From Bacteroidota bacterium (GTDB taxonomy: Bacteria > Bacteroidota > Bacteroidia > UKL13-3), in assembly GCA_947457395.1 (NCBI GenBank), contig CANGVA010000007.1, forward strand, positions 1-64,000: a stretch of DNA of 64,000 bases, read 5' to 3'. This document shows, piece by piece, positions 1 through 64,000 of this stretch. The notes below the pieces were generated by a model. That model saw nothing but the letters and a program-made list of their open reading frames with translations. It did no database searches and was not told the origin of the DNA. Position 1 is the stretch's first letter. Each line of letters starts with the position of its first letter. Both the position numbers and the translations under genes were made by a program.

Positions 1-146
1 AACTTATCAGCACACAGGAAATCAACCCTGAGTTAGGAATGAACAACCTGGAGATAAACGAATCTGAGTTGAAGGCAGGAATGTATATTGTGCGCATTAC
101 ACAAGGTGAAATAAGCAAGCATATACGTGTAGTGAAACAACAGTAA
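1..146 (+). CDS. C-terminal tail of a T9SS cargo protein (partial)
   Basis: Frame 3 is open from the window edge to a TAA at 144-146 and gives 47 residues. The sequence ends with a pattern like ELKAGMYIVRITQGE followed by a basic end (HIRVVKQQ). This matches the last strands of the type A T9SS C-terminal sorting domain, which directs proteins through the outer membrane and is cleaved by a PorU-type sortase. The rest of the protein, and so its function, lies outside the window. A clear terminator follows about 20 bases after the stop. Confidence 0.8.
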   Translation, partial: LISTQEINPELGMNNLEINESELKAGMYIVRITQGEISKHIRVVKQQ

Positions 147-166
147 GATTGAAAAGTAAATGCTAG

Positions 167-199
167 AAAACGGGGTAAATAATCTTTACCCCGTTTTTT
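167..199 (+). terminator. Rho-independent terminator
   Basis: A perfect 13-bp stem (AAAACGGGGTAAA paired with TTTACCCCGTTTT) with a 5-base loop is followed by further T residues. It lies directly downstream of the partial T9SS cargo gene and upstream of the small cysteine-rich ORF, so it should end the upstream transcript. Confidence 0.9.
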
Positions 200-209
200 A
201 TATTTTCGA

Positions 210-392
210 ATGATGCAATTTGGCTTTGATCGATGCCCTTATTGTGGCAATATATCCGGATTTATATATGTGCATGGACACTACCAGTGTAAGCAGTGTA
301 ATAATAATGTAATGCCTTGCTGTGGGGGAGAACAAGAAGAAGATAGCAGCAAAGATGAAAGCAGTGACCATGAGTCTTCTTGTTCAACATAA
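210..392 (+). CDS. Small cysteine-rich (zinc-ribbon-like) protein
   Basis: This 60-aa protein carries CPYC near residue 9, CKQC near residue 27 and a CC pair near residue 37, then an acidic Ser/Asp/Glu-rich tail. Paired CxxC motifs suggest a zinc ribbon. The core (YVHGHYQCKQC) resembles a family of small uncharacterised Bacteroidota proteins as I remember it, but no function is known to me. Two adjacent ATGs (210 and 213) could serve as start. It lies just after a terminator and converges on trpS. I judge it real because of the spaced cysteine pairs rather than its length. Confidence 0.65.
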   Translation: MMQFGFDRCPYCGNISGFIYVHGHYQCKQCNNNVMPCCGGEQEEDSSKDESSDHESSCST

Positions 393-456
393 GAATGTTT
401 TAGGAGCTTTAATATTATTTTGGAATGCGAGATTTGTATAAAGAGGAAACTTTCTG

Positions 457-1464
457 TTAAAAAGATTTGAATCCTACAGCAGCTCTAACTTCTCTCATAG
501 TTTGGTTGGCGCTTTCCATTGCTTTCTCAGCGCCTATTTTTGCAACTTTAGCAAGTAATACATCGTCTTGTTTGATGGCTTCAATTTTTTCTCGAATTGG
601 TTGAAGAAAAACAACCATGTCTTCAGCGAGTTGTTTTTTTAAATCACCATATCTGATGTTGCATTTAGCATGTGATTCTTTATAATGATTAAGGGTATCG
701 GTAGTAGAAACTGCCTGCATCAGATCAAATAAATTCTGAATAGCCTGACTTGGTGTACTATTTGGCTCAACAGGACCTGTATCGGTAACAGCACGGCTAA
801 TTTTTTTACGAATGAGTTCAGGTGAATCAGTCAGGTTAATTACGTTGCCATCACCATCACTTTTACTCATTTTTCCTCCACCTTGTAATCCCGGAATTTT
901 AATCAATTCTGTACCGTAGTTAAATGCGTGAGGTTCAGGAAAAATATCACTTTCATACATTCTGTTGAATCTGCTGGCAAAAGTTCTGGCCATTTCCAAA
1001 TGTTGCTCCTGGTCTTTCCCTACAGGTACTTTTACTGCTTTATGTATAATGATATCAGCAGCCATTAACACAGGGTAGGTAAGCAAGCCTGCATTGATAT
1101 TGTTTGGTTGCGTTCTGGCTTTTTCTTTAAATGATGCCACGCGTTCCAACTCGCCAAGATAAGCATGCATATTGAGGATCATGTATAGTTCAGGTATCTG
1201 TGCTAAATCACTCTGGATATAAAGCGCACATGCATCCGGATCTAAGCCACAGGCCAGGTATTCGGCCAGCACGGTTTTTACATTTTCATGTAAATCTTTT
1301 GGATTAGGATGGGTGGTGAGGGAGTGATAATCGGCAATAAAAAAATAGCACCGGTAATCATGCTGCATCTTAATGAAGTTTTTAACAGCACCCATATAGT
1401 TACCCAAATGTAAATTACCGGTAGGCCTAATACCACTTACGACAATTTCTTTACTCGATTTCAT
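457..1464 (-). CDS. trpS: Tryptophan--tRNA ligase
   Basis: A class I aminoacyl-tRNA synthetase that charges tRNA(Trp) with tryptophan in the cytoplasm. The HIGH-like motif appears as HLGN in SGIRPTGNLHLGNYMG near the N-terminus. The KMSKS motif appears as GGGKMSKSDGDG in the C-terminal half. The length (about 335 aa) is normal for bacterial TrpS. The ORF track starts 8 codons earlier at 1488. I prefer the ATG at 1464, because homologues begin a few residues before the VVSGIRPTG segment. It lies downstream of pyrB on the same strand, about 125 bases away, so it may have its own promoter. Confidence 0.95.
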   Translation of the reverse strand: MKSSKEIVVSGIRPTGNLHLGNYMGAVKNFIKMQHDYRCYFFIADYHSLTTHPNPKDLHENVKTVLAEYLACGLDPDACALYIQSDLAQIPELYMILNMHAYLGELERVASFKEKARTQPNNINAGLLTYPVLMAADIIIHKAVKVPVGKDQEQHLEMARTFASRFNRMYESDIFPEPHAFNYGTELIKIPGLQGGGKMSKSDGDGNVINLTDSPELIRKKISRAVTDTGPVEPNSTPSQAIQNLFDLMQAVSTTDTLNHYKESHAKCNIRYGDLKKQLAEDMVVFLQPIREKIEAIKQDDVLLAKVAKIGAEKAMESANQTMREVRAAVGFKSF

Positions 1465-1590
1465 GTGCCGAAAATAAGAAAGATTCATGGAATGGCTAAA
1501 TTTTATAACGCCATCTCTTTTTTTAATCTATTAAAATGTGCCTGCCGTTTAATGGATTGAACCATCGAAGCTTAATAATGAGCAGTAAAG

Positions 1591-2520
1591 TTATTGTGGA
1601 GAGCTGCCTGCCAATAGATACATAATGGCCATGCGTGTTGCCACACCATTTTCAACCTGATCCAGGATGATGCTGTGTTTGCTATCCGCAACATCGCTCG
1701 TTATTTCAACACCTCTGTTTATCGGACCCGGATGCATAATGACTATCTCCTTGTTTAGTTTTTGCAGTTTTTCTTTGTTAAGCCCAAACAGCATAGAGTA
1801 TTCACGTAATGACGGAAAGTATTTTATTTCTTGGCGCTCCAGCTGAATGCGCAGCATATTGGCCACATCACACCATTGCAATGCTTTCATGAGGTCATGT
1901 TCTATTTTTACGCCAAGGCTAGCTATATGTTTCGGGATAAGTGTGGTTGGGCCGCAAACCATAACTTCGGCACCCAGTTTTTGCAGGCAAAAAATATTGG
2001 ATAAAGCAACACGGGAATGTGTTATATCACCTACAATTACTACTTTTTTCCCTTTTACACTTCCAAGTTTTTCTCTGATGGAATAGGCATCCAGAAGCGC
2101 CTGCGTAGGGTGCTCATGTGTTCCGTCACCGGCATTTATAATTTGTGCATTAATATGTTTGGCCAGAAACAGGCAAGCGCCCGGAGCGGGGTGACGCATC
2201 ACCACCATATCCACTTTCATTGAGAGGATATTTTTTACGGTATCTACCAGCGTTTCACCTTTGCTAACAGAAGAAGAGGATGCTGAAAAATTAATAACAT
2301 CCGCACTGAGTCTTTTTTGAGCCAGTTCAAAAGAAATCCGGGTACGTGTAGAGTTCTCAAAGAAGATATTGGCTATAGTTACATCACGTAGGGAAGGAAC
2401 TTTCTTAATGGGGCGGTTAATGATGGCTTTAAAATTATCCGCTGTTTCAAAAACCAGCTCAATGTCTTCACGTGTAAGATCTTTTATTCCGAGCAGGTGC
2501 TTTTGCGAAAATCTTTTCAT
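1591..2520 (-). CDS. pyrB: Aspartate carbamoyltransferase catalytic subunit
   Basis: It condenses carbamoyl phosphate with aspartate, the committed step of pyrimidine synthesis. The carbamoyl-phosphate loop STRTRISFE is at about residues 56-64 and the HPTQALLD motif is near residue 136. HPGPINRGVEI near the C-terminus is the conserved loop shared by ATCases. At 309 aa it is a standard catalytic chain. It follows pyrR with an 8-base gap, so the two form a pyrRB unit. No pyrI regulatory chain is nearby. Confidence 0.95.
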   Translation of the reverse strand: MKRFSQKHLLGIKDLTREDIELVFETADNFKAIINRPIKKVPSLRDVTIANIFFENSTRTRISFELAQKRLSADVINFSASSSSVSKGETLVDTVKNILSMKVDMVVMRHPAPGACLFLAKHINAQIINAGDGTHEHPTQALLDAYSIREKLGSVKGKKVVIVGDITHSRVALSNIFCLQKLGAEVMVCGPTTLIPKHIASLGVKIEHDLMKALQWCDVANMLRIQLERQEIKYFPSLREYSMLFGLNKEKLQKLNKEIVIMHPGPINRGVEITSDVADSKHSIILDQVENGVATRMAIMYLLAGSSPQ

Positions 2521-2528
2521 TCCTTTAT

Positions 2529-3071
2529 TCAGTTTTGTGTGATGATGTGGATTACATCCTGTTTATTGTTTTCAGTCCACTCTACTTTAACCTTATCGTT
2601 GGCTCTTGTATCAACTGCTATACCTGTATAGTCCGGTTGTATAGGTAGATGACGGCTAAACCTCCTATCTACCAATACCAGTAACTCTACTTTTGCAGGC
2701 CTGCCAAAATCTGTTAAAGCATCTAGCGCAGAGCGTATCGTTCTTCCGGTATAAAGAACATCATCAATCAACACAATATGTTTATCTGCTACTGTAAAGT
2801 TTATATCCATAGCGCTGGGCAGAATCTGTTCGTTTCCCCTTCTGAAATCATCCCTGTAAAAGGCAATATCCAATTCACCGTAAAGGATGTTACTTTTACC
2901 TGTTAGTTGCTTTATTCTGTTATAAATTCTTTTGGAAAGGTAGGTTCCCCTGGGCTGAAGCCCGATGATGGCACTGTTTTGAAAAGTTCCGTGTTTCTCA
3001 ATTAACTCAATGCACAACCGGTCAATGGTAATGTCAAATTGTTTTTTTTCGAGTATAACCTTTGAACTCAT
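2529..3071 (-). CDS. pyrR: PyrR bifunctional pyrimidine regulator / uracil phosphoribosyltransferase
   Basis: A type I phosphoribosyltransferase of 180 aa. The PRPP-binding loop is VLIDDVLYTGRTIRSAL at about residues 100-116. In Firmicutes, PyrR binds pyr mRNA and attenuates transcription in response to UMP, and it also has UPRTase activity. Its place immediately upstream of pyrB fits a role in pyrimidine control. I see no clear PyrR-type attenuator hairpin in the 125 bases upstream, so the regulatory mechanism here is unproven. The ATG at 3071 has no obvious Shine-Dalgarno sequence, as is usual in this phylum. Confidence 0.92.
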   Translation of the reverse strand: MSSKVILEKKQFDITIDRLCIELIEKHGTFQNSAIIGLQPRGTYLSKRIYNRIKQLTGKSNILYGELDIAFYRDDFRRGNEQILPSAMDINFTVADKHIVLIDDVLYTGRTIRSALDALTDFGRPAKVELLVLVDRRFSRHLPIQPDYTGIAVDTRANDKVKVEWTENNKQDVIHIITQN

Positions 3072-3196
3072 CTGCTGTTGTTTTAAGTTTACCTAATGGC
3101 TTATGATGCTTTTTCAGGCACTTAAATTTGCTTCAAATATCGTAATTTATTATTTAAATCCCTATGAAAGGCTTCATTTTGGGAGTGTTATGTAAA

Positions 3197-3610
3197 TTAT
3201 TTGCCATTCTCGGCCAGGCTCAGTATGTGGTCAAACTCAATACGTGTAACCTTCCCAACGCTAAGGCGGCTCAATCTTACCAAATCCATTTCAGCTAATC
3301 TTTTATCGGATTTGATCTGCTCCAGCGTTACTGGACTTTTTAATTTCTGAAATGGTTTGAACTCAACAACACTCCAGTCGCCTTCCTTGGCAGTTGGATC
3401 AGAGTAATGCTCCTTTACTACTTGTGCAATTCCAACAATTGCTTTGCCTTCGTTGCTGTGGTACCAAAATGCCAAATCACCTTTTTTCATTGCACGCAGG
3501 TTATTTCTGGCTGCAAAGTTTCTTACGCCATCCCAAACGGTTTTCTTGTCTTTTTCAAACTGTTCCCAGCTATACTTAAATGGTTCTGATTTTATAAGCC
3601 AGTAATTCAT
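3197..3610 (-). CDS. EVE domain-containing protein
   Basis: This 137-aa protein starts MNYWLIKSEP, the hallmark opening of the EVE (PUA-like) family that includes human THYN1. Further family signatures are VWDGVRNFAARNNL near residue 25 and KGDLAFWYHSN near residue 44. EVE domains bind modified bases in DNA or RNA, and bacterial copies are linked to modified-DNA recognition or tRNA/rRNA metabolism. It is a stand-alone domain with no nuclease attached. The preceding ABC-2 permease gene on this strand ends 19 bases upstream, so they may be co-transcribed. The substrate is unknown. Confidence 0.9.
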   Translation of the reverse strand: MNYWLIKSEPFKYSWEQFEKDKKTVWDGVRNFAARNNLRAMKKGDLAFWYHSNEGKAIVGIAQVVKEHYSDPTAKEGDWSVVEFKPFQKLKSPVTLEQIKSDKRLAEMDLVRLSRLSVGKVTRIEFDHILSLAENGK

Positions 3611-3629
3611 ATCCGTTATTTGGTGTTAA

Positions 3630-4940
3630 TTATTCTTTGTAAAAAAGCCATTTCCCTAATTCCTTGTATGTTGGTTTTTTTCCATACATGAGTATTCCAA
3701 CCCTGTATATGCGGCCTGCCAGCCAAACAGTAAAGATAAATCCAACAATCATTGCAGCCATTGAAACGAAGACTTCCCAGAATGGTACACCAAACGGGAT
3801 ACGCACCATCATAACCACTGGTGAGGTGAATGGAATGATAGAGAGCCAAAAAGCCAAATCGCCACTGGGGTTGGATGTAACAACACTTTGTGCTAAAACA
3901 AATGCGAATACAAGTGGTAAGGTGATAGGTAGCATAAATTGCTGCGTATCGGTTTCATTATCGACAGCAGAGCCAATGGCAGCGAATAAGGAACCATAAA
4001 ATAAATAGCCTGATATGAAATAAAAGATGAACATGGTTATAATCATCGTATAATTAAAACCGGCCAGAGCCTGCAGTGTGTTGCTAAATTCATTTTCTGT
4101 TGATGTTGCCTGCATTGCAGGTCCAATTTCAGTAGGCAAATTCATTGATGATAGCACCACACCGGATACTGCACTTCCCAAAGCAAAAATGATCAATATC
4201 CAGATAACAAATTGGGTAAGGCCTACAAGCGCAATTCCGGTAATTTTACCCATCATCAATTCAAATGGTTTTAAGGATGAAATAATTACTTCTATAATGC
4301 GATTAGATTTTTCTTCAATTACCCCACGCATCACTTGCACACCATATAGAAAGATAAACAGGTAGATTAGAATTGCGCATACATAACCGATGGCAGTTGA
4401 TGCTCCTGCGCTGCTAGATTGAATACCCCTGGAGGTAACTTTAGCAGTTTTAATAACTACATTGGTTTTATTAATACTCTTAATCACCGTCTGATCAATA
4501 CCATATTGTTTTAATTTAAGTTCTTTAATGACTTGTTCCATTTCCTTCTCAATGTAGTTAATGGTGGTAATGCTGGGCTGATCGTTTGCCACCAAAGAAA
4601 CACCCTTCACATTATCATATGTAGCCTTAGGGATATTTAAAACGGCATAGAAGCCTTCAGATTCAATGAACTTAAGCTCTTCAGCTTCATCTGCAATTAA
4701 TCCATATACAAACTCAAGATTAGTTTTATTTTTTATTTTACCTATGAATAATCCGCTGTTGTCTGATACGTAAATACGTTTCATGCTATCACCCAGATCG
4801 CGGTTAAACACAAAGTAAAATATGAGACCATAGAACAATACGATGAGTAAAGGCGCGAGTATGGTCATTATCAGAAATGATCTCTTCCTCACCCTTGATA
4901 AGTACTCACGCTTTACTACAAGCAGTATCTTTTTTATCAT
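3630..4940 (-). CDS. ABC-2 family transporter permease (NatB-like)
   Basis: A 436-aa membrane protein of the ABC-2 permease type. It has one N-terminal membrane segment (about residues 24-46), a large extracytoplasmic domain (about 50-180), then a block of five or more membrane helices to the C-terminus. The cytoplasmic segment VMRGVIEEKSNRIIEVIISS is typical of NatB/YhaP-like permeases, which work in Na+ or drug efflux with a separate ATPase. No ATP-binding subunit gene adjoins it, because the upstream neighbour is a TlpA-like thioredoxin 18 bases away. The substrate cannot be told from sequence. Confidence 0.88.
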   Translation of the reverse strand: MIKKILLVVKREYLSRVRKRSFLIMTILAPLLIVLFYGLIFYFVFNRDLGDSMKRIYVSDNSGLFIGKIKNKTNLEFVYGLIADEAEELKFIESEGFYAVLNIPKATYDNVKGVSLVANDQPSITTINYIEKEMEQVIKELKLKQYGIDQTVIKSINKTNVVIKTAKVTSRGIQSSSAGASTAIGYVCAILIYLFIFLYGVQVMRGVIEEKSNRIIEVIISSLKPFELMMGKITGIALVGLTQFVIWILIIFALGSAVSGVVLSSMNLPTEIGPAMQATSTENEFSNTLQALAGFNYTMIITMFIFYFISGYLFYGSLFAAIGSAVDNETDTQQFMLPITLPLVFAFVLAQSVVTSNPSGDLAFWLSIIPFTSPVVMMVRIPFGVPFWEVFVSMAAMIVGFIFTVWLAGRIYRVGILMYGKKPTYKELGKWLFYKE

Positions 4941-4958
4941 AAAACCAAAGGTATTAAA

Positions 4959-6383
4959 TTACTGAATACCTTTTTCAATAAAGTCTTTTACTTGCTCAAC
5001 AGATAATCTTTTGGCTACTATCTTTTTTTCTTTATTCAGCAGGTACAGCACTGGTGTACTGTTAACATCGTACAATCTGTGGTAGCCACTCTCATGTTTT
5101 GGATCATGCACGTTTGTCCAGGGGAGCTTGTTTTCATTGATATATTTTCTCCACTCAACATAATCTGTGGTTGACCCTAATGCATAGATATCAAATTTTT
5201 TCTTCTTGGATACATTCTTTGCCAGATTGAGTTCTTTGTACAGGGTTAGTAACTTAGGTATTTCTTCTTTGCATCGGCCACAATGCGGATCCCAGAAAAG
5301 TACCAGCGTATAATCTGCCTCAATATTATAAAGCACTTGGTATTTCATAGCAGAATCAGGTAGTGTAAGGTTTTGTGCTTTAATGCCAATTAGCGTGTTT
5401 CTAAGTGTATTGGCACGATCGGTAATTTTAAACCGAAGCGCCTCATCAACCCACGGGCTTAATTCTTTCTTTGTATAATATGCATCAACCATATGCACAA
5501 ATACTGCATCCATACCCATGTATTGAGATGTCTCATAGTGGTTGGTAATCCAATAAATACACCATTTACTAATATCTTTACTTTTTAACGTTTTCATTAT
5601 CAAAAAATCAGCTGCTGCATTGATTGAGTCAGGTATCTGAAGGGTAAGTTTGGTCATAAAGTTTTCAATCTTAGGATGGAACACAGGTGTTCTTGAGATG
5701 CGATCATCCGCAAAGTCAAACCCATCAAAATAATCTTGCTTGTAATAATTATACTGAAAATTGGAGTCCAGTAATTCACCTTTTGGGCCAAGCGGAGGTT
5801 CAGGTATATCAACCTCCTCCATCATTCTAAAAATCTTGGAAATGAGAAAATTAGGTGTTGTCTTAATCACATTGGCTCGGTAATCCTCCAATAACTGTTG
5901 TAAATCTTTCAATTCTCTTAAATATTTTGATGCGTTTGCAGTATCATTTGCGGCTTTAGCCTGCTTCATTTTTCTATCCAGCTCCATTCCAACCTTGCCT
6001 TTTTCATTAGCAAATTTTGAATATGCAAAAAATGCTGCACATTCCGAAGAGCCTTTTACTACCATGCTTCCAATATAATCTGCTGTATCGGTCTCCATTG
6101 TGAATTCCTGCTCATTTACCACAAAGTCAAATAATAGACGTTTGTCTTGTGATGCAATAATGTACACTCCCCCTGGTAATGAATCGCGACCCTTAAATAT
6201 ACACTTACCTGTTGCATCCGTGCGTGAGCTGTCTCTGATATAGGTCTTGTCTCCATAGTAATATCCTAAGAGATAGGTTTGATTGGCCCCGCCTTTCACT
6301 TTAAATGTTATTTGATACGCTTTTAGTTGGTTAACTCCGGCAAGTAATAAACCTGCCAAAAGCAATAAATATCTGTTTTTCAT
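4959..6383 (-). CDS. TlpA-like thioredoxin-fold protein with long N-terminal domain
   Basis: This 474-aa exported protein has a signal peptide (MKNRYLLLLAGLLLAG...). An N-terminal beta-rich domain of the DUF4369 type covers roughly residues 25-120. A helical middle region resembles DUF5106, and a C-terminal TlpA/AhpC-like thioredoxin domain begins near residue 345. The redox motif is FWDPHCGRCKEE (CxxC near residue 365), followed by a cis-Pro-like STPVLYLL. Such proteins reduce or isomerise disulfides in the periplasm of Bacteroidota. A well-formed promoter lies 35-65 bases upstream. It probably heads a unit with the ABC permease and the EVE gene. Confidence 0.88.
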   Translation of the reverse strand: MKNRYLLLLAGLLLAGVNQLKAYQITFKVKGGANQTYLLGYYYGDKTYIRDSSRTDATGKCIFKGRDSLPGGVYIIASQDKRLLFDFVVNEQEFTMETDTADYIGSMVVKGSSECAAFFAYSKFANEKGKVGMELDRKMKQAKAANDTANASKYLRELKDLQQLLEDYRANVIKTTPNFLISKIFRMMEEVDIPEPPLGPKGELLDSNFQYNYYKQDYFDGFDFADDRISRTPVFHPKIENFMTKLTLQIPDSINAAADFLIMKTLKSKDISKWCIYWITNHYETSQYMGMDAVFVHMVDAYYTKKELSPWVDEALRFKITDRANTLRNTLIGIKAQNLTLPDSAMKYQVLYNIEADYTLVLFWDPHCGRCKEEIPKLLTLYKELNLAKNVSKKKKFDIYALGSTTDYVEWRKYINENKLPWTNVHDPKHESGYHRLYDVNSTPVLYLLNKEKKIVAKRLSVEQVKDFIEKGIQ

Positions 6384-6417
6384 ATTATGTCTGTAAAAAT
6401 AACGCCTCTTTCGTCAG

Positions 6418-6448
6418 CAAAAATATGTAAGCACATGATTTAACAAAA
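6418..6448 (-). promoter_or_regulatory. Bacteroidota-type promoter of the TlpA-like gene
   Basis: On the minus strand a TTTTG -33 element is separated by 18 bases from TATTTTTG, which matches the TAnnTTTG -7 consensus of Bacteroidota sigma-70. Transcription would begin about 28 bases before the ATG at 6383. Confidence 0.7.
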
Positions 6449-6512
6449 TATTAAGAGTGACGTATATCATATTTACTAACGGATAAGGGCTGTAAACTTG
6501 TAATGCAATTAA

Positions 6513-6908
6513 ATGCATACTAAAATGGAATCAAGAAAACATGTAACTGAACTTCACACCGATAGGGTTGAATGGTTAAAAAAACTTATGTTTTACAAAG
6601 ACGATGTGGCATCGCACCTAAACAGACTGGCTGAGGTGGTGCAGAATAATAATAAGGTTGAAGTTACCAGTATGGCTGAGCATTTTCAGAACCTGTTTAT
6701 CAGGCAATTAGAGGTAAATGATGAGTTGCGCCATGAAATTAATGAAGAGTCAAGGCTATTTGCGGTAACTGAAGCCCAAAACCCGGTAGCAACTGACAGA
6801 AAACTGGCAACCGATCATACAGTATTGCGCGATAAAGTTGAAACGTATGAGAAGCTATTTAATGAACTTAGACTTGAATTTAATACTTTCGTGAGCAAAA
6901 CGCTGTAA
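6513..6908 (+). CDS. Helical / coiled-coil protein of unknown function
   Basis: A 131-aa soluble protein with no cysteines, signal peptide or membrane segment. It is almost entirely charged helix-forming sequence with heptad-like spacing, so it is probably a short coiled coil. I do not recognise a named family and assign no function. The start may be the ATG at 6513 or the one four codons later (MESRKH). The rRNA methyltransferase gene begins 5 bases after its stop, so the two are probably co-transcribed. Confidence 0.7.
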   Translation: MHTKMESRKHVTELHTDRVEWLKKLMFYKDDVASHLNRLAEVVQNNNKVEVTSMAEHFQNLFIRQLEVNDELRHEINEESRLFAVTEAQNPVATDRKLATDHTVLRDKVETYEKLFNELRLEFNTFVSKTL

Positions 6909-6913
6909 GGCTT

Positions 6914-8266
6914 TTGTTAACACTACCACCAATATTTATATCAAGAATTCAGGCTCAACTTAAACATGAGTCTGAATTTTTTTTTGAATCACTGCCTTCA
7001 AGTCCGGTTGTTAGTGTTCGCTTAAATCCATTGAAGCCTACTGAGGTATTTGATCAAACAGATATGGTGCCTTGGTGCAAGCAGGCCTTTTATCTGCAGC
7101 AGCGCCCTTCATTTATAGCAGATCCGCTGTTTCATGCCGGTGCTTACTATGTCCAGGAAAGCTCATCTATGTTTTTACATCATGTTTTTACCTGTATTCG
7201 CCAGCAGCAGCAGGCCCCCATCTGTGTATTGGATGTTTGCGCGGCACCTGGTGGCAAAAGTACATTAATTGCCTCTTTGCTCAAGGATGATGATGTATTG
7301 CTCAGTAACGAAATTATCAGAACACGTGTATTAACGCTGATGGACAATTTAAACAAATGGGGCAGAGCAAATACATTTGTTTCCAATAATGATCCTGCCG
7401 AGTTAGGTAAGCTCGCACAAACATTTGATGTGGTAGTGGTAGATGCCCCTTGTTCAGGTGAAGGTATGTTTAGAAAAGATAAACATGCAATAAATGAGTG
7501 GAGTGAGGCAAATGTTGAGCTTTGCGCAGCTAGGCAAAAAAGAATCTTACATGATGTGCTGCCATCCCTTAAACCTGGAGGTATGCTTGTTTATGCTACC
7601 TGCACTTATAATCATCAGGAAAATGAGGATCAAATAAAATGGCTTACTGAAAGTTTTGGATTGGAAGCCGTGCAAATACCCATCCCTGATACATGGCCTA
7701 TTGAGCAAACTGCTTATCATGGTTTCAGATTTTGGCCTCATAAAGTTAAAGGTGAAGGTTTGTTTATGGTTTGTCTGCAGAAGCCTGCAGAAAGTATTTC
7801 AAATGCTATAATCAAAACAAAATCCGAATGGGGTAATGCAAGGCAAAGAGCATTGTTGGCACCTTTTTTAAGCGAGCCCGACTTGTTTCAGATAAAACTT
7901 GTAAATAACCAATATGTAGCCATCCCGAAACAACTTGCAGGATTCTATGATAAGTTAACCAAGTCGCTTAAATTGGTAAAGTCCGGCATTTGTATGGGAG
8001 AACTAAAACATAATCAACTCATCCCATCTCATGAATTGGCATTATCTGTGAATCTATCGGCTGATATTCCTTATGCAGAACTTACCTTGGAGCAAGCACA
8101 ATCGTATTTGAAAAAAGGTAATTTACCTGCTAGCATTTTTAATGGCAGCGGTTGGCAAACCGTAAGATTCAAAGGGCTCTCACTGGGTTGGGTAAAAGTA
8201 CTTCCAAACAGGGTTAATAATTATTTACCTGCCGCATTGCGCGTTCTAAAAACAATTGAAGACTAA
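6914..8266 (+). CDS. RsmB/RsmF-family rRNA (cytosine-C5) methyltransferase
   Basis: This 450-aa enzyme is predicted to transfer a methyl group from SAM to C5 of cytosine in rRNA. The SAM-binding motif is DVCAAPGGKSTL near residue 107. Motif IV is VDAPCSGEGMFRKD, with the conserved PC. Motif VI is YATCTYNHQENE, with the catalytic TC cysteine. A C-terminal PUA-like extension (about residues 290-450) follows, as in RsmF. The start is a TTG, because the N-terminal LPPIFISRIQ segment fits the family and no upstream ATG is in frame. The target cytosine is unknown. Confidence 0.9.
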   Translation: MLTLPPIFISRIQAQLKHESEFFFESLPSSPVVSVRLNPLKPTEVFDQTDMVPWCKQAFYLQQRPSFIADPLFHAGAYYVQESSSMFLHHVFTCIRQQQQAPICVLDVCAAPGGKSTLIASLLKDDDVLLSNEIIRTRVLTLMDNLNKWGRANTFVSNNDPAELGKLAQTFDVVVVDAPCSGEGMFRKDKHAINEWSEANVELCAARQKRILHDVLPSLKPGGMLVYATCTYNHQENEDQIKWLTESFGLEAVQIPIPDTWPIEQTAYHGFRFWPHKVKGEGLFMVCLQKPAESISNAIIKTKSEWGNARQRALLAPFLSEPDLFQIKLVNNQYVAIPKQLAGFYDKLTKSLKLVKSGICMGELKHNQLIPSHELALSVNLSADIPYAELTLEQAQSYLKKGNLPASIFNGSGWQTVRFKGLSLGWVKVLPNRVNNYLPAALRVLKTIED

Positions 8267-8300
8267 ATCTGATTTCCAGTCAAGGAAAAATCTCTGATAA

Positions 8301-9125
8301 TTATTCGGCTTTTTTTTCTAGCAGCTTAAATACGTCATAGCTAAAGCCGGTAAAACTGAAGCCGCCATCATGAAATAGATTTTGCATGGTTACTTTGCGT
8401 GTATAATCACTAAACAGCGAAATACAATAATCTGCACATTCCTGCGCACTAGCATTTCCTAAGGGAGAAAGAGCCTCGGCATAATCATAAAAATCGCCAA
8501 ATCCTTTTACACCACTTCCGGCAGTTGTCATGGTTGGACTTTGTGAAATGGTGTTTACACGAACCTTTTTATCTTTCCCAAAACGGTAACCAAAACTGCG
8601 TGCATAGCTTTCAAGCAATGATTTGGCATCTCCCATTTCATGGTAATCAGGGAAAACGCGTTGTGCACCTATATAGGTCAATGCCACAATAGATCCCCAT
8701 TCTTTCATTGCATCTTTATTCCAAAGAGTTTGCATCAATCTGTGGAAACTGATGGATGAAATATCCAAGGTGTCGTGCATAAATTTGTAATCAAGATTGG
8801 TATAATCTTTACCTTTTCTAATGTTTAAACTCATCCCAACCGAATGAAGCACAAAATCTATCTTACCACCTAAAATTTCAAGCGACTGGTTTACGAGGTT
8901 TTCCATGTCCTCATTCTTGCTCACATCACAAGGAATAATTTTGGCATCACCGCAGGCTGCTGCCAGGTTGTTTATCTCGCCCATGCGCATGGCAATAGGG
9001 GCGTTGGTTAATACAAAGCGGGCGCCTTCGGCATGAGCTTTTAATGCTACCTGCCAGGCAATAGATTTATCATTGAGCGCACCAAAAATAATTCCTGTTT
9101 TGCCTTTTAAAATTCCGTTAGCCAT
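8301..9125 (-). CDS. fabI: Enoyl-[acyl-carrier-protein] reductase (NADH)
   Basis: FabI reduces trans-2-enoyl-ACP in the last step of each fatty-acid elongation cycle. The 274-aa SDR-fold protein has the modified cofactor motif GIIFGALNDKSIAW at its N-terminus. The FabI catalytic pattern Y...Y-x6-K appears in YIGAQRVFPDYHEMGDAK, which gives the two tyrosines and the lysine. The segment SQSPTMTTAGSGVKGF corresponds to the substrate-binding loop. It is a single gene that converges with the methyltransferase and diverges from the M1 peptidase. FabI is the target of triclosan-type inhibitors. Confidence 0.95.
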   Translation of the reverse strand: MANGILKGKTGIIFGALNDKSIAWQVALKAHAEGARFVLTNAPIAMRMGEINNLAAACGDAKIIPCDVSKNEDMENLVNQSLEILGGKIDFVLHSVGMSLNIRKGKDYTNLDYKFMHDTLDISSISFHRLMQTLWNKDAMKEWGSIVALTYIGAQRVFPDYHEMGDAKSLLESYARSFGYRFGKDKKVRVNTISQSPTMTTAGSGVKGFGDFYDYAEALSPLGNASAQECADYCISLFSDYTRKVTMQNLFHDGGFSFTGFSYDVFKLLEKKAE

Positions 9126-9191
9126 ATTCTGTAAATATTAATAGGTTTTTATCGATGCAAGTTTATACTTTTTCCTATTACATTTGGCAAA

Positions 9192-10838
9192 ATGAATGCG
9201 AAACCGCTTTTATTCTTGATGCTCAGCTTTTTTTGTGGTGGCTTTCAGGCCTCTGGGCAACAAAAATCTTTTACGCGCTATGATTATTTGCATGGCAAAC
9301 TCAGTCCCATGCGCACCTGTATTGATGTTAAACAGTATGAAATAACCTTAAAAGTTGAACCTGCTAAAAAATATATCTCCGGACATAACGATATCACCTT
9401 TTATTCGAAAAATGATTTCAGAAAACTTCAAATAGACCTGCACTGGAAGCTTAGGATTGACAGTATTGTTTACGGTAACATGCCGCTGCAATATTACCGA
9501 GACAGTAGTTTTACTTTCATAGACTTTGGTTTTACGGTGAAGAAAAATCAGCTGCGTAAACTCAAAATTTACTATTCGGGCCAACCACTTGAAGCGAAAA
9601 AAGCACCTTGGGATGGTGGATTTGTATGGAGTAAAGATGCATCCGGAAATGATTGGGTTGGACTTGCATGTGAAGGTATTGGTGCAAGTGTTTGGTTGCC
9701 CTGCAAAGATCATTGGAGTGATGAACCTGATAGTGTAAAGATGCACCTGATAGTACCGCATGAGTTAACGGGAGTATCCAATGGTAGACTTATTTCAGTG
9801 CAGGATATCGGTAATGGTTTTAAGCATTTCTATTGGAAAACGGGCAATAGTATTAATACCTATAATATTAGTGTAAACATTGGTAATTATGCCCATATTC
9901 ATGATACCTACGAGGCCAGATTTACACCAACTAATAAGCCGCTTATGCTGGACTATTATGTATTAGATGAAAACAAGGATAAAGCAGCAACGCATTTTCA
10001 GCAGGTAAAAGGTATGCTGGCTTGTTATGAAAAATATTTTGGTGCCTACCCGTTTTGGGATGATGGATACAAACTGGTTGAAACGCCATTCTGGGGAATG
10101 GAACATCAAAGCTGTGTGGCCTACGGAAACAACTACGAAAACAATCGTTACGATTTTGATTTTATTATTATACACGAAAGTGCACATGAGTGGTTTGGTA
10201 ATAGTATAACTGCATCAGATCCTGCTGATATGTGGATTCATGAATCTTTTACTACCTATGCAGAAGCTATTTATGTAGAGTATTTAATGGGAAAAGAAAC
10301 AGCACTTAGATACCTCAAAGAACAAAAGCGAAATATTGAAAACCGTGAACCAATGATTGGAACTTATGATGTACATTATCATGGTAGAAAGGATAATGAT
10401 ATTTACTACAAAGGCTCGTGGATGCTGCACACATTACGTAATGTGGTAGATAACGATACCTTATGGTTCTCGGCATTGAGAAATTTTTCACTTCGGTATA
10501 AAAAACAAATCATTAATACAGCCACTGTTATTCGCTATTTCTCTGAAGCTACGCGCATGAATCTAAAGCCATTTTTTACTCAGTATTTGTACAAAGCCGG
10601 TTTGCCTCTGTTGGAATATGAATTAAAACAAACGGAAGACGGACGTATGGAAATAAAATACCGGTGGAGCAATATTGTAAAAGGCTTTGAGATGCCGGTT
10701 AGAGCCACTCTTACAAAGGATTTATTTGAAACCATTACACCCATGCGGGCGTGGCAACTCATTGAGCCAAACTATATTTTACCGGATGATTTTAAAATTC
10801 AGACAGACAATTTTTTGATTGATTTACTAAAACGTTAG
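9192..10838 (+). CDS. M1 family metallopeptidase (aminopeptidase)
   Basis: A 548-aa exported zinc aminopeptidase with a signal peptide ending near SGQQ. The zinc site is HESAHEW (His328, His332) with Glu351 in WIHESF, exactly the HExxH-x18-E spacing of M1. The exopeptidase motif appears as GMEHQS rather than GAMEN, a variant common in this phylum. The catalytic tyrosine is in IYYKGSWML. It lacks the long C-terminal helical domain of PepN, which fits short periplasmic or surface M1 enzymes. The next gene starts 4 bases after its stop, suggesting co-transcription. Confidence 0.92.
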   Translation: MNAKPLLFLMLSFFCGGFQASGQQKSFTRYDYLHGKLSPMRTCIDVKQYEITLKVEPAKKYISGHNDITFYSKNDFRKLQIDLHWKLRIDSIVYGNMPLQYYRDSSFTFIDFGFTVKKNQLRKLKIYYSGQPLEAKKAPWDGGFVWSKDASGNDWVGLACEGIGASVWLPCKDHWSDEPDSVKMHLIVPHELTGVSNGRLISVQDIGNGFKHFYWKTGNSINTYNISVNIGNYAHIHDTYEARFTPTNKPLMLDYYVLDENKDKAATHFQQVKGMLACYEKYFGAYPFWDDGYKLVETPFWGMEHQSCVAYGNNYENNRYDFDFIIIHESAHEWFGNSITASDPADMWIHESFTTYAEAIYVEYLMGKETALRYLKEQKRNIENREPMIGTYDVHYHGRKDNDIYYKGSWMLHTLRNVVDNDTLWFSALRNFSLRYKKQIINTATVIRYFSEATRMNLKPFFTQYLYKAGLPLLEYELKQTEDGRMEIKYRWSNIVKGFEMPVRATLTKDLFETITPMRAWQLIEPNYILPDDFKIQTDNFLIDLLKR

Positions 10839-10842
10839 GTAG

Positions 10843-11523
10843 ATGAACTGGCATGAATTCTGGAATAAACGAGCAAAAGCTCCTGATGCATGGACGCAGG
10901 TGGGCAGAATAAGCAAAGCAACCAAAAATCAGGATGAGGTAATGCAGCAAATATCAAGATATATAGCCGGGCTCCTGCAGTTACAAAAAACTGATCGGGT
11001 ACTGGATGTTTGCTGTGGTAACGGATTGCTCACTTCATATGTGAGTGGCTATTGTTCATCAGTAACCGGAGTTGATTTCTCAGAAGCGTTGATAAATCAG
11101 GCAAGAAACAATTATCCTGAACGAACTTTTTATCATGCAGATGTGCTGAACAAGCAGCAGTTGCAAAAAGAAGCACATCTATACGATGCAATTTATCTAT
11201 ACTATTCTTTTCAATACCTGGAGTCGTTTGATAAAGGAATGCAGGCTATTTCCAATATGCTTACCATGCTTAAGCCAGGAGGCAAATTACTTATTGGTGA
11301 TGTGCCAGACAGGGCTAAATTCTTTGTTTATTATCATTCATGGCCGAGGCTTTGGCAACTGTTTAAGCAATTGCTTGTAAACAGAAATGATATGGGTAAA
11401 TTTTGGAGTGAAGAGGAGATGCAGCTTATTTGCCAAAAACTAAAGGTTAAGGGAAGTTTCTTAACACAGCCACCACAACTGCCTCATGCGCATTACCGAT
11501 TTGATTTTTTGATTGAGAAATAA
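10843..11523 (+). CDS. Class I SAM-dependent methyltransferase
   Basis: A 226-aa Rossmann-fold methyltransferase. Motif I is VLDVCCGNGLLTSYV (about residues 55-69). Motif II is around TGVDFSEALINQAR, and motif III around MLKPGGKLLIGDVPDR. This is the pattern of UbiE/Methyltransf_11 enzymes acting on small molecules, but the substrate is not evident. It follows the M1 peptidase gene closely and converges on the T9SS cargo gene with an 8-base gap. Confidence 0.85.
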   Translation: MNWHEFWNKRAKAPDAWTQVGRISKATKNQDEVMQQISRYIAGLLQLQKTDRVLDVCCGNGLLTSYVSGYCSSVTGVDFSEALINQARNNYPERTFYHADVLNKQQLQKEAHLYDAIYLYYSFQYLESFDKGMQAISNMLTMLKPGGKLLIGDVPDRAKFFVYYHSWPRLWQLFKQLLVNRNDMGKFWSEEEMQLICQKLKVKGSFLTQPPQLPHAHYRFDFLIEK

Positions 11524-11530
11524 GCTGCTA

Positions 11531-13651
11531 TTATTGTTTTACGAAGGTACTGCGTCTTACTTTATTGTCTTTTGTTAACTCAATATAGTAAGAGCCCGGA
11601 TTCAACTCTAGTAATGGGATGGAGGTAATGCTAACTTTATCTGTAATCTGTTTTTCCGCTATTTTCTTACCAAGTACATCAAAAATTGCTATATGCAGGT
11701 TGTTTAAATCCAATGATGACTGAATGAAGAGCTGCCCATTTGCCGGATTTGGGAAAATACGAAACGTAAACAGGGCTTCGTCATCCATATCTTGATTGGA
11801 AGTGTTACCAATATACAGAAAAACGGAATCGACACACTTAGCTGTTGTTGAAAGGTGCAGTGTTATAAATCCATTTTGTTTTTGAAACCACCTTACCCTA
11901 ATGCTGTCGGTTCCTTGTCCTGAAATAAGTTGCCCATTGGTTATTTGCCAGTTGTAGGCAATGCCCTCCTGTTTTTTTACAGAATAGGTGAGTGTATCGG
12001 CTATATTACTAATAATAGTTGGGCCGATAATGGCAGCAGGATAGATGCCGATTTGGCCTTCTTTGACTACTATAGTGTCATAGAAATTTTCCGGACATAG
12101 CTGGCCCATACTACCTTGTGTACTTGCCGAAAAACGAACCAGGTATTTACCCGGCTTAAATAAGCCGAACACCTGAGTAGTATCAGTATTTGTGAAGTTG
12201 ATTGTGCCTGCCGCAAAAGTAAAATCATCCGGCTCCCATGCAATGCTAAATGTTTTTGCAACCAACGCCTGCTTTAATGCAGAGTCTCTTTTTGAAATAT
12301 AAACACGATACTTGCCACAGTTTTCATTAATGATATTAATGAGTACCTTAGGTTTTGCAACCACCCTAATTGAGAATGCTTTTGTGATGCTACCTGGTTT
12401 AGGGTAATGATAATCCTGAGCGCTAACGGTAAAATAGTATGGAGTAGATGCAACAAAACTATCTTTTGTAAGCCAGCAAAATTTAAAATCTGATTCTCTA
12501 GGCCCATTTATTCTGCGAAGTGCAGGATTAAAGTTGGGAGTAAAAGTAGCACCAAATTTGGCCAGACTCGCACTCCATCCCAACCATGTCGTATCGCTCA
12601 TATTTGGCGGATTAAAATTACTATCCTTAGCAATAATATCAAAACACAATTGCTCACCTGCACATACTTCGTATGAGGTTTTAGGTAAATTACCCGGCAG
12701 GGAAGGCCTGGTTGCCAGATAAGGAGCATAATTTAACGGACAATTATAACTCATCAACTGAATTTCTCTTCTGGTTACCGAGGCTAGCATCATTTGGTTA
12801 TTTACCTTTGTCCATTGCTTGGTAGCTATTGACATAACTCCTGTGGCATTGGCAACACTATCAGGCACAGTGAAGCTAATGTCACCCGTAAAAGGGTCAC
12901 ATGAAATACCTGATGCCGGGGTATAGGGCATTGGTTTTAAGTAGCTGTATGGAGGATAATATGTAACAGGGTTAACAGGTCCTTGCAAGGATGGGGCAAA
13001 CTCAAATGTTAAAGAATCTAGTTCTGGGTCTATTGCCCCGTTATTAAAAACAAACGGCTGACCTTTACATAAATATAATATCGGGTCATTGGTTAGATTG
13101 GGGCTGCTGTTGCAAGGATTTGAAACAACGCATCTGTTCAGCATCATTTCGGTATAATAATTTTGGCCGGCTGCACCTGTTGTAATCAGGTTATTGCGGC
13201 AGCACTCTTGCCAGGTAAATTTTATCTGGCAAACAGAAGCCGGAATATTGAGGCTATTCAGATTTATTGTCCCTGCAAATTGATAACGTTCAGCTGCAGG
13301 ATACTCATTACCCGGTTGCACACAACCCATATTATTACAAATACTTTTATCAGCCAAGCAATACGGGTAGGGATTAACATCTCTAACATTTACCAATGAT
13401 AAGGCTAAGTATCCAAAAATGGTTTGGTTCTGGGCATCTGTAATCTGTATATTTCTAGTGCAGGGAGCCCCGCAAGAGTTGGTACACATGGGTATGCCCC
13501 CGCAATCTCGAATAAGCGCAAGCTCTATTCTAAATGTACCAGCAGGCTCACCTTCTAAACATCTGTAGGTTAAATCACTGCCAATTACATGGCTAGCTAT
13601 ACTGCGCGTATAGGTGAATATTAAAATAGCTACCAGCAATCTTGTTTTCAT
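11531..13651 (-). CDS. T9SS type A sorting domain-containing surface protein
   Basis: A 706-aa secreted protein. The signal peptide is followed by an opening segment (SHVIGSDLTYRCLE) seen at the start of many Bacteroidota gliding or adhesion-type surface proteins. It is cysteine-rich in the first 200 residues (CGGIPMCTNSCGAPC). The middle consists of beta-rich, Ig/PKD-like regions. The C-terminus is a type A sorting domain with FRIFPNPANGQLFI and later LNPGSYYIELTKDNK. It should be exported by the type IX system and anchored or released at the surface. Adhesion is the likeliest role but is not shown. Confidence 0.85.
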   Translation of the reverse strand: MKTRLLVAILIFTYTRSIASHVIGSDLTYRCLEGEPAGTFRIELALIRDCGGIPMCTNSCGAPCTRNIQITDAQNQTIFGYLALSLVNVRDVNPYPYCLADKSICNNMGCVQPGNEYPAAERYQFAGTINLNSLNIPASVCQIKFTWQECCRNNLITTGAAGQNYYTEMMLNRCVVSNPCNSSPNLTNDPILYLCKGQPFVFNNGAIDPELDSLTFEFAPSLQGPVNPVTYYPPYSYLKPMPYTPASGISCDPFTGDISFTVPDSVANATGVMSIATKQWTKVNNQMMLASVTRREIQLMSYNCPLNYAPYLATRPSLPGNLPKTSYEVCAGEQLCFDIIAKDSNFNPPNMSDTTWLGWSASLAKFGATFTPNFNPALRRINGPRESDFKFCWLTKDSFVASTPYYFTVSAQDYHYPKPGSITKAFSIRVVAKPKVLINIINENCGKYRVYISKRDSALKQALVAKTFSIAWEPDDFTFAAGTINFTNTDTTQVFGLFKPGKYLVRFSASTQGSMGQLCPENFYDTIVVKEGQIGIYPAAIIGPTIISNIADTLTYSVKKQEGIAYNWQITNGQLISGQGTDSIRVRWFQKQNGFITLHLSTTAKCVDSVFLYIGNTSNQDMDDEALFTFRIFPNPANGQLFIQSSLDLNNLHIAIFDVLGKKIAEKQITDKVSITSIPLLELNPGSYYIELTKDNKVRRSTFVKQ

Positions 13652-13670
13652 ATTTTGCCAATTAGTTAAT

Positions 13671-13678
13671 CAAAGATA
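13671..13678 (-). promoter_or_regulatory. -7 element upstream of the T9SS surface protein
   Basis: On the minus strand this reads TATCTTTG, a perfect TAnnTTTG match, about 20 bases before the ATG. No good -33 TTTG is found at the expected distance, so this is a partial promoter call. Confidence 0.4.
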
Positions 13679-13794
13679 AATTGTTGTAAAGCATGGAAAT
13701 GCTGCTGCCAAAAAGTTTAAGAAAACATTAATAATCTTTTCAGAACGATTGTTCAGTGTGTTGCAAGCTACTTACTAAAAAAAGCATCAATTAT

Positions 13795-13824
13795 TTTGAT
13801 AAAATAACTAAAACTATATATTTG
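13795..13824 (+). promoter_or_regulatory. Bacteroidota-type promoter of the START-like gene
   Basis: TTTG at 13795-13798 and TATATTTG at 13817-13824 are separated by 18 bases. Both elements match the -33/-7 consensus. The predicted leader is about 25 bases. Confidence 0.7.
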
Positions 13825-13856
13825 CTCTAACACCACTTGAAAAAACGGTTTCATAC

Positions 13857-14237
13857 ATGACTAAAAAGAAAAAAATAAGGCTTGAGTTTCCTATTAAGGC
13901 ATCACCTGCGTTGGTTTATAATTGCATCAGCACCCCTTCCGGCTTATCTCAATGGTTTGCCGATGATGTAGACATTTATAATAACCAATATAAATTTAAA
14001 TGGGGTAAAGATGAACAGGTAGCTGAGTTGTTAAAGAAGGTAAACAACAGAGGGATTAAATTTAAATGGGCTGATTCAAAACCTGAAGAGTATTTTGAGT
14101 TTGAAATCATTATTGATGAACTAACAGATGATGTGGCGCTGGTTATTACAGATTTTGTAGATCCTGCTGATGAGGTAAATGCCATGCAACTTTGGGAAAG
14201 CCAGGTTCATGATCTGAAAATGTCTTTAGGAGCCTGA
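13857..14237 (+). CDS. START-like domain protein (AHSA1/SRPBCC fold)
   Basis: A 126-aa single-domain protein. The opening EFPIKASPALVYNCISTPSGLSQWF is the standard N-terminal strand and helix of SRPBCC/START-like domains, and a long C-terminal helix closes the ligand cavity. It matches what I recall of the Bacteroidota START_2 family, which has no established function. The fold suggests binding of a hydrophobic small molecule. It has its own promoter, and its stop codon lies inside a terminator hairpin shared with the opposing gene. Confidence 0.85.
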   Translation: MTKKKKIRLEFPIKASPALVYNCISTPSGLSQWFADDVDIYNNQYKFKWGKDEQVAELLKKVNNRGIKFKWADSKPEEYFEFEIIIDELTDDVALVITDFVDPADEVNAMQLWESQVHDLKMSLGA

Positions 14238-14254
14238 TTGTTCAGGCTTTTTTT
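14231..14254. terminator. Bidirectional terminator overlapping both stop codons
   Basis: The stem AGCCTGA (14231-14237) pairs with TCAGGCT (14242-14248) around a 4-base loop, followed by a T tract on the plus strand. The palindrome contains the GCC TGA (Ala-stop) ends of both convergent genes. On the minus strand the trailing sequence is less T-rich, so termination is clearest for the plus strand. Confidence 0.75.
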
Positions 14255-14832
14255 ATACCTATCCGGTCAGAAATTTCAGCCATCCATTGTATTCCGATCT
14301 GATTCAGTTGATCTGCTTTGTCAATCTTTACTTTGCGTACCAAGCGCAAATAAGTAATATCGGTTGAAAGGGTTAACGTTCTTTTGTCATTACTTGCTAA
14401 GCGAATAAATTCTTGTTGTCTTAAATCGTTTTCCCACAGGCATGACATGTTGCTGCATAGGTACGTTTTTTTCCAGCTGTGCAAATAATAATCCGCAATC
14501 ATACTGCGATGCACATAATAGTTAAGGGTAAAATAATGCCCCCACCAAAATACAATTCTGAATAGTGTTTTAAATCCCGGTCCGTTTATTTGCGGAGTAT
14601 CTATAACCAAGTAGGGCATCTCTTTATAATTTTCTCCCTTGCTTAACTTTTTTATAAATCCTTCATTTTCATAGAATAGTAGCTTGTTTTGATAGGCCTC
14701 ATAAATATTTTTAGCAGTGTTATCCATCGGGCTTGAAATTTTTCGGAGAACTTTTTGCTTAGTAATGGGGTAAAAGGTATCTGAGGCAAAAAGCAATTCT
14801 TTTTTTGTTAGATTTATTGTCGATTTTCGCAT
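14242..14832 (-). CDS. Hypothetical protein, unrecognised
   Basis: A 196-aa protein with no signal peptide and no recognised domain. It is rich in aromatic residues (for example FWWGHYFTLNYYVHR in the middle) and basic residues, and contains a CSNMSC segment. A perfect -7 box lies just upstream. It converges on the START-like gene and diverges from the LptF/G permease gene. I infer that it is real from its length, clean convergent layout and shared terminator. No function is assigned. Confidence 0.6.
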   Translation of the reverse strand: MRKSTINLTKKELLFASDTFYPITKQKVLRKISSPMDNTAKNIYEAYQNKLLFYENEGFIKKLSKGENYKEMPYLVIDTPQINGPGFKTLFRIVFWWGHYFTLNYYVHRSMIADYYLHSWKKTYLCSNMSCLWENDLRQQEFIRLASNDKRTLTLSTDITYLRLVRKVKIDKADQLNQIGIQWMAEISDRIGIKKA

Positions 14833-14849
14833 CTTATTTAAAACTTAAT

Positions 14850-14857
14850 CAAATATA
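14850..14857 (-). promoter_or_regulatory. Candidate -7 element for the 196-aa gene
   Basis: The minus strand reads TATATTTG, a perfect TAnnTTTG match, 17 bases before the ATG at 14832. No clear -33 element is visible, so the call is tentative. Confidence 0.4.
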
Positions 14858-14859
14858 GG

Positions 14860-16272
14860 TTGAACAAGCTTAGTATTCTTATCTCACGTCAGTTTTTTAG
14901 AAATTTTATTCCAACTTTTTTGGTGGTAATTTTTATTCTCCTGATGCAGTTCATCTGGATATATATAGATGACATGGCCGGGAAAGGAATAGGCCTGGTT
15001 GTTATAGCAAAACTTATGTTCTTCTTTTCTGCCAGCATCATACCATTGGCTTTGCCATTGTCAATTCTGCTCTCTTCTATCATGACGTTTGGTAACTTGG
15101 GTGAAACTTATGAGCTGATAGCAGCAAAGGCCGCTGGCGTTTCGATTTGGCGTATTTTTAAACCCATGTTTGTTGTTGTGTTTATGCTTGCCTTGTTTGG
15201 TTTTTTTGTTTCAAATGTGCTGATTCCGCAAGCAACCCTCAAACATAAGGCATTGCTCTATGATATAAAGCAACAGAAGCCAACTCTACTCATCAGAGAT
15301 GGTGTTTTTTACAATGGCATTGAGGGCATAAGCATGCGTGTGGGACGCAAAGACCCTAAAACTGGAGAACTTTTTGATATTATTATCTATGATAACAGAG
15401 GGGGGGAGCAAAATCCTGTTGTGGTAACAGCTCAGCGTGGAACCATGAATATGAGTGAAGATGGGCGCTATATGTTTTTTAATTTATTCAATGGTTATCG
15501 TTATGAGGAGATGGAAAAACAAAGTAATTATTACAAATCATATCCGCATTTAGGTATTTCGTTTGCCGAAGAGGAAGTGGTTTTTGATATGTATGCCTTT
15601 AATCTGAACCGAACGGATGAAAGTTTGTTTAAAGATGGCTATCAGATGTTGAATGTGCTTGAATTGCAGGAAAAAATTGATTCGCTCACCGAATTATTAA
15701 ATAATAAGTATAAGTATACCTACACTTATGCCAATATGTATTATCGTTTCAATGACTCCTTGTATGCCCATGTTAAACCAGCACCAGTTGTTGTGCCTGT
15801 TCAATATTTAGCAGATAGTTTGCCTGCAGACCGAGCAAACGCCTTAACTCTTGCCTTAAGCAATGCTCGTTCCATGAAATCTATCGTTGATTTTGTTTTA
15901 ACAGATACCAAGGAAACCCGTAAAATGATTATCAGGTATAAAATTGAGTGGCACCGAAAATTTACATTATCCGTAGCATGTATTATCATGTTTTTTATTG
16001 GTGCCCCCTTTGGTAGTATTATCCGAAAAGGTGGTTTTGGTATGCCCGTAGTAATATCTGTATTGCTTTATCTTGTGTTTCACATTGTATCCCTCACAGG
16101 CGATAAAATGGCTAAAACACAATCTGCAAGTCCTGCATTTGGCATGTGGCTTTCTATTATGGTGCTATTTCCAATAGGTTTGTTTCTTACATATCAAGCA
16201 GCCAATGACTCCGGATTATTTGATAAATCGGCATGGGTTAACTTAATCAGAAGATTTAAAACCCGCACATGA
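14860..16272 (+). CDS. LptF/LptG family permease (YjgP/YjgQ)
   Basis: An inner-membrane component of the LPS export machine, which extracts LPS from the membrane together with LptB. This 470-aa protein has three membrane helices in the first 120 residues (FIPTFLVVIFILLMQFIWIYIDD is typical of Bacteroidota LptG). A long periplasmic beta-jellyroll-like region follows at about residues 120-360, with three more helices at the C-terminus. It is longer than the roughly 360-aa proteobacterial proteins because the periplasmic part is extended. The start is TTG. Its last bases overlap the ATG of a glycosyltransferase gene (ATGA). Confidence 0.9.
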   Translation: MNKLSILISRQFFRNFIPTFLVVIFILLMQFIWIYIDDMAGKGIGLVVIAKLMFFFSASIIPLALPLSILLSSIMTFGNLGETYELIAAKAAGVSIWRIFKPMFVVVFMLALFGFFVSNVLIPQATLKHKALLYDIKQQKPTLLIRDGVFYNGIEGISMRVGRKDPKTGELFDIIIYDNRGGEQNPVVVTAQRGTMNMSEDGRYMFFNLFNGYRYEEMEKQSNYYKSYPHLGISFAEEEVVFDMYAFNLNRTDESLFKDGYQMLNVLELQEKIDSLTELLNNKYKYTYTYANMYYRFNDSLYAHVKPAPVVVPVQYLADSLPADRANALTLALSNARSMKSIVDFVLTDTKETRKMIIRYKIEWHRKFTLSVACIIMFFIGAPFGSIIRKGGFGMPVVISVLLYLVFHIVSLTGDKMAKTQSASPAFGMWLSIMVLFPIGLFLTYQAANDSGLFDKSAWVNLIRRFKTRT

Positions 16273-17480
16273 GCTTACGCATCCTGCAGATAATGAATCG
16301 TGTGCCTTGGCCTTTAAAAGATGGTGGCTCGTTAGGATATTACAACTATACCAAAGGATATGCAGAAAATGGTTGTAGCGTTACTGTTGTGGCACTCAAT
16401 ACCAGCAAACATTATGTTAAGCAATTACCGAAAGAGCTGGAGCAACTGGCTCAATGGCATTTATTGGCATGTGATACCTCAGTAAGGCCTTTGCACGCAT
16501 TTGCAAATATACTGGCAGGTAATACATCCTATCAGATGCAGCGTTTTTATAAGCGTGCTTTTGCCGATATGCTTATTGGGTTGCTAAAGCATCAAACTTT
16601 TGATGTAATTGTGTTTGAGAGTTTGTTTGTGGCATCTTACCTAAAGGATATTAAGCCATATACCAAAGCTCTGCTTGTGCTAAGAGAGCATAACATAGAG
16701 TTTGAAATATGGGATAAATTAGCTGCAGGGTGCAAAAATCCCATTCGTAAATGGTATATGAGGCACCTGGCAAACCGCATCAAATCGGATGAAGTAAAGG
16801 CACTCAAACTTTTTGACGCATATACGGCTGTAACCACATACGATGCAGCAAAGTTAAAACAAATGGGCTGTGCCAAACCCATCTTGGTTTCAGCAGCAGG
16901 TATGGATTTACAGGCATTAAAGCCTTCAATCAAGGCGCAAAGTGGTTGTATTGCTTTTATCGGCTCGCTGGAGTGGTTGCCTAATCAGGAGGCAGTTACG
17001 TGGTTTGTTAAAAATGTTTGGCCGCTTGTAAAAAATCATCCTAAACTCATCTCTTGCGAAATAGCGGGCCGCAACATGCCTGTGTCTTTTAAATCTTATG
17101 CTGATGATAAGCTAATGATGGTTGGTGAAGTACCTGATGCCGCAGCTTTTTTGGATAACAAACAAATATTGATTGTACCTTTGTTTTCCGGAAGTGGAAT
17201 CAGGGTAAAGATTATTGAAGGAATGGCTTTAGGTAAAACCATCATTTGCACACCTATTGCATGGCAAGGTATTCAATGCAAGGATAGAACGCATCTGCTG
17301 GAGGCAGCTGATGCCAGATCTTTTGCACTTGCAATCATCAAGTGCCTGGAAGATGAAACTTTTGCTAAGCAACTGGGAATTAATGCCAGGCATTGTGCAG
17401 AAGAGAATTATGAAAACAAAAATGTGACTGCAATGGTCATTAATTATTATAAGGATTTAATACATGAGCGAAGATTTTAA
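16269..17480 (+). CDS. Glycosyltransferase, GT4-like (GT-B fold)
   Basis: This 403-aa GT-B enzyme has an N-terminal acceptor-side domain ([21 protein letters not shown]) and a C-terminal nucleotide-sugar domain. The latter contains [16 protein letters not shown] and [19 protein letters not shown], where the conserved glutamate binds the donor. It resembles enzymes that build LPS core or O-chains. It overlaps the permease gene by 4 bases and ribBA by 17 bases, so all three are translated from one transcript. Donor and acceptor are unknown. Neighbouring LPS export suggests a core-LPS role. Confidence 0.85.
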
Positions 17481-18669
17481 ATTTAATACCATAGTAGAGG
17501 CAGTAGAAGAAATTAGAAGTGGCCGGATGGTTATTGTTGTTGATGATGAAGACCGTGAAAACGAAGGAGATTTTTTAACGGCTGCAAGAAATGTCACCCC
17601 TGAGGTCATTAACTTTATGGCTACCTATGGCCGCGGATTGATTTGTACCCCACTTACAGAACAACGCTGTGCGGAACTAGGATTAAATTTGATGGTGAAG
17701 AATAACAATGCTGTGCATGAAACGGCATTTACAATCTCGGTTGATTTACTCGGCAAGGGTTGCACCACCGGGATTTCTGCACACGACAGAGCAAAGACAG
17801 TGCAGGCATTAGTTGATCCTGCAACCAAACCTGATGAGTTAGGGAAGCCTGGTCATATTTTTCCACTTAAGGCGCACTCCGGAGGAGTATTGCGCAGAGC
17901 AGGGCATACAGAAGCTGCAATAGACCTTGCAACACTTGCAGGATTTGAACCTGCCGGTTGTATTGTGGAGATATTGAATGAAGATGGCAGCATGGCTCGC
18001 TTGCCTGATTTAATTAAGGTTGCTCAACGTTTTAATCTGAAGCTAATTACCATTAAAGATTTAATTGAATACAGACTTCAAAATGAGTCATTGATACAAA
18101 GAATTATTGCGGTAGATATGCCCACACATCATGGCTCTTTTCAGTTGGTGGCTTTTCAGCAAAAAGATACCGGCCAGGAGCACTTGGCACTGGTAAAAGG
18201 AGAGTGGAAGCCGGAGGAGCCCGTGTTGGTGCGTGTGCACTCTTCATGCGTAACGGGTGATATTTTTCACAGCATGCGTTGCGATTGTGGTGATCAGTTG
18301 CACAAAGCAATGGAGATGATTGAAGAAGAAGGAAAGGGCGTTATCATTTACATAAATCAGGAGGGCAGAGGCATCGGGCTAATCAACAAACTAAAAGCGT
18401 ATAAGTTACAGGAGCAAGGACTAGATACCGTTGATGCCAATGTGCAGCTAGGTTTTAGACCCGATGAACGTGATTATGGTGTTGGAGCCCAGATTTTGCG
18501 TGATATAGGTGTGCATAAAATGCGTCTGATGACAAACAATCCCACCAAACGGGCAGGACTAATCGGATACGGACTTGAAATTGTAGAAAATGTTCCAATT
18601 AAAATCACGCCCAATACACACAACAAAAAATATATAGAAACCAAGCAGTCCCGCATGGGCCACGATTAA
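17464..18669 (+). CDS. ribBA: RibBA: DHBP synthase / GTP cyclohydrolase II
   Basis: A bifunctional riboflavin enzyme of 401 aa. The N-terminal half makes 3,4-dihydroxy-2-butanone 4-phosphate from ribulose 5-phosphate, with the acidic motif [11 protein letters not shown] near residue 27 and [10 protein letters not shown] near residue 150. The C-terminal half opens GTP. It has the zinc-binding pattern [18 protein letters not shown] (three cysteines), followed by [13 protein letters not shown] and [12 protein letters not shown]. Both active sites look intact. It overlaps the glycosyltransferase gene by 17 bases. No other rib gene is nearby. Confidence 0.95.
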
Positions 18670-18680
18670 TTGGGTTATAG

Positions 18681-19073
18681 ATGAAAGTACCATTCAATCC
18701 CGGAGATAAAAAGACCTTTATAAAGCAAGTTACAGCAGCAGATACAGCTATATTTGAAACAGGTGCTGTGCATCCGGTTTATGCTACGTTTGCATTGGGG
18801 CGCGATGCGGAATGGGCCTGTCGTTTATTTGTTCTGGATATGAAAGAGGAGGATGAAGAAGGCATTGGAACTTCTCTTAATATAACACATCATTCTCCGG
18901 CATTGGTTGGGCAGGAAGTATTATTCACTGCCGCCTATAAAGAACTAAACGGGAATCAACTAATATGTGCTTTTGAGGCAACGGTGAACAACAGGTTGAT
19001 AGCTTCCGGTGAAACCGGGCAGAAAATTTTGAAAAAGGGAAAAATAGAAACTATATTCAACCAATATTTATAA
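18681..19073 (+). CDS. Hotdog-fold thioesterase (FlK-like)
   Basis: A 130-aa single hotdog domain resembling the fluoroacetyl-CoA thioesterase FlK family. Family positions that look conserved are the Thr in HPVYATFALGRD, the Glu in DAEWA and the His in NITHHSPALVG, which matches the FlK Thr/Glu/His triad in order. The natural substrate is probably an acyl-CoA. Fluoroacetyl-CoA itself is unlikely. It is flanked by ribBA (11 bases) and an SDR gene (3 bases), so it is in the same unit. Confidence 0.8.
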   Translation: MKVPFNPGDKKTFIKQVTAADTAIFETGAVHPVYATFALGRDAEWACRLFVLDMKEEDEEGIGTSLNITHHSPALVGQEVLFTAAYKELNGNQLICAFEATVNNRLIASGETGQKILKKGKIETIFNQYL

Positions 19074-19076
19074 TCC

Positions 19077-19865
19077 ATGCAGATTAACTTAATCGGTAAA
19101 AATGCTCTGGTTTGTGGTAGCACCAAGGGAATAGGTAATGCCATTGCCATGCTCTATGCAAAATTAGGAGCAAACGTAACATTGGTTGCCAGAAACGGAG
19201 CCTTATTGGAAAGAATTATTCGCGACCTTGATACATCAATGGGGCAAAAACATGATTTTATTGCAGCAGATTTTTCAAAGCCTGAGGAGCTAAAAGAGAA
19301 AGTGCTGATAAAAGTCCACGAACCGAGGGTATACCATATACTGGTGAACAATACAGGAGGGCCTCCGGCAGGTCTGGCAATAGATGCAGAATTGCATGAG
19401 TATGTTTCGGCCTTTACCAATCATCTGCTATGCAATCACTTGCTTACTCAGGCTGTGATGGATGGCATGCGGGCCAGTGGTTATGGTCGCATTATCAATA
19501 TTATCTCCACCTCGGTAAAAGTGCCGCTTAAAGGATTGGGTGTAAGCAATACTGTAAGAGGTGCCGTAGGTAACTGGGCTAAAACACTTGCCACAGAGTT
19601 GGGCCCTTATGGCATCACTGTAAATAATATTTTACCCGGTGCAACAGCTACAGACAGGCTTAAACAAATTATTGAAGGTAAAGCCACTAAGCAAAATCAT
19701 TCTATTGATGAGGTAAATAAGGAAATGACAGATGAAATTCCGTTAGGCAGGTTTGCATCGCCTGATGAAATTGCTTATGCAGCCGCATTCCTTGCGAGCG
19801 ACTATGCTGCTTATATTACCGGAATAAATTTACCTGTAGATGGAGGTCGCACCCCAAGCCTGTAA
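19077..19865 (+). CDS. SDR-fold protein lacking the Tyr/Lys catalytic pair
   Basis: A 262-aa Rossmann-fold protein resembling FabG. The cofactor loop is CGSTKGIGNAIA and the NNAG motif reads NNTGGPP. The catalytic serine seems present (IISTSVK), but the YxxxK segment reads SNTVR, so Tyr and Lys are replaced by Ser and Arg. This fits the described BKR-like SDR subgroup (cd05344) with an imperfect tetrad. The protein may use another mechanism or only bind a ligand. The C-terminus (GINLPVDGGRTPSL) is normal. It is the last gene of the apparent LptF/G-GT-ribBA-thioesterase-SDR unit. Confidence 0.85.
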   Translation: MQINLIGKNALVCGSTKGIGNAIAMLYAKLGANVTLVARNGALLERIIRDLDTSMGQKHDFIAADFSKPEELKEKVLIKVHEPRVYHILVNNTGGPPAGLAIDAELHEYVSAFTNHLLCNHLLTQAVMDGMRASGYGRIINIISTSVKVPLKGLGVSNTVRGAVGNWAKTLATELGPYGITVNNILPGATATDRLKQIIEGKATKQNHSIDEVNKEMTDEIPLGRFASPDEIAYAAAFLASDYAAYITGINLPVDGGRTPSL

Positions 19866-19928
19866 AAACCAAAAAGTACACATGCTTGTTTCAATATTTA
19901 TATCAACATGTTTAATTATATTAATCAA

Positions 19929-20804
19929 ATGAAAAAGTTAACAACCCTTCTTGGTGCTGCAATTATCAGTAGTGCTGTATTTGCTCAAAGCATCCCATTC
20001 CCGCAGCCAAGTCCGATGGCTACGGTTACACAAAGTTTTGCTACCTCTAAAATAGAAATTAACTACTCCCGACCAGGTGTGAAGGGTAGAAAAATATTTG
20101 GTGATGTTGTGCCTTACGGTAAATTCTGGAGAACAGGCGCAAATGCTGCTACTACTATTAGTTTCGGTGAAGATGTAAAAATCAATGGTGCTGATGTAAA
20201 AGCCGGTAAATATGGCCTGCTAAGCTATCCGGGAGAAACTGAATGGACTGTTATTTTAACAAAAGACTTGAATGTAAATGATGAAGAATCCTATAAAAAA
20301 GAAAATGATGTTGCACGTTTGACGGTTAAGCCGGCAAGAACCGCCACGGCCATAGAAACTTTTACTATCGAAATCTCAAACATAAGAAATAATGAGTGCG
20401 ATATAGAATTGAAATGGGAGAATACCATGATAAGTTTGAAGGTAACCACAGATTATGATGGGCGAATTAGCAAAATGATTGAAGAAACAATGGCTAGAGA
20501 TACAAGGCCTTATTATGGTGCAGCCAACTATTATTATGAAAATGGAAAAGATCTGAAGAAAGCTCTGGAATGGGTAAGCAAGGCAGCAGATGCCAATCCA
20601 CAAGCGTATTGGGTGTTGTTGCTAAAAGCTAAAATACAGAAGGCAATGAAAGACTATAACGGTGCCATTGCAACCAGCCAAAAATCAATGGAACTGGCTA
20701 AGACCGATAACAACGATACTTACGTGAAGAACAATGAAAAATTGATGTCAGAAATAAAAGCGTTACCGGATTACAAGCCTGCACCAGAGAAGAAAAAGAG
20801 ATAA
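19929..20804 (+). CDS. DUF2911 domain-containing exported protein
   Basis: I place the start at the second ATG, which opens a standard signal peptide (MKKLTTLLGAAIISSAVFAQ). The ORF-track start is 7 codons earlier. The mature protein has a DUF2911 domain with the typical RPGVKGRKIFGDVVPYGKFW segment and NAATTISF. A C-terminal TPR-like helical part of about 100 residues ends in a Lys-rich tail. DUF2911 proteins are common in Bacteroidota but have no known function. A strong hairpin follows the gene. Confidence 0.85.
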   Translation: MKKLTTLLGAAIISSAVFAQSIPFPQPSPMATVTQSFATSKIEINYSRPGVKGRKIFGDVVPYGKFWRTGANAATTISFGEDVKINGADVKAGKYGLLSYPGETEWTVILTKDLNVNDEESYKKENDVARLTVKPARTATAIETFTIEISNIRNNECDIELKWENTMISLKVTTDYDGRISKMIEETMARDTRPYYGAANYYYENGKDLKKALEWVSKAADANPQAYWVLLLKAKIQKAMKDYNGAIATSQKSMELAKTDNNDTYVKNNEKLMSEIKALPDYKPAPEKKKR

Positions 20805-20849
20805 GCAGCAATAAATGTAAGGCAAATCATAAAAGGATTATCAACTATG

Positions 20850-20881
20850 AAGGCAACATAAAATTAGATTTATGTTGCCTT
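20850..20881. terminator. Bidirectional terminator
   Basis: AAGGCAACATAAA (20850-20862) pairs over 13 bases with TTTATGTTGCCTT (20869-20881) around a 6-base loop. T-rich sequence follows on the plus strand, and A-rich sequence on the plus strand just before the stem helps the other direction. It sits between the convergent DUF2911 and zinc-ribbon genes. Confidence 0.85.
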
Positions 20882-21148
20882 TTAATTTTTCCAGCGCTCC
20901 AGTTTAGGTATAGCACGTGTTGCCAGCCATGCAAAAAAAATATTTATTCCTGCTTTTTTCATTTCCTGGATACAAAACTCCTGCATTTTTTGTGCAGTGT
21001 TAACTTCGGGTGGTGTGATAAATGCGCCATTTTCATAACACATTGAACAATACTTATTGCTAGCAGTGCCATCTTTTTCAGTACCTCCGCCTTTTTTATC
21101 CTTTCTAAGCGGATAGCCACAACTCTGACAAAATTTGTATGTTTTCAT
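20882..21148 (-). CDS. Putative zinc-ribbon protein
   Basis: An 88-aa protein with two cysteine pairs, FCQSCGYPL near residue 7 and YCSMCYENG near residue 34. They are separated by a charged Gly-rich loop (GTEKDGTASN). This arrangement matches the putative zinc-ribbon family PF12674, found in many bacteria as small proteins of unknown role. The C-terminal half is helical. It is preceded by an unusually strong ribosome-binding site for this phylum, and its stop lies next to a terminator. Confidence 0.85.
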   Translation of the reverse strand: MKTYKFCQSCGYPLRKDKKGGGTEKDGTASNKYCSMCYENGAFITPPEVNTAQKMQEFCIQEMKKAGINIFFAWLATRAIPKLERWKN

Positions 21149-21152
21149 GTTT

Positions 21153-21160
21153 ACCTCCTT
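21153..21160 (-). promoter_or_regulatory. Strong Shine-Dalgarno sequence
   Basis: On the minus strand AAGGAGGT lies 4 bases before the ATG of the zinc-ribbon gene. It is a near-perfect anti-16S match, whereas almost all other genes in the window lack one. It fixes the start at 21148. Confidence 0.8.
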
Positions 21161-21280
21161 TTTATTTAGTTAAGAGTCAGTGCAAGAATAACTCTATAGA
21201 ATAACAAAGAATATGCTATTACTCATGTTTCGTTCATGCAAGTATGTATGCAATGCTAAGCCCTATTGGTAAAAATAAAA

Positions 21281-22252
21281 TTACTCCTTTGCAGCAGCAC
21301 GCATAAGGCGGTCATTAATGGCACGCCCTAGTTCCTTATCAGGAAAAAATTCAGTAACAATGCAGTCTACGTCCAGCCTATCTGCTTGCCTCATTGCTGC
21401 AAATAAATGCTGTGCAGCTTCGTCTAAGTTTCCGCTAACCGACAGGCAGAACTGATTTTCTACAGGTACATCATCGAAAACATCTTTGAATGAAATAACT
21501 GCCACCCTTTGTTTGTTCTTATCCTGTAATAGATGCTGAATATTACCTATGAGAAGTAGTTTTTTGGGTGAGTAATGTTTAGCTAGCATGCCTGGTGCCA
21601 GCGGGTTTATAGACGCGTTAGCATGCTTATTTAATATGCATTGATCGATAACTGTTCCGATTACATGTTCTATTTTTTCTTTACTCAATCCGCCATGCCT
21701 TAATATTTCCGGTCTTTCATGTAAAAATGAAATAATGGTTGATTCGATACCAATTTTGCACTCACCACCATCAAGAATATATGGAATGCTACCACCCAGT
21801 TGCTCCTCGACATGAGTTGCACGGGTAGGGGATATATAACCACTGGGATTAGCACTAGGTGCAGCCAGAGGAAAATCAAGCATGCTTAATAACTGAAGGG
21901 TAGCCTGATGACCTGGTATGCGAACGGCAACTGCCCCTGTTCCTGCTGTTACAATATCGGGGATTTGCTTGCTTGCAGGAATCAAATAAGTAACTGGTCC
22001 GGGAGAAAAATGCGTCATGAGTTTGCGCATCTTATCAGGTATTTCCAACCCCCAGCCTTTTAGTTTCTCTGAACTATTGGTATGAATGATAAGCGGATTA
22101 AACTGAGGCCTGTTTTTAATACGATAAATCGCTGCAACTGCATTGCCGTTAAAAGCATTAGCAGCAAGACCATAAACAGTTTCGGTGGGAATGGCCACCA
22201 CCTCACCTGCCTTGAGCAGCAACGCTGCATGTGTGATGTCATTGCCAATCAT
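21281..22252 (-). CDS. L-threonylcarbamoyladenylate synthase (Sua5 type)
   Basis: This enzyme makes threonylcarbamoyl-AMP for the t6A37 modification of ANN-decoding tRNAs. The N-terminal YrdC domain has GEVVAIPTETVYGLAANAF, KNRPQFNPLIIH and a later SANPSGYISPT motif. Its 323-aa length includes the extra C-terminal Sua5 domain (about residues 210-320), so it is the Sua5 rather than the short TsaC form. It lies 7 bases downstream of the response-regulator gene on the same strand. Confidence 0.93.
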   Translation of the reverse strand: MIGNDITHAALLLKAGEVVAIPTETVYGLAANAFNGNAVAAIYRIKNRPQFNPLIIHTNSSEKLKGWGLEIPDKMRKLMTHFSPGPVTYLIPASKQIPDIVTAGTGAVAVRIPGHQATLQLLSMLDFPLAAPSANPSGYISPTRATHVEEQLGGSIPYILDGGECKIGIESTIISFLHERPEILRHGGLSKEKIEHVIGTVIDQCILNKHANASINPLAPGMLAKHYSPKKLLLIGNIQHLLQDKNKQRVAVISFKDVFDDVPVENQFCLSVSGNLDEAAQHLFAAMRQADRLDVDCIVTEFFPDKELGRAINDRLMRAAAKE

Positions 22253-22259
22253 AGCAGGC

Positions 22260-23633
22260 TTACTCCATGCTGCCTGCCTCGCCTCTGCGCAGGTTATATT
22301 TTTCTATTTTATTGTAGAGGTGACTCCTTTGTATGTCAATTTCCTGAGCCGTTTTGGCAACATTCCATCCATTCTTTTTAAGTTTTTCCTCTATAAAAAT
22401 CTTTTCTACATAATCCTTAAATTCCTGGAGCGTATCGTATTTTTCAAATACACTCTTTTCATTGTTTTGCTGATGCATTGGGCTGGCATATTTGGTTACA
22501 TCTTCTTCTGTTATTTTCTGCCCGCTTAAAATCACAAGCCTTTCTATCACATTGCGTAACTCACGAATATTACCTGAATAATTAAGCTTTTTAAGTTCAT
22601 TGAATGCAGCAGGCGCAAAAGATTTTCTTGAAACTCCGTTGTCTTCGCATATTTCTTTAACAAACCTTTCTGCCAGCAGCGGTATATCGTCTTTTCTCTC
22701 ATTTAAAGAAGGCACATGTATGAGAATAACACTCAGGCGGTGATAGAGGTCCATTCTGAAATTACCTTTTTCAATTTCTTTTAACAGATCTTTATTCGTT
22801 GCTGCAATTACACGTACATTTACATCAATATCCTTATCGCCACCAACACGGGTTATTTTATTCTCCTGCAATGCCCTTAAAACTTTGGCTTGGGCAGATA
22901 GGCTCATGTCCCCAATTTCATCAAGAAATAAGGTGCCTTCATGCGCCTGCTCAAATTTACCAATACGTTGCTTTATAGCAGATGTAAATGCTCCTTTTTC
23001 ATGGCCAAACAATTCACTTTCGATAAGTTCTGTTGGTATAGCCGCGCAGTTAACCTCAATAAGCGGAAATCTGGCTCTGTTGCTTTTTTCGTGTATCCAG
23101 CGTGCAACCAGTTCCTTGCCTGTACCGTTTTCACCAGTAATGAGTACACGTGCATCAGTTGGTGCAACCTTTTCAATAGTGTCCGTTATATTTTGTATGG
23201 CAGGCGATTCGCCAATAATTTCGCGTGTTTTGCTAACTTTACGTTTCAGTACCTTGTTTTCAATCACCATCGATTTTCTGTCGATGGCATTGCGAAGGGT
23301 TATTAGCAACCTGTTCAAGTCAGGTGGTTTTGAAATAAAGTCATATGCACCTTTTTTTGTAGCCTCCACAGCAGTATCAATCGTGGCATTGCCTGAAATC
23401 ATAATAAAAGGAATGTCATCTGCAATTTCAGTTGCCTTGGTAAGCACTTCTATGCCATCCATTTTAGGCATTTTTATATCACATAATACTGCTTCAAAGT
23501 CATCATTTTCAAGCTTCTCTAGTCCACTCTGTCCATCGGCTGCTTCATCTACCTGATAACCTTCATATTCCAGAATCTCTTTCAGCGTATTTCGTATGGC
23601 TTTCTCGTCATCTATAATTAATATTTTTCCCAT
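22260..23633 (-). CDS. Sigma-54 type response regulator (NtrC family) with GAFTSA loop
   Basis: From the preferred start MGKILIIDDE the protein has about 457 aa. A receiver domain carries the phospho-acceptor Asp52 in CDIKMPKMDG. The AAA+ domain has Walker A GENGTGKE and Walker B TLFLDEIGDM. A C-terminal Fis-type HTH ends the protein (NVAKTAQEIDIQRSHLYNKI). The sigma-54 contact loop reads GAFTSA instead of GAFTGA. The ORF-track start adds 11 codons that do not fit the receiver domain. No histidine kinase gene is adjacent. Sua5 follows by 7 bases. Confidence 0.92.
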   Translation of the reverse strand: MGKILIIDDEKAIRNTLKEILEYEGYQVDEAADGQSGLEKLENDDFEAVLCDIKMPKMDGIEVLTKATEIADDIPFIMISGNATIDTAVEATKKGAYDFISKPPDLNRLLITLRNAIDRKSMVIENKVLKRKVSKTREIIGESPAIQNITDTIEKVAPTDARVLITGENGTGKELVARWIHEKSNRARFPLIEVNCAAIPTELIESELFGHEKGAFTSAIKQRIGKFEQAHEGTLFLDEIGDMSLSAQAKVLRALQENKITRVGGDKDIDVNVRVIAATNKDLLKEIEKGNFRMDLYHRLSVILIHVPSLNERKDDIPLLAERFVKEICEDNGVSRKSFAPAAFNELKKLNYSGNIRELRNVIERLVILSGQKITEEDVTKYASPMHQQNNEKSVFEKYDTLQEFKDYVEKIFIEEKLKKNGWNVAKTAQEIDIQRSHLYNKIEKYNLRRGEAGSME

Positions 23634-23799
23634 AAGAGGTGCGTTTTGTTTATAATAACAGCGCAATTAACATTTTTTTATCACATTGTTATCTTCAAAA
23701 AGTTAACATTTTATGATCTCTTAAGTAGCAACTTATACTTGGCTTTACTTGGCAGTTTTATCTTTATTTAAGAGCGCTTAGTTTTCAGGTTTATTCAAT

Positions 23800-24837
23800 T
23801 CAGGAATTCATGTAGTCAAAACTTTTTATCTCATTAATATTAGTAGGTTTTAGGCGCTTAACGTTCAGTGTTTGTAAAAACAATCTCAAGGATTGATTCC
23901 CTTGGCTCCACCATTCGTTTAGTTTGCATAATGCCGAGCTCTCATAAACTGCCAGCAGCGGTTCGTCATATCCTGTTTCCGGATGCCTATAGCAAACCAC
24001 ATCAGTTTCTTCATCTCGGGCATGTAAAAGTTTTAGGTACGTTTGTATGGCTGTATTGGGGTAATCACATCCGGTAAGCAATACAGGTGTATTATTCTCT
24101 TTCCTATAATAACTTAGTAAGCCTGTTAATGGACCCAAATTGGCAAAATCTAATTCATCTTCGATAATCGGCAAACCTGATTCTAAAATTTGTTTTTGGT
24201 TAGTATTACAAGATATAAAAACATTGCTGCAGAGTGGTTTGATTAATTGAGTTGTATGCATAAACTGCGGAGAACCGTGATAGCTAATAAATGCTTTGTC
24301 CATACCCATCCGAGTGCTTTTCCCTCCGCATAACACTAGGCCGTTTGGTAAAGGCATCTGCAGTGTAAGATTACATGCTGTTAATACTTTTGCATCATAT
24401 AATTTGTAATAATCGATAGCGACATCCAATAAATAATCTCTTACTACCAATAGTAGATTCACTTGTGTATAGGTTGATTTAACTAATGAAATAATTTCTG
24501 AAACAACTGGTTCAAGTCCCTCTTTTCTATCCATTTCCAGTCGGCCTACTTCATCAATAATCAACCATTCCGGTTGTGTTGTTATTGCTTCCAGTAAAAT
24601 CTTTTGTGCAAGAGCAAATCCTTCTTTACTAAAAACATATTTACCAATATTTACTCCTTCCTCATGTGCCTCTAGCTGCAAAGTGTGGTAGCTTTTGTTT
24701 GCTATGTTGTACAGCAAACGCTTCTCATTTTTATCCGGTGTTAAGATGCCTGCAGCAGTGGGGTAGTTATTTATCCATTGCTTAAGAAGTGTTGTTTTGC
24801 CTGATTGTATGGGTTGGCTAAGAATATAAACAGGCAT
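23800..24837 (-). CDS. Fusion of THEP1-like NTPase and MobA-like nucleotidyltransferase
   Basis: The true start is the ATG at 24837, since the ORF-track extension reads back into the upstream gene. Residues 1-170 resemble nucleoside-triphosphatase THEP1/DUF2478. They have a P-loop QPIQSGKTTLLKQW, in which the usual first Gly is Gln, and a Walker B-like WLIIDEVGRLEMD. From about residue 175 a MobA domain begins with LCGGKSTRMGMDKA, followed by LTGCDYPN. MobA attaches GMP to molybdopterin, but the domain also occurs in other nucleotidyltransferases. The start overlaps the stop of the membrane gene (TAATG), so the two are translationally coupled. Confidence 0.82.
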   Translation of the reverse strand: MPVYILSQPIQSGKTTLLKQWINNYPTAAGILTPDKNEKRLLYNIANKSYHTLQLEAHEEGVNIGKYVFSKEGFALAQKILLEAITTQPEWLIIDEVGRLEMDRKEGLEPVVSEIISLVKSTYTQVNLLLVVRDYLLDVAIDYYKLYDAKVLTACNLTLQMPLPNGLVLCGGKSTRMGMDKAFISYHGSPQFMHTTQLIKPLCSNVFISCNTNQKQILESGLPIIEDELDFANLGPLTGLLSYYRKENNTPVLLTGCDYPNTAIQTYLKLLHARDEETDVVCYRHPETGYDEPLLAVYESSALCKLNEWWSQGNQSLRLFLQTLNVKRLKPTNINEIKSFDYMNS

Positions 24838-25838
24838 TAGTTTTCTGGTAAAAATAAGGTAAGTACAATGAGAGCAAATACAAACTCTTTGTATACGCGC
24901 CAACCGCTGCTATTGGATCTTGCAATCATCATGGCAGGTGTAACCAAATTTTTGAGTTCGGGTAATAAATTAAGCAGGGGCGATATTTTTGTATCCTGCT
25001 TTCTTTTTACTTTATCTATCCATAGCTGCATCAGCCATTTAACAAAGGGGTTTATAATAAAAAATAAGATGAGTAAAGCACCAATTGTGCGTGCGATTGC
25101 ATAAATGGCTTTATGCCCGGAGCCAAGCATTAAAAATGTACTGATGATGAATAGTAACATAAAGAATGTAACTATGTATTTGCCCACGCGCTTACCTTTT
25201 ATTTGTTCAGAAGCCGGGACATTGTGATATTTGAGCTTTCGGAATGCATCCAGTATAAAAGGAGCTTTCGCATTCATTTTTTTTGGTAGTAAAGATGCCC
25301 AGTTGCCTACTATAATGCCCCAAACGCTATAAACCAATGTGTAGCTTGCAATAAGCCAAAGGCTGAATGAAAATTCGGGAGCCAATGAAAGGTCTTTGGC
25401 GATGCTCATAAAAAAAAGATCCATTGCCTCCCAAATCGAATTCCCGAAGATAATGGTCGTAACCAGAAATTTTTGCACGGCAGATTCAAACAAAGCAATA
25501 CAGCCAAAACACATGGCAGCAAGCCGTTTGTTGCGAATCAGGCTAAAAATCAAAGCCCCTGCAAAGCCTTGAAATGCTACCGCTATATATGCCATTGGTG
25601 GCGACTGTGGACTTGCGGTTGCTTTGATGAGTATGACCAATAGTGTTGCCTGAGTAATGTCTCGCCAGCATTTATTGCTATTTAAAGCAAGCAGCGTAAT
25701 AACAACAATTGCAAAGCCGCCCAGAAAAAATCCCGTAAACGGAATTTTGAATGCATGCATGATGCCTCCCAGGCCGCTTTCGCTAAGTGCCCACAAGGCT
25801 GTTAGTCGCATAACAAATTGGTTTGATGACAAGTTCAT
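24837..25838 (-). CDS. Multi-pass membrane protein resembling ECF-transporter S components
   Basis: A 333-aa inner-membrane protein from the preferred start MNLSSNQFV, with about eight hydrophobic segments. The N-terminal pattern LTALWALSESGLGGIMHAFK, a PFTGFFLGG segment and a later AFQGFAGALIF resemble a group of ECF-type S-component proteins in the order of motifs. This is recalled family similarity and has not been searched. The C-terminal half (three or four helices and a basic loop) is not recognised. No ECF ATPase or T component is in the window. Its stop overlaps the start of the NTPase-MobA gene, which implies a shared job, perhaps uptake and nucleotidyl modification of a cofactor-like compound. 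Confidence 0.6.
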   Translation of the reverse strand: MNLSSNQFVMRLTALWALSESGLGGIMHAFKIPFTGFFLGGFAIVVITLLALNSNKCWRDITQATLLVILIKATASPQSPPMAYIAVAFQGFAGALIFSLIRNKRLAAMCFGCIALFESAVQKFLVTTIIFGNSIWEAMDLFFMSIAKDLSLAPEFSFSLWLIASYTLVYSVWGIIVGNWASLLPKKMNAKAPFILDAFRKLKYHNVPASEQIKGKRVGKYIVTFFMLLFIISTFLMLGSGHKAIYAIARTIGALLILFFIINPFVKWLMQLWIDKVKRKQDTKISPLLNLLPELKNLVTPAMMIARSNSSGWRVYKEFVFALIVLTLFLPEN

Positions 25839-25909
25839 GTGCTGGTAAAAATACAAATCTTCAGAAAACATCCGTCAATTGACTATCTTGCAGCAAAACA
25901 AAATAACAG

Positions 25910-27100
25910 TTGACATTTCTTGATTTAAACCTACACGATAGCTTACTGGATGGTTTGGATGCCATGGGGTTTGAAAACCCAACACCCATTCAGCAGCAAG
26001 CCATACCTTATATCCTTAGTAAACATGATTTAATTGCCTGCGCACAAACAGGCACAGGTAAAACAGCTGCTTTCGTATTACCCGTAATCAATAATATACT
26101 TGAACATGAAAGCAGAAAGTTAAGTACCTTGATAATCGTGCCAACACGAGAGCTTGCACAGCAAATTGACCAGCAGATTGAAGGACTGGCATATTTTACA
26201 GGGGTAAGTTCAATGGCAGTTTATGGTGGAGGAGACGGCATTAGCTGGGAGCAGCAGCAGAAAGCACTCCGAACGGGTGTGGATGTTGTAATTGCAACTC
26301 CCGGAAGATTGTTGGCTATGCTTACCTCCTCTGGCTCTTTTGATACAAAATATATCAGGTATCTTGTACTGGATGAAGCCGACCGAATGCTGGATATGGG
26401 ATTCTATGACGATATCTTACGTATTATTTCTTTTATTCCTAAAGAAAGACAAACCCTTCTTTTTTCGGCAACCATGCCACCCAGAATTCGCACACTTGCG
26501 CAAAAAATTCTGAATAACCCGAAGGAAATTACCATTGCCATTAGCAAACCTGCAGAGGGTATTACGCAACAGATGTGCTACATTGCTGATGCTCATAAAA
26601 CGGCTTTTCTGCTTGGATATCTTAATGCAAGGCATGATGAACGTATCATTATTTTTGCATCAACCAAGGATAAGGTTAAAGAATTGCATAGAGAGTTGGT
26701 TAAACGAAAGGTAAAAGCACAGGCCTTTCACAGTGATTTAGAGCAGCCGGAGCGTGAGGAACTAATGCGTGCCTTTAAAAATAATGAAATTAAACTGCTC
26801 ATAGGTACTGATATTCTCTCCAGAGGGATTGATGTAGACGGAATTAGTCTGGTGGTAAACTATGATGTACCTCCGGATCCGGAAGATTATGTGCACCGAA
26901 TTGGCAGAACAGCAAGGGCTGAAAGTAAAGGAACCTCACTTACGTTGGTTAATGGAAAGGACTTTGGAAAATTTAAACGAATAAAGGAATTAACCGGTAG
27001 CCATATTGAAGAGTTAACATTGCCTGAAGGAATGAAAGGGGATGAAAAGAAGCGATCTATTGATTCCCGCAGGCCTTCTTTTATTAAACGCAGGAAATAG
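25910..27100 (+). CDS. DEAD-box ATP-dependent RNA helicase (RhlE-like)
   Basis: A 396-aa RNA helicase with all core motifs. The Q motif is GFENPTPIQQQAIP and motif I is AQTGTGKT. PTRELAQQ, TPGR, DEAD (VLDEADRMLDMGF), SAT, ARGID-like SRGIDVDG and HRIGRTAR follow in order. The short basic C-terminus (RRPSFIKRRK) suits RhlE/CsdA-like proteins in ribosome assembly or mRNA turnover. The start is a TTG, which fits the family N-terminus (TFLDLNLHDSLLDGL). It stands alone and converges on tonB. Confidence 0.93.
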   Translation: MTFLDLNLHDSLLDGLDAMGFENPTPIQQQAIPYILSKHDLIACAQTGTGKTAAFVLPVINNILEHESRKLSTLIIVPTRELAQQIDQQIEGLAYFTGVSSMAVYGGGDGISWEQQQKALRTGVDVVIATPGRLLAMLTSSGSFDTKYIRYLVLDEADRMLDMGFYDDILRIISFIPKERQTLLFSATMPPRIRTLAQKILNNPKEITIAISKPAEGITQQMCYIADAHKTAFLLGYLNARHDERIIIFASTKDKVKELHRELVKRKVKAQAFHSDLEQPEREELMRAFKNNEIKLLIGTDILSRGIDVDGISLVVNYDVPPDPEDYVHRIGRTARAESKGTSLTLVNGKDFGKFKRIKELTGSHIEELTLPEGMKGDEKKRSIDSRRPSFIKRRK

Positions 27101-27111
27101 CAAATTAACAA

Positions 27112-27975
27112 CTAAGGCTTAAAACGGAAGATGAAGGTGATGGTGCCATATTGTTCTTCAGGTCCTTCAGTTTTTGCGCTAAAACGGGTATCTAACGCTC
27201 CTTGTTTCGCTTTTTCTAATAATACCGGACTCAAAGTAGTAGTTCCTTTCTGTCCCGGGGTAGCTTTGATTACCCTCCCGTTTCTGTCAACCACAACACC
27301 AACCACTACTTTACCTGTTTCACGAGAATTTTCTTCGACATTGGGGCGTTTGGCAACACTTCTTCCTTTAAGGTCAAAAGAGCCAATGCCATCACCGTTG
27401 CCATTTCCAATTCCGTTGCCTGTACCATAGCCACTGCCATTTCCTCCATTGCCACCGGTTCCATCTGGTGATCCTTCAGGAGAACCATCCGGGCTTCCTT
27501 CATTGCCGGGTATTTCCCCATCTCCGGAGCCACTTTCAGAAGAGCGGTTATTGTTCTTTCTGAACAAAGCCCTTTCATCGGCTCTGCGTGGTTGTTCTAC
27601 TGGTTTTTCTTCAACCTTTTTTATTGGCTTCTTTACCTCATTTACCGGCTTTTTGTTTTCTTTTTTAGGAGTTTCTACCACGGGTGCTTCTTCTGTTTCC
27701 TGTGTAGCCACAGGGTTTTCTTCTTCAGTTATCTGCTCTTCAACTGGAACAGTTTGGGAAGGTTCTTCAACTGGAGTGGGAGAGGGCCCTCCCATATCTG
27801 GCTCGCCAAGGCTTATAGCCATTCCTGAACCTCCTGCATCCAAAGGTGGGTTTGGCGGATAGAGCATCATATACCAAAGCAGCAATAAACATAAAGCATG
27901 GAAAATAGCAGTTCCAACAATGGCTGCGGTTTTGTTTTTCCTCTCGCGCGATTGTATATGTGCAGGTACTATCAT
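27112..27975 (-). CDS. TonB-like energy transducer
   Basis: A 287-aa protein anchored by one N-terminal membrane helix (AAIVGTAIFHALCLLLLWYMM). A Pro/Glu/Lys-rich spacer spans about residues 60-130, a Gly/Asn/Ser-rich stretch about 140-195, and a short C-terminal TonB-like domain contains VVVGVVVDRNGRVIKA and GTITFIFRFKP. TonB transmits proton-motive force to outer-membrane receptors, and several such receptors are encoded nearby. The glycine-rich linker is unusual. No exbB/exbD genes adjoin it within the window. Confidence 0.88.
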   Translation of the reverse strand: MIVPAHIQSRERKNKTAAIVGTAIFHALCLLLLWYMMLYPPNPPLDAGGSGMAISLGEPDMGGPSPTPVEEPSQTVPVEEQITEEENPVATQETEEAPVVETPKKENKKPVNEVKKPIKKVEEKPVEQPRRADERALFRKNNNRSSESGSGDGEIPGNEGSPDGSPEGSPDGTGGNGGNGSGYGTGNGIGNGNGDGIGSFDLKGRSVAKRPNVEENSRETGKVVVGVVVDRNGRVIKATPGQKGTTTLSPVLLEKAKQGALDTRFSAKTEGPEEQYGTITFIFRFKP

Positions 27976-28112
27976 ATCATGAATAGCTTAACGCTTGTGA
28001 TTATTGCTTTGTTGCTTCTTGCCTAACAAATAAATTCAATCTTTTGCTTATTACGGACAGGCATTTAATCACATATGCACATTTAAAAAAAGAGAATAAG
28101 ACGGTATGGGGA

Positions 28113-29420
28113 TTATCTTTTGCCTCCTTGCGATAATATCCAGGCACCGGGATTTTCTGAGGTTTTGATATTCATCAGCATCATTTCTGCCTCCTTGCGT
28201 GTGCGGAAGCGAGCATAACTTACACGTTGGCAGTTGATAGTATGATTTAGAAGCATTTCTGGATTATAACCTTTTTCTTTAAGTTGGTTATAATACTTAA
28301 TAGCATTGCGCTCTTTGCAAAATACGCCTCCAATTATAAAATAAACAGAATCTACGGAAGCAGATTTGCCTGCCAGTTTATTGGATGGCATTTTCTTGGT
28401 AGTAGGCTCATTCCCGGGTTCTGTAGGTTGCATTGTTGCAACAGGCTCAATCATCTCTTCGTTTTTAGCAGCAAGGCTATCAGCCTCTAGTTTTGAGGTA
28501 TTAAATATTTCAGAAGGAGGGAACACCCATTTTGGTCTTGCCAATACTATATTTTCCGCATGAGAATAATAATCTATCTCAGCATCTGGATTTTCATTTA
28601 TGACAGGTTCTTCCAAAATAGGCTGTTCAGATGTTTGGATTATGAAGGTGGCAGAATCAACAGTTTCCATTTCATCTGTTTGTACCACTGCCGGTGTTTC
28701 CTTTAATGGGTCTGTTGGTTGATTAGCCTCAGTAACAGCAACTGGTTTTTGCTCAGCCGTGTCATTAAACAATGAATCAAACCAAGATGTTACGCTGAGT
28801 TGCATATCATCTGGCCTTAAATCACTCAGTTGGTGATCCTGTAAAAAAATCCATCCGTTTATACATAGCAAGAATGCCAGTACTGCAACCAACGCCTTTG
28901 GCCAAATATTGGTTTTTGATCTTACTTTCTTTAACTCCTTGCGATCTTTGAATATGCGTGCCTTACCAATTTTAGCAGACCTTGCTGATACAGGTTCTGC
29001 CTGGAAAGGTGCAAGACCAAATGATGCAGGTAAATAGGTATGATGTCTTTCAGGCAAAAAAACATAATTGGCATCGGCATTAAGTCTGAAATTGCCGAAT
29101 TCACGTACTTCGTAATGTTTCTGGTGCTGCAGTATCTCTTTGATCTGTTCTGTGAGCTGTCTGATTAATTCAACAGCATCCGAATAATTAATCTGCAAGA
29201 CATTAGAAACTTTGTTGGCCAATAAACCATCGTTGGTTTTAAGGTTTTGATTAAAAATAATTCTTTTAGCAGGAGGGGTTATGATATGCGATACCTGATC
29301 AATTCTTGCCGGCTCGCGGTTTCCCACAAAGCCCCCAAAACCCGGAACAATCACACAATCATGCTCATGCAGGAGTTCTTTAATAAATTGCCAAATTTGA
29401 TTCAGGTCTTTTTCTGCCAT
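28113..29420 (-). CDS. HU-CCDC81 domain and SPOR domain protein
   Basis: A 435-aa protein with two HU-CCDC81-type domains at the N-terminus (HEHDCVIVPGFGGFVGN, then VREFGNFRLN). A single membrane helix lies near residues 172-192 (ALVAVLAFLLCINGWIF). An acidic linker and a C-terminal SPOR domain (about residues 350-430, VYFIIGGVFCKERNAIKYYN) complete it. SPOR domains bind denuded peptidoglycan at division sites. The HU-like part would face the cytoplasm, so the protein could link nucleoid or cytoplasmic partners to the septal wall. This role is an inference. Confidence 0.9.
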   Translation of the reverse strand: MAEKDLNQIWQFIKELLHEHDCVIVPGFGGFVGNREPARIDQVSHIITPPAKRIIFNQNLKTNDGLLANKVSNVLQINYSDAVELIRQLTEQIKEILQHQKHYEVREFGNFRLNADANYVFLPERHHTYLPASFGLAPFQAEPVSARSAKIGKARIFKDRKELKKVRSKTNIWPKALVAVLAFLLCINGWIFLQDHQLSDLRPDDMQLSVTSWFDSLFNDTAEQKPVAVTEANQPTDPLKETPAVVQTDEMETVDSATFIIQTSEQPILEEPVINENPDAEIDYYSHAENIVLARPKWVFPPSEIFNTSKLEADSLAAKNEEMIEPVATMQPTEPGNEPTTKKMPSNKLAGKSASVDSVYFIIGGVFCKERNAIKYYNQLKEKGYNPEMLLNHTINCQRVSYARFRTRKEAEMMLMNIKTSENPGAWILSQGGKR

Positions 29421-29796
29421 AATCTGAACCGCAATTTAAGACAGCAACTCCTATTAGGCAAATAGTTGCATTAATAAGCTGATAATTAACCTTTAAAATA
29501 AGATCCTTATTAAAATTAAGTTTGCTTTTGCAAACAGTCTCTTTTTAATTCCTTAAAATAGAGGTGGTTTAACATATTAAAAGCTAAGTTGATAGGTTTT
29601 ATTAAATAATACATTAGAACTTCAGGTCTCAAGAATTATAAAGTTACGAAGCTCAGGTAGGGTGGCTGAAAACTCAATAATTCTAATTTAAAGACTTATT
29701 GATATAGCATATCTAATGATGCACCATCTAGCCATAAAACCAATTCTTATAATCCAATCTTTTGATTAAATAAATAAGCACTACTGGAAAATACCG
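29421..29796. other. Gene-free AT-rich intergenic region
   Basis: This 376-base gap lies between the HU/SPOR gene and the beta-barrel gene, both on the minus strand. It holds two short hairpins: AATAAG-ATC-CTTATT at 29497-29511, and GTTTGC-TTTT-GCAAAC at 29520-29535. Either could terminate the upstream barrel transcript weakly, but neither has a proper T tract on the minus strand. No ORF above 60 codons, tRNA or repeat is visible. Confidence 0.6.
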
Positions 29797-31410
29797 TTAA
29801 AAAGTAACCGTGATGCCTCCCATTACATTAAATCCGTAAACGGGCAGGGCATACCAACGCTGGTACCTATTGTTGGTAAGATTATTAAAGTTTAGAAACA
29901 ATGAGGTGTTCTTATTGTAGCGGTATTCCACCCCTGTATTTAAATCAACCCAACCACCCATGTCTTTTTGTTCATTATTTTGGGTAATTAAAACACTGCG
30001 GTCATTCATAGTATGGGCTTCTGCTTTGATTAGGAATTTGTCACCAATATTGTAATACAAGTTGGTTTGGGTGGTAAAGGTGGGTCGAGAGAAGGGAGCT
30101 GCAATTTGCAGGCTGTAGCCAAAATAATTCATGACAAATCCTAATCGGAAGTCGTTCCCAAACTCATGATTAAGTTCTGCCTTTATATTAGTAAAACCGG
30201 CCGAACTGCCGTCATAAACTACAGATGAACTGAGCAGTGCGCTGTCGGCACCATAAAAGAGTAGGTTCTTTACTGTGGCAAAAGAGGCATGCAAAAGGAA
30301 AGATGTTTGTGGACTAATAATGCCACGCAGACCTCCGTAAAACTCAAAACTATTTTCTGTGTTGCGGAAAGCAAGTTGCCTGATGAACGGGTTTTCTGTT
30401 GCTATACTTCTGTAGGTATGACGTTGTAAATTACCGGTTATACCACCAAAAGCTGTCAGGCTGTTTTTAATCAACATGTAGCCTGCTTCTACAGCGGGAT
30501 AAAAATGAATGTTGGTTCCGTTGCTGCTATCGTTAGCAACGGTGGAGTTAAATCCCACAGTAATATAGGTCTTATCGTTAATATTTAGTTTGTATCTCGG
30601 GTTAATATCTACAAAAACACGATCCAACGTTTTGGTTGCTCCCACACTGGTAATTTGAACGCGTGTGGCAATCTCCAATGGATTTCCTTTCAGGCTTTTT
30701 CTGAAAAGACCACCAACCTGAAAATCATTCTCTTTTAAATCTCTATTATCGTTAAATTGATAATATTTCAGATCAATTTTATAGGTTAGTTTACTTGTAT
30801 CCTTTGTTATGTTACTATAAGATGCTTGCAAATCCATTTTTTGATATAGATTTTCTATATCAGAGTTTTGGGGTCTTTCTGAAGAAGGTCTCCCAAATAC
30901 ATTCACGCGTGTGCGGTTGTAAGAAGCATCGGCACTGATGATGCCATTCCCTATGAATTTCTTTCCAAATAAGTGAAGGGTATTGTTGCTGAAGGTATTA
31001 TCACCGGTAGGATTTGCTGATAAATGCTTGTAGAATACACCTGCCTGCATCAGTTTGTTACGCACGCTATTGATGTATACCTCAAAAAGAGGCATATTAT
31101 AATTGCCGTAGCCTGCGCGTGTATAGTTGTTTCTAAGTTTAGGTAGGAGTGAGGTGCCCATTGATAGGGGCTTTATTGTATAAACAGTTGGGGTAACGCT
31201 GTGTTGCAGGCTTGCCGGTATGCTGAATGTTAAAACAGGCTTACTCACCTCCGGTATTTCCGGGTTGGGATTACTTTGAATTTTCATCGCCTCACTTAAC
31301 ACGGGTTTAAATGCTTTTACCACATCTACCACATCGGTGCGCAGTGTATCCTGTGCCGATACAAAACTAACTGTAAGTAAGATGCCTGCTGCTATATATA
31401 TCTTTTTCAT
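29797..31410 (-). CDS. Outer-membrane beta-barrel protein (TonB-dependent-receptor-like, no plug)
   Basis: A 537-aa protein with a signal peptide (MKKIYIAAGILLTVSFVSAQ). Many alternating aromatic beta-strands follow (YTRAGYGNYNMPLFEVYINS, SLFLNFNNLTNNRYQRW), and it ends in VMGGITVTF with a terminal Phe, typical of BamA-inserted barrels. The final strands resemble those of TonB-dependent receptors, but the length leaves no room for a plug domain. The gene starts 13 bases after a long TPR gene, so the two are co-transcribed and probably act together at the outer membrane. The ligand is unknown. Confidence 0.85.
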   Translation of the reverse strand: MKKIYIAAGILLTVSFVSAQDTLRTDVVDVVKAFKPVLSEAMKIQSNPNPEIPEVSKPVLTFSIPASLQHSVTPTVYTIKPLSMGTSLLPKLRNNYTRAGYGNYNMPLFEVYINSVRNKLMQAGVFYKHLSANPTGDNTFSNNTLHLFGKKFIGNGIISADASYNRTRVNVFGRPSSERPQNSDIENLYQKMDLQASYSNITKDTSKLTYKIDLKYYQFNDNRDLKENDFQVGGLFRKSLKGNPLEIATRVQITSVGATKTLDRVFVDINPRYKLNINDKTYITVGFNSTVANDSSNGTNIHFYPAVEAGYMLIKNSLTAFGGITGNLQRHTYRSIATENPFIRQLAFRNTENSFEFYGGLRGIISPQTSFLLHASFATVKNLLFYGADSALLSSSVVYDGSSAGFTNIKAELNHEFGNDFRLGFVMNYFGYSLQIAAPFSRPTFTTQTNLYYNIGDKFLIKAEAHTMNDRSVLITQNNEQKDMGGWVDLNTGVEYRYNKNTSLFLNFNNLTNNRYQRWYALPVYGFNVMGGITVTF

Positions 31411-31423
31411 GGATGTTATTTGC

Positions 31424-34400
31424 TTAGTTGTTTTGAATTTCCTTTTCTATTTCAGGCTTTGGTGTGGGTTTATTTTTCTCTTCTTCTGCAATAATTTGCA
31501 TCATTTTTTCGCGTGCAATACTTTTCAAATCCTCTCCTTCATAATTATCTATCAGGCTCTGCAGGGTTGCCTTGGCTTGAAATAAATCCTTTTCAGCCAA
31601 GTATACTTCGGCAAGTAATATAAACCCTTTAGCTACCCAATACTCGTAGGATGAATAATTATCCGACAACTCAAATATTTGCTTACGTGCATTTTTAAAA
31701 TCTTTACGATGGCTAAAAATCTGAGCATTATAAAATTTACATTCTGCAGCCCATGCATTTTTGGTTTCTTTCATCACATATTGCACATGGCTCCAGGCAG
31801 AATCAGGTTGTGCTTTTTGCATATAGTATTTTGCCAGAAAGTACCTTGACTCTATCATGCCTTCTTTTTGTGTTATGGTTGAGTTTAGGTAACGCATGGC
31901 AACCTGTGCTGCGGTATCTGTTTTTTGCAGCTGGCCGGCACATTTTAGCTGACCAAGTAAAGCAATTGCGATATGGTCTCTGTTGCTTGCAATACGCTCA
32001 AGTGATGCATAATATTCAAATGCTTTCTCGTAGTTTTTCTTCATTAGATAAAGCACGGCTGTTTGCCTGGTGGCTCTTTCTGTAAAATCATTTCGGTTAT
32101 AGGTAGCAACATATTCATAACATATCAGTGCAGAGTCAAGGTTTTTTAATTTAAAATCACATTCCGCCTTATAGTAGTTTGCCTTTAAAATAAAGAAACC
32201 ACCCTGAAAGCGATTGATGTAATTTGCAAAGCCCCTAGATGCTTTTATACAATCTCCGTTTTTATAAAGATTAAAAGCTGATTCAAACGTTATAGAATCC
32301 TGATAAGTTGGTGATATAACCACGTTGGGTAGCACTTTAATAAAATCTAGGTACTCATCACTCTGGCCTTTATTAATAAAAATATTTTTTATTACAACCA
32401 GCGCCTCTCTAGCTTCGGGCGAGGTTGTATATTGCGTAATCAACTGTTTAAATGCATTAAGTGCTTCTTCATCCTTGTTCTGATTGTAGTTTGCCAATCC
32501 TTTATTTAACATGGCTTTGCGGATGTAGCCGCTACGCGGGTAGTTCTCTATGATGTTTTGAAAGCCATTTACAGCTTCAGGGTAATTTTCGGTTTGCAGG
32601 TTTACATTGGCAATTTCAAACAATGCATCGTCAATATAAGGGGAGCGCTTAAAGCCTTCAATAATGGATTGCAACACCATTATCTTTTCGGCATTTTTAT
32701 TTTGTACGCCCAATATCATTGCTTTCTGATAAGCAGCATAATCACTGCCATTCAATTTTTTCTGAATGATAACATCGTAGGCCGCAATGGCTTTGTCGTA
32801 ATTTTTTAGTACAAAAAAACAATCAGCAATACGCATAGAGGCGTCTGTGAACAACTCCGGATTAACCTTGGCATATTCTGTTTTAACAAATAATTCAAGC
32901 TCAGCTATGGCTGCCTCATACTGCTCTAACTTAAGTTTACAATAGCCTTTATTGTAATTACTAAGGGCATAGAAACGTGTATCTTTTATTTCGGGGAAAC
33001 TGGCAAATCTGCTGTAGCTTTCATAAGCCTGCTGGTAGTTGTTTGTTTTATAATTTAACTCACCAATCCAGAAGTGAGCTTGTGCAAAGAGTTTCTTATC
33101 AAACTCATATTTGGCTGATTTGGTAAACAATTCCAATGCTTCCTGATAATTGTTGTTTAGAAATAATTCTTCTGCCCTGTAATAGCATACCCTTTGAAAA
33201 GCAGTTTGATTATCTTTTGATGGATTCTTTATGCTTTCGATAATCTTAATAGCTTCCTTGTAATTACGTGTATTGAGCAGCAAGTTGCTTAGCAGCGTTT
33301 TTGCCTCGTCAATTGAGGCTGATTCCGGATAGCTATTTACAAACTTAACGAGATCTCTTAAGGCATCTTGCTGGTTACCTAATTCATAAGAAATTTTGGC
33401 AAAATTATACAAGGCAAGCTCGGTTAACGTAGGGTTATAGCCAATACGGTAAGCAATATCAAAAGTATTTCTGGCTTTCATCTTTTGCTCAGTTTTTAGG
33501 TAGCAATCAGCGAGGTGCATATTGGCATATTGTGCAGTGGTATCCTTACTGGTTGCTACCTCAATCAATTGCTCAATGGCTTTTTCAAACTGGTTGTTTT
33601 GGTAATAAGCGTAACCTAAGCGGTAAATGTCCTGATTGGTTTTGGAAACGGGCGGATTGCTGTTAAATTTTTCCAGATAGGGGAGTGCTTTTTTAAAATT
33701 ACCCAAATGGAAGTATGACTGCCCAACAATACCTGCAACATCATAAATAATTTCTTTGTTGCTAATGGTATCTGCAAACTGAATAACTTGCTCGTATTGC
33801 TTTCTGGCAAAATATATCTGGGCAATATAAACTTGTGCAAGCGGACCAAAAATCCTTGATTTTTGTGCACGCGTAAAATGAGTTAATGCTTCATCCTGAT
33901 TGCCCTGCCTGTAGGCAACATAGCCATAGTAATAATTTGATGGATCATAGTATTTGCCTGGTTTATCCTTAATTGACTGAAAAGCTGTTTTTGATTCATC
34001 AAAACGTTCTGTTTTAAAATAGCAATAGCCTTTCATAAACCAAAACTCATCTGCTTCTGCTGTTGTAAGTGCAACCGGATCGGTGATTTCAAAATATTTA
34101 ATGGCTGTTTTATTATCCTTATTTCGGTAAAAATATTTTCCAAGCTGGTAGTTTGCTAACTGCGCTTTGGAATGTTCAGGGTATTTTAATCTAACACTAT
34201 TTAGCAGCGTTATGGCATCGGCATTAAATAGCTCCATTGCACATACTCCGGCATAATACTCAGCATTAATTGCTGTTTCTCGGTCAGTGCTGATTGATGT
34301 GTACAACAAGAAGTGTTTTTGGGCCGCAGCATATTTTTCTTTTTCAAACAACTCCAAAGCCCTATTATAGTAACGCAGTTGTTGATCATATACAGCAGTT

Positions 34401-34477
34401 CGCTGTGCCGACAAATTAAGTGTTAGGAATAGGTATAGGAATAGCGAAAAGTTTTTCGCATATAATTTTATCTTCAT
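31424..34477 (-). CDS. Large periplasmic TPR protein
   Basis: A roughly 1017-aa protein with a signal peptide (from the preferred start MKIKLYAKNF). It is built of tandem tetratricopeptide repeats over nearly its whole length, with typical helix pairs such as KAIEQLIEVA and EALNAFKQLITQY. The C-terminal tail is basic and acidic (KPTPKPEIEKEIQNN). TPR solenoids hold protein complexes together, and this one probably sits in the periplasm. It is paired with the outer-membrane barrel gene 13 bases downstream. No enzymatic domain is seen. Confidence 0.88.
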   Translation of the reverse strand: MKIKLYAKNFSLFLYLFLTLNLSAQRTAVYDQQLRYYNRALELFEKEKYAAAQKHFLLYTSISTDRETAINAEYYAGVCAMELFNADAITLLNSVRLKYPEHSKAQLANYQLGKYFYRNKDNKTAIKYFEITDPVALTTAEADEFWFMKGYCYFKTERFDESKTAFQSIKDKPGKYYDPSNYYYGYVAYRQGNQDEALTHFTRAQKSRIFGPLAQVYIAQIYFARKQYEQVIQFADTISNKEIIYDVAGIVGQSYFHLGNFKKALPYLEKFNSNPPVSKTNQDIYRLGYAYYQNNQFEKAIEQLIEVATSKDTTAQYANMHLADCYLKTEQKMKARNTFDIAYRIGYNPTLTELALYNFAKISYELGNQQDALRDLVKFVNSYPESASIDEAKTLLSNLLLNTRNYKEAIKIIESIKNPSKDNQTAFQRVCYYRAEELFLNNNYQEALELFTKSAKYEFDKKLFAQAHFWIGELNYKTNNYQQAYESYSRFASFPEIKDTRFYALSNYNKGYCKLKLEQYEAAIAELELFVKTEYAKVNPELFTDASMRIADCFFVLKNYDKAIAAYDVIIQKKLNGSDYAAYQKAMILGVQNKNAEKIMVLQSIIEGFKRSPYIDDALFEIANVNLQTENYPEAVNGFQNIIENYPRSGYIRKAMLNKGLANYNQNKDEEALNAFKQLITQYTTSPEAREALVVIKNIFINKGQSDEYLDFIKVLPNVVISPTYQDSITFESAFNLYKNGDCIKASRGFANYINRFQGGFFILKANYYKAECDFKLKNLDSALICYEYVATYNRNDFTERATRQTAVLYLMKKNYEKAFEYYASLERIASNRDHIAIALLGQLKCAGQLQKTDTAAQVAMRYLNSTITQKEGMIESRYFLAKYYMQKAQPDSAWSHVQYVMKETKNAWAAECKFYNAQIFSHRKDFKNARKQIFELSDNYSSYEYWVAKGFILLAEVYLAEKDLFQAKATLQSLIDNYEGEDLKSIAREKMMQIIAEEEKNKPTPKPEIEKEIQNN

Positions 34478-34528
34478 GCAATCCATCTTTAACGTGTATT
34501 AACGTCAAAGCTATTTTGCACCCATTTC

Positions 34529-36853
34529 TTAGAATGATAAATTTATCCCCACTGTGGGAATAATTGGCAGCTGATCAACACGTTTATACTGGGTTCTGTC
34601 GAAATAAAAAATATTGGCTCTGTTGTATACGTTGGTAGCCGCGGCAATCACTGTTAAGGAGGTGCGTTTACCGAAATTTAGTTTTTTAGACAGTGAAACA
34701 TCCATGCGGTGGAAATCAGGTAGCCGACCTTTGTTGATATCAGTATAAAATACACCCAAGTTGCCATTCTGGTTTATGTAATCTGTGCTTAAACCATTGC
34801 CAAACCTTGTTTGCTCATAAAAGCCCTGCGTTTGGGTAAAAGGGAAACCTGAGCCATAATTCCACCTAAAATTGGCACTCCAGCTACCTTTATTACCAAA
34901 TGTATAAGTGGTAACAATATTGATATTGTGTCTTCTGTCAAAATGAGGCATATAAGAGCGCACACCATCATTTCTGTTCACATAAGTAAGTGAGTAAACA
35001 GCCCATAGATAAAACCGTTTGAATTCATACTTGTATCTGAAATCCATTCCATATGCATCACCTGTTTCGATAATAAAATCGAATCTTTCGCTTTCAGGCC
35101 TGAATTGATTGGCCTGGTTATTATCATACTTTTTATCGCGATTGATATTTGTTAGCTGGGTAAAGTCTTTAAAAAATCCTTCAATATTAATCTCTCCGTG
35201 TTGTCCTACATCAAATTCCAGTCCGCCTATATAGTGAGTAGCTGTTTGCATGCGGTGTGTAATGTCTTTTCCATTGAATCTGCTTGGAATATTTTCTGAA
35301 CCGGAAAGGAATCCATAAAACAGATTAACCACATCCTGATCTGATACAGCACTGATTAGGTTTTGGGAATATAAACCCCAGGCACCTTTAATTCTAATGC
35401 GGTCGCTCAGATTAAATTTGGCACCCACTCTGGGTTCGTAGGAATTGTTGCCAAGTGATGCATAATACTGTACCCTGAACCCAGGTTCAAGTATTAATTT
35501 GCCAATTGTTTTTTTATACTTTACAAAACCGCAAAGTTCAGTTGTGCTCTCATCTTGAACCATCTCGCGGCCATACTGGTTTGTATATTTAAAATCGGTA
35601 TTAAATCCATTAATTTCAAATCCGTATTTCACATCATCCTTGCCAATAAAATTAGTAAAGTTTAGTGCAATGGTAAATCCGGAAACCCCGCTGGTTCGGG
35701 GTTGATTATCTGCCGCTTCTTGTTGGCTCATATCATAGCGGGAATAGTTGATGGCGCCATTAATGATGGTTGATCCTTCAGGTACCACAAAAAAGTTTGT
35801 TCCTGCACCATACGAGTTCCATTTGAATTTTGTTTCTGGATAATCAACTACATCATTAAAATTAAATCCAAAAATATTCAGTTTACTTCCGCCTGAGCCA
35901 ACATAAGAAAGCTTGCCGTATAGGTCATTGAAGCTAAAAGGTAAACCATTTGCATTTCCGTTATTCTCTGAATAATTATAAAGCGTTTTAGAAGTTTGAT
36001 TCAGATATGACGTTTTATAAGAAACAAGGTATGAGGTACTGCCACCACCTTCACTGAATTCTGAAATCGGGCCTTCCAATAGCAGTTTAGTCGTAATCGG
36101 ATTGGCAGCCAGTTTTCCGCTAAATTCTTTCTTGTTTCCTTCTCTTGTATTAATGTCAACGACTGCGCCAATGCGGCCGCCATATTGGGCATTAAACCCT
36201 CCTGCATATACCTCAGCACTTCTGATGATATCTGCATCAAAAACTGAGAATAAGCCGATGGAGTGAAATGGATTGTAAATCATCATTCCATCTATCATTA
36301 CCCGGTTTTGCACAGGAGAGCCACCTCTGATATAAAGCTGACCGCCTTGGTCGCCACTAAAAACCACTCCTGGTAATACCTGCAGGTATTGCACCAAATC
36401 CGGCTCACCACCAAAAGTTGGTAATTGTTTGAGTTCTTTTTGTGTGATGGTGACATTTGAAATTTTAACCTCTGTTTTGGCTTTCTGACGTTCTCCTGAA
36501 ATAACCACCTCTTCCAGCTGTTTGGTTACCTTGCGCAGATAAAGGTTTTGATTGGTGATGCTGTTTTCTTTTATCTGTACAATTGCTGCACCTGTATCGT
36601 AGCCAATTGCAAAACATTTTAGGGTATATTTGCCTGGCTTAATCTTTGATATATCATAAAATCCATTGATATCAGTTGCCTTTCCAACCATGCTTTCCTG
36701 AAGGAAAACAGGAGTAAAAATAACGGGTTCACCAGTCTCCTTGTCATAAACAAAGCCCCTAATTTCGCCTGTTTGCGCATGACTCAATATATGAGTAAAA
36801 AAAGGGGCAAGAAATAGCAAGATTTTGCAAAAACGGGTATGGGTGCTTTTCAT
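34529..36853 (-). CDS. TonB-dependent receptor with CarboxypepD-like N-terminal domain
   Basis: A 774-aa outer-membrane receptor from the preferred start MKSTHTRFCKILL, which opens a signal peptide. The ORF-track start is 29 codons earlier and lacks signal-peptide character. A carboxypeptidase-regulatory-like domain follows (GEIRGFVYDKETGEPVIF). The plug has LPTFGGEPDLVQYLQVLPGV and GGSPVQNRVMIDGM, and a barrel ends in VGINLSF. The ligand is not evident. It lies 51 bases upstream of the TPR gene on the same strand, so the three genes may form one transport unit. Confidence 0.92.
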   Translation of the reverse strand: MKSTHTRFCKILLFLAPFFTHILSHAQTGEIRGFVYDKETGEPVIFTPVFLQESMVGKATDINGFYDISKIKPGKYTLKCFAIGYDTGAAIVQIKENSITNQNLYLRKVTKQLEEVVISGERQKAKTEVKISNVTITQKELKQLPTFGGEPDLVQYLQVLPGVVFSGDQGGQLYIRGGSPVQNRVMIDGMMIYNPFHSIGLFSVFDADIIRSAEVYAGGFNAQYGGRIGAVVDINTREGNKKEFSGKLAANPITTKLLLEGPISEFSEGGGSTSYLVSYKTSYLNQTSKTLYNYSENNGNANGLPFSFNDLYGKLSYVGSGGSKLNIFGFNFNDVVDYPETKFKWNSYGAGTNFFVVPEGSTIINGAINYSRYDMSQQEAADNQPRTSGVSGFTIALNFTNFIGKDDVKYGFEINGFNTDFKYTNQYGREMVQDESTTELCGFVKYKKTIGKLILEPGFRVQYYASLGNNSYEPRVGAKFNLSDRIRIKGAWGLYSQNLISAVSDQDVVNLFYGFLSGSENIPSRFNGKDITHRMQTATHYIGGLEFDVGQHGEINIEGFFKDFTQLTNINRDKKYDNNQANQFRPESERFDFIIETGDAYGMDFRYKYEFKRFYLWAVYSLTYVNRNDGVRSYMPHFDRRHNINIVTTYTFGNKGSWSANFRWNYGSGFPFTQTQGFYEQTRFGNGLSTDYINQNGNLGVFYTDINKGRLPDFHRMDVSLSKKLNFGKRTSLTVIAAATNVYNRANIFYFDRTQYKRVDQLPIIPTVGINLSF

Positions 36854-36979
36854 ATTCAGGGCCGCGAAGATATTAAGCTTGGTTAAATTCAAGCAATAAA
36901 TGTTTATACAAGACATCTTGTTGGCAGCCTCTGGTTGCATAAATTATAGAATAAACGGAGCTAATTGTAAGATATTGGC

Positions 36980-37010
36980 TTTGTTAGACGTTGATTAAAT
37001 GCTATTTTTG
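36980..37010 (+). promoter_or_regulatory. Promoter of the polysaccharide locus
   Basis: TTTG at 36980-36983 and TATTTTTG at 37003-37010 are separated by 19 bases, a full match to the Bacteroidota -33/-7 consensus. The ORF-track start of the next gene (36999) would lie inside this promoter. That supports the later ATG at 37047. Confidence 0.75.
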
Positions 37011-37046
37011 CAACAAAACCCACATTGCGCAACGAATAAATCATCC

Positions 37047-39497
37047 ATGATTAAATATAAGCTTTTGATATGCAGGATATTGTTAACAATTATCCTTTTG
37101 TTCTTCGTATCCCAAACCCAGGCTCAGTACAAGCGATTTGATATCGAACAATTAGGCTCTGTAAGAGTTGATGATATCACTGATGAGCAAATTGCAGATT
37201 TAGTGGCCGAAATGAATCGCAAAAAGATGGATATTAATGAGTTGGAGTTTTTGGCTTTACAGAAGAAAATGACTGGTGAAGAGTTTGGTAAACTCAAAAA
37301 CAGAATTCAAAAAATTGAAAAAGAGCCTAAAGTTAATGATCAGAAAACTAATCAGGATTCTGAATCAGATAATACTGATTTTGAGGTTAATAATAGTAAG
37401 GAACAGGCTAAAAATGACCTGATTGCCAAGAAAATATTTGGTGCCGAATTGTTTAATAACAAAGCCCTTACTTTTGAACCAAATTTAAAAATAGCCACAC
37501 CGGCAAATTATCAGTTGGGGCCTGAAGATGAGCTTTTTATTGATGTTTATGGATATTCTGAGGCGAGTTATAAATTAAAAATATCGCCTGAAGGCAATGT
37601 ACGTATTCCATCGGTCGGACTTATACAGTTAAATGGCTTAACCATTGAATCGGCTCGCAAAAAAATCATTACCCAACTAAGTGCGATTTATTCAGGTATC
37701 AATACAGGAGAAACCGGAGTTAATGTGGTGTTAGGAAATATAAGAAGCATTAAGGTGTCTCTGATAGGCGAGGTGAGTATGCCGGGTACATATACGCTAC
37801 CTTCACTTGCTTCTGTTTTCAATGCCTTGTATGCATCGGGTGGGCCTTCGGTAAATGGCTCTTTTCGTAATATACGTATTATCAGAGGCGGTAAGCCAAT
37901 TGCGACATTAGATGTTTATGAGTTTTTAATGAAGGGAAATAGCTCGGGTAATGTTCGACTGCAAGACCAAGATATCATCAAAATATCAGCTTATGAAACC
38001 CGGGTTGAGTTGCAGGGCGAGGTAAAGCGCACGGGTTTATATGAGGTAAAGAAAGGCGAAACAATTAAAGATGTGCTGGCCTATGCCGGAGGTTTTACGG
38101 ATTATGCCTACAGCAATTTAATTAAGGTGGTACGTGTAACAGGTAAAGAGAAAAAAGTAGCTGAGGTGTCGAATGAGCTGTTTGGTATATTTTTACCTCA
38201 AACCGGAGATGTTTACACGATAGAGAAAATTATAGACCGTTTTGAAAACAGGGTAAGCATAGAAGGTGCTGTTTTCAGGCCTGGCTTTTATGCATATGAA
38301 AAAGGGCTCACATTGGGGCAATTAATAAAAAAGGCAGAAGGTTTTAGAGAAGATGCATTTATTGAAAGGGGAATTCTAACCAGATTAAGGGATGATCTTG
38401 CTACAGAAATAATTTCATTTAATGTTAAAGATGTGGCCAATGGAAAAGGAGATATTTCATTAAAACGAGAAGATAAAATTAGTATTACCTCGAAATTTGA
38501 TATTCGTGAGGCTCGTAAGGTCTCTATCTCCGGAGAGGTTTTAAAACCAGGTGAGTATGATTATGCAGAGCAGATGAAGGTTGAAGACCTGATTATACTT
38601 GCAGGAGGGCTAAAAGAATCGGCCGACAAAACTAAGATTGAGGTGGCCCGTAAGATTAAAAATACAGATGTGGGACGTTCCGGTTCTGAAACAGCTAAAA
38701 TATTCAGAATGAGTTTAGATGATCTATTAAATGCGGGTTCAGAGAGTATTGTGCTCGAGCCATTTGATCAGATTTCAGTTTATCGGTTGCCTGGCTATTC
38801 ATCTGGCGTTTCTGTAGTACTTGAAGGTGAAATATTCTCACCGGGCAGCTATGCTATTACTAAAAATAATGAACGTATTTCTGATATTGTTAAACGTGGA
38901 GGTGGTCTAACGGCAAGCAGTTATCCGCAGGGTGCCATACTCATCAGAAAGAAGAAGCTTTCGCCTACAGAGCTATTGGTGCGTAAGCAGAAGCTAGATG
39001 CGCTCCTCAAACAAACCAGAGATTCAGTTAGGGCAAAGGAGTTAATTACGCGAGAGTTTTCAGATGATGTATCAGTGGTTGGTATTGATTTGAAAAAAAT
39101 ATTAGACAAACCAGGATCCAAGTATGACTTAGTTGTTTCAGACGGAGATATTTTAAGGATTCCGAATGACTTGCAAACGGTAAAGGTTAGCGGAGAGGTG
39201 CTTTACCCGGTGCGTCTGCGTTTTGAAGCGGGCAAAGGACTTAAATCATACATATCTGGTTCGGGAGGCTTTACACAGCGTGCACTTAAGCGTAGAACAT
39301 ATGTGGTATATCCTAACGGAACAGCCAAACCAACTAGGCGCTTCTTATTCGTTAAGTTTTATCCAAAAGTATTATCAGGCTCAGAAATTGTGATACCTCC
39401 AAGGGAGGAGCGCGCTAAACTCACCTTAAGCGAGGCACTGGCTGTAACATCAACCCTAACCACACTTGCACTTATCATATTCACCTTATCTAAATAA
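37047..39497 (+). CDS. Wza-type polysaccharide export protein with six SLBB domains
   Basis: An outer-membrane polysaccharide exporter of about 816 aa. The start MIKYKLLICRILL opens a signal peptide and lies below a clear promoter. A poly-export domain (YQLGPEDELFIDVYGYSE) is followed by six SLBB-type repeats from about residue 220, each built around a segment like GEVKRTGLYEVKKGE and a GG pair. A hydrophobic helix at the extreme C-terminus (TLTTLALIIFTLSK) may cross a membrane. Classical Wza is about 380 aa with fewer repeats, so this is a long periplasm-spanning form. It heads the locus. Confidence 0.9.
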   Translation: MIKYKLLICRILLTIILLFFVSQTQAQYKRFDIEQLGSVRVDDITDEQIADLVAEMNRKKMDINELEFLALQKKMTGEEFGKLKNRIQKIEKEPKVNDQKTNQDSESDNTDFEVNNSKEQAKNDLIAKKIFGAELFNNKALTFEPNLKIATPANYQLGPEDELFIDVYGYSEASYKLKISPEGNVRIPSVGLIQLNGLTIESARKKIITQLSAIYSGINTGETGVNVVLGNIRSIKVSLIGEVSMPGTYTLPSLASVFNALYASGGPSVNGSFRNIRIIRGGKPIATLDVYEFLMKGNSSGNVRLQDQDIIKISAYETRVELQGEVKRTGLYEVKKGETIKDVLAYAGGFTDYAYSNLIKVVRVTGKEKKVAEVSNELFGIFLPQTGDVYTIEKIIDRFENRVSIEGAVFRPGFYAYEKGLTLGQLIKKAEGFREDAFIERGILTRLRDDLATEIISFNVKDVANGKGDISLKREDKISITSKFDIREARKVSISGEVLKPGEYDYAEQMKVEDLIILAGGLKESADKTKIEVARKIKNTDVGRSGSETAKIFRMSLDDLLNAGSESIVLEPFDQISVYRLPGYSSGVSVVLEGEIFSPGSYAITKNNERISDIVKRGGGLTASSYPQGAILIRKKKLSPTELLVRKQKLDALLKQTRDSVRAKELITREFSDDVSVVGIDLKKILDKPGSKYDLVVSDGDILRIPNDLQTVKVSGEVLYPVRLRFEAGKGLKSYISGSGGFTQRALKRRTYVVYPNGTAKPTRRFLFVKFYPKVLSGSEIVIPPREERAKLTLSEALAVTSTLTTLALIIFTLSK

Positions 39498-39510
39498 AGC
39501 ATAATAGAGA

Positions 39511-40524
39511 ATGACAGAAAGAAAAATAAAATTTGCCGTTGTAGGCTGCGGTCATATTGGAAAAAGGCATGCAGAGATGATTTATCGCAACAATGAATCG
39601 GAATTGGTTGCTTTGATTGATGTAAAGCCAAAAGCAGAGTTGGGGATAGAACAATACCCGGTACCTTTTTTTGCTTCACTTCAGGAATTTTTTAATGCAG
39701 ATCTGGATGTGGATGTAATCAATATTGCTACTCCTAACGGATTTCATGCAGAACAATCGCTTATGGCATTGGAAGCAAGAAAGCATATTGTGGTGGAAAA
39801 GCCAATGGCGCTTAACAAACAGGATGCAGAGAAGGTTATTTTTAAGGCGCTCCAGGTTCATAAGCATGTATTTGCCGTAATGCAAAACCGCTATTCACCG
39901 CCATCGGTATGGATAAAAGAATTGGTAGAGAGCGGTAAGTTGGGTAAAATTTACATGATGCAGTTAAATTGCTACTGGAACAGGGATGATAGGTATTATA
40001 AGCCTGGCAGCTGGCATGGAAGCAAGGCATTGGATGGCGGCACACTCTTTACTCAGTTTTCTCATTTCATAGATATTATGTACTGGTTGTTTGGCGACAT
40101 CGATAATATCAAAGGCAAATTCAACGATTTTAACCATAAAGATTTAACTGACTTTGAAGATAGTGGTTTCGTGAGCTTTGATTTTGTTAATGGAGGCATG
40201 GGTTGTATCAACTACTCAACCTCTGTTTGGAATCAAAATCTGGAGAGCAGCATGACCATTATTGCTGAGAATGGCAGTGTAAAAATTGGCGGGCAGTATA
40301 TGAATGAGGTTGAGTACTGCCATATTAAGGACTATACCATGCCTACACTTGCTCCTACCAATCCTGGCAATGATTATGGTGCCTACAAAGGTTCGGCTCA
40401 AAACCACCATTATGTTATAGAAAATGTGGTAGATGTTTTAAAAGGCAGGGCGCCAATTACTACCAATGCGCTTGAAGGATTAAAGGTGGTCGATATGATT
40501 GAAAGAATATATCAAGCTAAATAA
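39511..40524 (+). CDS. Gfo/Idh/MocA oxidoreductase (WbpB-like)
   Basis: A 337-aa NAD(P)-dependent sugar dehydrogenase. The cofactor motif is GCGHIGKRHAEM at the N-terminus, and the EKP catalytic motif is VVEKPMAL near residue 95. The substrate-side segment CYWNRDDRYYKPGSWHGSKA with DGGTLFTQFSHFID resembles WbpB/WlbA, which oxidise C3 of UDP-GlcNAc-uronic acid on the way to 2,3-diacetamido uronic acids. The WbpB assignment is inferred. WbpA, WbpE and WbpD partners are not in the window. Confidence 0.8.
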   Translation: MTERKIKFAVVGCGHIGKRHAEMIYRNNESELVALIDVKPKAELGIEQYPVPFFASLQEFFNADLDVDVINIATPNGFHAEQSLMALEARKHIVVEKPMALNKQDAEKVIFKALQVHKHVFAVMQNRYSPPSVWIKELVESGKLGKIYMMQLNCYWNRDDRYYKPGSWHGSKALDGGTLFTQFSHFIDIMYWLFGDIDNIKGKFNDFNHKDLTDFEDSGFVSFDFVNGGMGCINYSTSVWNQNLESSMTIIAENGSVKIGGQYMNEVEYCHIKDYTMPTLAPTNPGNDYGAYKGSAQNHHYVIENVVDVLKGRAPITTNALEGLKVVDMIERIYQAK

Positions 40525-40530
40525 AATCAA

Positions 40531-41493
40531 ATGACTTATCAGTTAAATAATAAAAAAATATTGGTTACTGGAGGAGCCGGATTTGTAGGTTCTAATTTAG
40601 TGAGGGCGTTAATTAAACAACATAATGCAAAGGTAACCGTGCTTGACGATTTGTTTACAGGGCACTTGAAGCATTTAGATGGTTTAGATTATGAATTTGT
40701 GCAAGGAACCGTTGAAGATGTAAATTTGGTTGAGAAACTTGTTAGTGAACACCAGGTTGTGTTTCATATGGCTGCACGCAACATTATTGTGTCTAATAAA
40801 AATCCAAGAGAGGATTTAAATGTAAATGTGGTTGGTAGTTTTAATGTTTTTGCAGCTGCTCTTAAGTATGGCATTGAGCGTATTGTATATACATCAACCT
40901 CTTCAATTTACGGAAATCCGCAAACATTGCCGATTGCGGAAGATGACAGGAAAAGTTTTTTAAGTTTCTATTCTGCAAGTAAATTCTCTGCAGAGGTTTA
41001 TGCCAAAGCATTTCATGAGGTGCATGGGTTACCTGTATCCATTGTTCGTTATTCAAATGTTTATGGTTATAATCAATCTCCATCCAATCCTTATTGCGGT
41101 GTAATTGGCAAATTCATCGATGCAGCATTTAAAAATGAGGATATTCGCATTCATGGTGATGGGGAGCAGACCAGAGATTTTACGTTTGTAACAGATGCCG
41201 TTGACGCTACTATCTCTGCTGCAATTTATGATAAGGCTATTGGGAATGAATACAATATTGGAACGGGAGTTGAGATTTCTGTTAACAAGCTTGCCGAGCT
41301 AATAATACAAATCACCGGAAGTAAATCTTCAATAGTTCATATCGATAAACGAGATATTGATAATATCAGAAGAAGGGTAGTTAATATAGAAAAGACCAGA
41401 CATGATCTGAAGTATCAACCATTGGTTACGTTAAAGAATGGTTTAACTGAAACAATATCTTGGCAACAAAAGCATTACACAATGAGCAGCTGA
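40531..41493 (+). CDS. NAD-dependent sugar epimerase/dehydratase
   Basis: A 320-aa extended SDR that modifies nucleotide sugars. The NAD-binding motif is GGAGFVGSNLVRAL. The catalytic Thr/Ser region is YTSTSSIYGNP, and the active-site motif is YSASK in LSFYSASKFSAE. It is related to UDP-glucose 4-epimerases and UDP-glucuronate-type enzymes, and sequence alone does not fix the reaction. It starts 6 bases after the WbpB-like gene, so both supply precursors for the same polymer. Confidence 0.85.
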   Translation: MTYQLNNKKILVTGGAGFVGSNLVRALIKQHNAKVTVLDDLFTGHLKHLDGLDYEFVQGTVEDVNLVEKLVSEHQVVFHMAARNIIVSNKNPREDLNVNVVGSFNVFAAALKYGIERIVYTSTSSIYGNPQTLPIAEDDRKSFLSFYSASKFSAEVYAKAFHEVHGLPVSIVRYSNVYGYNQSPSNPYCGVIGKFIDAAFKNEDIRIHGDGEQTRDFTFVTDAVDATISAAIYDKAIGNEYNIGTGVEISVNKLAELIIQITGSKSSIVHIDKRDIDNIRRRVVNIEKTRHDLKYQPLVTLKNGLTETISWQQKHYTMSS

Positions 41494-41591
41494 TACCTTT
41501 GGTTGCATTCTTTATAGGATAACAACCTAAATAGCTAATTAATAGCCATTTTTTATATAATTATTTAGATACAGAATAATTACTAAGCCAA

Positions 41592-42671
41592 GTGAAGGTC
41601 CTCTTTCTTCCTGTAAATGTTGCCTCAATTCAGGCAATATCCGTTAAAGCCATCAATCATCATACAGGTTCAGAGGCAAGGTATATTAGTATTACAGAAA
41701 GTAAATTTCATGAACATAATAAATATGGTATTTCACTTTACAAGAGATTTACCAAAATAGTGCTGTTAGATAAACTACTGCGTTTTGTTTGGCGCAGGTT
41801 GTTTTATCGTTCTGAAATAAAAAAATGGATACGTTGGGCTGATGTGTTGCACTATAGTTGGATGCCTGCCATCAAAGGCGGAGTAGATCTTGCTTATGCT
41901 GCTAAGTTAGGCAAGCCCATATTTGTAGAATGGGTTGGCAGTGAAATCAGAGACCCTGAAATATTAAGTACCATCAATCCTTATTATAAAGCAGTATTTA
42001 CAAAAGGATATGAGTACCAACAGGTAGAAAGTAAAAGTAACTCTGTGGCTATGCAAAACTTGTTTGCTAAGTATGGTGCAATCCCATTGGCATGGCCGGA
42101 AATCATGCTTTTTATAAATAAAACAAAGTTCAAAACAGTGTTGCCGGTTATGCAAAGGGTAGAGGTAAGGTCATTTCAGCCTCAATACCCTTTAATAAAT
42201 AATAAACGACCTCTGATTGTGCATACTCCTTCAGCTTTGGTAGCAAAAGGAACCAGTCATATTATCGCAGCAATTGAGGCATTGAAGGATAAGTATGAGT
42301 TTGACTTTAAGATTGTGCATGATATGTCTCATGCAGATACAATTAGGCAAATAGAGTCCTGTGATATTTTTATTGATCAATTAATCATTGGAAGCTATGG
42401 CATTGCTTCATTGGAAGCATTAAGCTTGGGTAAGCCGGTTATATGCTATTTAATGGATGAGTTGTATCATAATGGCTTACCGGCCGATTGCCCAATTGTA
42501 AATGCAAATGTGAATACACTCAAAGAACAGCTAATACGGCTGTTGAATGATGCCGAACTTAGAAATGAAATTGGTAGGAAAAGCAGGTCTTATGCAGAGA
42601 AATATCATGATGCTGAAAAAATTGCAATACATTTACTTGATGTTTACAAGCAATATGGATACCTAAATTAA
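41592..42671 (+). CDS. Glycosyltransferase, GT4-like (GT-B fold)
   Basis: A 359-aa GT-B protein with a short N-terminal domain (MKVLFLPVNVASIQAISVKA) and a C-terminal donor-binding domain. The latter contains HTPSALVAKGTSHIIAAIEA and IGSYGIASLEALSLGKPVIC, where the conserved glutamate sits. The start is GTG, as there is no suitable ATG nearby. A roughly 100-base AT-rich gap precedes it, but no confident promoter was found there. The sugar is unknown. Confidence 0.8.
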   Translation: MKVLFLPVNVASIQAISVKAINHHTGSEARYISITESKFHEHNKYGISLYKRFTKIVLLDKLLRFVWRRLFYRSEIKKWIRWADVLHYSWMPAIKGGVDLAYAAKLGKPIFVEWVGSEIRDPEILSTINPYYKAVFTKGYEYQQVESKSNSVAMQNLFAKYGAIPLAWPEIMLFINKTKFKTVLPVMQRVEVRSFQPQYPLINNKRPLIVHTPSALVAKGTSHIIAAIEALKDKYEFDFKIVHDMSHADTIRQIESCDIFIDQLIIGSYGIASLEALSLGKPVICYLMDELYHNGLPADCPIVNANVNTLKEQLIRLLNDAELRNEIGRKSRSYAEKYHDAEKIAIHLLDVYKQYGYLN

Positions 42672-42679
42672 TTTAAAAC

Positions 42680-44146
42680 ATGGTATTCGTTAAAATCAAG
42701 TTGTTGGCTAAAGATAGTTTAATTTATGGTGTTTCCGGCATCATCAGTAAATTAATCGTTGTGCTGCTTGTTCCCGTTTATACAAGAATATTTACTCCGG
42801 AAGACTATGGCGTCATCAACCTTATTAATACTACCTTTTTATTGGTAGGTATTTTTGCGGTTTGTGCAATGGATAATGCCGCTTCCAGGTGGTTTTATGA
42901 AACAGATGATGAGCATGACAGGCGAACCTCCTTTGCCTCCTGGTTTTGGTTTCAGCTGGGCTTATCAGTGCTTATTGCAATTGTGTTTATTTTGTTTACC
43001 CCACTGGCATTAAAATTTTTATTAAATATAGAATCCAATCCTGCCAATAATCTGCTATGGATTTTACCCAGTCTGGGCTTATTATTCAATATTTTACCCA
43101 ATATGATTTGGAACTGGTATCGGTTTCAACGCAAGGCAATTTCAACGGTTGTCTTTACCCTTTCACAATCACTCACTACCATTATTTTAACGATATGTTT
43201 AGTAGTGGTATATCCCATGGGAATTCTTGGTGTTTTTGCAGCACTCATATGTTCCGGTATTCTTTTTAGCGCTATCGCATTTTTTATTCTGAGAGGGTGG
43301 ATTTCTTTAACTTACTTTAGCCTTAACAGGTTAAAGGAGATGCTTCAATTTTCATTACCCCTCATTCCTGCTTCAGTTGCAGGCTGGCTTTTAACCGGTG
43401 CAGGCTCTTATTTTATTCTTGCTTATGCCGGCAAAGCGGAAGTTGGCTTGTTTGCCATAGGAAATTCCATGGCATCCGTAGTTACGCTTTTTACAGGCTC
43501 ATTTCAGCAGGCATGGGGTCCATTTGCCTTAAGTATCATGAGAGATAAAGACGCAAAAAATGTGTATGCAAAAGTACTTTTGCTATTTGGTGCTTGTGCC
43601 TCTGTACTGGTGCTTATGATGTTCCTTTTTTCATCTGAACTACTTATGCTTTTCACCACAACTCAATATTACGGTGCTGCAATGGTTGCCGCATTACTTG
43701 CCTTAAATATTATCATCACATCTTTTTCTTACATAGCCATTACAGGTTCAACAATTGTAAAAACCAATAAGTATTATTCTGTTGGTGTAATAGCAGGTGC
43801 ATTAGTTACCATATTTTTGCACACTTTTTTAATTCCTATTTTTGGTAAAGAAGGTGCTGCCCTTTCCATGATAACCGCACAGATTTTTGCAGTTGCTTTT
43901 GTTTTCTATCATTCGCAAAAACTATATCCGATACCCTATAATTTCTTTAAACTTATGCAATTGCTTTTACCGGCCATTGGTTTGGGTTTAATCACGTTTT
44001 ACCTTATGCAAACGGCTACAATGGCTGCAGGTATACTTATAAAACTTGCTGTACTGCTAATATACATGGGGCTGTCTTATTTGATGCTGAAAAAAGAATG
44101 GCTTCAGATAAAAGACGTTATAAATGTTGAACGCGCTGAAAAGTAG
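42680..44146 (+). CDS. Wzx-type oligosaccharide flippase
   Basis: A 488-aa membrane protein of the MOP/polysaccharide-biosynthesis family with about 14 hydrophobic helices. The N-terminus (DSLIYGVSGIISKLIVVLLVPVYTRIFTPEDYG, shortened here) is diagnostic of Wzx flippases. Wzx moves undecaprenyl-linked repeat units across the inner membrane. It lies 8 bases after a glycosyltransferase gene and before the Wzz-like gene. This is typical of a Wzy-dependent pathway. Confidence 0.92.
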   Translation: MVFVKIKLLAKDSLIYGVSGIISKLIVVLLVPVYTRIFTPEDYGVINLINTTFLLVGIFAVCAMDNAASRWFYETDDEHDRRTSFASWFWFQLGLSVLIAIVFILFTPLALKFLLNIESNPANNLLWILPSLGLLFNILPNMIWNWYRFQRKAISTVVFTLSQSLTTIILTICLVVVYPMGILGVFAALICSGILFSAIAFFILRGWISLTYFSLNRLKEMLQFSLPLIPASVAGWLLTGAGSYFILAYAGKAEVGLFAIGNSMASVVTLFTGSFQQAWGPFALSIMRDKDAKNVYAKVLLLFGACASVLVLMMFLFSSELLMLFTTTQYYGAAMVAALLALNIIITSFSYIAITGSTIVKTNKYYSVGVIAGALVTIFLHTFLIPIFGKEGAALSMITAQIFAVAFVFYHSQKLYPIPYNFFKLMQLLLPAIGLGLITFYLMQTATMAAGILIKLAVLLIYMGLSYLMLKKEWLQIKDVINVERAEK

Positions 44147-44218
44147 CTAATTTCACTTATGATGCGGCTTTTATTTACCTTTAATTATGGCTATAATTGC
44201 TATTAAATAGAATCCTGA

Positions 44219-45289
44219 ATGGAGAATAATCAAATAACATTAGGCTACCTCAGACAATTTAATCGTGCCATAATTGGCGAACTTAAGAAGCAATTTAAAT
44301 GGGTGGCTGCATTTGCTATTTTTTGCGCATTGCTTGGTCTTGGCTATGCCATACTTAAAAAAACAAGATATGAGGCAAAAATCTCTTTCTTCTTAAATGA
44401 AAAAGATATGCCAATGTCCGGGGGATTAGCAGGTTTGGCCGGTCAATTCTTTAATATGGGTATGAACAGTGAATGGCCGAGTGAAGATAAAATTAAAGAC
44501 CTTGTTTTTACCCGCAGAATCCTTGCTCAAAATTTATTTACAACCATCGAAGTGAGTGGCAAAAAGGAATTAATGGTTAATCATTTTATTGATGTCAATC
44601 ATTTTATTGATGCTTTTAAATCAGATACCATTCTGGCTGATTTTACTTATTTTTCTTCTACCAATCCTGATAAACTATCATACAAGGAAAATCATGCACT
44701 TAACCTTATCATCAGATTCATTAAGGAGTCAAATATGATTAAGGTTACCTCAACTACCAAGGAAACCATTATGGGGAACAAGGGTGGGGGAATCATCGGA
44801 TTTGAGGTTCAAACTAAGTCTGAAGTACTATCTAAAGAGTTTGCTGAAAATCTTTTAGAGGTATTAAGTGAGTTTTATATTAAAAAGGCTGTTCAGCGTG
44901 AGCAGGATAATTACTTACTCATGGTTGATAAGTGCGACTCTTTAAAAATGGTAATTGAGGAAAAAGAGCTTGAACTGGCCAGTTTTAATGACCGCTCTTT
45001 AGCCCTTGTTAAATCTCAGGCAGGCCTAACCAAGCTGCGCTTGCAAAGAGACCTTCAAATTCTGAATGTAATGTATGCAGAAGTGCTTAAAAACAAGGAA
45101 GCCATCAAATTCTCCTTGGATACACAAACACCCATATTTCAAATTATAGATGCCCCGGAATATCCACTTAACATCATCAAGCCATCCGCATTTAAAACAA
45201 CCCTAATTGGATTGGTTGTGGGTATGATTTGTGCCACTTTTTTCTTTATAGTTAGGTTCTTGTTTTTTAATCCGATGTATAAAGCTTAA
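44219..45289 (+). CDS. Wzz-type chain-length determinant
   Basis: A 356-aa protein with two membrane helices flanking a periplasmic coiled-coil region: FKWVAAFAIFCALLGLGYAI near residue 25 and LIGLVVGMICATFFFIVRF at the C-terminus. This is the Wzz/polysaccharide co-polymerase layout. It ends shortly after the second helix with no cytoplasmic tyrosine kinase, so it is PCP-1-like. A tandem VNHFID duplication occurs near residues 120-131. It regulates polymer length together with the Wzy-like protein encoded downstream. Confidence 0.88.
   Translation: MENNQITLGYLRQFNRAIIGELKKQFKWVAAFAIFCALLGLGYAILKKTRYEAKISFFLNEKDMPMSGGLAGLAGQFFNMGMNSEWPSEDKIKDLVFTRRILAQNLFTTIEVSGKKELMVNHFIDVNHFIDAFKSDTILADFTYFSSTNPDKLSYKENHALNLIIRFIKESNMIKVTSTTKETIMGNKGGGIIGFEVQTKSEVLSKEFAENLLEVLSEFYIKKAVQREQDNYLLMVDKCDSLKMVIEEKELELASFNDRSLALVKSQAGLTKLRLQRDLQILNVMYAEVLKNKEAIKFSLDTQTPIFQIIDAPEYPLNIIKPSAFKTTLIGLVVGMICATFFFIVRFLFFNPMYKA
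44576..44611 (+). repeat. Tandem 18-bp repeat inside the Wzz-like gene
   Basis: GTTAATCATTTTATTGAT is followed directly by GTCAATCATTTTATTGAT, with one mismatch. It encodes VNHFID twice and keeps the frame. Confidence 0.9.
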
Positions 45290-45292
45290 TTC

Positions 45293-47158
45293 ATGTGTGG
45301 TATTTCTGTTATTATTGATACCTCAGGAAACCGTGTATCAGAAGCTGTTATTAAGCCATTTAATGACATCATTGCCCACAGGGGGCCTGATGATGAGGGT
45401 TTTTATTTTGATCAAAATATAGCACTCGGGCACAGGAGACTATCTATTATTGATTTAAGTAAAGATGGTCATCAACCTATGGCAAGCGGAGATGATCTGG
45501 TTATCATTTTTAACGGTGAAATTTATAATTACATTGAATTAAGAAAAGAACTAACAGATGTAGGCTATACCTTTCGCACCAAAACAGATACCGAAGTTAT
45601 ACTCAACGCATACCGCCACTGGGGAGAGGATTGTTTACATAAGTTTAACGGCATGTGGGCTTTTGTCATTTATCACCGCCCAAGCGGTAAGGTATTCGGA
45701 GCCCGAGACAGATTTGGTGTAAAGCCATTTTATTTCTACCAACATCAGCAATATTTCTGTATTGCATCAGAAATTAAACAATTTACTACGCTACCCGGAT
45801 GGCAGGCATGGGCCAATGTTTCGCGTATAACAGACTTTTTAATTTACAGCATCAGTGACCATACGGCAGAAACCATGTTTGCTGATGTATTTCAGCTTCG
45901 GGGTGGCTATGCACTGCGTTTTAACCTGGCAGAAAAGCAACCGCACATATTTAAGTGGTATGATATAAGAGAAAAATGCGCAGAAAGACCAATACCCTAT
46001 GCCGAGGCCTGTCAGCAATTTAGAGATAAGCTACGTGATGCAGTAAAACTTAGACTTAGAGCTGATGTAAAGATTGGTTCTTGTCTTTCCGGTGGCCTTG
46101 ATAGTTCCAGTATTGTTGGCCTGATACATGATGAGTTGAAGCTTTCAGGATTAAACCACCTTCAGGAAACGGTTTCGGCCTGTGCCACAGATATTCGTTT
46201 TGATGAGCAGGAATTTATTGATGTAATCATCTCTGAAAAACAAATTGTAAATCATAAACTATTCCCATCCTTTAAGACATTTACAGATAAGGTTGCCGCA
46301 CTCACCTGGCACCAGGATGAGCCTTTTGGCTCTACCAGCATATTTGCTCAGTGGGAGGTTTTTAATGAAGCGGCAAATCATGGCTTAATCGTAATGCTGG
46401 ATGGGCAAGGTGCGGATGAGTCGCTGGCAGGATATGACCAATACTATCAGGTATATTTGTCTCAATTATTGGCGCAGTTTAACATCATCTCATTTTTACA
46501 ATTATTTCCGTTTGTTAAAAAACGATTAAAGGTATCAACATTCAAGCTACTGGGTATTGTAGCCGCTTCCTTCTTACCCAATGGTCTGGCAAAAAAACTA
46601 AGGCAAAAGAACAACCAAAATAACCACAGCTACCTGCGTGCAGAAGTATGGAATCATTATCATGGTTTTGATTTTGCCATCTATAGAAATGTAAAAGCCT
46701 TTTCGGCAGATATGCTGGGAGGGTTGCATGTTTCAAAATTGTTAAGGTATGAAGACCGCAACTCTATGGCACATAGTATAGAATCTCGTGTACCTTTTCT
46801 TGATTTTCGCTTTGTGGAGTTTATTATGTCTTTACCCGCTTCATTTATTGTGCACAAGGAGGTTAATAAAAAAGTTTTACGCGATAGTATGAAAGGCATT
46901 GTTCCCGATAAAATACTGGAGCGCAGGGATAAGAAAGGATTTTTAACTCCTGAAACAGTTTGGATTAATGAAAATAAAGAAGTTTGGTTTAACTGGTTAA
47001 AAGAAGCCGAGGTGGTGCTGGCTCCCATCATAAAAGCAGGAGTGGCCAACCAGTTTCTTAAAGAAGTGAATAAAGGCGATATTTCCATGGGGTCTGTTTA
47101 CTGGAAAATCATTTCGCTGAGTTTTTGGGCTAAAAGGTTTAAGGTTCAGTTTAAATAA
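45293..47158 (+). CDS. AsnB-type glutamine amidotransferase (asparagine-synthase-like)
   Basis: A 621-aa class II glutamine amidotransferase. The nucleophile is Cys2 in MCGISV, with HRGPDDEGF and GHRRLSIIDLS in the glutaminase domain. The synthetase domain has the ATP pyrophosphatase loop SCLSGGLDSSS near residue 268. Inside polysaccharide loci such AsnB-like proteins usually amidate uronic acids on nucleotide sugars (as WbpS does) rather than make asparagine. I infer that here from context. It lies 3 bases after the Wzz-like gene. Confidence 0.88.
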   Translation: MCGISVIIDTSGNRVSEAVIKPFNDIIAHRGPDDEGFYFDQNIALGHRRLSIIDLSKDGHQPMASGDDLVIIFNGEIYNYIELRKELTDVGYTFRTKTDTEVILNAYRHWGEDCLHKFNGMWAFVIYHRPSGKVFGARDRFGVKPFYFYQHQQYFCIASEIKQFTTLPGWQAWANVSRITDFLIYSISDHTAETMFADVFQLRGGYALRFNLAEKQPHIFKWYDIREKCAERPIPYAEACQQFRDKLRDAVKLRLRADVKIGSCLSGGLDSSSIVGLIHDELKLSGLNHLQETVSACATDIRFDEQEFIDVIISEKQIVNHKLFPSFKTFTDKVAALTWHQDEPFGSTSIFAQWEVFNEAANHGLIVMLDGQGADESLAGYDQYYQVYLSQLLAQFNIISFLQLFPFVKKRLKVSTFKLLGIVAASFLPNGLAKKLRQKNNQNNHSYLRAEVWNHYHGFDFAIYRNVKAFSADMLGGLHVSKLLRYEDRNSMAHSIESRVPFLDFRFVEFIMSLPASFIVHKEVNKKVLRDSMKGIVPDKILERRDKKGFLTPETVWINENKEVWFNWLKEAEVVLAPIIKAGVANQFLKEVNKGDISMGSVYWKIISLSFWAKRFKVQFK

Positions 47159-47175
47159 TTCGACTTAACCAAAAC

Positions 47176-48462
47176 ATGGCTAAAAAAAATATATTGATTG
47201 TCAGCTTTTTTTACCCGCCAATAAATATGGTGGCAACCGATAGGGCTGTGAAATTTGTTGATGAGTTACTGGAAAGGGGTTTCAGGGTATCGCTTATTAC
47301 CAATTCTCATCGTGGGCTGGCAGAAAAGTTTGCTGATTTTACGCAAGATATTGAGCACCCAAATCTGCAAATCTATCGGGTGCCATTTATGAAGTATACG
47401 GAACCGAATTTCTTATATGATAAAAAATATAATCTCATTGCAAGAGTATTGAGTATCTCTTTTGTAGCCTTTATATTCAGAATGTTTTATGACTGGGGGA
47501 TTGGTTGGAACAGGGGTGTAAGCAAAATGGCAGAGAAAATTATCCTGGATGACAAACCTCATATTATTTTCTCTACAGGTGCACCTTTTACTCCTTTCTG
47601 GCCACTTTCTCGTTTATCCCGCAAATATCGTATACCGCTGGTATTAGATTACAGAGACCTTTGGTCTGAATCTCCTGTTGGGCTTGGTCCGCTGGCAAAT
47701 AGATTTATTGCACGCTTTATAGAGAAGAAGGTAAACAAGCAGGCTACCCTTATAACCACTGTTTCCGAAGGTTGCGCTCAGATTATTAATGCTGCCACTG
47801 TGCATGCCCAATCAAAGGTTAAAGTGCTATATAATTTTCCTTCGCATAAATACCGAGATTGGTTATTGTCCATTCAAGCAAAGCATGCACCTGCTCCTGC
47901 TCCCCAAACCGGTAAATTAAAGCTTATTTATGCAGGAAGCATGTACCCGAATGCCGACTTTGGTGCTATTCTTAATGCCATTTCCTTGTTAAGCAAGGAG
48001 GAGCTGGAAAAGTTGCAGTTTACTTATTGCGGATTAGCAGGAAGACAGGTAAGGAGCCAGTTTAAGCAATTTGGCCTTGAAACAATTTTTTACGATAAAG
48101 GATATCTCACCAAAGAAGATACAGTAAAAGAGTTGTTGGATTCTGATATGATGATATCTGTGGTTAAAAATGCAGATTTTACCAATGATCCCATTATTTC
48201 CGGAATCATTACCACCAAAATATTTGACTATATTATTTTAAATAAAAGAGTTCTGAATATTTGTCCAAAGGGAGCAGAGTTATTAACCCTCATCCAGCGC
48301 TATCAGCTAAAGAATATTCATAGTTTCACCTCATCCGAAACGTTACGGATAAAGGAGTTTATTCAACAAATGCTCTCAGAAGGTCATTTGCCTCCAATAC
48401 CTGTAACCGACTCGCCACTCAAATGGGAGTCACAGGATTTTAGCTGGTTCGATAATTTATGA
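47176..48462 (+). CDS. Glycosyltransferase, GT4-like (WbuB-type)
   Basis: A 428-aa GT-B enzyme beginning ILIVSFFYPPINMVATDRA, the typical opening of WbuB-like transferases. LVLDYRDLWSESPVG lies near the domain boundary, and the C-terminal donor domain has KLIYAGSMYPNADFGAIL. Its stop overlaps the ATG of the polymerase gene (ATGA). It presumably adds one sugar to the repeat unit. Donor and linkage cannot be read from the sequence. Confidence 0.85.
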   Translation: MAKKNILIVSFFYPPINMVATDRAVKFVDELLERGFRVSLITNSHRGLAEKFADFTQDIEHPNLQIYRVPFMKYTEPNFLYDKKYNLIARVLSISFVAFIFRMFYDWGIGWNRGVSKMAEKIILDDKPHIIFSTGAPFTPFWPLSRLSRKYRIPLVLDYRDLWSESPVGLGPLANRFIARFIEKKVNKQATLITTVSEGCAQIINAATVHAQSKVKVLYNFPSHKYRDWLLSIQAKHAPAPAPQTGKLKLIYAGSMYPNADFGAILNAISLLSKEELEKLQFTYCGLAGRQVRSQFKQFGLETIFYDKGYLTKEDTVKELLDSDMMISVVKNADFTNDPIISGIITTKIFDYIILNKRVLNICPKGAELLTLIQRYQLKNIHSFTSSETLRIKEFIQQMLSEGHLPPIPVTDSPLKWESQDFSWFDNL

Positions 48463-49763
48463 TAGCGCATACGAATATGTTTGGAAATATGATTAAGAAT
48501 AGAATAGAAGGTATAACCATTTATTCTGTTTTTCTGTTTCTACTCTTCTATGCCTCACCTTTTATTGATAGCTTTACCGGATTTCTTATTTACTCTGATG
48601 TTATACCTGTTGGTGGAGGAAACGTTTCGCCATCTGTTGTTTTAAGATTGCTTATTTTTTTTATGGGTTTTGTTTTTATTACGAAGGCTCAATTTCGCAT
48701 CATCCTTTCAGTTGTTCTATTAATCGTCATATTTGAGTTTATAGGCTTTTTTGCTGTGCACAATCAGTTAGCAGGTTTTTTTGTAGGAATTAACTATTCG
48801 TTCAAAACCGTTTATGCGATTATGTTGTGCATGGTAATCTATACTTTCTTGGAATCAAGACGATTAGGTTTTGACGATCTACTGCTCATCTTCCGCACAT
48901 GTGTTTTACTTTATGCTTTGGTCATTATTGTACCTTCTGCATTTGGGCTAGGTGTATCAACATACGGAAAAAACAGTGCTACCTGGGGTAGAATTGGGTT
49001 TTTAGCCAGCGGAAATGGGGCAGGTGCTGTAATGGGTATTGGATCCCTTATTTCGCTTTATATTTTCAATAAACGAAAGAAAAAAGCAGATTTGTTTATT
49101 TATATAATTACACTTGTCACATGTTATATTATTGCTACCAAAGGTACCCTGCTCTTTTCTGCAGTTAATCTCCTTATTATTTTTTATCTGATGAAATGGA
49201 GGTATAAGTTACTTTCGGTTACCCTTATTTTATTGCTTATAACAACAGTCTCTGATCAGGTAATTAATTTATTGCTCCAATCTATAGATGTTATCAAATA
49301 CAGATATGAGCGTTCCCCAAATTTTATCTTGTTTCTTACCAGTGGCAGGATAAGTTATTTAGACTATGCTCTCGATCAATATAATCTTGATGGCTTTGCA
49401 TTTTTTAGGCTATTTTTTGGTTTCGGGGCTTTTCAATCTTTCCGGGCTACTGATTTTGATTTTGATATTGGAAAAGCACAATACTATTTGGAAGCTGAAT
49501 TGTTTGATGTGTTCTTTATTTACGGTATTTTTGGTACGCTATGCTACCTGTTATTCTTTATCCTTACTTTCGTTGCAGGCTATAAAAATAAACGAACATT
49601 CTTTCTTATTCCTTGGACTTTGTGCACGATCTATTCTATGTTCGCGGGACATATGATTTTTAATGGGATGTCAATACTTGCTATTGTTGTTCTGTTTAAT
49701 CTTATAATATACCGTAATACTAAGTTTGAGCATACCCAATCAACCGAATTAAATGCAACCTGA
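48459..49763 (+). CDS. Wzy-like O-antigen polymerase / ligase-type membrane protein
   Basis: A 434-aa inner-membrane protein with about 10-12 hydrophobic helices and one larger external loop near residues 270-340 (FGFGAFQSFRATDFDFD). The layout matches Wzy polymerases and WaaL ligases, which share little sequence. Because it sits between glycosyltransferases in a locus with Wzx and Wzz, a Wzy role is the best guess. It overlaps the preceding gene by 4 bases and the wecB-type gene by 11 bases. Confidence 0.8.
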   Translation: MIAHTNMFGNMIKNRIEGITIYSVFLFLLFYASPFIDSFTGFLIYSDVIPVGGGNVSPSVVLRLLIFFMGFVFITKAQFRIILSVVLLIVIFEFIGFFAVHNQLAGFFVGINYSFKTVYAIMLCMVIYTFLESRRLGFDDLLLIFRTCVLLYALVIIVPSAFGLGVSTYGKNSATWGRIGFLASGNGAGAVMGIGSLISLYIFNKRKKKADLFIYIITLVTCYIIATKGTLLFSAVNLLIIFYLMKWRYKLLSVTLILLLITTVSDQVINLLLQSIDVIKYRYERSPNFILFLTSGRISYLDYALDQYNLDGFAFFRLFFGFGAFQSFRATDFDFDIGKAQYYLEAELFDVFFIYGIFGTLCYLLFFILTFVAGYKNKRTFFLIPWTLCTIYSMFAGHMIFNGMSILAIVVLFNLIIYRNTKFEHTQSTELNAT

Positions 49764-50883
49764 TAGAAGAAAAATACTTATCGTATTTGGTACTAGGCCT
49801 GAGGCAATAAAACTGGCACCGCTTATTAGTCAGATGAAAAGCCATACGGATTCATTTGAAGTTAAGGCCTGCTTTACCGGACAGCACAAGGAAATGGTAG
49901 CAACCATTCTTAGCTTTTTTAAAATCACTCCTGATTATGATTTGCAAATAATGAGGCCTGGTCAAACACTTATTGAAATCATGACTGGAATATTGGATTC
50001 TTTTTCAAAGATTTTAGATGATTATAAACCAGATTTAGTGGTAGTGCAGGGCGATACCTCAACAGCCTTTGCCGCTGCATTAGTTGCCTATTACAAAAAA
50101 ATTAAAATAGCACATGTTGAAGCCGGACTCCGCAGCTTTGATTTATATTCTCCATTCCCGGAAGAAGGCAACAGAAAACTAATTGGTCAGATTGCTGATT
50201 TTCATTTTACACCTACAGAAAATGCAACAAGGAACTTGACTAATGAAGGTCATGCTAAGGGGATTTATCAGGTTGGTAATACAGTTATAGATGCTTTATA
50301 TGAAGGTTTGCGTATAATTAATAATGATGAAGCTGTTTATGTGAGTTATTTTGAGAAATATTTTGATCTAAGTAAGAAGTTGGTTTTAATTACAGGACAT
50401 AGAAGAGAGAGTTTTGGAGATAAATTTATTGAATTCTGTGATGCGGTGAAAACACTTGCAACAAAATATACTGAGTATAACTGGGTTTATCCGGTTCATT
50501 TGAACCCAAATGTTCAGGAGCCTGTGCGCAAGTATTTGTCCGGCTTATCTAATGTAATTTTGATGGAGCCACTGGATTATCCTTATCTGATATGGCTGCT
50601 TAAGCAAAGTGAGTTTGTGCTTACAGACTCCGGTGGTATTCAGGAGGAGGCTCCTAGTCTTGGTAAACCGGTTTTAGTAACCAGAGATGTTACCGAACGG
50701 CAGGAAGGAGTAGAGGCTGGAACAGCAGTGCTTGTCGGAACCAATTATACTAAAATTGTAAAGCTAGCCTCTGAGCTTATCGATGATCATTCAATTTATA
50801 ATAAAATGGCTAATGCGGTAAATCCTTATGGAGATGGTACTTCATCTGCTCAGATCATAGAAATACTTCGCAAGCATTTGTAA
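49753..50883 (+). CDS. UDP-N-acetylglucosamine 2-epimerase (WecB/WbpI family)
   Basis: A 376-aa GT-B-like epimerase. Signatures are VFGTRPEAIKLAPLI, VVQGDTSTAFA, HVEAGLRSFDLYSPFPEEGNR, a GHRRESFGDKF motif and TDSGGIQEEAPSLGKPVL. The family inverts C2 of UDP-GlcNAc (WecB) or of UDP-2,3-diacetamido-glucuronic acid (WbpI). With the WbpB-like gene in the same locus, WbpI activity is possible. The sequence alone does not separate the two. It overlaps the polymerase gene by 11 bases. Confidence 0.9.
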   Translation: MQPDRRKILIVFGTRPEAIKLAPLISQMKSHTDSFEVKACFTGQHKEMVATILSFFKITPDYDLQIMRPGQTLIEIMTGILDSFSKILDDYKPDLVVVQGDTSTAFAAALVAYYKKIKIAHVEAGLRSFDLYSPFPEEGNRKLIGQIADFHFTPTENATRNLTNEGHAKGIYQVGNTVIDALYEGLRIINNDEAVYVSYFEKYFDLSKKLVLITGHRRESFGDKFIEFCDAVKTLATKYTEYNWVYPVHLNPNVQEPVRKYLSGLSNVILMEPLDYPYLIWLLKQSEFVLTDSGGIQEEAPSLGKPVLVTRDVTERQEGVEAGTAVLVGTNYTKIVKLASELIDDHSIYNKMANAVNPYGDGTSSAQIIEILRKHL

Positions 50884-50902
50884 AATCAGTTTAAATTCAA
50901 CC

Positions 50903-52003
50903 ATGAGAGTGTTATTTCAAACGCGTAGTACCCTTTTTACCATGCCTGGTGGAGATACAACCCAGGTTCTTAAAACCAAAGAATTTCTTGAAAGGTTGGG
51001 AGTTGAAGTTGATATTTCGCTGGAAGCTGAGCCTGATCTGACAGATTATGATTTAGTTCATGTATTCAACTTAATGGAGCCTCAGGAGATATACCTGCAG
51101 GTAATGAACGCAGCCAGACAGAATGTTCCTGTAGCACTTTCAACTATATATGGTTTATACACCGAATTTGAAATGAAAGCAAGGGGTGGGGTGTTGGGTT
51201 TTCTGAATAATTTAATAGGGGCTCAAAAGGCAGAATATCTCAAAAGATTTATTAAGATTATTCTGCGAAGGAAGTTTGATAAAAGTTCATGGGTCTTTAT
51301 TACAGGAGGGTATCTTAGGTTACAAAAGAAACTTTGTAAAAATGTCTCAGTTTATTTGCCAAACTCACAATCCGAGATGGAAAGGGTTATTTACGACATG
51401 GGTCTTGAATCTCCTAAATATGTCGTGGTTCCTAATTCGGTAGATGTAGAAATGTTCAATACGAAGCAATCAAGTGATGAATTTGAGCAATTCAAAGGGT
51501 GCGTATTATGCGCGGCAAAAATAGATGGAAGAAAGAATCAACTTAATCTTATTCGTGCTATGAAAGATTTGCCTTATAAACTTGTACTAGCAGGTAAAGC
51601 AAGCAAGAATAGTATGTATTACTATAAGAGATGCTTACAGGAAGCAGATAAAGATAAGGTTGTATTTTTAGGTCAAATAGATCATGATAAACTACCAGCG
51701 CTTTATAAGCAGGCTAAAGTTCATGCCCTGATTAGCTGGATGGAAACTCCGGGTCTTGTTTCGCTAGAAGCAGCATACTCCGGATGCAATATTGTCGCTA
51801 CCAGAAAAGGTGATACAGTGGATTACTTTGGTAATGATGCCACCTATTGTGAACCGGATGATATTCATTCTATAAGAAATGCAATCCAAACTGCATATAA
51901 CAAGCCTTACGATGTGGGTTTCAGGGATAAAATAAAGAGCAGCTTTAACTGGAATGAAACTGCTAAAAAAACCTTGGAAGGATATAGGCTTATACTTAAC
52001 TGA
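50903..52003 (+). CDS. Glycosyltransferase family 4 protein
   Basis: A 366-aa GT-B transferase. The N-terminal domain has FQTRSTLFTMPGGDTTQ, with the Gly-rich acceptor loop. The C-terminal domain has VVVPNSVDVEMF, CAAKIDGRKNQLNLIRAM and the EX7E motif ETPGLVSLE, where both glutamates are kept. It is the last gene before a 218-base AT-rich gap, which carries an imperfect -7-like TATATTTC but no good promoter. Its donor is unknown. Confidence 0.87.
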   Translation: MRVLFQTRSTLFTMPGGDTTQVLKTKEFLERLGVEVDISLEAEPDLTDYDLVHVFNLMEPQEIYLQVMNAARQNVPVALSTIYGLYTEFEMKARGGVLGFLNNLIGAQKAEYLKRFIKIILRRKFDKSSWVFITGGYLRLQKKLCKNVSVYLPNSQSEMERVIYDMGLESPKYVVVPNSVDVEMFNTKQSSDEFEQFKGCVLCAAKIDGRKNQLNLIRAMKDLPYKLVLAGKASKNSMYYYKRCLQEADKDKVVFLGQIDHDKLPALYKQAKVHALISWMETPGLVSLEAAYSGCNIVATRKGDTVDYFGNDATYCEPDDIHSIRNAIQTAYNKPYDVGFRDKIKSSFNWNETAKKTLEGYRLILN

Positions 52004-52221
52004 TATTCCTGTCATATCTGTTTGTCTGATTTTATTACCAATCGCTTTCATAGGGCTCATAAATTATGCTCTTATATGTTATTCATTATAAACTCTGTCG
52101 GTTCCCTTTTTAGTAGCAGTTGTATCTAACATAATGCATAATTTAGTTAATTAGATGTTTCTTGTGTATTATAGCATATTCAAATATTCAAAATAGTATA
52201 GTTAGGTTTTTATATTTCTGA

Positions 52222-54039
52222 ATGAAAGTAGCCATTATCGGAACAGTAGGCATACCAGCCAGATACGGAGGTTTTGAAACCCTTGCCGAACAATTGGCCG
52301 AGCACGCTGCATCTGATTTGCAGGTAACGGTTTATTGCAGCAAGAAAGCGTATCAAACACATCCGCAAACATACAAGCATGCCAATTTGGTTTACCTGTC
52401 GCTTGATGCAAATGGTGTTCAAAGTATTTTTTATGATATCCTAAGCATTTTGCATGCTATTAAACGCAACGATGTATTGCTTATACTGGGGGTTTCAGGT
52501 ACCATTATTTTACCATTTGTGAGGCTCATATTCCCGTTTAGAAAAATTATTACCAATATTGACGGATTGGAGTGGAAACGGGATAAGTGGAACAATCTGG
52601 CACGTAAATTTTTAAGATATTCAGAGTCACTGGCCATTCATTACTCAGATCAGGTTATTGCCGATAACCAGGCTATCAGACAATATGTAACAGATGCGTA
52701 TGGTGCCAATCCCAAACTTATTGCTTATGGAGCCAATCACTGCCATACACCTTCACCTCCGGATTCCCGGTTTGCTGAAGGAAGCTATGATTTTACCGTT
52801 TGCCGTATAGAGCCTGAAAATAATATACATCTCATCCTTCAGGCATATGCAGCCATGCCTGCAGAAAAACTGGTAATTGTAGGCAACTGGCAAATAAGTG
52901 AGTATGGTAAGCAATTGCGCAAACAATATGCAGCATACACTCATATCTATTTGTTAGATCCGATTTACGATTTGTATGAGCTCAATAAACTGCGCAAACA
53001 TTGCAGGTATTATTTACATGGCCACAGCGCAGGCGGCACCAATCCTTCGCTGGTTGAAGCCATGTACTTAAAAAGAAATATCATCGCATTTGCTGTAACC
53101 TATAATAAAGAAACTACCGAGCACAAAGCCGCCTATTTTAAGGATGTGCAGGAGTTGATTGCCATTGTAAGCGGCAACGCGCTTGTAAATAATGCTGCTG
53201 TTAATTTTGAGATAGCAAACAGAAGGTATAGCTGGCTGGTTATTGCGAAGCAGTATGAGGCATTATACCTTACGCCAAAGGCATCCAATCATGCTACAAA
53301 AGTTACCATTATAACGGTGGTATTAAATAATCAATCTTTCATTGAGCAAGCCATTTGCTCTGTTTTAAGCCAGTCTTATGCAAATATTGAGTATATCGTG
53401 GTTGACGGTGGTTCTACAGATGGGAGCATTGATATCATTGAACGATATCTGGATAAGATCGCGGCATTTATATCGGAACCTGATTCAGGACCTTACGATG
53501 CAATGAATAAAGGTATTGAACTTGCTACCGGAGATGTCATCGGATTCTTACATGCAGATGATTTCTATTCGCACAATGATGTAATTGCAAAAATGGTTTA
53601 TTGCCTGCATGAGCCGGAAACCGAAAGTGTTTACAGTGATCTGGAGTACGTAAGCAGAAGGGATAAAAATCTGGTTATTCGAAAATGGAAAGCAGGTTTA
53701 TTAAACAGGAAATCGTTTTACAAAGGCTGGATGCCTCCGCATCCTACTTTTTTCGTGAAGAAGAGCGTGTATAAGCGCCTGGGGGGCTATAATATCAAGC
53801 TCAAATCATCGGCTGATTATGAGTTGATGCTGCGCATGCTATGTTTGCATAAGGTAAAAGCAGCCTATATTCCGGAAGTATTGGTTAAAATGAGGGTAGG
53901 TGGGCAAAGCAATCGCTCATTTACCAATAGGGTTAAGGCGCATTTGGAAGACCGCAAGGTATGGAAAATGCTTGGACTAAAACCCAGATGGTTCACACTC
54001 TGGATGAAACCACTTCAAAAAATAAAACAGTATTTTTAA
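52222..54039 (+). CDS. Fused glycosyltransferase: DUF1972/GT4 plus GT2
   Basis: A 605-aa protein with two complete transferase modules. Residues 1-350 are a DUF1972 rhamnosyltransferase-like GT-B module (GTVGIPARYGGFETLAEQLA, HGHSAGGTNPSLVEAM). After a short linker, residues 360-605 form a GT-A family 2 module (VTIITVVLNNQSFIEQAI, VVDGGSTDGS, a LHADD metal motif). In most genomes these are separate genes. The frame is continuous and each module has its motifs, so this is a true fusion that could add two sugars in sequence. The specificities are unknown. Confidence 0.88.
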   Translation: MKVAIIGTVGIPARYGGFETLAEQLAEHAASDLQVTVYCSKKAYQTHPQTYKHANLVYLSLDANGVQSIFYDILSILHAIKRNDVLLILGVSGTIILPFVRLIFPFRKIITNIDGLEWKRDKWNNLARKFLRYSESLAIHYSDQVIADNQAIRQYVTDAYGANPKLIAYGANHCHTPSPPDSRFAEGSYDFTVCRIEPENNIHLILQAYAAMPAEKLVIVGNWQISEYGKQLRKQYAAYTHIYLLDPIYDLYELNKLRKHCRYYLHGHSAGGTNPSLVEAMYLKRNIIAFAVTYNKETTEHKAAYFKDVQELIAIVSGNALVNNAAVNFEIANRRYSWLVIAKQYEALYLTPKASNHATKVTIITVVLNNQSFIEQAICSVLSQSYANIEYIVVDGGSTDGSIDIIERYLDKIAAFISEPDSGPYDAMNKGIELATGDVIGFLHADDFYSHNDVIAKMVYCLHEPETESVYSDLEYVSRRDKNLVIRKWKAGLLNRKSFYKGWMPPHPTFFVKKSVYKRLGGYNIKLKSSADYELMLRMLCLHKVKAAYIPEVLVKMRVGGQSNRSFTNRVKAHLEDRKVWKMLGLKPRWFTLWMKPLQKIKQYF

Positions 54040-54114
54040 TGGGTAGTGGCTTGTTTATACCTGCCTCAACAATAATAAGTGGCATTAATTTTACCCACAG
54101 GTACCCTTTAAGGG

Positions 54115-54145
54115 TTGTTTTGCAGGGTGCACGTGGTTAAATTTG
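54115..54145 (+). promoter_or_regulatory. Promoter of the PorU2-like gene
   Basis: TTG at 54115-54117 and TAAATTTG at 54138-54145 are separated by 20 bases, matching the Bacteroidota consensus. A leader of about 40 bases follows. A short ACCCT-TTA-AGGGT hairpin (54103-54115) just upstream might weakly terminate the preceding transcript. Confidence 0.6.
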
Positions 54146-54191
54146 TCTGAATCTATACCAACTGCATCAACACAAACGTTTAAATCTGTTA

Positions 54192-57100
54192 ATGAAAAAA
54201 GCAATTGCCCAACTGCTGTTTTTTGCTGCTATGCCTTTGCTGCTGCAAGCGCAGCCATACGGATTTGAATGGATTAAGCCTTATCAGCCTTATTATAAAT
54301 TTAAAATAGCTCAAACAGGGGTTTATCGCATACCTGCATCTTTACTCAGTGCGTCCGGCATCAATCTTTCAAATATGAATCCCGGCCGGTTTCAGGTTTT
54401 TAAAAATGGGAAGGAAATTCCGTTGTTTATTCATGGCGCAACAGACGGGCAGGTAAATGGCAACGATTTTATTGAGTTTTATGCTGAGCAGAATGATGGA
54501 GAGCAAGATAAGGAATTATACGCCAACCCGTCCGATCAGCCTCATTCTTATTACAGCATGGTTTCTGATACTGCGGCTTATTTTCTTACCATATTACCTG
54601 ATACCAGCGTTTTGCAAGGAAAGCGATTTGAGCCATTTACCGAGAATAATTATGGAAGCTATACGCCTGAGACTTTTTTTATGCATGAAGAAAAATTCTT
54701 CAGGGCAGATGAATACGTGGATGGCATTAATCTAAACGCAGGTGGCGAAAAATACAATTCATCAGAATATACCGATGGAGAGGGTTGGGCAGCGGCACGT
54801 GTTGGCTTAGGCGGTTCTGCAACGTATACCGTAAACACACCATTCCCGTTTGCCACAGGACCCTTGCCCACAGTAGAAACAAAGGTTATTGGTGTATCAG
54901 ATTATTATCTGGGTAATCCAACTGTTAATCACCATGTGCAGATGAGCGTGGCTCCTGCAGAAAATCCTGTTTTTTCTGTTTACAAAGATTTTTTGTTTAA
55001 AGGATATATCTCTCAGCAATATAGCGGAGCGTTAAACTATAGTCAGATTGGCAATGGGCAAACTTTGTTCAGGTTATCGGTAATCAATGATCTGTTTGTT
55101 GCTTCAGATTTTAATTGTTTGTCATATATCCGACTGGTTTATGCAAGGCAATATCAATTGGGCGGTACAACCAACCTGCGTTTAAAGGTATTGCATAACC
55201 AGAACGGCACCCGCAGCCTCATTCAATTTTCAGGTTATGGCAATGGTGTGCAAAGTTCCCCCGTTATTTTTGATTTTACCAATGGTAAACGCATTACAAG
55301 TATTGTAAATGCGGGCATTGCTCGCGCACTGGTTGAGAACAACGGACAACCAACAGACATCTTTTTGTTTGATAGCCTCTCCGCAAGCAATGTGTTAAGG
55401 CTTGAACCGGTAAGTTTCTCGTTTATCAATCCGGCTCAGAATTATGAGTTTATACTGGTAAGCCACGAGGAATTGTCGGATGCCGCAACACAATATGCCA
55501 ACTACCGCAGTCAGCGTTTTAAGGTCTTAAATATTAAGGCAAGCAGCCTGTATGATTTATATACCTATGGTAACCCACACCCGCTGGCCCTGCGCAGAAT
55601 GGCCAAGCACCTCATTAATCTTTCTACAGCCACTCCGCAATATCTGTTACTGCTCGGTAAAGGTTATCAAACCAACTTACTTCGCAATCAACGTTACTAT
55701 GAAGCCAATCTGGTGCCTGCACTTGGCGTTCCGTCAGCTGATCACCTGATTTCAGCAGGTATAAAGGGTAATGGTTTTGTGCCGGAAATTGCAACCGGAC
55801 GCATAGCGGCTGTAAACAATGCAGAAGCTTTGAATTATTTGCAAAAACTGATTTACTATGAAACCCATCCGGATAGCATTTTGTCCTGGAGAAAAAACAT
55901 CTTACACATCACGGGTGGTGAAAATCAAAATCAGCAAAACGCATTTAAATTTTTCATGAATGGCAATACCAATGTCATTAAGGGTAAAAGTTTTGGAGCT
56001 AATGTAACCTCCTATAATAAATCTACGACTGAGCCAACCCAGGGTAATTTGCGAGATAAGTTAATGCAGGTTGTAAATGATGGGGTGAGCATGCTTACCT
56101 TTTTGGGTCACGGTTCGGCAACTGTGCTAGATGTAAATATTGGGAGCTTAGTTGAGTTGAATAATATCAATAAATATCCTTTCTATTATTTTAATGGCTG
56201 TAATGTTGGTAATCCAAGTGATATGGACCCTTCTAATAAACCGGATATTTATGGTATTGATTTTATTTGTGCGGCCAACAAAGGAGCAATCGGGTGGCTG
56301 GCTCACTCCAATCTTACGCTGGATGGCAGCCTATACAGGCAAATTAATTTATTTTATAATAGTTTCAGCAATTCACATTACGGCAAACCCATCGGAACAA
56401 TTTTGAGAGAGGCATTAAAAGCAGGAGGGGTTGCCAGCTTGCAGGATAAATCGCATAATATGCAGCTTACCTTGCAGGGGGATCCTGCCGTTCGCATTTA
56501 CAGCCCGTTAAAACCGGATTATAAAGTAAGCCTGGCAGATGTTTACACCATTCCACAAAATCCAAATGCAGTAATGGATTCTTTTAGGCTTGCCGTTGTG
56601 GTAAATAATTATGGAAGAGCCAATGATGATACCGTTGAAGTAAGCCTTAAACGCACCCTGCCTGATAACTCAGTTGTGCAATATGCACCTGTTTCTATCA
56701 CAGACCTATATCTGAAAGATACCGTTTATTTCTGGGTAAAGGCAAAAGAGTTAAAATCCTTTGGTAATAACCAGTTTGATATAAGCATTGATGCGCAGGC
56801 TAAACTGGACGAAATTAGCAGACTGAATAATGAAGTAAGGTATACACTTTTTTTACCAAGCTCAGGTATCACGCTGTTGTCTCCAATGCCATATGCTGTT
56901 GCGGGTAATGATAGTGTTGAATTCATTATTCAGAACAATGATTTTTTTGCAAAAAATATAGGGTATGAAATAGAGTTAGATACGACTGTAGCGTTCAACT
57001 CTCCTTTACTAAAAAGATCAGGAATTATTAAAGGTAATACCATTATTAAATGGCTGCAGGTTATAACTACAGCCGATACAATTGTTTATTACTGGAGGGC

Positions 57101-59147
57101 AAAAACAGAAGTTAATCCTGAGTGGGTAACAGGTTCATTTACGCACATACCTGCTGCAGAAGATGGCTGGATGCAAAGCCATTACAACCAATGGGAGGGA
57201 AGCACCGGAAAAGTGAATATGGAAACAGATACAGTAGCCCGCAGATTAGCTTTTGTACCAAACTCACAATTAGTCATTTCTAAAATTGGTCGCTGGCATC
57301 ATTCAAATCTGGGTATTTATGATCCTTACATTGCTAATCCGGGTGCCGGGGGATGTCTGGGTGGTGGTGGCACTGTTTGTCTGATTTATGATGGTTCAAG
57401 CCTTAGCAGGATGGAGGCCCCGGGAATCCCATACAATTGTAATCCGGTTCCGGGTTATGCTTACTATGTTTTTAAAACAGGTACAATTGCCGGACAGGAT
57501 GATTTTATCAGGTTTATGGATACACTTAGGGTAGGAACCTATATGGCCATATATTCATTTTATGATGCAGGTATTCCCTCGTGGAAACCCGAGTTGCGTG
57601 CAAGGTTGGCACAATTTGGCTCATTGAAAGTGGCCAATGCCCAAAGTCAGTTTACGGCTTTTACACTCATTGGTCGTAAGGGAGAAACACCCGGTATGGC
57701 TTCAGAAGATACCTTATTTAACGACCGTTTTACCACCGGAGACTCTGTGGTTTGCGAAGCTCAGCGCCTGCTTGAAGGTAAGTGGTTTACAGGAAGTATC
57801 ACTTCCGCAAGAATAGGGCCTGTAAAGCAATGGAATAAAGTGTTGTACAAGTTTCATTCACTTGAAAATAATGGATACGACAGGCAGAAGGTGTACCTGA
57901 TTGGTATAACCCAGAATAATGAAGATAGCATACTGGCTACCGATATTGCTTCAGGATTTGATATCAGCACAATTAATACAACTGTTTTTCCTTACCTAAA
58001 GCTTAAAGCAGAGTTCCTGGATAGTTTCAATAGAACGCCCAATCAATTTGGCTATTGGATGGTAACATATTCCGAGCCAACTGAAGGATTAATAGATAAT
58101 AAGAACTATCAGTTTCATGCTTCCAGAATACAGCAGGGCGATAGCCTTCACATTAATTTATCGTTTACAAATATTCATAAGCAGCCTTTCGATAGTGTGC
58201 CTTGTTTGCTAACCATCAGAGATCCGAAGAATGCAGTTATTTACAGCGTAAATAAGATAATGAGTCGGATTGAGAAAGACCAATCAGTAGTATTCTCAGA
58301 TGTTATAGCAACACGTAATTTTTCAGCGGGTATGCATACATTAAATGTCTCCTTTAACTATCAGCAGCAAATTCCTGAATTCCTGATACAGAATAACCTG
58401 TTTGAGCAAAAGTTTGATGTATGGGAAGATAAATCCAATCCAATGCTGGATGTTACATTTGATGGTTTTAGAATAATGAATGGTGATTTTGTATCACCAA
58501 CACCGGTTATCCGAATTACCTCAAAGGATGATAATAAGTTTTTATTGCAGCAGGATACCAATACGTTCAGCTTATTTTTAAAACGCCCGACTCAGGCGAT
58601 TTTCGAACAGATACCTCTAAACTCATCTTATGTTAATTTCGTGAAAGCGAATGCAGAGCAAAATACAGCCATGCTGGAATTTACTCCTGAAAAGCTAACG
58701 GATGGTTTATATACGCTGCGTGTACAATCGCGCGATGCCACAGGCAATGTAGCCGGTAACAATGCTTATGAAATAGATTTTAATGTGGTAAACGAAAGTA
58801 CCATCACCGCTTTCTTCCCATATCCAAATCCTGCAACTACCAATATCAGGTTTGTGTTTACCTTAACTGGCAGCAAAGTTCCTGATGAATTGCTGGTGCG
58901 CATCACCACGCTATCAGGAAAGATTGTAAAAGAAATAACACGAGCAGAGTTTGGTGATATGAAGATTGGACACAATATCTCTCAATTTGCATGGGATGGT
59001 AATGATACTTATGGAGACAGGCTTGCAAACGGAGTTTATCTCTATCAGGTTTTTACCAGAATAAACGGTCAGGATATTAAAAAGCGCAATACTTCAGCAG
59101 ATCAATTTGTGCTGCATAACGTTGGCAAAATTTATTTAATGAAATAA
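54192..59147 (+). CDS. C25 (gingipain-fold) protein with FlgD-like C-terminus, PorU2-like T9SS sortase candidate
   Basis: A 1651-aa exported protein. The signal peptide precedes a large beta-rich N-terminal region. The C25 domain (about residues 440-780) has the catalytic pair His640 (TFLGHGSAT) and Cys670 (FNGCNVGNP), spaced as in gingipains. Several beta-sandwich domains follow. The C-terminus has a FlgD-like/sorting-type domain (FFPYPNPATTNIRF, WDGNDTYGDRLANGVYLYQV). PorU is the T9SS sortase that cleaves cargo tails and attaches them to A-LPS. The length and C-terminus fit the longer PorU2 form, an assignment made by recollection. It lies inside the polysaccharide locus with its own promoter. 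Confidence 0.82.
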   Translation: MKKAIAQLLFFAAMPLLLQAQPYGFEWIKPYQPYYKFKIAQTGVYRIPASLLSASGINLSNMNPGRFQVFKNGKEIPLFIHGATDGQVNGNDFIEFYAEQNDGEQDKELYANPSDQPHSYYSMVSDTAAYFLTILPDTSVLQGKRFEPFTENNYGSYTPETFFMHEEKFFRADEYVDGINLNAGGEKYNSSEYTDGEGWAAARVGLGGSATYTVNTPFPFATGPLPTVETKVIGVSDYYLGNPTVNHHVQMSVAPAENPVFSVYKDFLFKGYISQQYSGALNYSQIGNGQTLFRLSVINDLFVASDFNCLSYIRLVYARQYQLGGTTNLRLKVLHNQNGTRSLIQFSGYGNGVQSSPVIFDFTNGKRITSIVNAGIARALVENNGQPTDIFLFDSLSASNVLRLEPVSFSFINPAQNYEFILVSHEELSDAATQYANYRSQRFKVLNIKASSLYDLYTYGNPHPLALRRMAKHLINLSTATPQYLLLLGKGYQTNLLRNQRYYEANLVPALGVPSADHLISAGIKGNGFVPEIATGRIAAVNNAEALNYLQKLIYYETHPDSILSWRKNILHITGGENQNQQNAFKFFMNGNTNVIKGKSFGANVTSYNKSTTEPTQGNLRDKLMQVVNDGVSMLTFLGHGSATVLDVNIGSLVELNNINKYPFYYFNGCNVGNPSDMDPSNKPDIYGIDFICAANKGAIGWLAHSNLTLDGSLYRQINLFYNSFSNSHYGKPIGTILREALKAGGVASLQDKSHNMQLTLQGDPAVRIYSPLKPDYKVSLADVYTIPQNPNAVMDSFRLAVVVNNYGRANDDTVEVSLKRTLPDNSVVQYAPVSITDLYLKDTVYFWVKAKELKSFGNNQFDISIDAQAKLDEISRLNNEVRYTLFLPSSGITLLSPMPYAVAGNDSVEFIIQNNDFFAKNIGYEIELDTTVAFNSPLLKRSGIIKGNTIIKWLQVITTADTIVYYWRAKTEVNPEWVTGSFTHIPAAEDGWMQSHYNQWEGSTGKVNMETDTVARRLAFVPNSQLVISKIGRWHHSNLGIYDPYIANPGAGGCLGGGGTVCLIYDGSSLSRMEAPGIPYNCNPVPGYAYYVFKTGTIAGQDDFIRFMDTLRVGTYMAIYSFYDAGIPSWKPELRARLAQFGSLKVANAQSQFTAFTLIGRKGETPGMASEDTLFNDRFTTGDSVVCEAQRLLEGKWFTGSITSARIGPVKQWNKVLYKFHSLENNGYDRQKVYLIGITQNNEDSILATDIASGFDISTINTTVFPYLKLKAEFLDSFNRTPNQFGYWMVTYSEPTEGLIDNKNYQFHASRIQQGDSLHINLSFTNIHKQPFDSVPCLLTIRDPKNAVIYSVNKIMSRIEKDQSVVFSDVIATRNFSAGMHTLNVSFNYQQQIPEFLIQNNLFEQKFDVWEDKSNPMLDVTFDGFRIMNGDFVSPTPVIRITSKDDNKFLLQQDTNTFSLFLKRPTQAIFEQIPLNSSYVNFVKANAEQNTAMLEFTPEKLTDGLYTLRVQSRDATGNVAGNNAYEIDFNVVNESTITAFFPYPNPATTNIRFVFTLTGSKVPDELLVRITTLSGKIVKEITRAEFGDMKIGHNISQFAWDGNDTYGDRLANGVYLYQVFTRINGQDIKKRNTSADQFVLHNVGKIYLMK

Positions 59148-60140
59148 ATGGCCATGAAAGAGATAAGTCTGGTTTATCTTTCACAAGGTGCTCATAAAAC
59201 AGGCGGCTATTTACATGAATCATTCTTTTTTGAAAGCCTTTCAAAGGAGTTGGGTAACAGATATCATATCCATGTTTCCGCTAAAAGACTCAATAAAAAT
59301 GTTAGCGGTTTGGCTGGTTATTTGAAATTGATTTTATGGTATGCAAGGCAAGCAAATGCGCAAATTCAGGTTGTACCGCTGAGGGGTGGGCTCCCTTCGG
59401 CTTTTTGCAACAAAGCCAATAATCATTTCACATTGGTGGTTATACATGCCGAGGCTCAGCCTTATTCTTCTCTTTTGCTCAGGTTGTACTATCAGCTATT
59501 TGTATGGCTTAAAAAACAAGGGCTATTTAGCCGTTGCAAACTGGTTGTGATTCATTCATACTGGAAAACTTTTTTTGAAAAGAAAGGCATAGCAGGAGAG
59601 GATATCCTGATATTTCCTAATTTCTTTGATACTGCCTATTACAAACAATTTAGCGAGCCTGTTAAAAAGAAGCAGGTGCATCTTGGTATGCCCGATCAGA
59701 AACTGAATACCGGTATTTTTAAACTTGCTGAAAAGCTAAGCCTTGCAGGCTATGACTGTTATTTTTCTGCATCTGATAAAGAAATGAAATTACCTGCATC
59801 AGATTTTTATCGCGTTGCATATTTTGAAAGCAGTGAAGCATACCTGAAAGAAATGGCTTGCAGCCTCTGCACCATCCAAATGCCTGCCATAGCCGAAGGT
59901 TGGTCTCGCGTTGCTCATGAAAGTATGCTGGTGGGTACACCTGTTATTGGTTACGATAAAGGTGGTTTGGGTCAGTTGCTAAAGGAGTCTGGTTCTGCAA
60001 TAGTTCAGGATGTCGAGCAAGCATTCCAGTTCATTACAACAGGTAAATTTACCTTGCCCGATGATTCATTTATTAATAAGTATGATACATCGATGGCACC
60101 TGTCTATGCTAAGCAAATCACTGATACATTACATTTGTGA
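59148..60140 (+). CDS. Glycosyltransferase, GT4-like
   Basis: A 330-aa GT-B protein. The N-terminal part has YLSQGAHKTGGYLHE, with a Gly-rich loop. The C-terminal part has the EX7E motif EGWSRVAHE, followed by SMLVGTPVIGYDKGGLGQLL. The ATG directly follows the stop of the C25 gene (TAA ATG), with a second ATG two codons later, so it is translated from the same transcript. It may therefore work with the sortase-like protein or simply be part of the polysaccharide set. Confidence 0.83.
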   Translation: MAMKEISLVYLSQGAHKTGGYLHESFFFESLSKELGNRYHIHVSAKRLNKNVSGLAGYLKLILWYARQANAQIQVVPLRGGLPSAFCNKANNHFTLVVIHAEAQPYSSLLLRLYYQLFVWLKKQGLFSRCKLVVIHSYWKTFFEKKGIAGEDILIFPNFFDTAYYKQFSEPVKKKQVHLGMPDQKLNTGIFKLAEKLSLAGYDCYFSASDKEMKLPASDFYRVAYFESSEAYLKEMACSLCTIQMPAIAEGWSRVAHESMLVGTPVIGYDKGGLGQLLKESGSAIVQDVEQAFQFITTGKFTLPDDSFINKYDTSMAPVYAKQITDTLHL

Positions 60141-61177
60141 TGCAAAAACTTTCACATATAATTTTTAACAAGGTTTTTCAGTTAGCTGGTTTGTTAAACA
60201 GACTGAGTAATTCAAGTCTCTTGGCTTTAACTTTAGGAATAATGCTGTTGATGGTATTACCCCGTTTCAATCGCAATGCTGCAATTGTTGAAAGGCCCAT
60301 GAATGATGCACGCTATTTTGTTGCCTATGTAGAATACTTTAGAGGTTTGGAACCTTCAGACGTTATCAGGCCTGCTTCCAACTGGAGGTTGGGTGTGCCA
60401 TTTATTGCCGCATACTTGCCCTTTTCACCACTTACCTCAATCAACATAGTAAATATTTTCGCTCTAACACTGGCTGTTTATCTGCTTTATCTGTCACTTC
60501 GCGCATTAACTATTGCTAAAGGATATTGCTGGCTTGGATGCTGGTTGTTTCTTGTTTCATTCCCCACGTTTTATTATACCAGTATTGGTTATGTAGATCC
60601 GGGGGTGCTTCCATTTATGGCACTTATGGTTTATGCAACCGTGCGTAAGCATTTTTTATTTGCAATGCTTGCCATGATAGCCGGTGCACTTACCAAAGAA
60701 ACCATTATCTTAATGTTGCCTTTTTATTTTATTTCAGGTGTCATTGAAAAAAGAAAATATATTTGGTTACAGGCGGCAATTCTTCTGTTTCAATATGTGC
60801 TCATTAACTGGTTGCTGCGTAAATATGCATTTGTTTCACCGGGAGAGCATAATCCTTCTTTCTGGAGTATTTCTGCATATGCAGTGATGTCTAATGTGAT
60901 GCGCTTAAACTCTTATATGGCACCGCTGCTAAGTTTGGGTTTGCCTTCGCTGTTTTTTTTCCTGTATATACGATACCTGGCACCTCCTGATGTCCTCAAA
61001 TCAGTTTTACTGCGTTCTATTTTATTCAGTATTCCAGGATTTGTGTTGGTTTTCCTGTTAACCTTTATTACCACATACTGTGATGGACGTATCATTTGGC
61101 AGGCCTATTTTCTGCTCATACCGGGTTTTATAAACGAACTAAATCGGTTTAAGCCATTGCAGGCGCATCAGTCATGA
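60140..61177 (+). CDS. Multi-pass membrane protein, GT-C-like
   Basis: A 345-aa membrane protein with about nine hydrophobic helices. The segment AMIAGALTKETIILMLP resembles the KE motif of DUF2029/GT-C-type membrane glycosyltransferases. An early RFNRNAAIVERPMNDARYF loop could hold the acidic catalytic residues. GT-C enzymes use polyprenyl-phosphate sugars on the periplasmic side. The ATG at 60140 overlaps the upstream TGA by one base. The ORF track instead chose a GTG at 60137. The class is plausible, but the function is not proven. Confidence 0.7.
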   Translation: MQKLSHIIFNKVFQLAGLLNRLSNSSLLALTLGIMLLMVLPRFNRNAAIVERPMNDARYFVAYVEYFRGLEPSDVIRPASNWRLGVPFIAAYLPFSPLTSINIVNIFALTLAVYLLYLSLRALTIAKGYCWLGCWLFLVSFPTFYYTSIGYVDPGVLPFMALMVYATVRKHFLFAMLAMIAGALTKETIILMLPFYFISGVIEKRKYIWLQAAILLFQYVLINWLLRKYAFVSPGEHNPSFWSISAYAVMSNVMRLNSYMAPLLSLGLPSLFFFLYIRYLAPPDVLKSVLLRSILFSIPGFVLVFLLTFITTYCDGRIIWQAYFLLIPGFINELNRFKPLQAHQS

Positions 61178-61923
61178 CTACTTTTTATCATGTGTTTGAT
61201 ATAGCGAAATGCCCATAACGCCATCAGGTAAGGTCCATACCTTCGTTGAATCACCATCTTTTCTTCATACATTTTTGATGCTTGTGACATGGTTTTGGCT
61301 TGCTTGTGCACACGAAAGTTGGCCAGATGCACGGGGATAAATTTTACCGGCAGCTTGTATTTTTTACAATGCAACAACAATTCATAATCCATTACATATT
61401 CCAACTCCGCTATAAACAAGGGTCTTCTTTTTATTTGCTTGAGGTTAAAAAAGCATGCAGGCTGGTGTATGGCAGGTAGCATGCCTTTTATTAGCAAGGT
61501 ATAAAATCCTGAAGGGCCTCCTGCAGGGGCTCTTATTTGCTTGTTGTGTTCATTAATTAACGAACAGGTGCCATAAATAACTGCTGCATCAGGCCATTTT
61601 GCAAATGCCTTAACTATTTGCATAACAGCATCTTTTTCTAACAAGTCATCAGCGTTCAGATATGCAATAATGTCTCCTGAAGCTTGCGCAATTCCTTTAT
61701 TTATTGCATCGGACTGACCATAATCTTTTTCACTTATCCAATAATGCAATTTCGTTGCATGCTTTTTAATAATATCTACTGAATGATCTGTTGAGCCCCC
61801 ATCAATGATGATATATTGAATATTAGGGTATGTTTGAGCTAGAACCGACAGTATGGTTTGCTCCAGATAATCACCCTGATTAAAAGAAGGTGTAATGATG
61901 GAAACAATGGGATTACTGCTCAT
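61168..61923 (-). CDS. Glycosyltransferase family 2
   Basis: A 251-aa GT-A enzyme. Motifs are VSIITPSFNQGDYLEQTI, IIDGGSTDHSVDII, a DxD-equivalent LNADDLLEKDA and a C-terminal VMDYELLLHCKK. It resembles the GT2 module of the fused protein at 52222-54039. It is transcribed against the main locus and overlaps the tail of the GT-C-like gene by 10 bases. It also overlaps the preceding transferase gene by 11 bases, so these two minus-strand genes are one unit. Confidence 0.88.
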   Translation of the reverse strand: MSSNPIVSIITPSFNQGDYLEQTILSVLAQTYPNIQYIIIDGGSTDHSVDIIKKHATKLHYWISEKDYGQSDAINKGIAQASGDIIAYLNADDLLEKDAVMQIVKAFAKWPDAAVIYGTCSLINEHNKQIRAPAGGPSGFYTLLIKGMLPAIHQPACFFNLKQIKRRPLFIAELEYVMDYELLLHCKKYKLPVKFIPVHLANFRVHKQAKTMSQASKMYEEKMVIQRRYGPYLMALWAFRYIKHMIKSSHD

Positions 61924-62818
61924 TTAGATGTTTATATTTTGGATTAAATGTGGTGTGCCAGTGGTGAAAAAAGTTCTTTTGTTTGTTTCTGATAACGATA
62001 TATCCGGATTTATGATATCGTTCCCACAAATCAGTGTCTTCATGGCCCCAATCCAAATATTCTTCATTTAATTTACCCACTTCGATAAATGTTTGTTTGT
62101 GGGTACCAAACATGCCTTTACTGCCATAGGTTTCCCATATGCCATTTTCATTTGATACTACTGTTCGCTTATTGGGGAAAAGAAAGAAATAAATAGGATA
62201 CCAAACACTTTTTGTAGTTACAAAGTCACTAAATCTTTCTACGAAATCAGGCGGTAAACTCATATCGGCATCACATATAAACACATACTCATTGTTTGAT
62301 TGATCAATGGCTTTGTTTAAGGCGTATGAACGACTGAATGCCTTTTGCTCAGATGCATAAACAAGGCTTCCTTTCCATTGTTCCCTTATTGCTGATTCCA
62401 GATTTGCCAGATCGTTTGAGCCACAGTCATACACGGATAACTCTATATATTCCTTGCTTTTCATGCGCTTAATGGAAGGTAGTAAATGGTTTAAATATTG
62501 TTCAGAGCGGTTAAATAATCCTGTGCAAATACTAATGCGCTTCATTCCTGCTGCAGGTATCAGACTTCGATAAAGATAAATAATCAATCCGGCTAAATCG
62601 GCCAATATGATAGTAGGAGCAATTTTTCTCTGAGGAGATTTAAATACCCACCATAAAGGAAATTTAATTGAATTGGGGATGTTTTTTTTAATTTTTAAAG
62701 GCACCTGAGTAGAGAAATGATTTGGGAAAATAGTAAAATAATCCATCATTTTTTGTTTAGATGAAATCGAATTAATCATAGCATGAGAAGATGTCTGTTT
62801 ATGCTCAAGCTGATACAC
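61913..62818 (-). CDS. Glycosyltransferase family 2 with GT7C-like C-terminus
   Basis: A 301-aa protein. The GT-A core begins near residue 92 (MKRISICTGLFNRSEQYL), with YDCGSNDL, the metal site FICDADMSLP and a C-terminal YLDWGHEDTDLWERYHKSGY. The last is typical of galactosyltransferase/chondroitin-synthase-like C-terminal halves. The first 90 residues are not a known domain. They contain a hydrophobic stretch (TIILADLAGLIIYLYRSLI) that may be a membrane anchor. If that part is not translated, the start is the ATG at 62545. The product overlaps the next GT2 gene. Confidence 0.8.
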   Translation of the reverse strand: MYQLEHKQTSSHAMINSISSKQKMMDYFTIFPNHFSTQVPLKIKKNIPNSIKFPLWWVFKSPQRKIAPTIILADLAGLIIYLYRSLIPAAGMKRISICTGLFNRSEQYLNHLLPSIKRMKSKEYIELSVYDCGSNDLANLESAIREQWKGSLVYASEQKAFSRSYALNKAIDQSNNEYVFICDADMSLPPDFVERFSDFVTTKSVWYPIYFFLFPNKRTVVSNENGIWETYGSKGMFGTHKQTFIEVGKLNEEYLDWGHEDTDLWERYHKSGYIVIRNKQKNFFHHWHTTFNPKYKHLNEQ

Positions 62819-62875
62819 ACTTTTGTTTGTATAAAATATTCAAACGGATAGATACTTTTTGTATCATTGCTTGAT

Positions 62876-63715
62876 ATGAGGCTAGGTATTATCAGCAACA
62901 AGCGTTCGGGAAATGGTAAACCGGAAAAGGTATTAAGGGAATTTATCAGTTACCTTGATGCGAAGGGTATTGCATGGCGTATTGTTAACGAGCAGGAGGT
63001 TGGCCCTTTAGTGAATATTGATAGGCTAGTTATTATAGGCGGTGATGGTACCATCAATTTTACGCTGAACAGATTTATGCCACTTACGCTGCCTGTTGCC
63101 ATTATTCCTGCCGGAACCGGAAATGATTTTGCAGCCATGCATTTGGGTAAAGTGAGTATGATACGCTCATTTGAAATAGCCATTGCAGGCTGTATTAAAA
63201 GCGTGGATGCCGGTTTGTGTAATGGAAAAATATTTTTAAATGGTATTGGAATTGGATTTGATGGTGCTATAGCAGGAAAATTAATGCATAAAAAGTGGTT
63301 TAAGGGCCCTTCGGCTTATTACGCAGCTGTGCTTGCTCAGATCTTGTTCTTTAAATCTTTTCGGGCAAAGGTGTCGCTGAGCGAAACCACTATTGAAAAC
63401 TCATTTCTAATGCTTTGCATTGCAAATGGCACCAGTTATGGTGGAGGTTTTAAGGTGGCTCCGCTTGCAAAAGCTGAGGATGGGCTGCTTGATTATATGG
63501 CCGTTGCAGGAATTAATCCGCTTAAACGTTTGCTGAATTTACCTAAAATTAGGGTTGGCAAGCATTTGAATTTGCCAGATGTGCATTATCAACTGATAGA
63601 AAAAATCCATATCAATTCAAGGCAAATGCTGCCTGCACATGCCGATGGCGAGTATTTTGAAAGTAATACTTTTGAAATGAGCTTGCTAAAAGGGTATCTG
63701 AGCCTGCTTTCGTAG
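62876..63715 (+). CDS. Diacylglycerol kinase / YegS-family lipid kinase
   Basis: A 279-aa soluble kinase of the DAGK catalytic family. The N-terminus has IISNKRSGNGKPEKV. The nucleotide-binding glycine motif is IGGDGTINFTLNRF, and the second conserved motif is PAGTGNDFAAMHLG. DLCN-like acidic residues follow. YegS-type enzymes phosphorylate lipids such as diacylglycerol, and the substrate here is unproven. I prefer the ATG at 62876 to the upstream TTG. It diverges from the GT2 pair and precedes sufB. Confidence 0.9.
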   Translation: MRLGIISNKRSGNGKPEKVLREFISYLDAKGIAWRIVNEQEVGPLVNIDRLVIIGGDGTINFTLNRFMPLTLPVAIIPAGTGNDFAAMHLGKVSMIRSFEIAIAGCIKSVDAGLCNGKIFLNGIGIGFDGAIAGKLMHKKWFKGPSAYYAAVLAQILFFKSFRAKVSLSETTIENSFLMLCIANGTSYGGGFKVAPLAKAEDGLLDYMAVAGINPLKRLLNLPKIRVGKHLNLPDVHYQLIEKIHINSRQMLPAHADGEYFESNTFEMSLLKGYLSLLS

Positions 63716-63790
63716 TTATAATGGACATGTTTTTTTGAATTGTTTTTTCATAGAATAATAGATGAAACTTTATTGGGGATTATTTGTAAT

Positions 63791-63805
63791 TATTTAGACT
63801 AAATA
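63791..63805. promoter_or_regulatory. Perfect 15-bp palindrome upstream of sufB (candidate operator)
   Basis: TATTTAGACTAAATA is a perfect inverted repeat (7-bp arms around one central A). It covers the expected -33 region of the sufB promoter, so a bound protein could block RNA polymerase. Rrf2/IscR-type or Fur-type control is plausible because sufB builds Fe-S clusters. The regulator is not known. Confidence 0.6.
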
Positions 63806-63817
63806 CAAATAAATAAC

Positions 63818-63825
63818 TATTTTTG
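63818..63825 (+). promoter_or_regulatory. -7 element of the sufB promoter
   Basis: TATTTTTG matches TAnnTTTG and lies 13 bases before the sufB ATG, giving a very short leader. A weak TTAG at 63794-63797 sits 20 bases upstream, inside the palindrome, and may be the -33 element. Confidence 0.6.
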
Positions 63826-63837
63826 TGCCCCAATTAT

Positions 63838-64000
63838 ATGAATCAGGAAAAGGAAAGCGAAGATATCATTGAACAGGTTGTAAGTCAGGAATATAAGTAC
63901 GGATTTACCACCGATATTGAAATGGAAATGGCTCCCAAAGGGCTGAACGAGGATATCGTTCGATTCATTTCTAACAAAAAGAACGAGCCGCAATGGATGC
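63838..64000 (+). CDS. sufB: Fe-S cluster scaffold SufB (N-terminal part)
   Basis: The reading frame starts at ATG 63838 and is open to the window edge, giving 54 residues. The segment YKYGFTTDIEMEMAPKGLN followed by VRFISNKKNEPQWM is the conserved N-terminus of SufB. SufB forms the scaffold complex with SufC and SufD that assembles Fe-S clusters. The gene presumably heads the suf operon beyond the window. It was too short for the ORF track as a closed frame. Confidence 0.93.
   Translation, partial: MNQEKESEDIIEQVVSQEYKYGFTTDIEMEMAPKGLNEDIVRFISNKKNEPQWM

Follow-up and report, generated by a model that had tools for sequence, protein, structure and literature searches.

The sugar to which type IX secretion system (T9SS) cargo is attached has been elucidated in P. 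gingivalis and T. forsythia, and WbpS of the Wbp/Vim linking-sugar pathway has been placed in the family TIGR03108 (PMC7468200). The sortase PorU (PDB 6za2 in P. gingivalis) trims secreted cargo and attaches it to a surface sugar, and PorU2 would be a paralogue of PorU. A profile for a "putative type IX secretion system sortase PorU2" (NF052324) and one for PorV2 (NF052325) are available in NCBIfam. The open literature yielded no article that mentions PorU2 by name, an absence that is no proof of novelty; as far as titles and abstract openings reveal, the papers retrieved for PorV2 do not suggest a T9SS protein, though one concerns P. gingivalis. PorU2 and PorV2 are already named by NCBIfam, and the arrangement with glycosyltransferases (GTs) described below seems to be new.

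Identification of a PorU2-type C25 protein

The window, i.e. the whole stretch of 64,000 nucleotides analysed here, contains an open reading frame that starts with ATG and encodes a protein with a signal peptide-like N terminus. The features of this gene are as follows.

54192-59147, plus strand: PorU2-type T9SS C25 protein, 1651 aa (NF052324 profile, C25 tree, PDB fold match)
55452-56495, plus strand: C25 catalytic domain, residues 421-768 (Pfam Peptidase_C25, PF01364, 180.7 bits)
56109-56111, plus strand: codon of catalytic His640 in the motif GHGS (His in 46/46 aligned PorU2 proteins)
56199-56201, plus strand: codon of catalytic Cys670 in the motif NGCxxGN (Cys in 46/46 aligned PorU2 proteins)
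58821-59081, plus strand: T9SS type A sorting domain (CTD), residues 1544-1630 (TIGR04183)

The NCBIfam PorU2 profile matched residues 8-880 of the deduced protein with 748 bits (cut-off 450), and the PorU profile NF033707 gave 208 bits on the same protein, below its cut-off of 420. A preliminary description of this DNA had proposed a PorU2-like C25 protein with His640 and Cys670; the open reading frame, the PF01364 match, the invariance of both residues, the NF052324 score and the grouping with PorU2 in the tree all agree with it. The FlgD-like tail reported there does correspond to a C-terminal domain, which is really the T9SS type A sorting domain, and the Pfam matches to FlgD_ig and Big_13 were weak and both under their cut-offs. 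The score of the sorting domain was itself marginal (23.2 bits versus a cut-off of 23), yet the domain is conserved across the 46-protein alignment; the protein ends with GKIYLMK, and the GK near the C terminus is almost invariant in this alignment.

A sequence search against the PDB gave nothing useful, whereas a fold search with a structure model of residues 22-880 (mean pLDDT 91.2) returned P. gingivalis PorU (6za2) as the best match with an E value of 1e-30, followed by the gingipains RgpB and Kgp. The C25 fold, the Cys-His pair and an own CTD are common to PorU2 and P. gingivalis PorU. PorU2 differs from the latter by its greater length, by its position in a separate clade and by the motif at the catalytic Cys, which is NGCxxGN rather than TCEFS (ATCEFS when the preceding residue is included).

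In a tree of 73 C25 domains, among them 46 PorU2 rows and no gingipain sequence, all 46 PorU2 rows fell on one side with PorU apart (100/99 support). The PorU side also held two rows not classed as PorU beforehand, L146, a PorU by profile (1261 bits), and L142, which is long-branched and unassigned. The genome encodes just two C25 proteins that were found, PorU and PorU2. A secreted gingipain-like protease was therefore ruled out by profile, C25 count and tree, the last of which was built without gingipain sequences. The gene was also rejected as the canonical PorU, as the latter is encoded elsewhere in the genome and the NF033707 score is below the cut-off. We consider the identity as PorU2 secure.

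Other entries of the tree were recorded separately. On its PorU2 side, L155 (241-2802, G058:C78) is a PorU2-like protein in which both the catalytic His and the catalytic Cys are replaced, although its type A CTD is strong (44 bits); it may be an inactive relative and a secreted protein itself. L131 and L140 (G067:C22:10183-15248) are C25 genes that lie near each other on the same contig; both fall into the PorU group and may have arisen by duplication of PorU.

Glycosyltransferase genes on both sides of porU2

The genes next to that of PorU2, and a promoter-like site, are as follows.

52222-54039, plus strand: GT4 (DUF1972/Cps2T-like) fused to GT2, the GT2 half being orthologous to the upstream GT2 of genera g2, g9, g11 and g13
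54115-54145, plus strand: putative Bacteroidota-type promoter TTG-N20-TAAATTTG (pattern match)
59148-60140, plus strand: GT4-like glycosyltransferase, start abutting the PorU2 stop (weak Pfam GT matches, model, linkage)
60137-61177, plus strand: possible glycopolymer-formation membrane protein (weak NCBIfam AZOBR_p60025 match; 4-bp overlap with the GT4-like gene)

The preliminary description had placed the gene between glycosyltransferases, with its stop codon abutting the start of the next, and both statements hold: the GT4-GT2 fusion lies on one side and the GT4-like gene on the other, where TAA is directly followed by ATG. It had further credited the gene with its own promoter. One candidate site is indeed found in the 152-bp gap upstream of the PorU2 gene, and the sister genome L032 has the same site. 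It is the sole match in the window, a number that is not significant with 2.3 expected by chance window-wide, and a comparable site was present in just 6/46 loci, so that a conserved PorU2 promoter was discarded. A putative promoter of this particular gene is plausible from the pattern match.

The structure model of the GT4-like protein was confident (pLDDT 91.7), with GT-B glycosyltransferases as best PDB matches. Using a 10-row alignment as query, the GT4-like gene was found in 48 genomes, all from the family of this genome, and in 0/39 outside it. Its distance to the PorU2 gene was ≤1.5 kb in 24 genomes and ≤25 kb in 31, and in 17 it was on another contig. In most close pairs (g1, g2, g7, g9, g11, g13) it lies downstream on the same strand, in g6 it is divergent; PorU2 stop and GT4-like start abut in g1 and G011 and overlap by one base in G013. 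Several g3 genomes carry the GT4-like gene 10-17 kb from the PorU2 gene, and it was not found in several PorU2-bearing family members (g4, g5, g12 and some g14). Directly upstream of PorU2, an orthologous GT2 was identified in 13 of 56 genomes searched, from the five genera g1, g2, g9, g11 and g13. Its identity between genera was 44-63%, compared with about 25-35% for the other GT2s of those loci, and in this genome and G011 it forms a fusion with another GT part. The glycosyltransferase linkage is hence present in close relatives, far above chance.

Does PorU2 lie in a polysaccharide locus merely by chance, without a functional tie? This appears very improbable, since around 0.06 genomes would be expected to have the GT4-like gene within 1.5 kb versus the 24 observed (a calculation that ignores shared ancestry), and since two different glycosyltransferases are conserved, one on each side, even though in several family members (g3, g5, g10, g12, g14) the loci read have no glycosyltransferase adjoining PorU2. 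Pairwise distances among the PorU2 proteins correlated with those among the GT4-like proteins (r = 0.65 without a near copy, Mantel p = 0.004), a correlation that shared ancestry alone could yield; shared ancestry inflates the Mantel value as well as the counts of linked genomes. What the neighbours of PorU2 give is association rather than function.

PorV2 as the usual neighbour of PorU2, and the T9SS of this genome

Among 97 genomes of relatives searched with profiles, PorU2 was above the cut-off in 85 and a PorV2-like protein was present in 89; the co-occurrence of the two gave a Fisher p of 2e-4 with counts tallied by hand. Outside the family of this genome, 29 genomes have both genes, and in 26 of these PorV2 is the same-strand neighbour of PorU2, in the order PorV2 then PorU2. 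Inside the family, where 13 genomes were analysed by script for adjacency and the remainder compared by contig, PorV2 was seen adjacent to PorU2 only in G012. Glycan-related neighbours of PorU2 are rare in other families (GT2, 3/127, and GT1, 2/127 nearby proteins); in this genome's family, GT2 accounted for 12/125 nearby proteins. Class-wide, the usual partner of PorU2 is PorV2 and not a glycan gene, and in this family PorV2 moved away and glycosyltransferases joined PorU2. The present protein shares the whole-length profile match, the C25 domain, the CTD and the invariant His/Cys with NF052324 members, and differs from those of most families, which lie beside PorV2, in that PorV2 is on another contig and glycosyltransferases flank its gene. 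A search for named relatives retrieved one locus, from a Sphingobacteriales MAG.

In the profile search, a single PorU2 was found in the genome itself (G000; 2.54 Mb, 34 contigs). On another contig the canonical PorU (1310 bits) precedes PorV (499 bits), and a gene of the PorP family and a GldJ-like gene, the latter below its cut-offs, are nearby. PorV2 (466 bits, cut-off 325) is on a third contig (C6) and is not adjacent to PorU2. Searched with TIGR04183, the genome gave 97 matches to the type A CTD, 96 of them above the cut-off, which corresponds to approximately 95 CTD cargo proteins. One is in the window, at 11531-13651 on the minus strand, a 706-aa protein whose type A CTD (48 bits) makes it a likely T9SS cargo. 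A further type A CTD match opens both the window (42-140) and contig C10 (42-140) with identical coordinates, score and frame length, which suggests that the contigs break at a cargo tail present as a repeat.

With PorV2 as the class-wide neighbour in place of glycosyltransferases, PorU2 might act as a signal peptidase on the CTD of some cargo proteins, which it releases or passes to PorV2, while the flanking glycosyltransferases act on an unrelated EPS or LPS and stay in place by inherited gene order. EPS loci are variable regions, and descent within one family can preserve gene order. The persistence of the GT4-like gene next to PorU2 though flanking genes change, with a divergent orientation in g6, speaks against this explanation, which we regard as possible but on the unlikely side. 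Because the GT4-like gene stays adjacent as flanking genes differ, the pair outlives rearrangement.

The surrounding polysaccharide locus and the Wbp/Vim pathway

The region 36999-63715 encodes Wza-, Wzx- and Wzz-like proteins, several glycosyltransferases, a WecB-type epimerase, a Gfo/Idh enzyme and an AsnB-type amidotransferase:

36999-39497, plus strand: Wza-like polysaccharide export protein (Poly_export and SLBB)
39511-40524, plus strand: Gfo/Idh dehydrogenase, WlbA/WbpB-like (best PDB matches 3q2i and 3q2k)
42680-44146, plus strand: Wzx-like flippase (PF01943)
44219-45289, plus strand: Wzz-like chain-length protein (PF02706)
45293-47158, plus strand: AsnB-type amidotransferase, WbpS-like candidate (asn_synth_AEB, 435 bits)
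49753-50883, plus strand: WecB-type UDP-GlcNAc 2-epimerase (TIGR00236, 456 bits)

The Gfo/Idh enzyme matched 3q2i (197 bits) and 3q2k (185 bits), which we take to be WlbA, over the full length, and WbpB (3o9z) with 48 bits. By these full-length matches it is the predicted candidate for the WbpB step in the locus. The amidotransferase scored 373 bits with TIGR03108, below the cut-off of 817. None of WbpA, WbpD and WbpE is encoded in the locus; TviB/WbpA-, WbpE- and WbpD-like candidates are present only on other contigs of this genome. The VimA-type families PF13480 and TIGR03019 had no match in the genome, a search that a divergent VimA could escape. WlbA/WbpB-like genes occur in 77/97 genomes, mostly unlinked to PorU2; they lie within 25 kb of it only in G000, G001, G011, G015 and G021, from three genera.

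Two regions elsewhere in this genome were noted in their own right. L109 (8418-15803; contig C2, approximately 216400-223800) contains a second Gfo/Idh gene, a hexapeptide acyltransferase, a DegT aminotransferase and an AsnB-type gene, and is nearer to a full Wbp-like set than the locus in the window. L108 (798-5111; contig C30) contains a TviB-like UDP-GlcNAc 6-dehydrogenase above the cut-off together with SDR, hexapeptide transferase and DegT genes.

In comparison with the Wbp/Vim pathway (PMC7468200), the WlbA/WbpB-like dehydrogenase and the WbpS-like amidotransferase of the locus are alike, whereas candidates for the other Wbp steps are located elsewhere in the genome and VimA was not found. 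A complete Wbp/Vim locus was rejected, as the region offers candidates for just two of the steps and no VimA-type gene was found in the genome; the assignment of the epimerase to WbpI was likewise dropped, as it is closer to WecB than to WbpI-type 2-epimerases. The two candidates, along with the Wbp-like genes on other contigs, could mean that the locus makes a Wbp/Vim-type linking sugar as in P. gingivalis, used by PorU2 or PorU. With the missing steps, the WecB-like epimerase, the two VimA-type families lacking a match and the mostly unlinked WbpB-like genes of other genomes, we judge this quite doubtful.

Proposed role of PorU2 and its neighbours

A signal peptide-like N terminus and an own CTD suggest that the T9SS probably secretes PorU2 and that the protein then stays at the cell surface, where the PorV2 barrel encoded elsewhere would probably be what holds it. 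By analogy with PorU, the Cys-His C25 domain probably cleaves the CTD from a subset of type A cargo, and the new C terminus of the cargo would then be passed to an amine-bearing surface glycan. In the family, the GT2 upstream and the GT4-like gene downstream would have become attached to the PorU2 gene most likely for the reason that their products add sugars to the acceptor glycan of PorU2 or to a co-expressed glycan, assembled here within the Wza/Wzx/Wzz polysaccharide locus. The most economical reading of this linkage, which persists across genera as other neighbours change, is that the flanking enzymes would serve the acceptor glycan. To PorU2 as a surface sortase paralogue whose flanking glycosyltransferases act on the acceptor or a co-expressed glycan we give about even chances.

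The preliminary description had suggested that the locus may build the glycan serving as cargo anchor. The conserved glycosyltransferase linkage gives this proposal partial support. With PorV2 as the usual partner class-wide, an EPS locus that varies around PorU2 among relatives, a partial Wbp set and VimA not found, it is a reasonable but unproven hypothesis. A more specific version, in which some of the T9SS cargo would be attached by PorU2 to an exopolysaccharide of the Wza/Wzx/Wzz type instead of LPS, with the flanking GT2 and GT4-like enzymes making the acceptor end, is speculative and rather unlikely; if true, it would be a case of a sortase carrying its own acceptor-building enzymes along.

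The pairing with two specific glycosyltransferases, conserved among relatives, sets PorU2 apart from PorU within one genome and provides named genes for asking which glycan PorU2 uses. The presence of the same two sugar-adding neighbours across several related genera suggests that they may help to make the sugar of PorU2.
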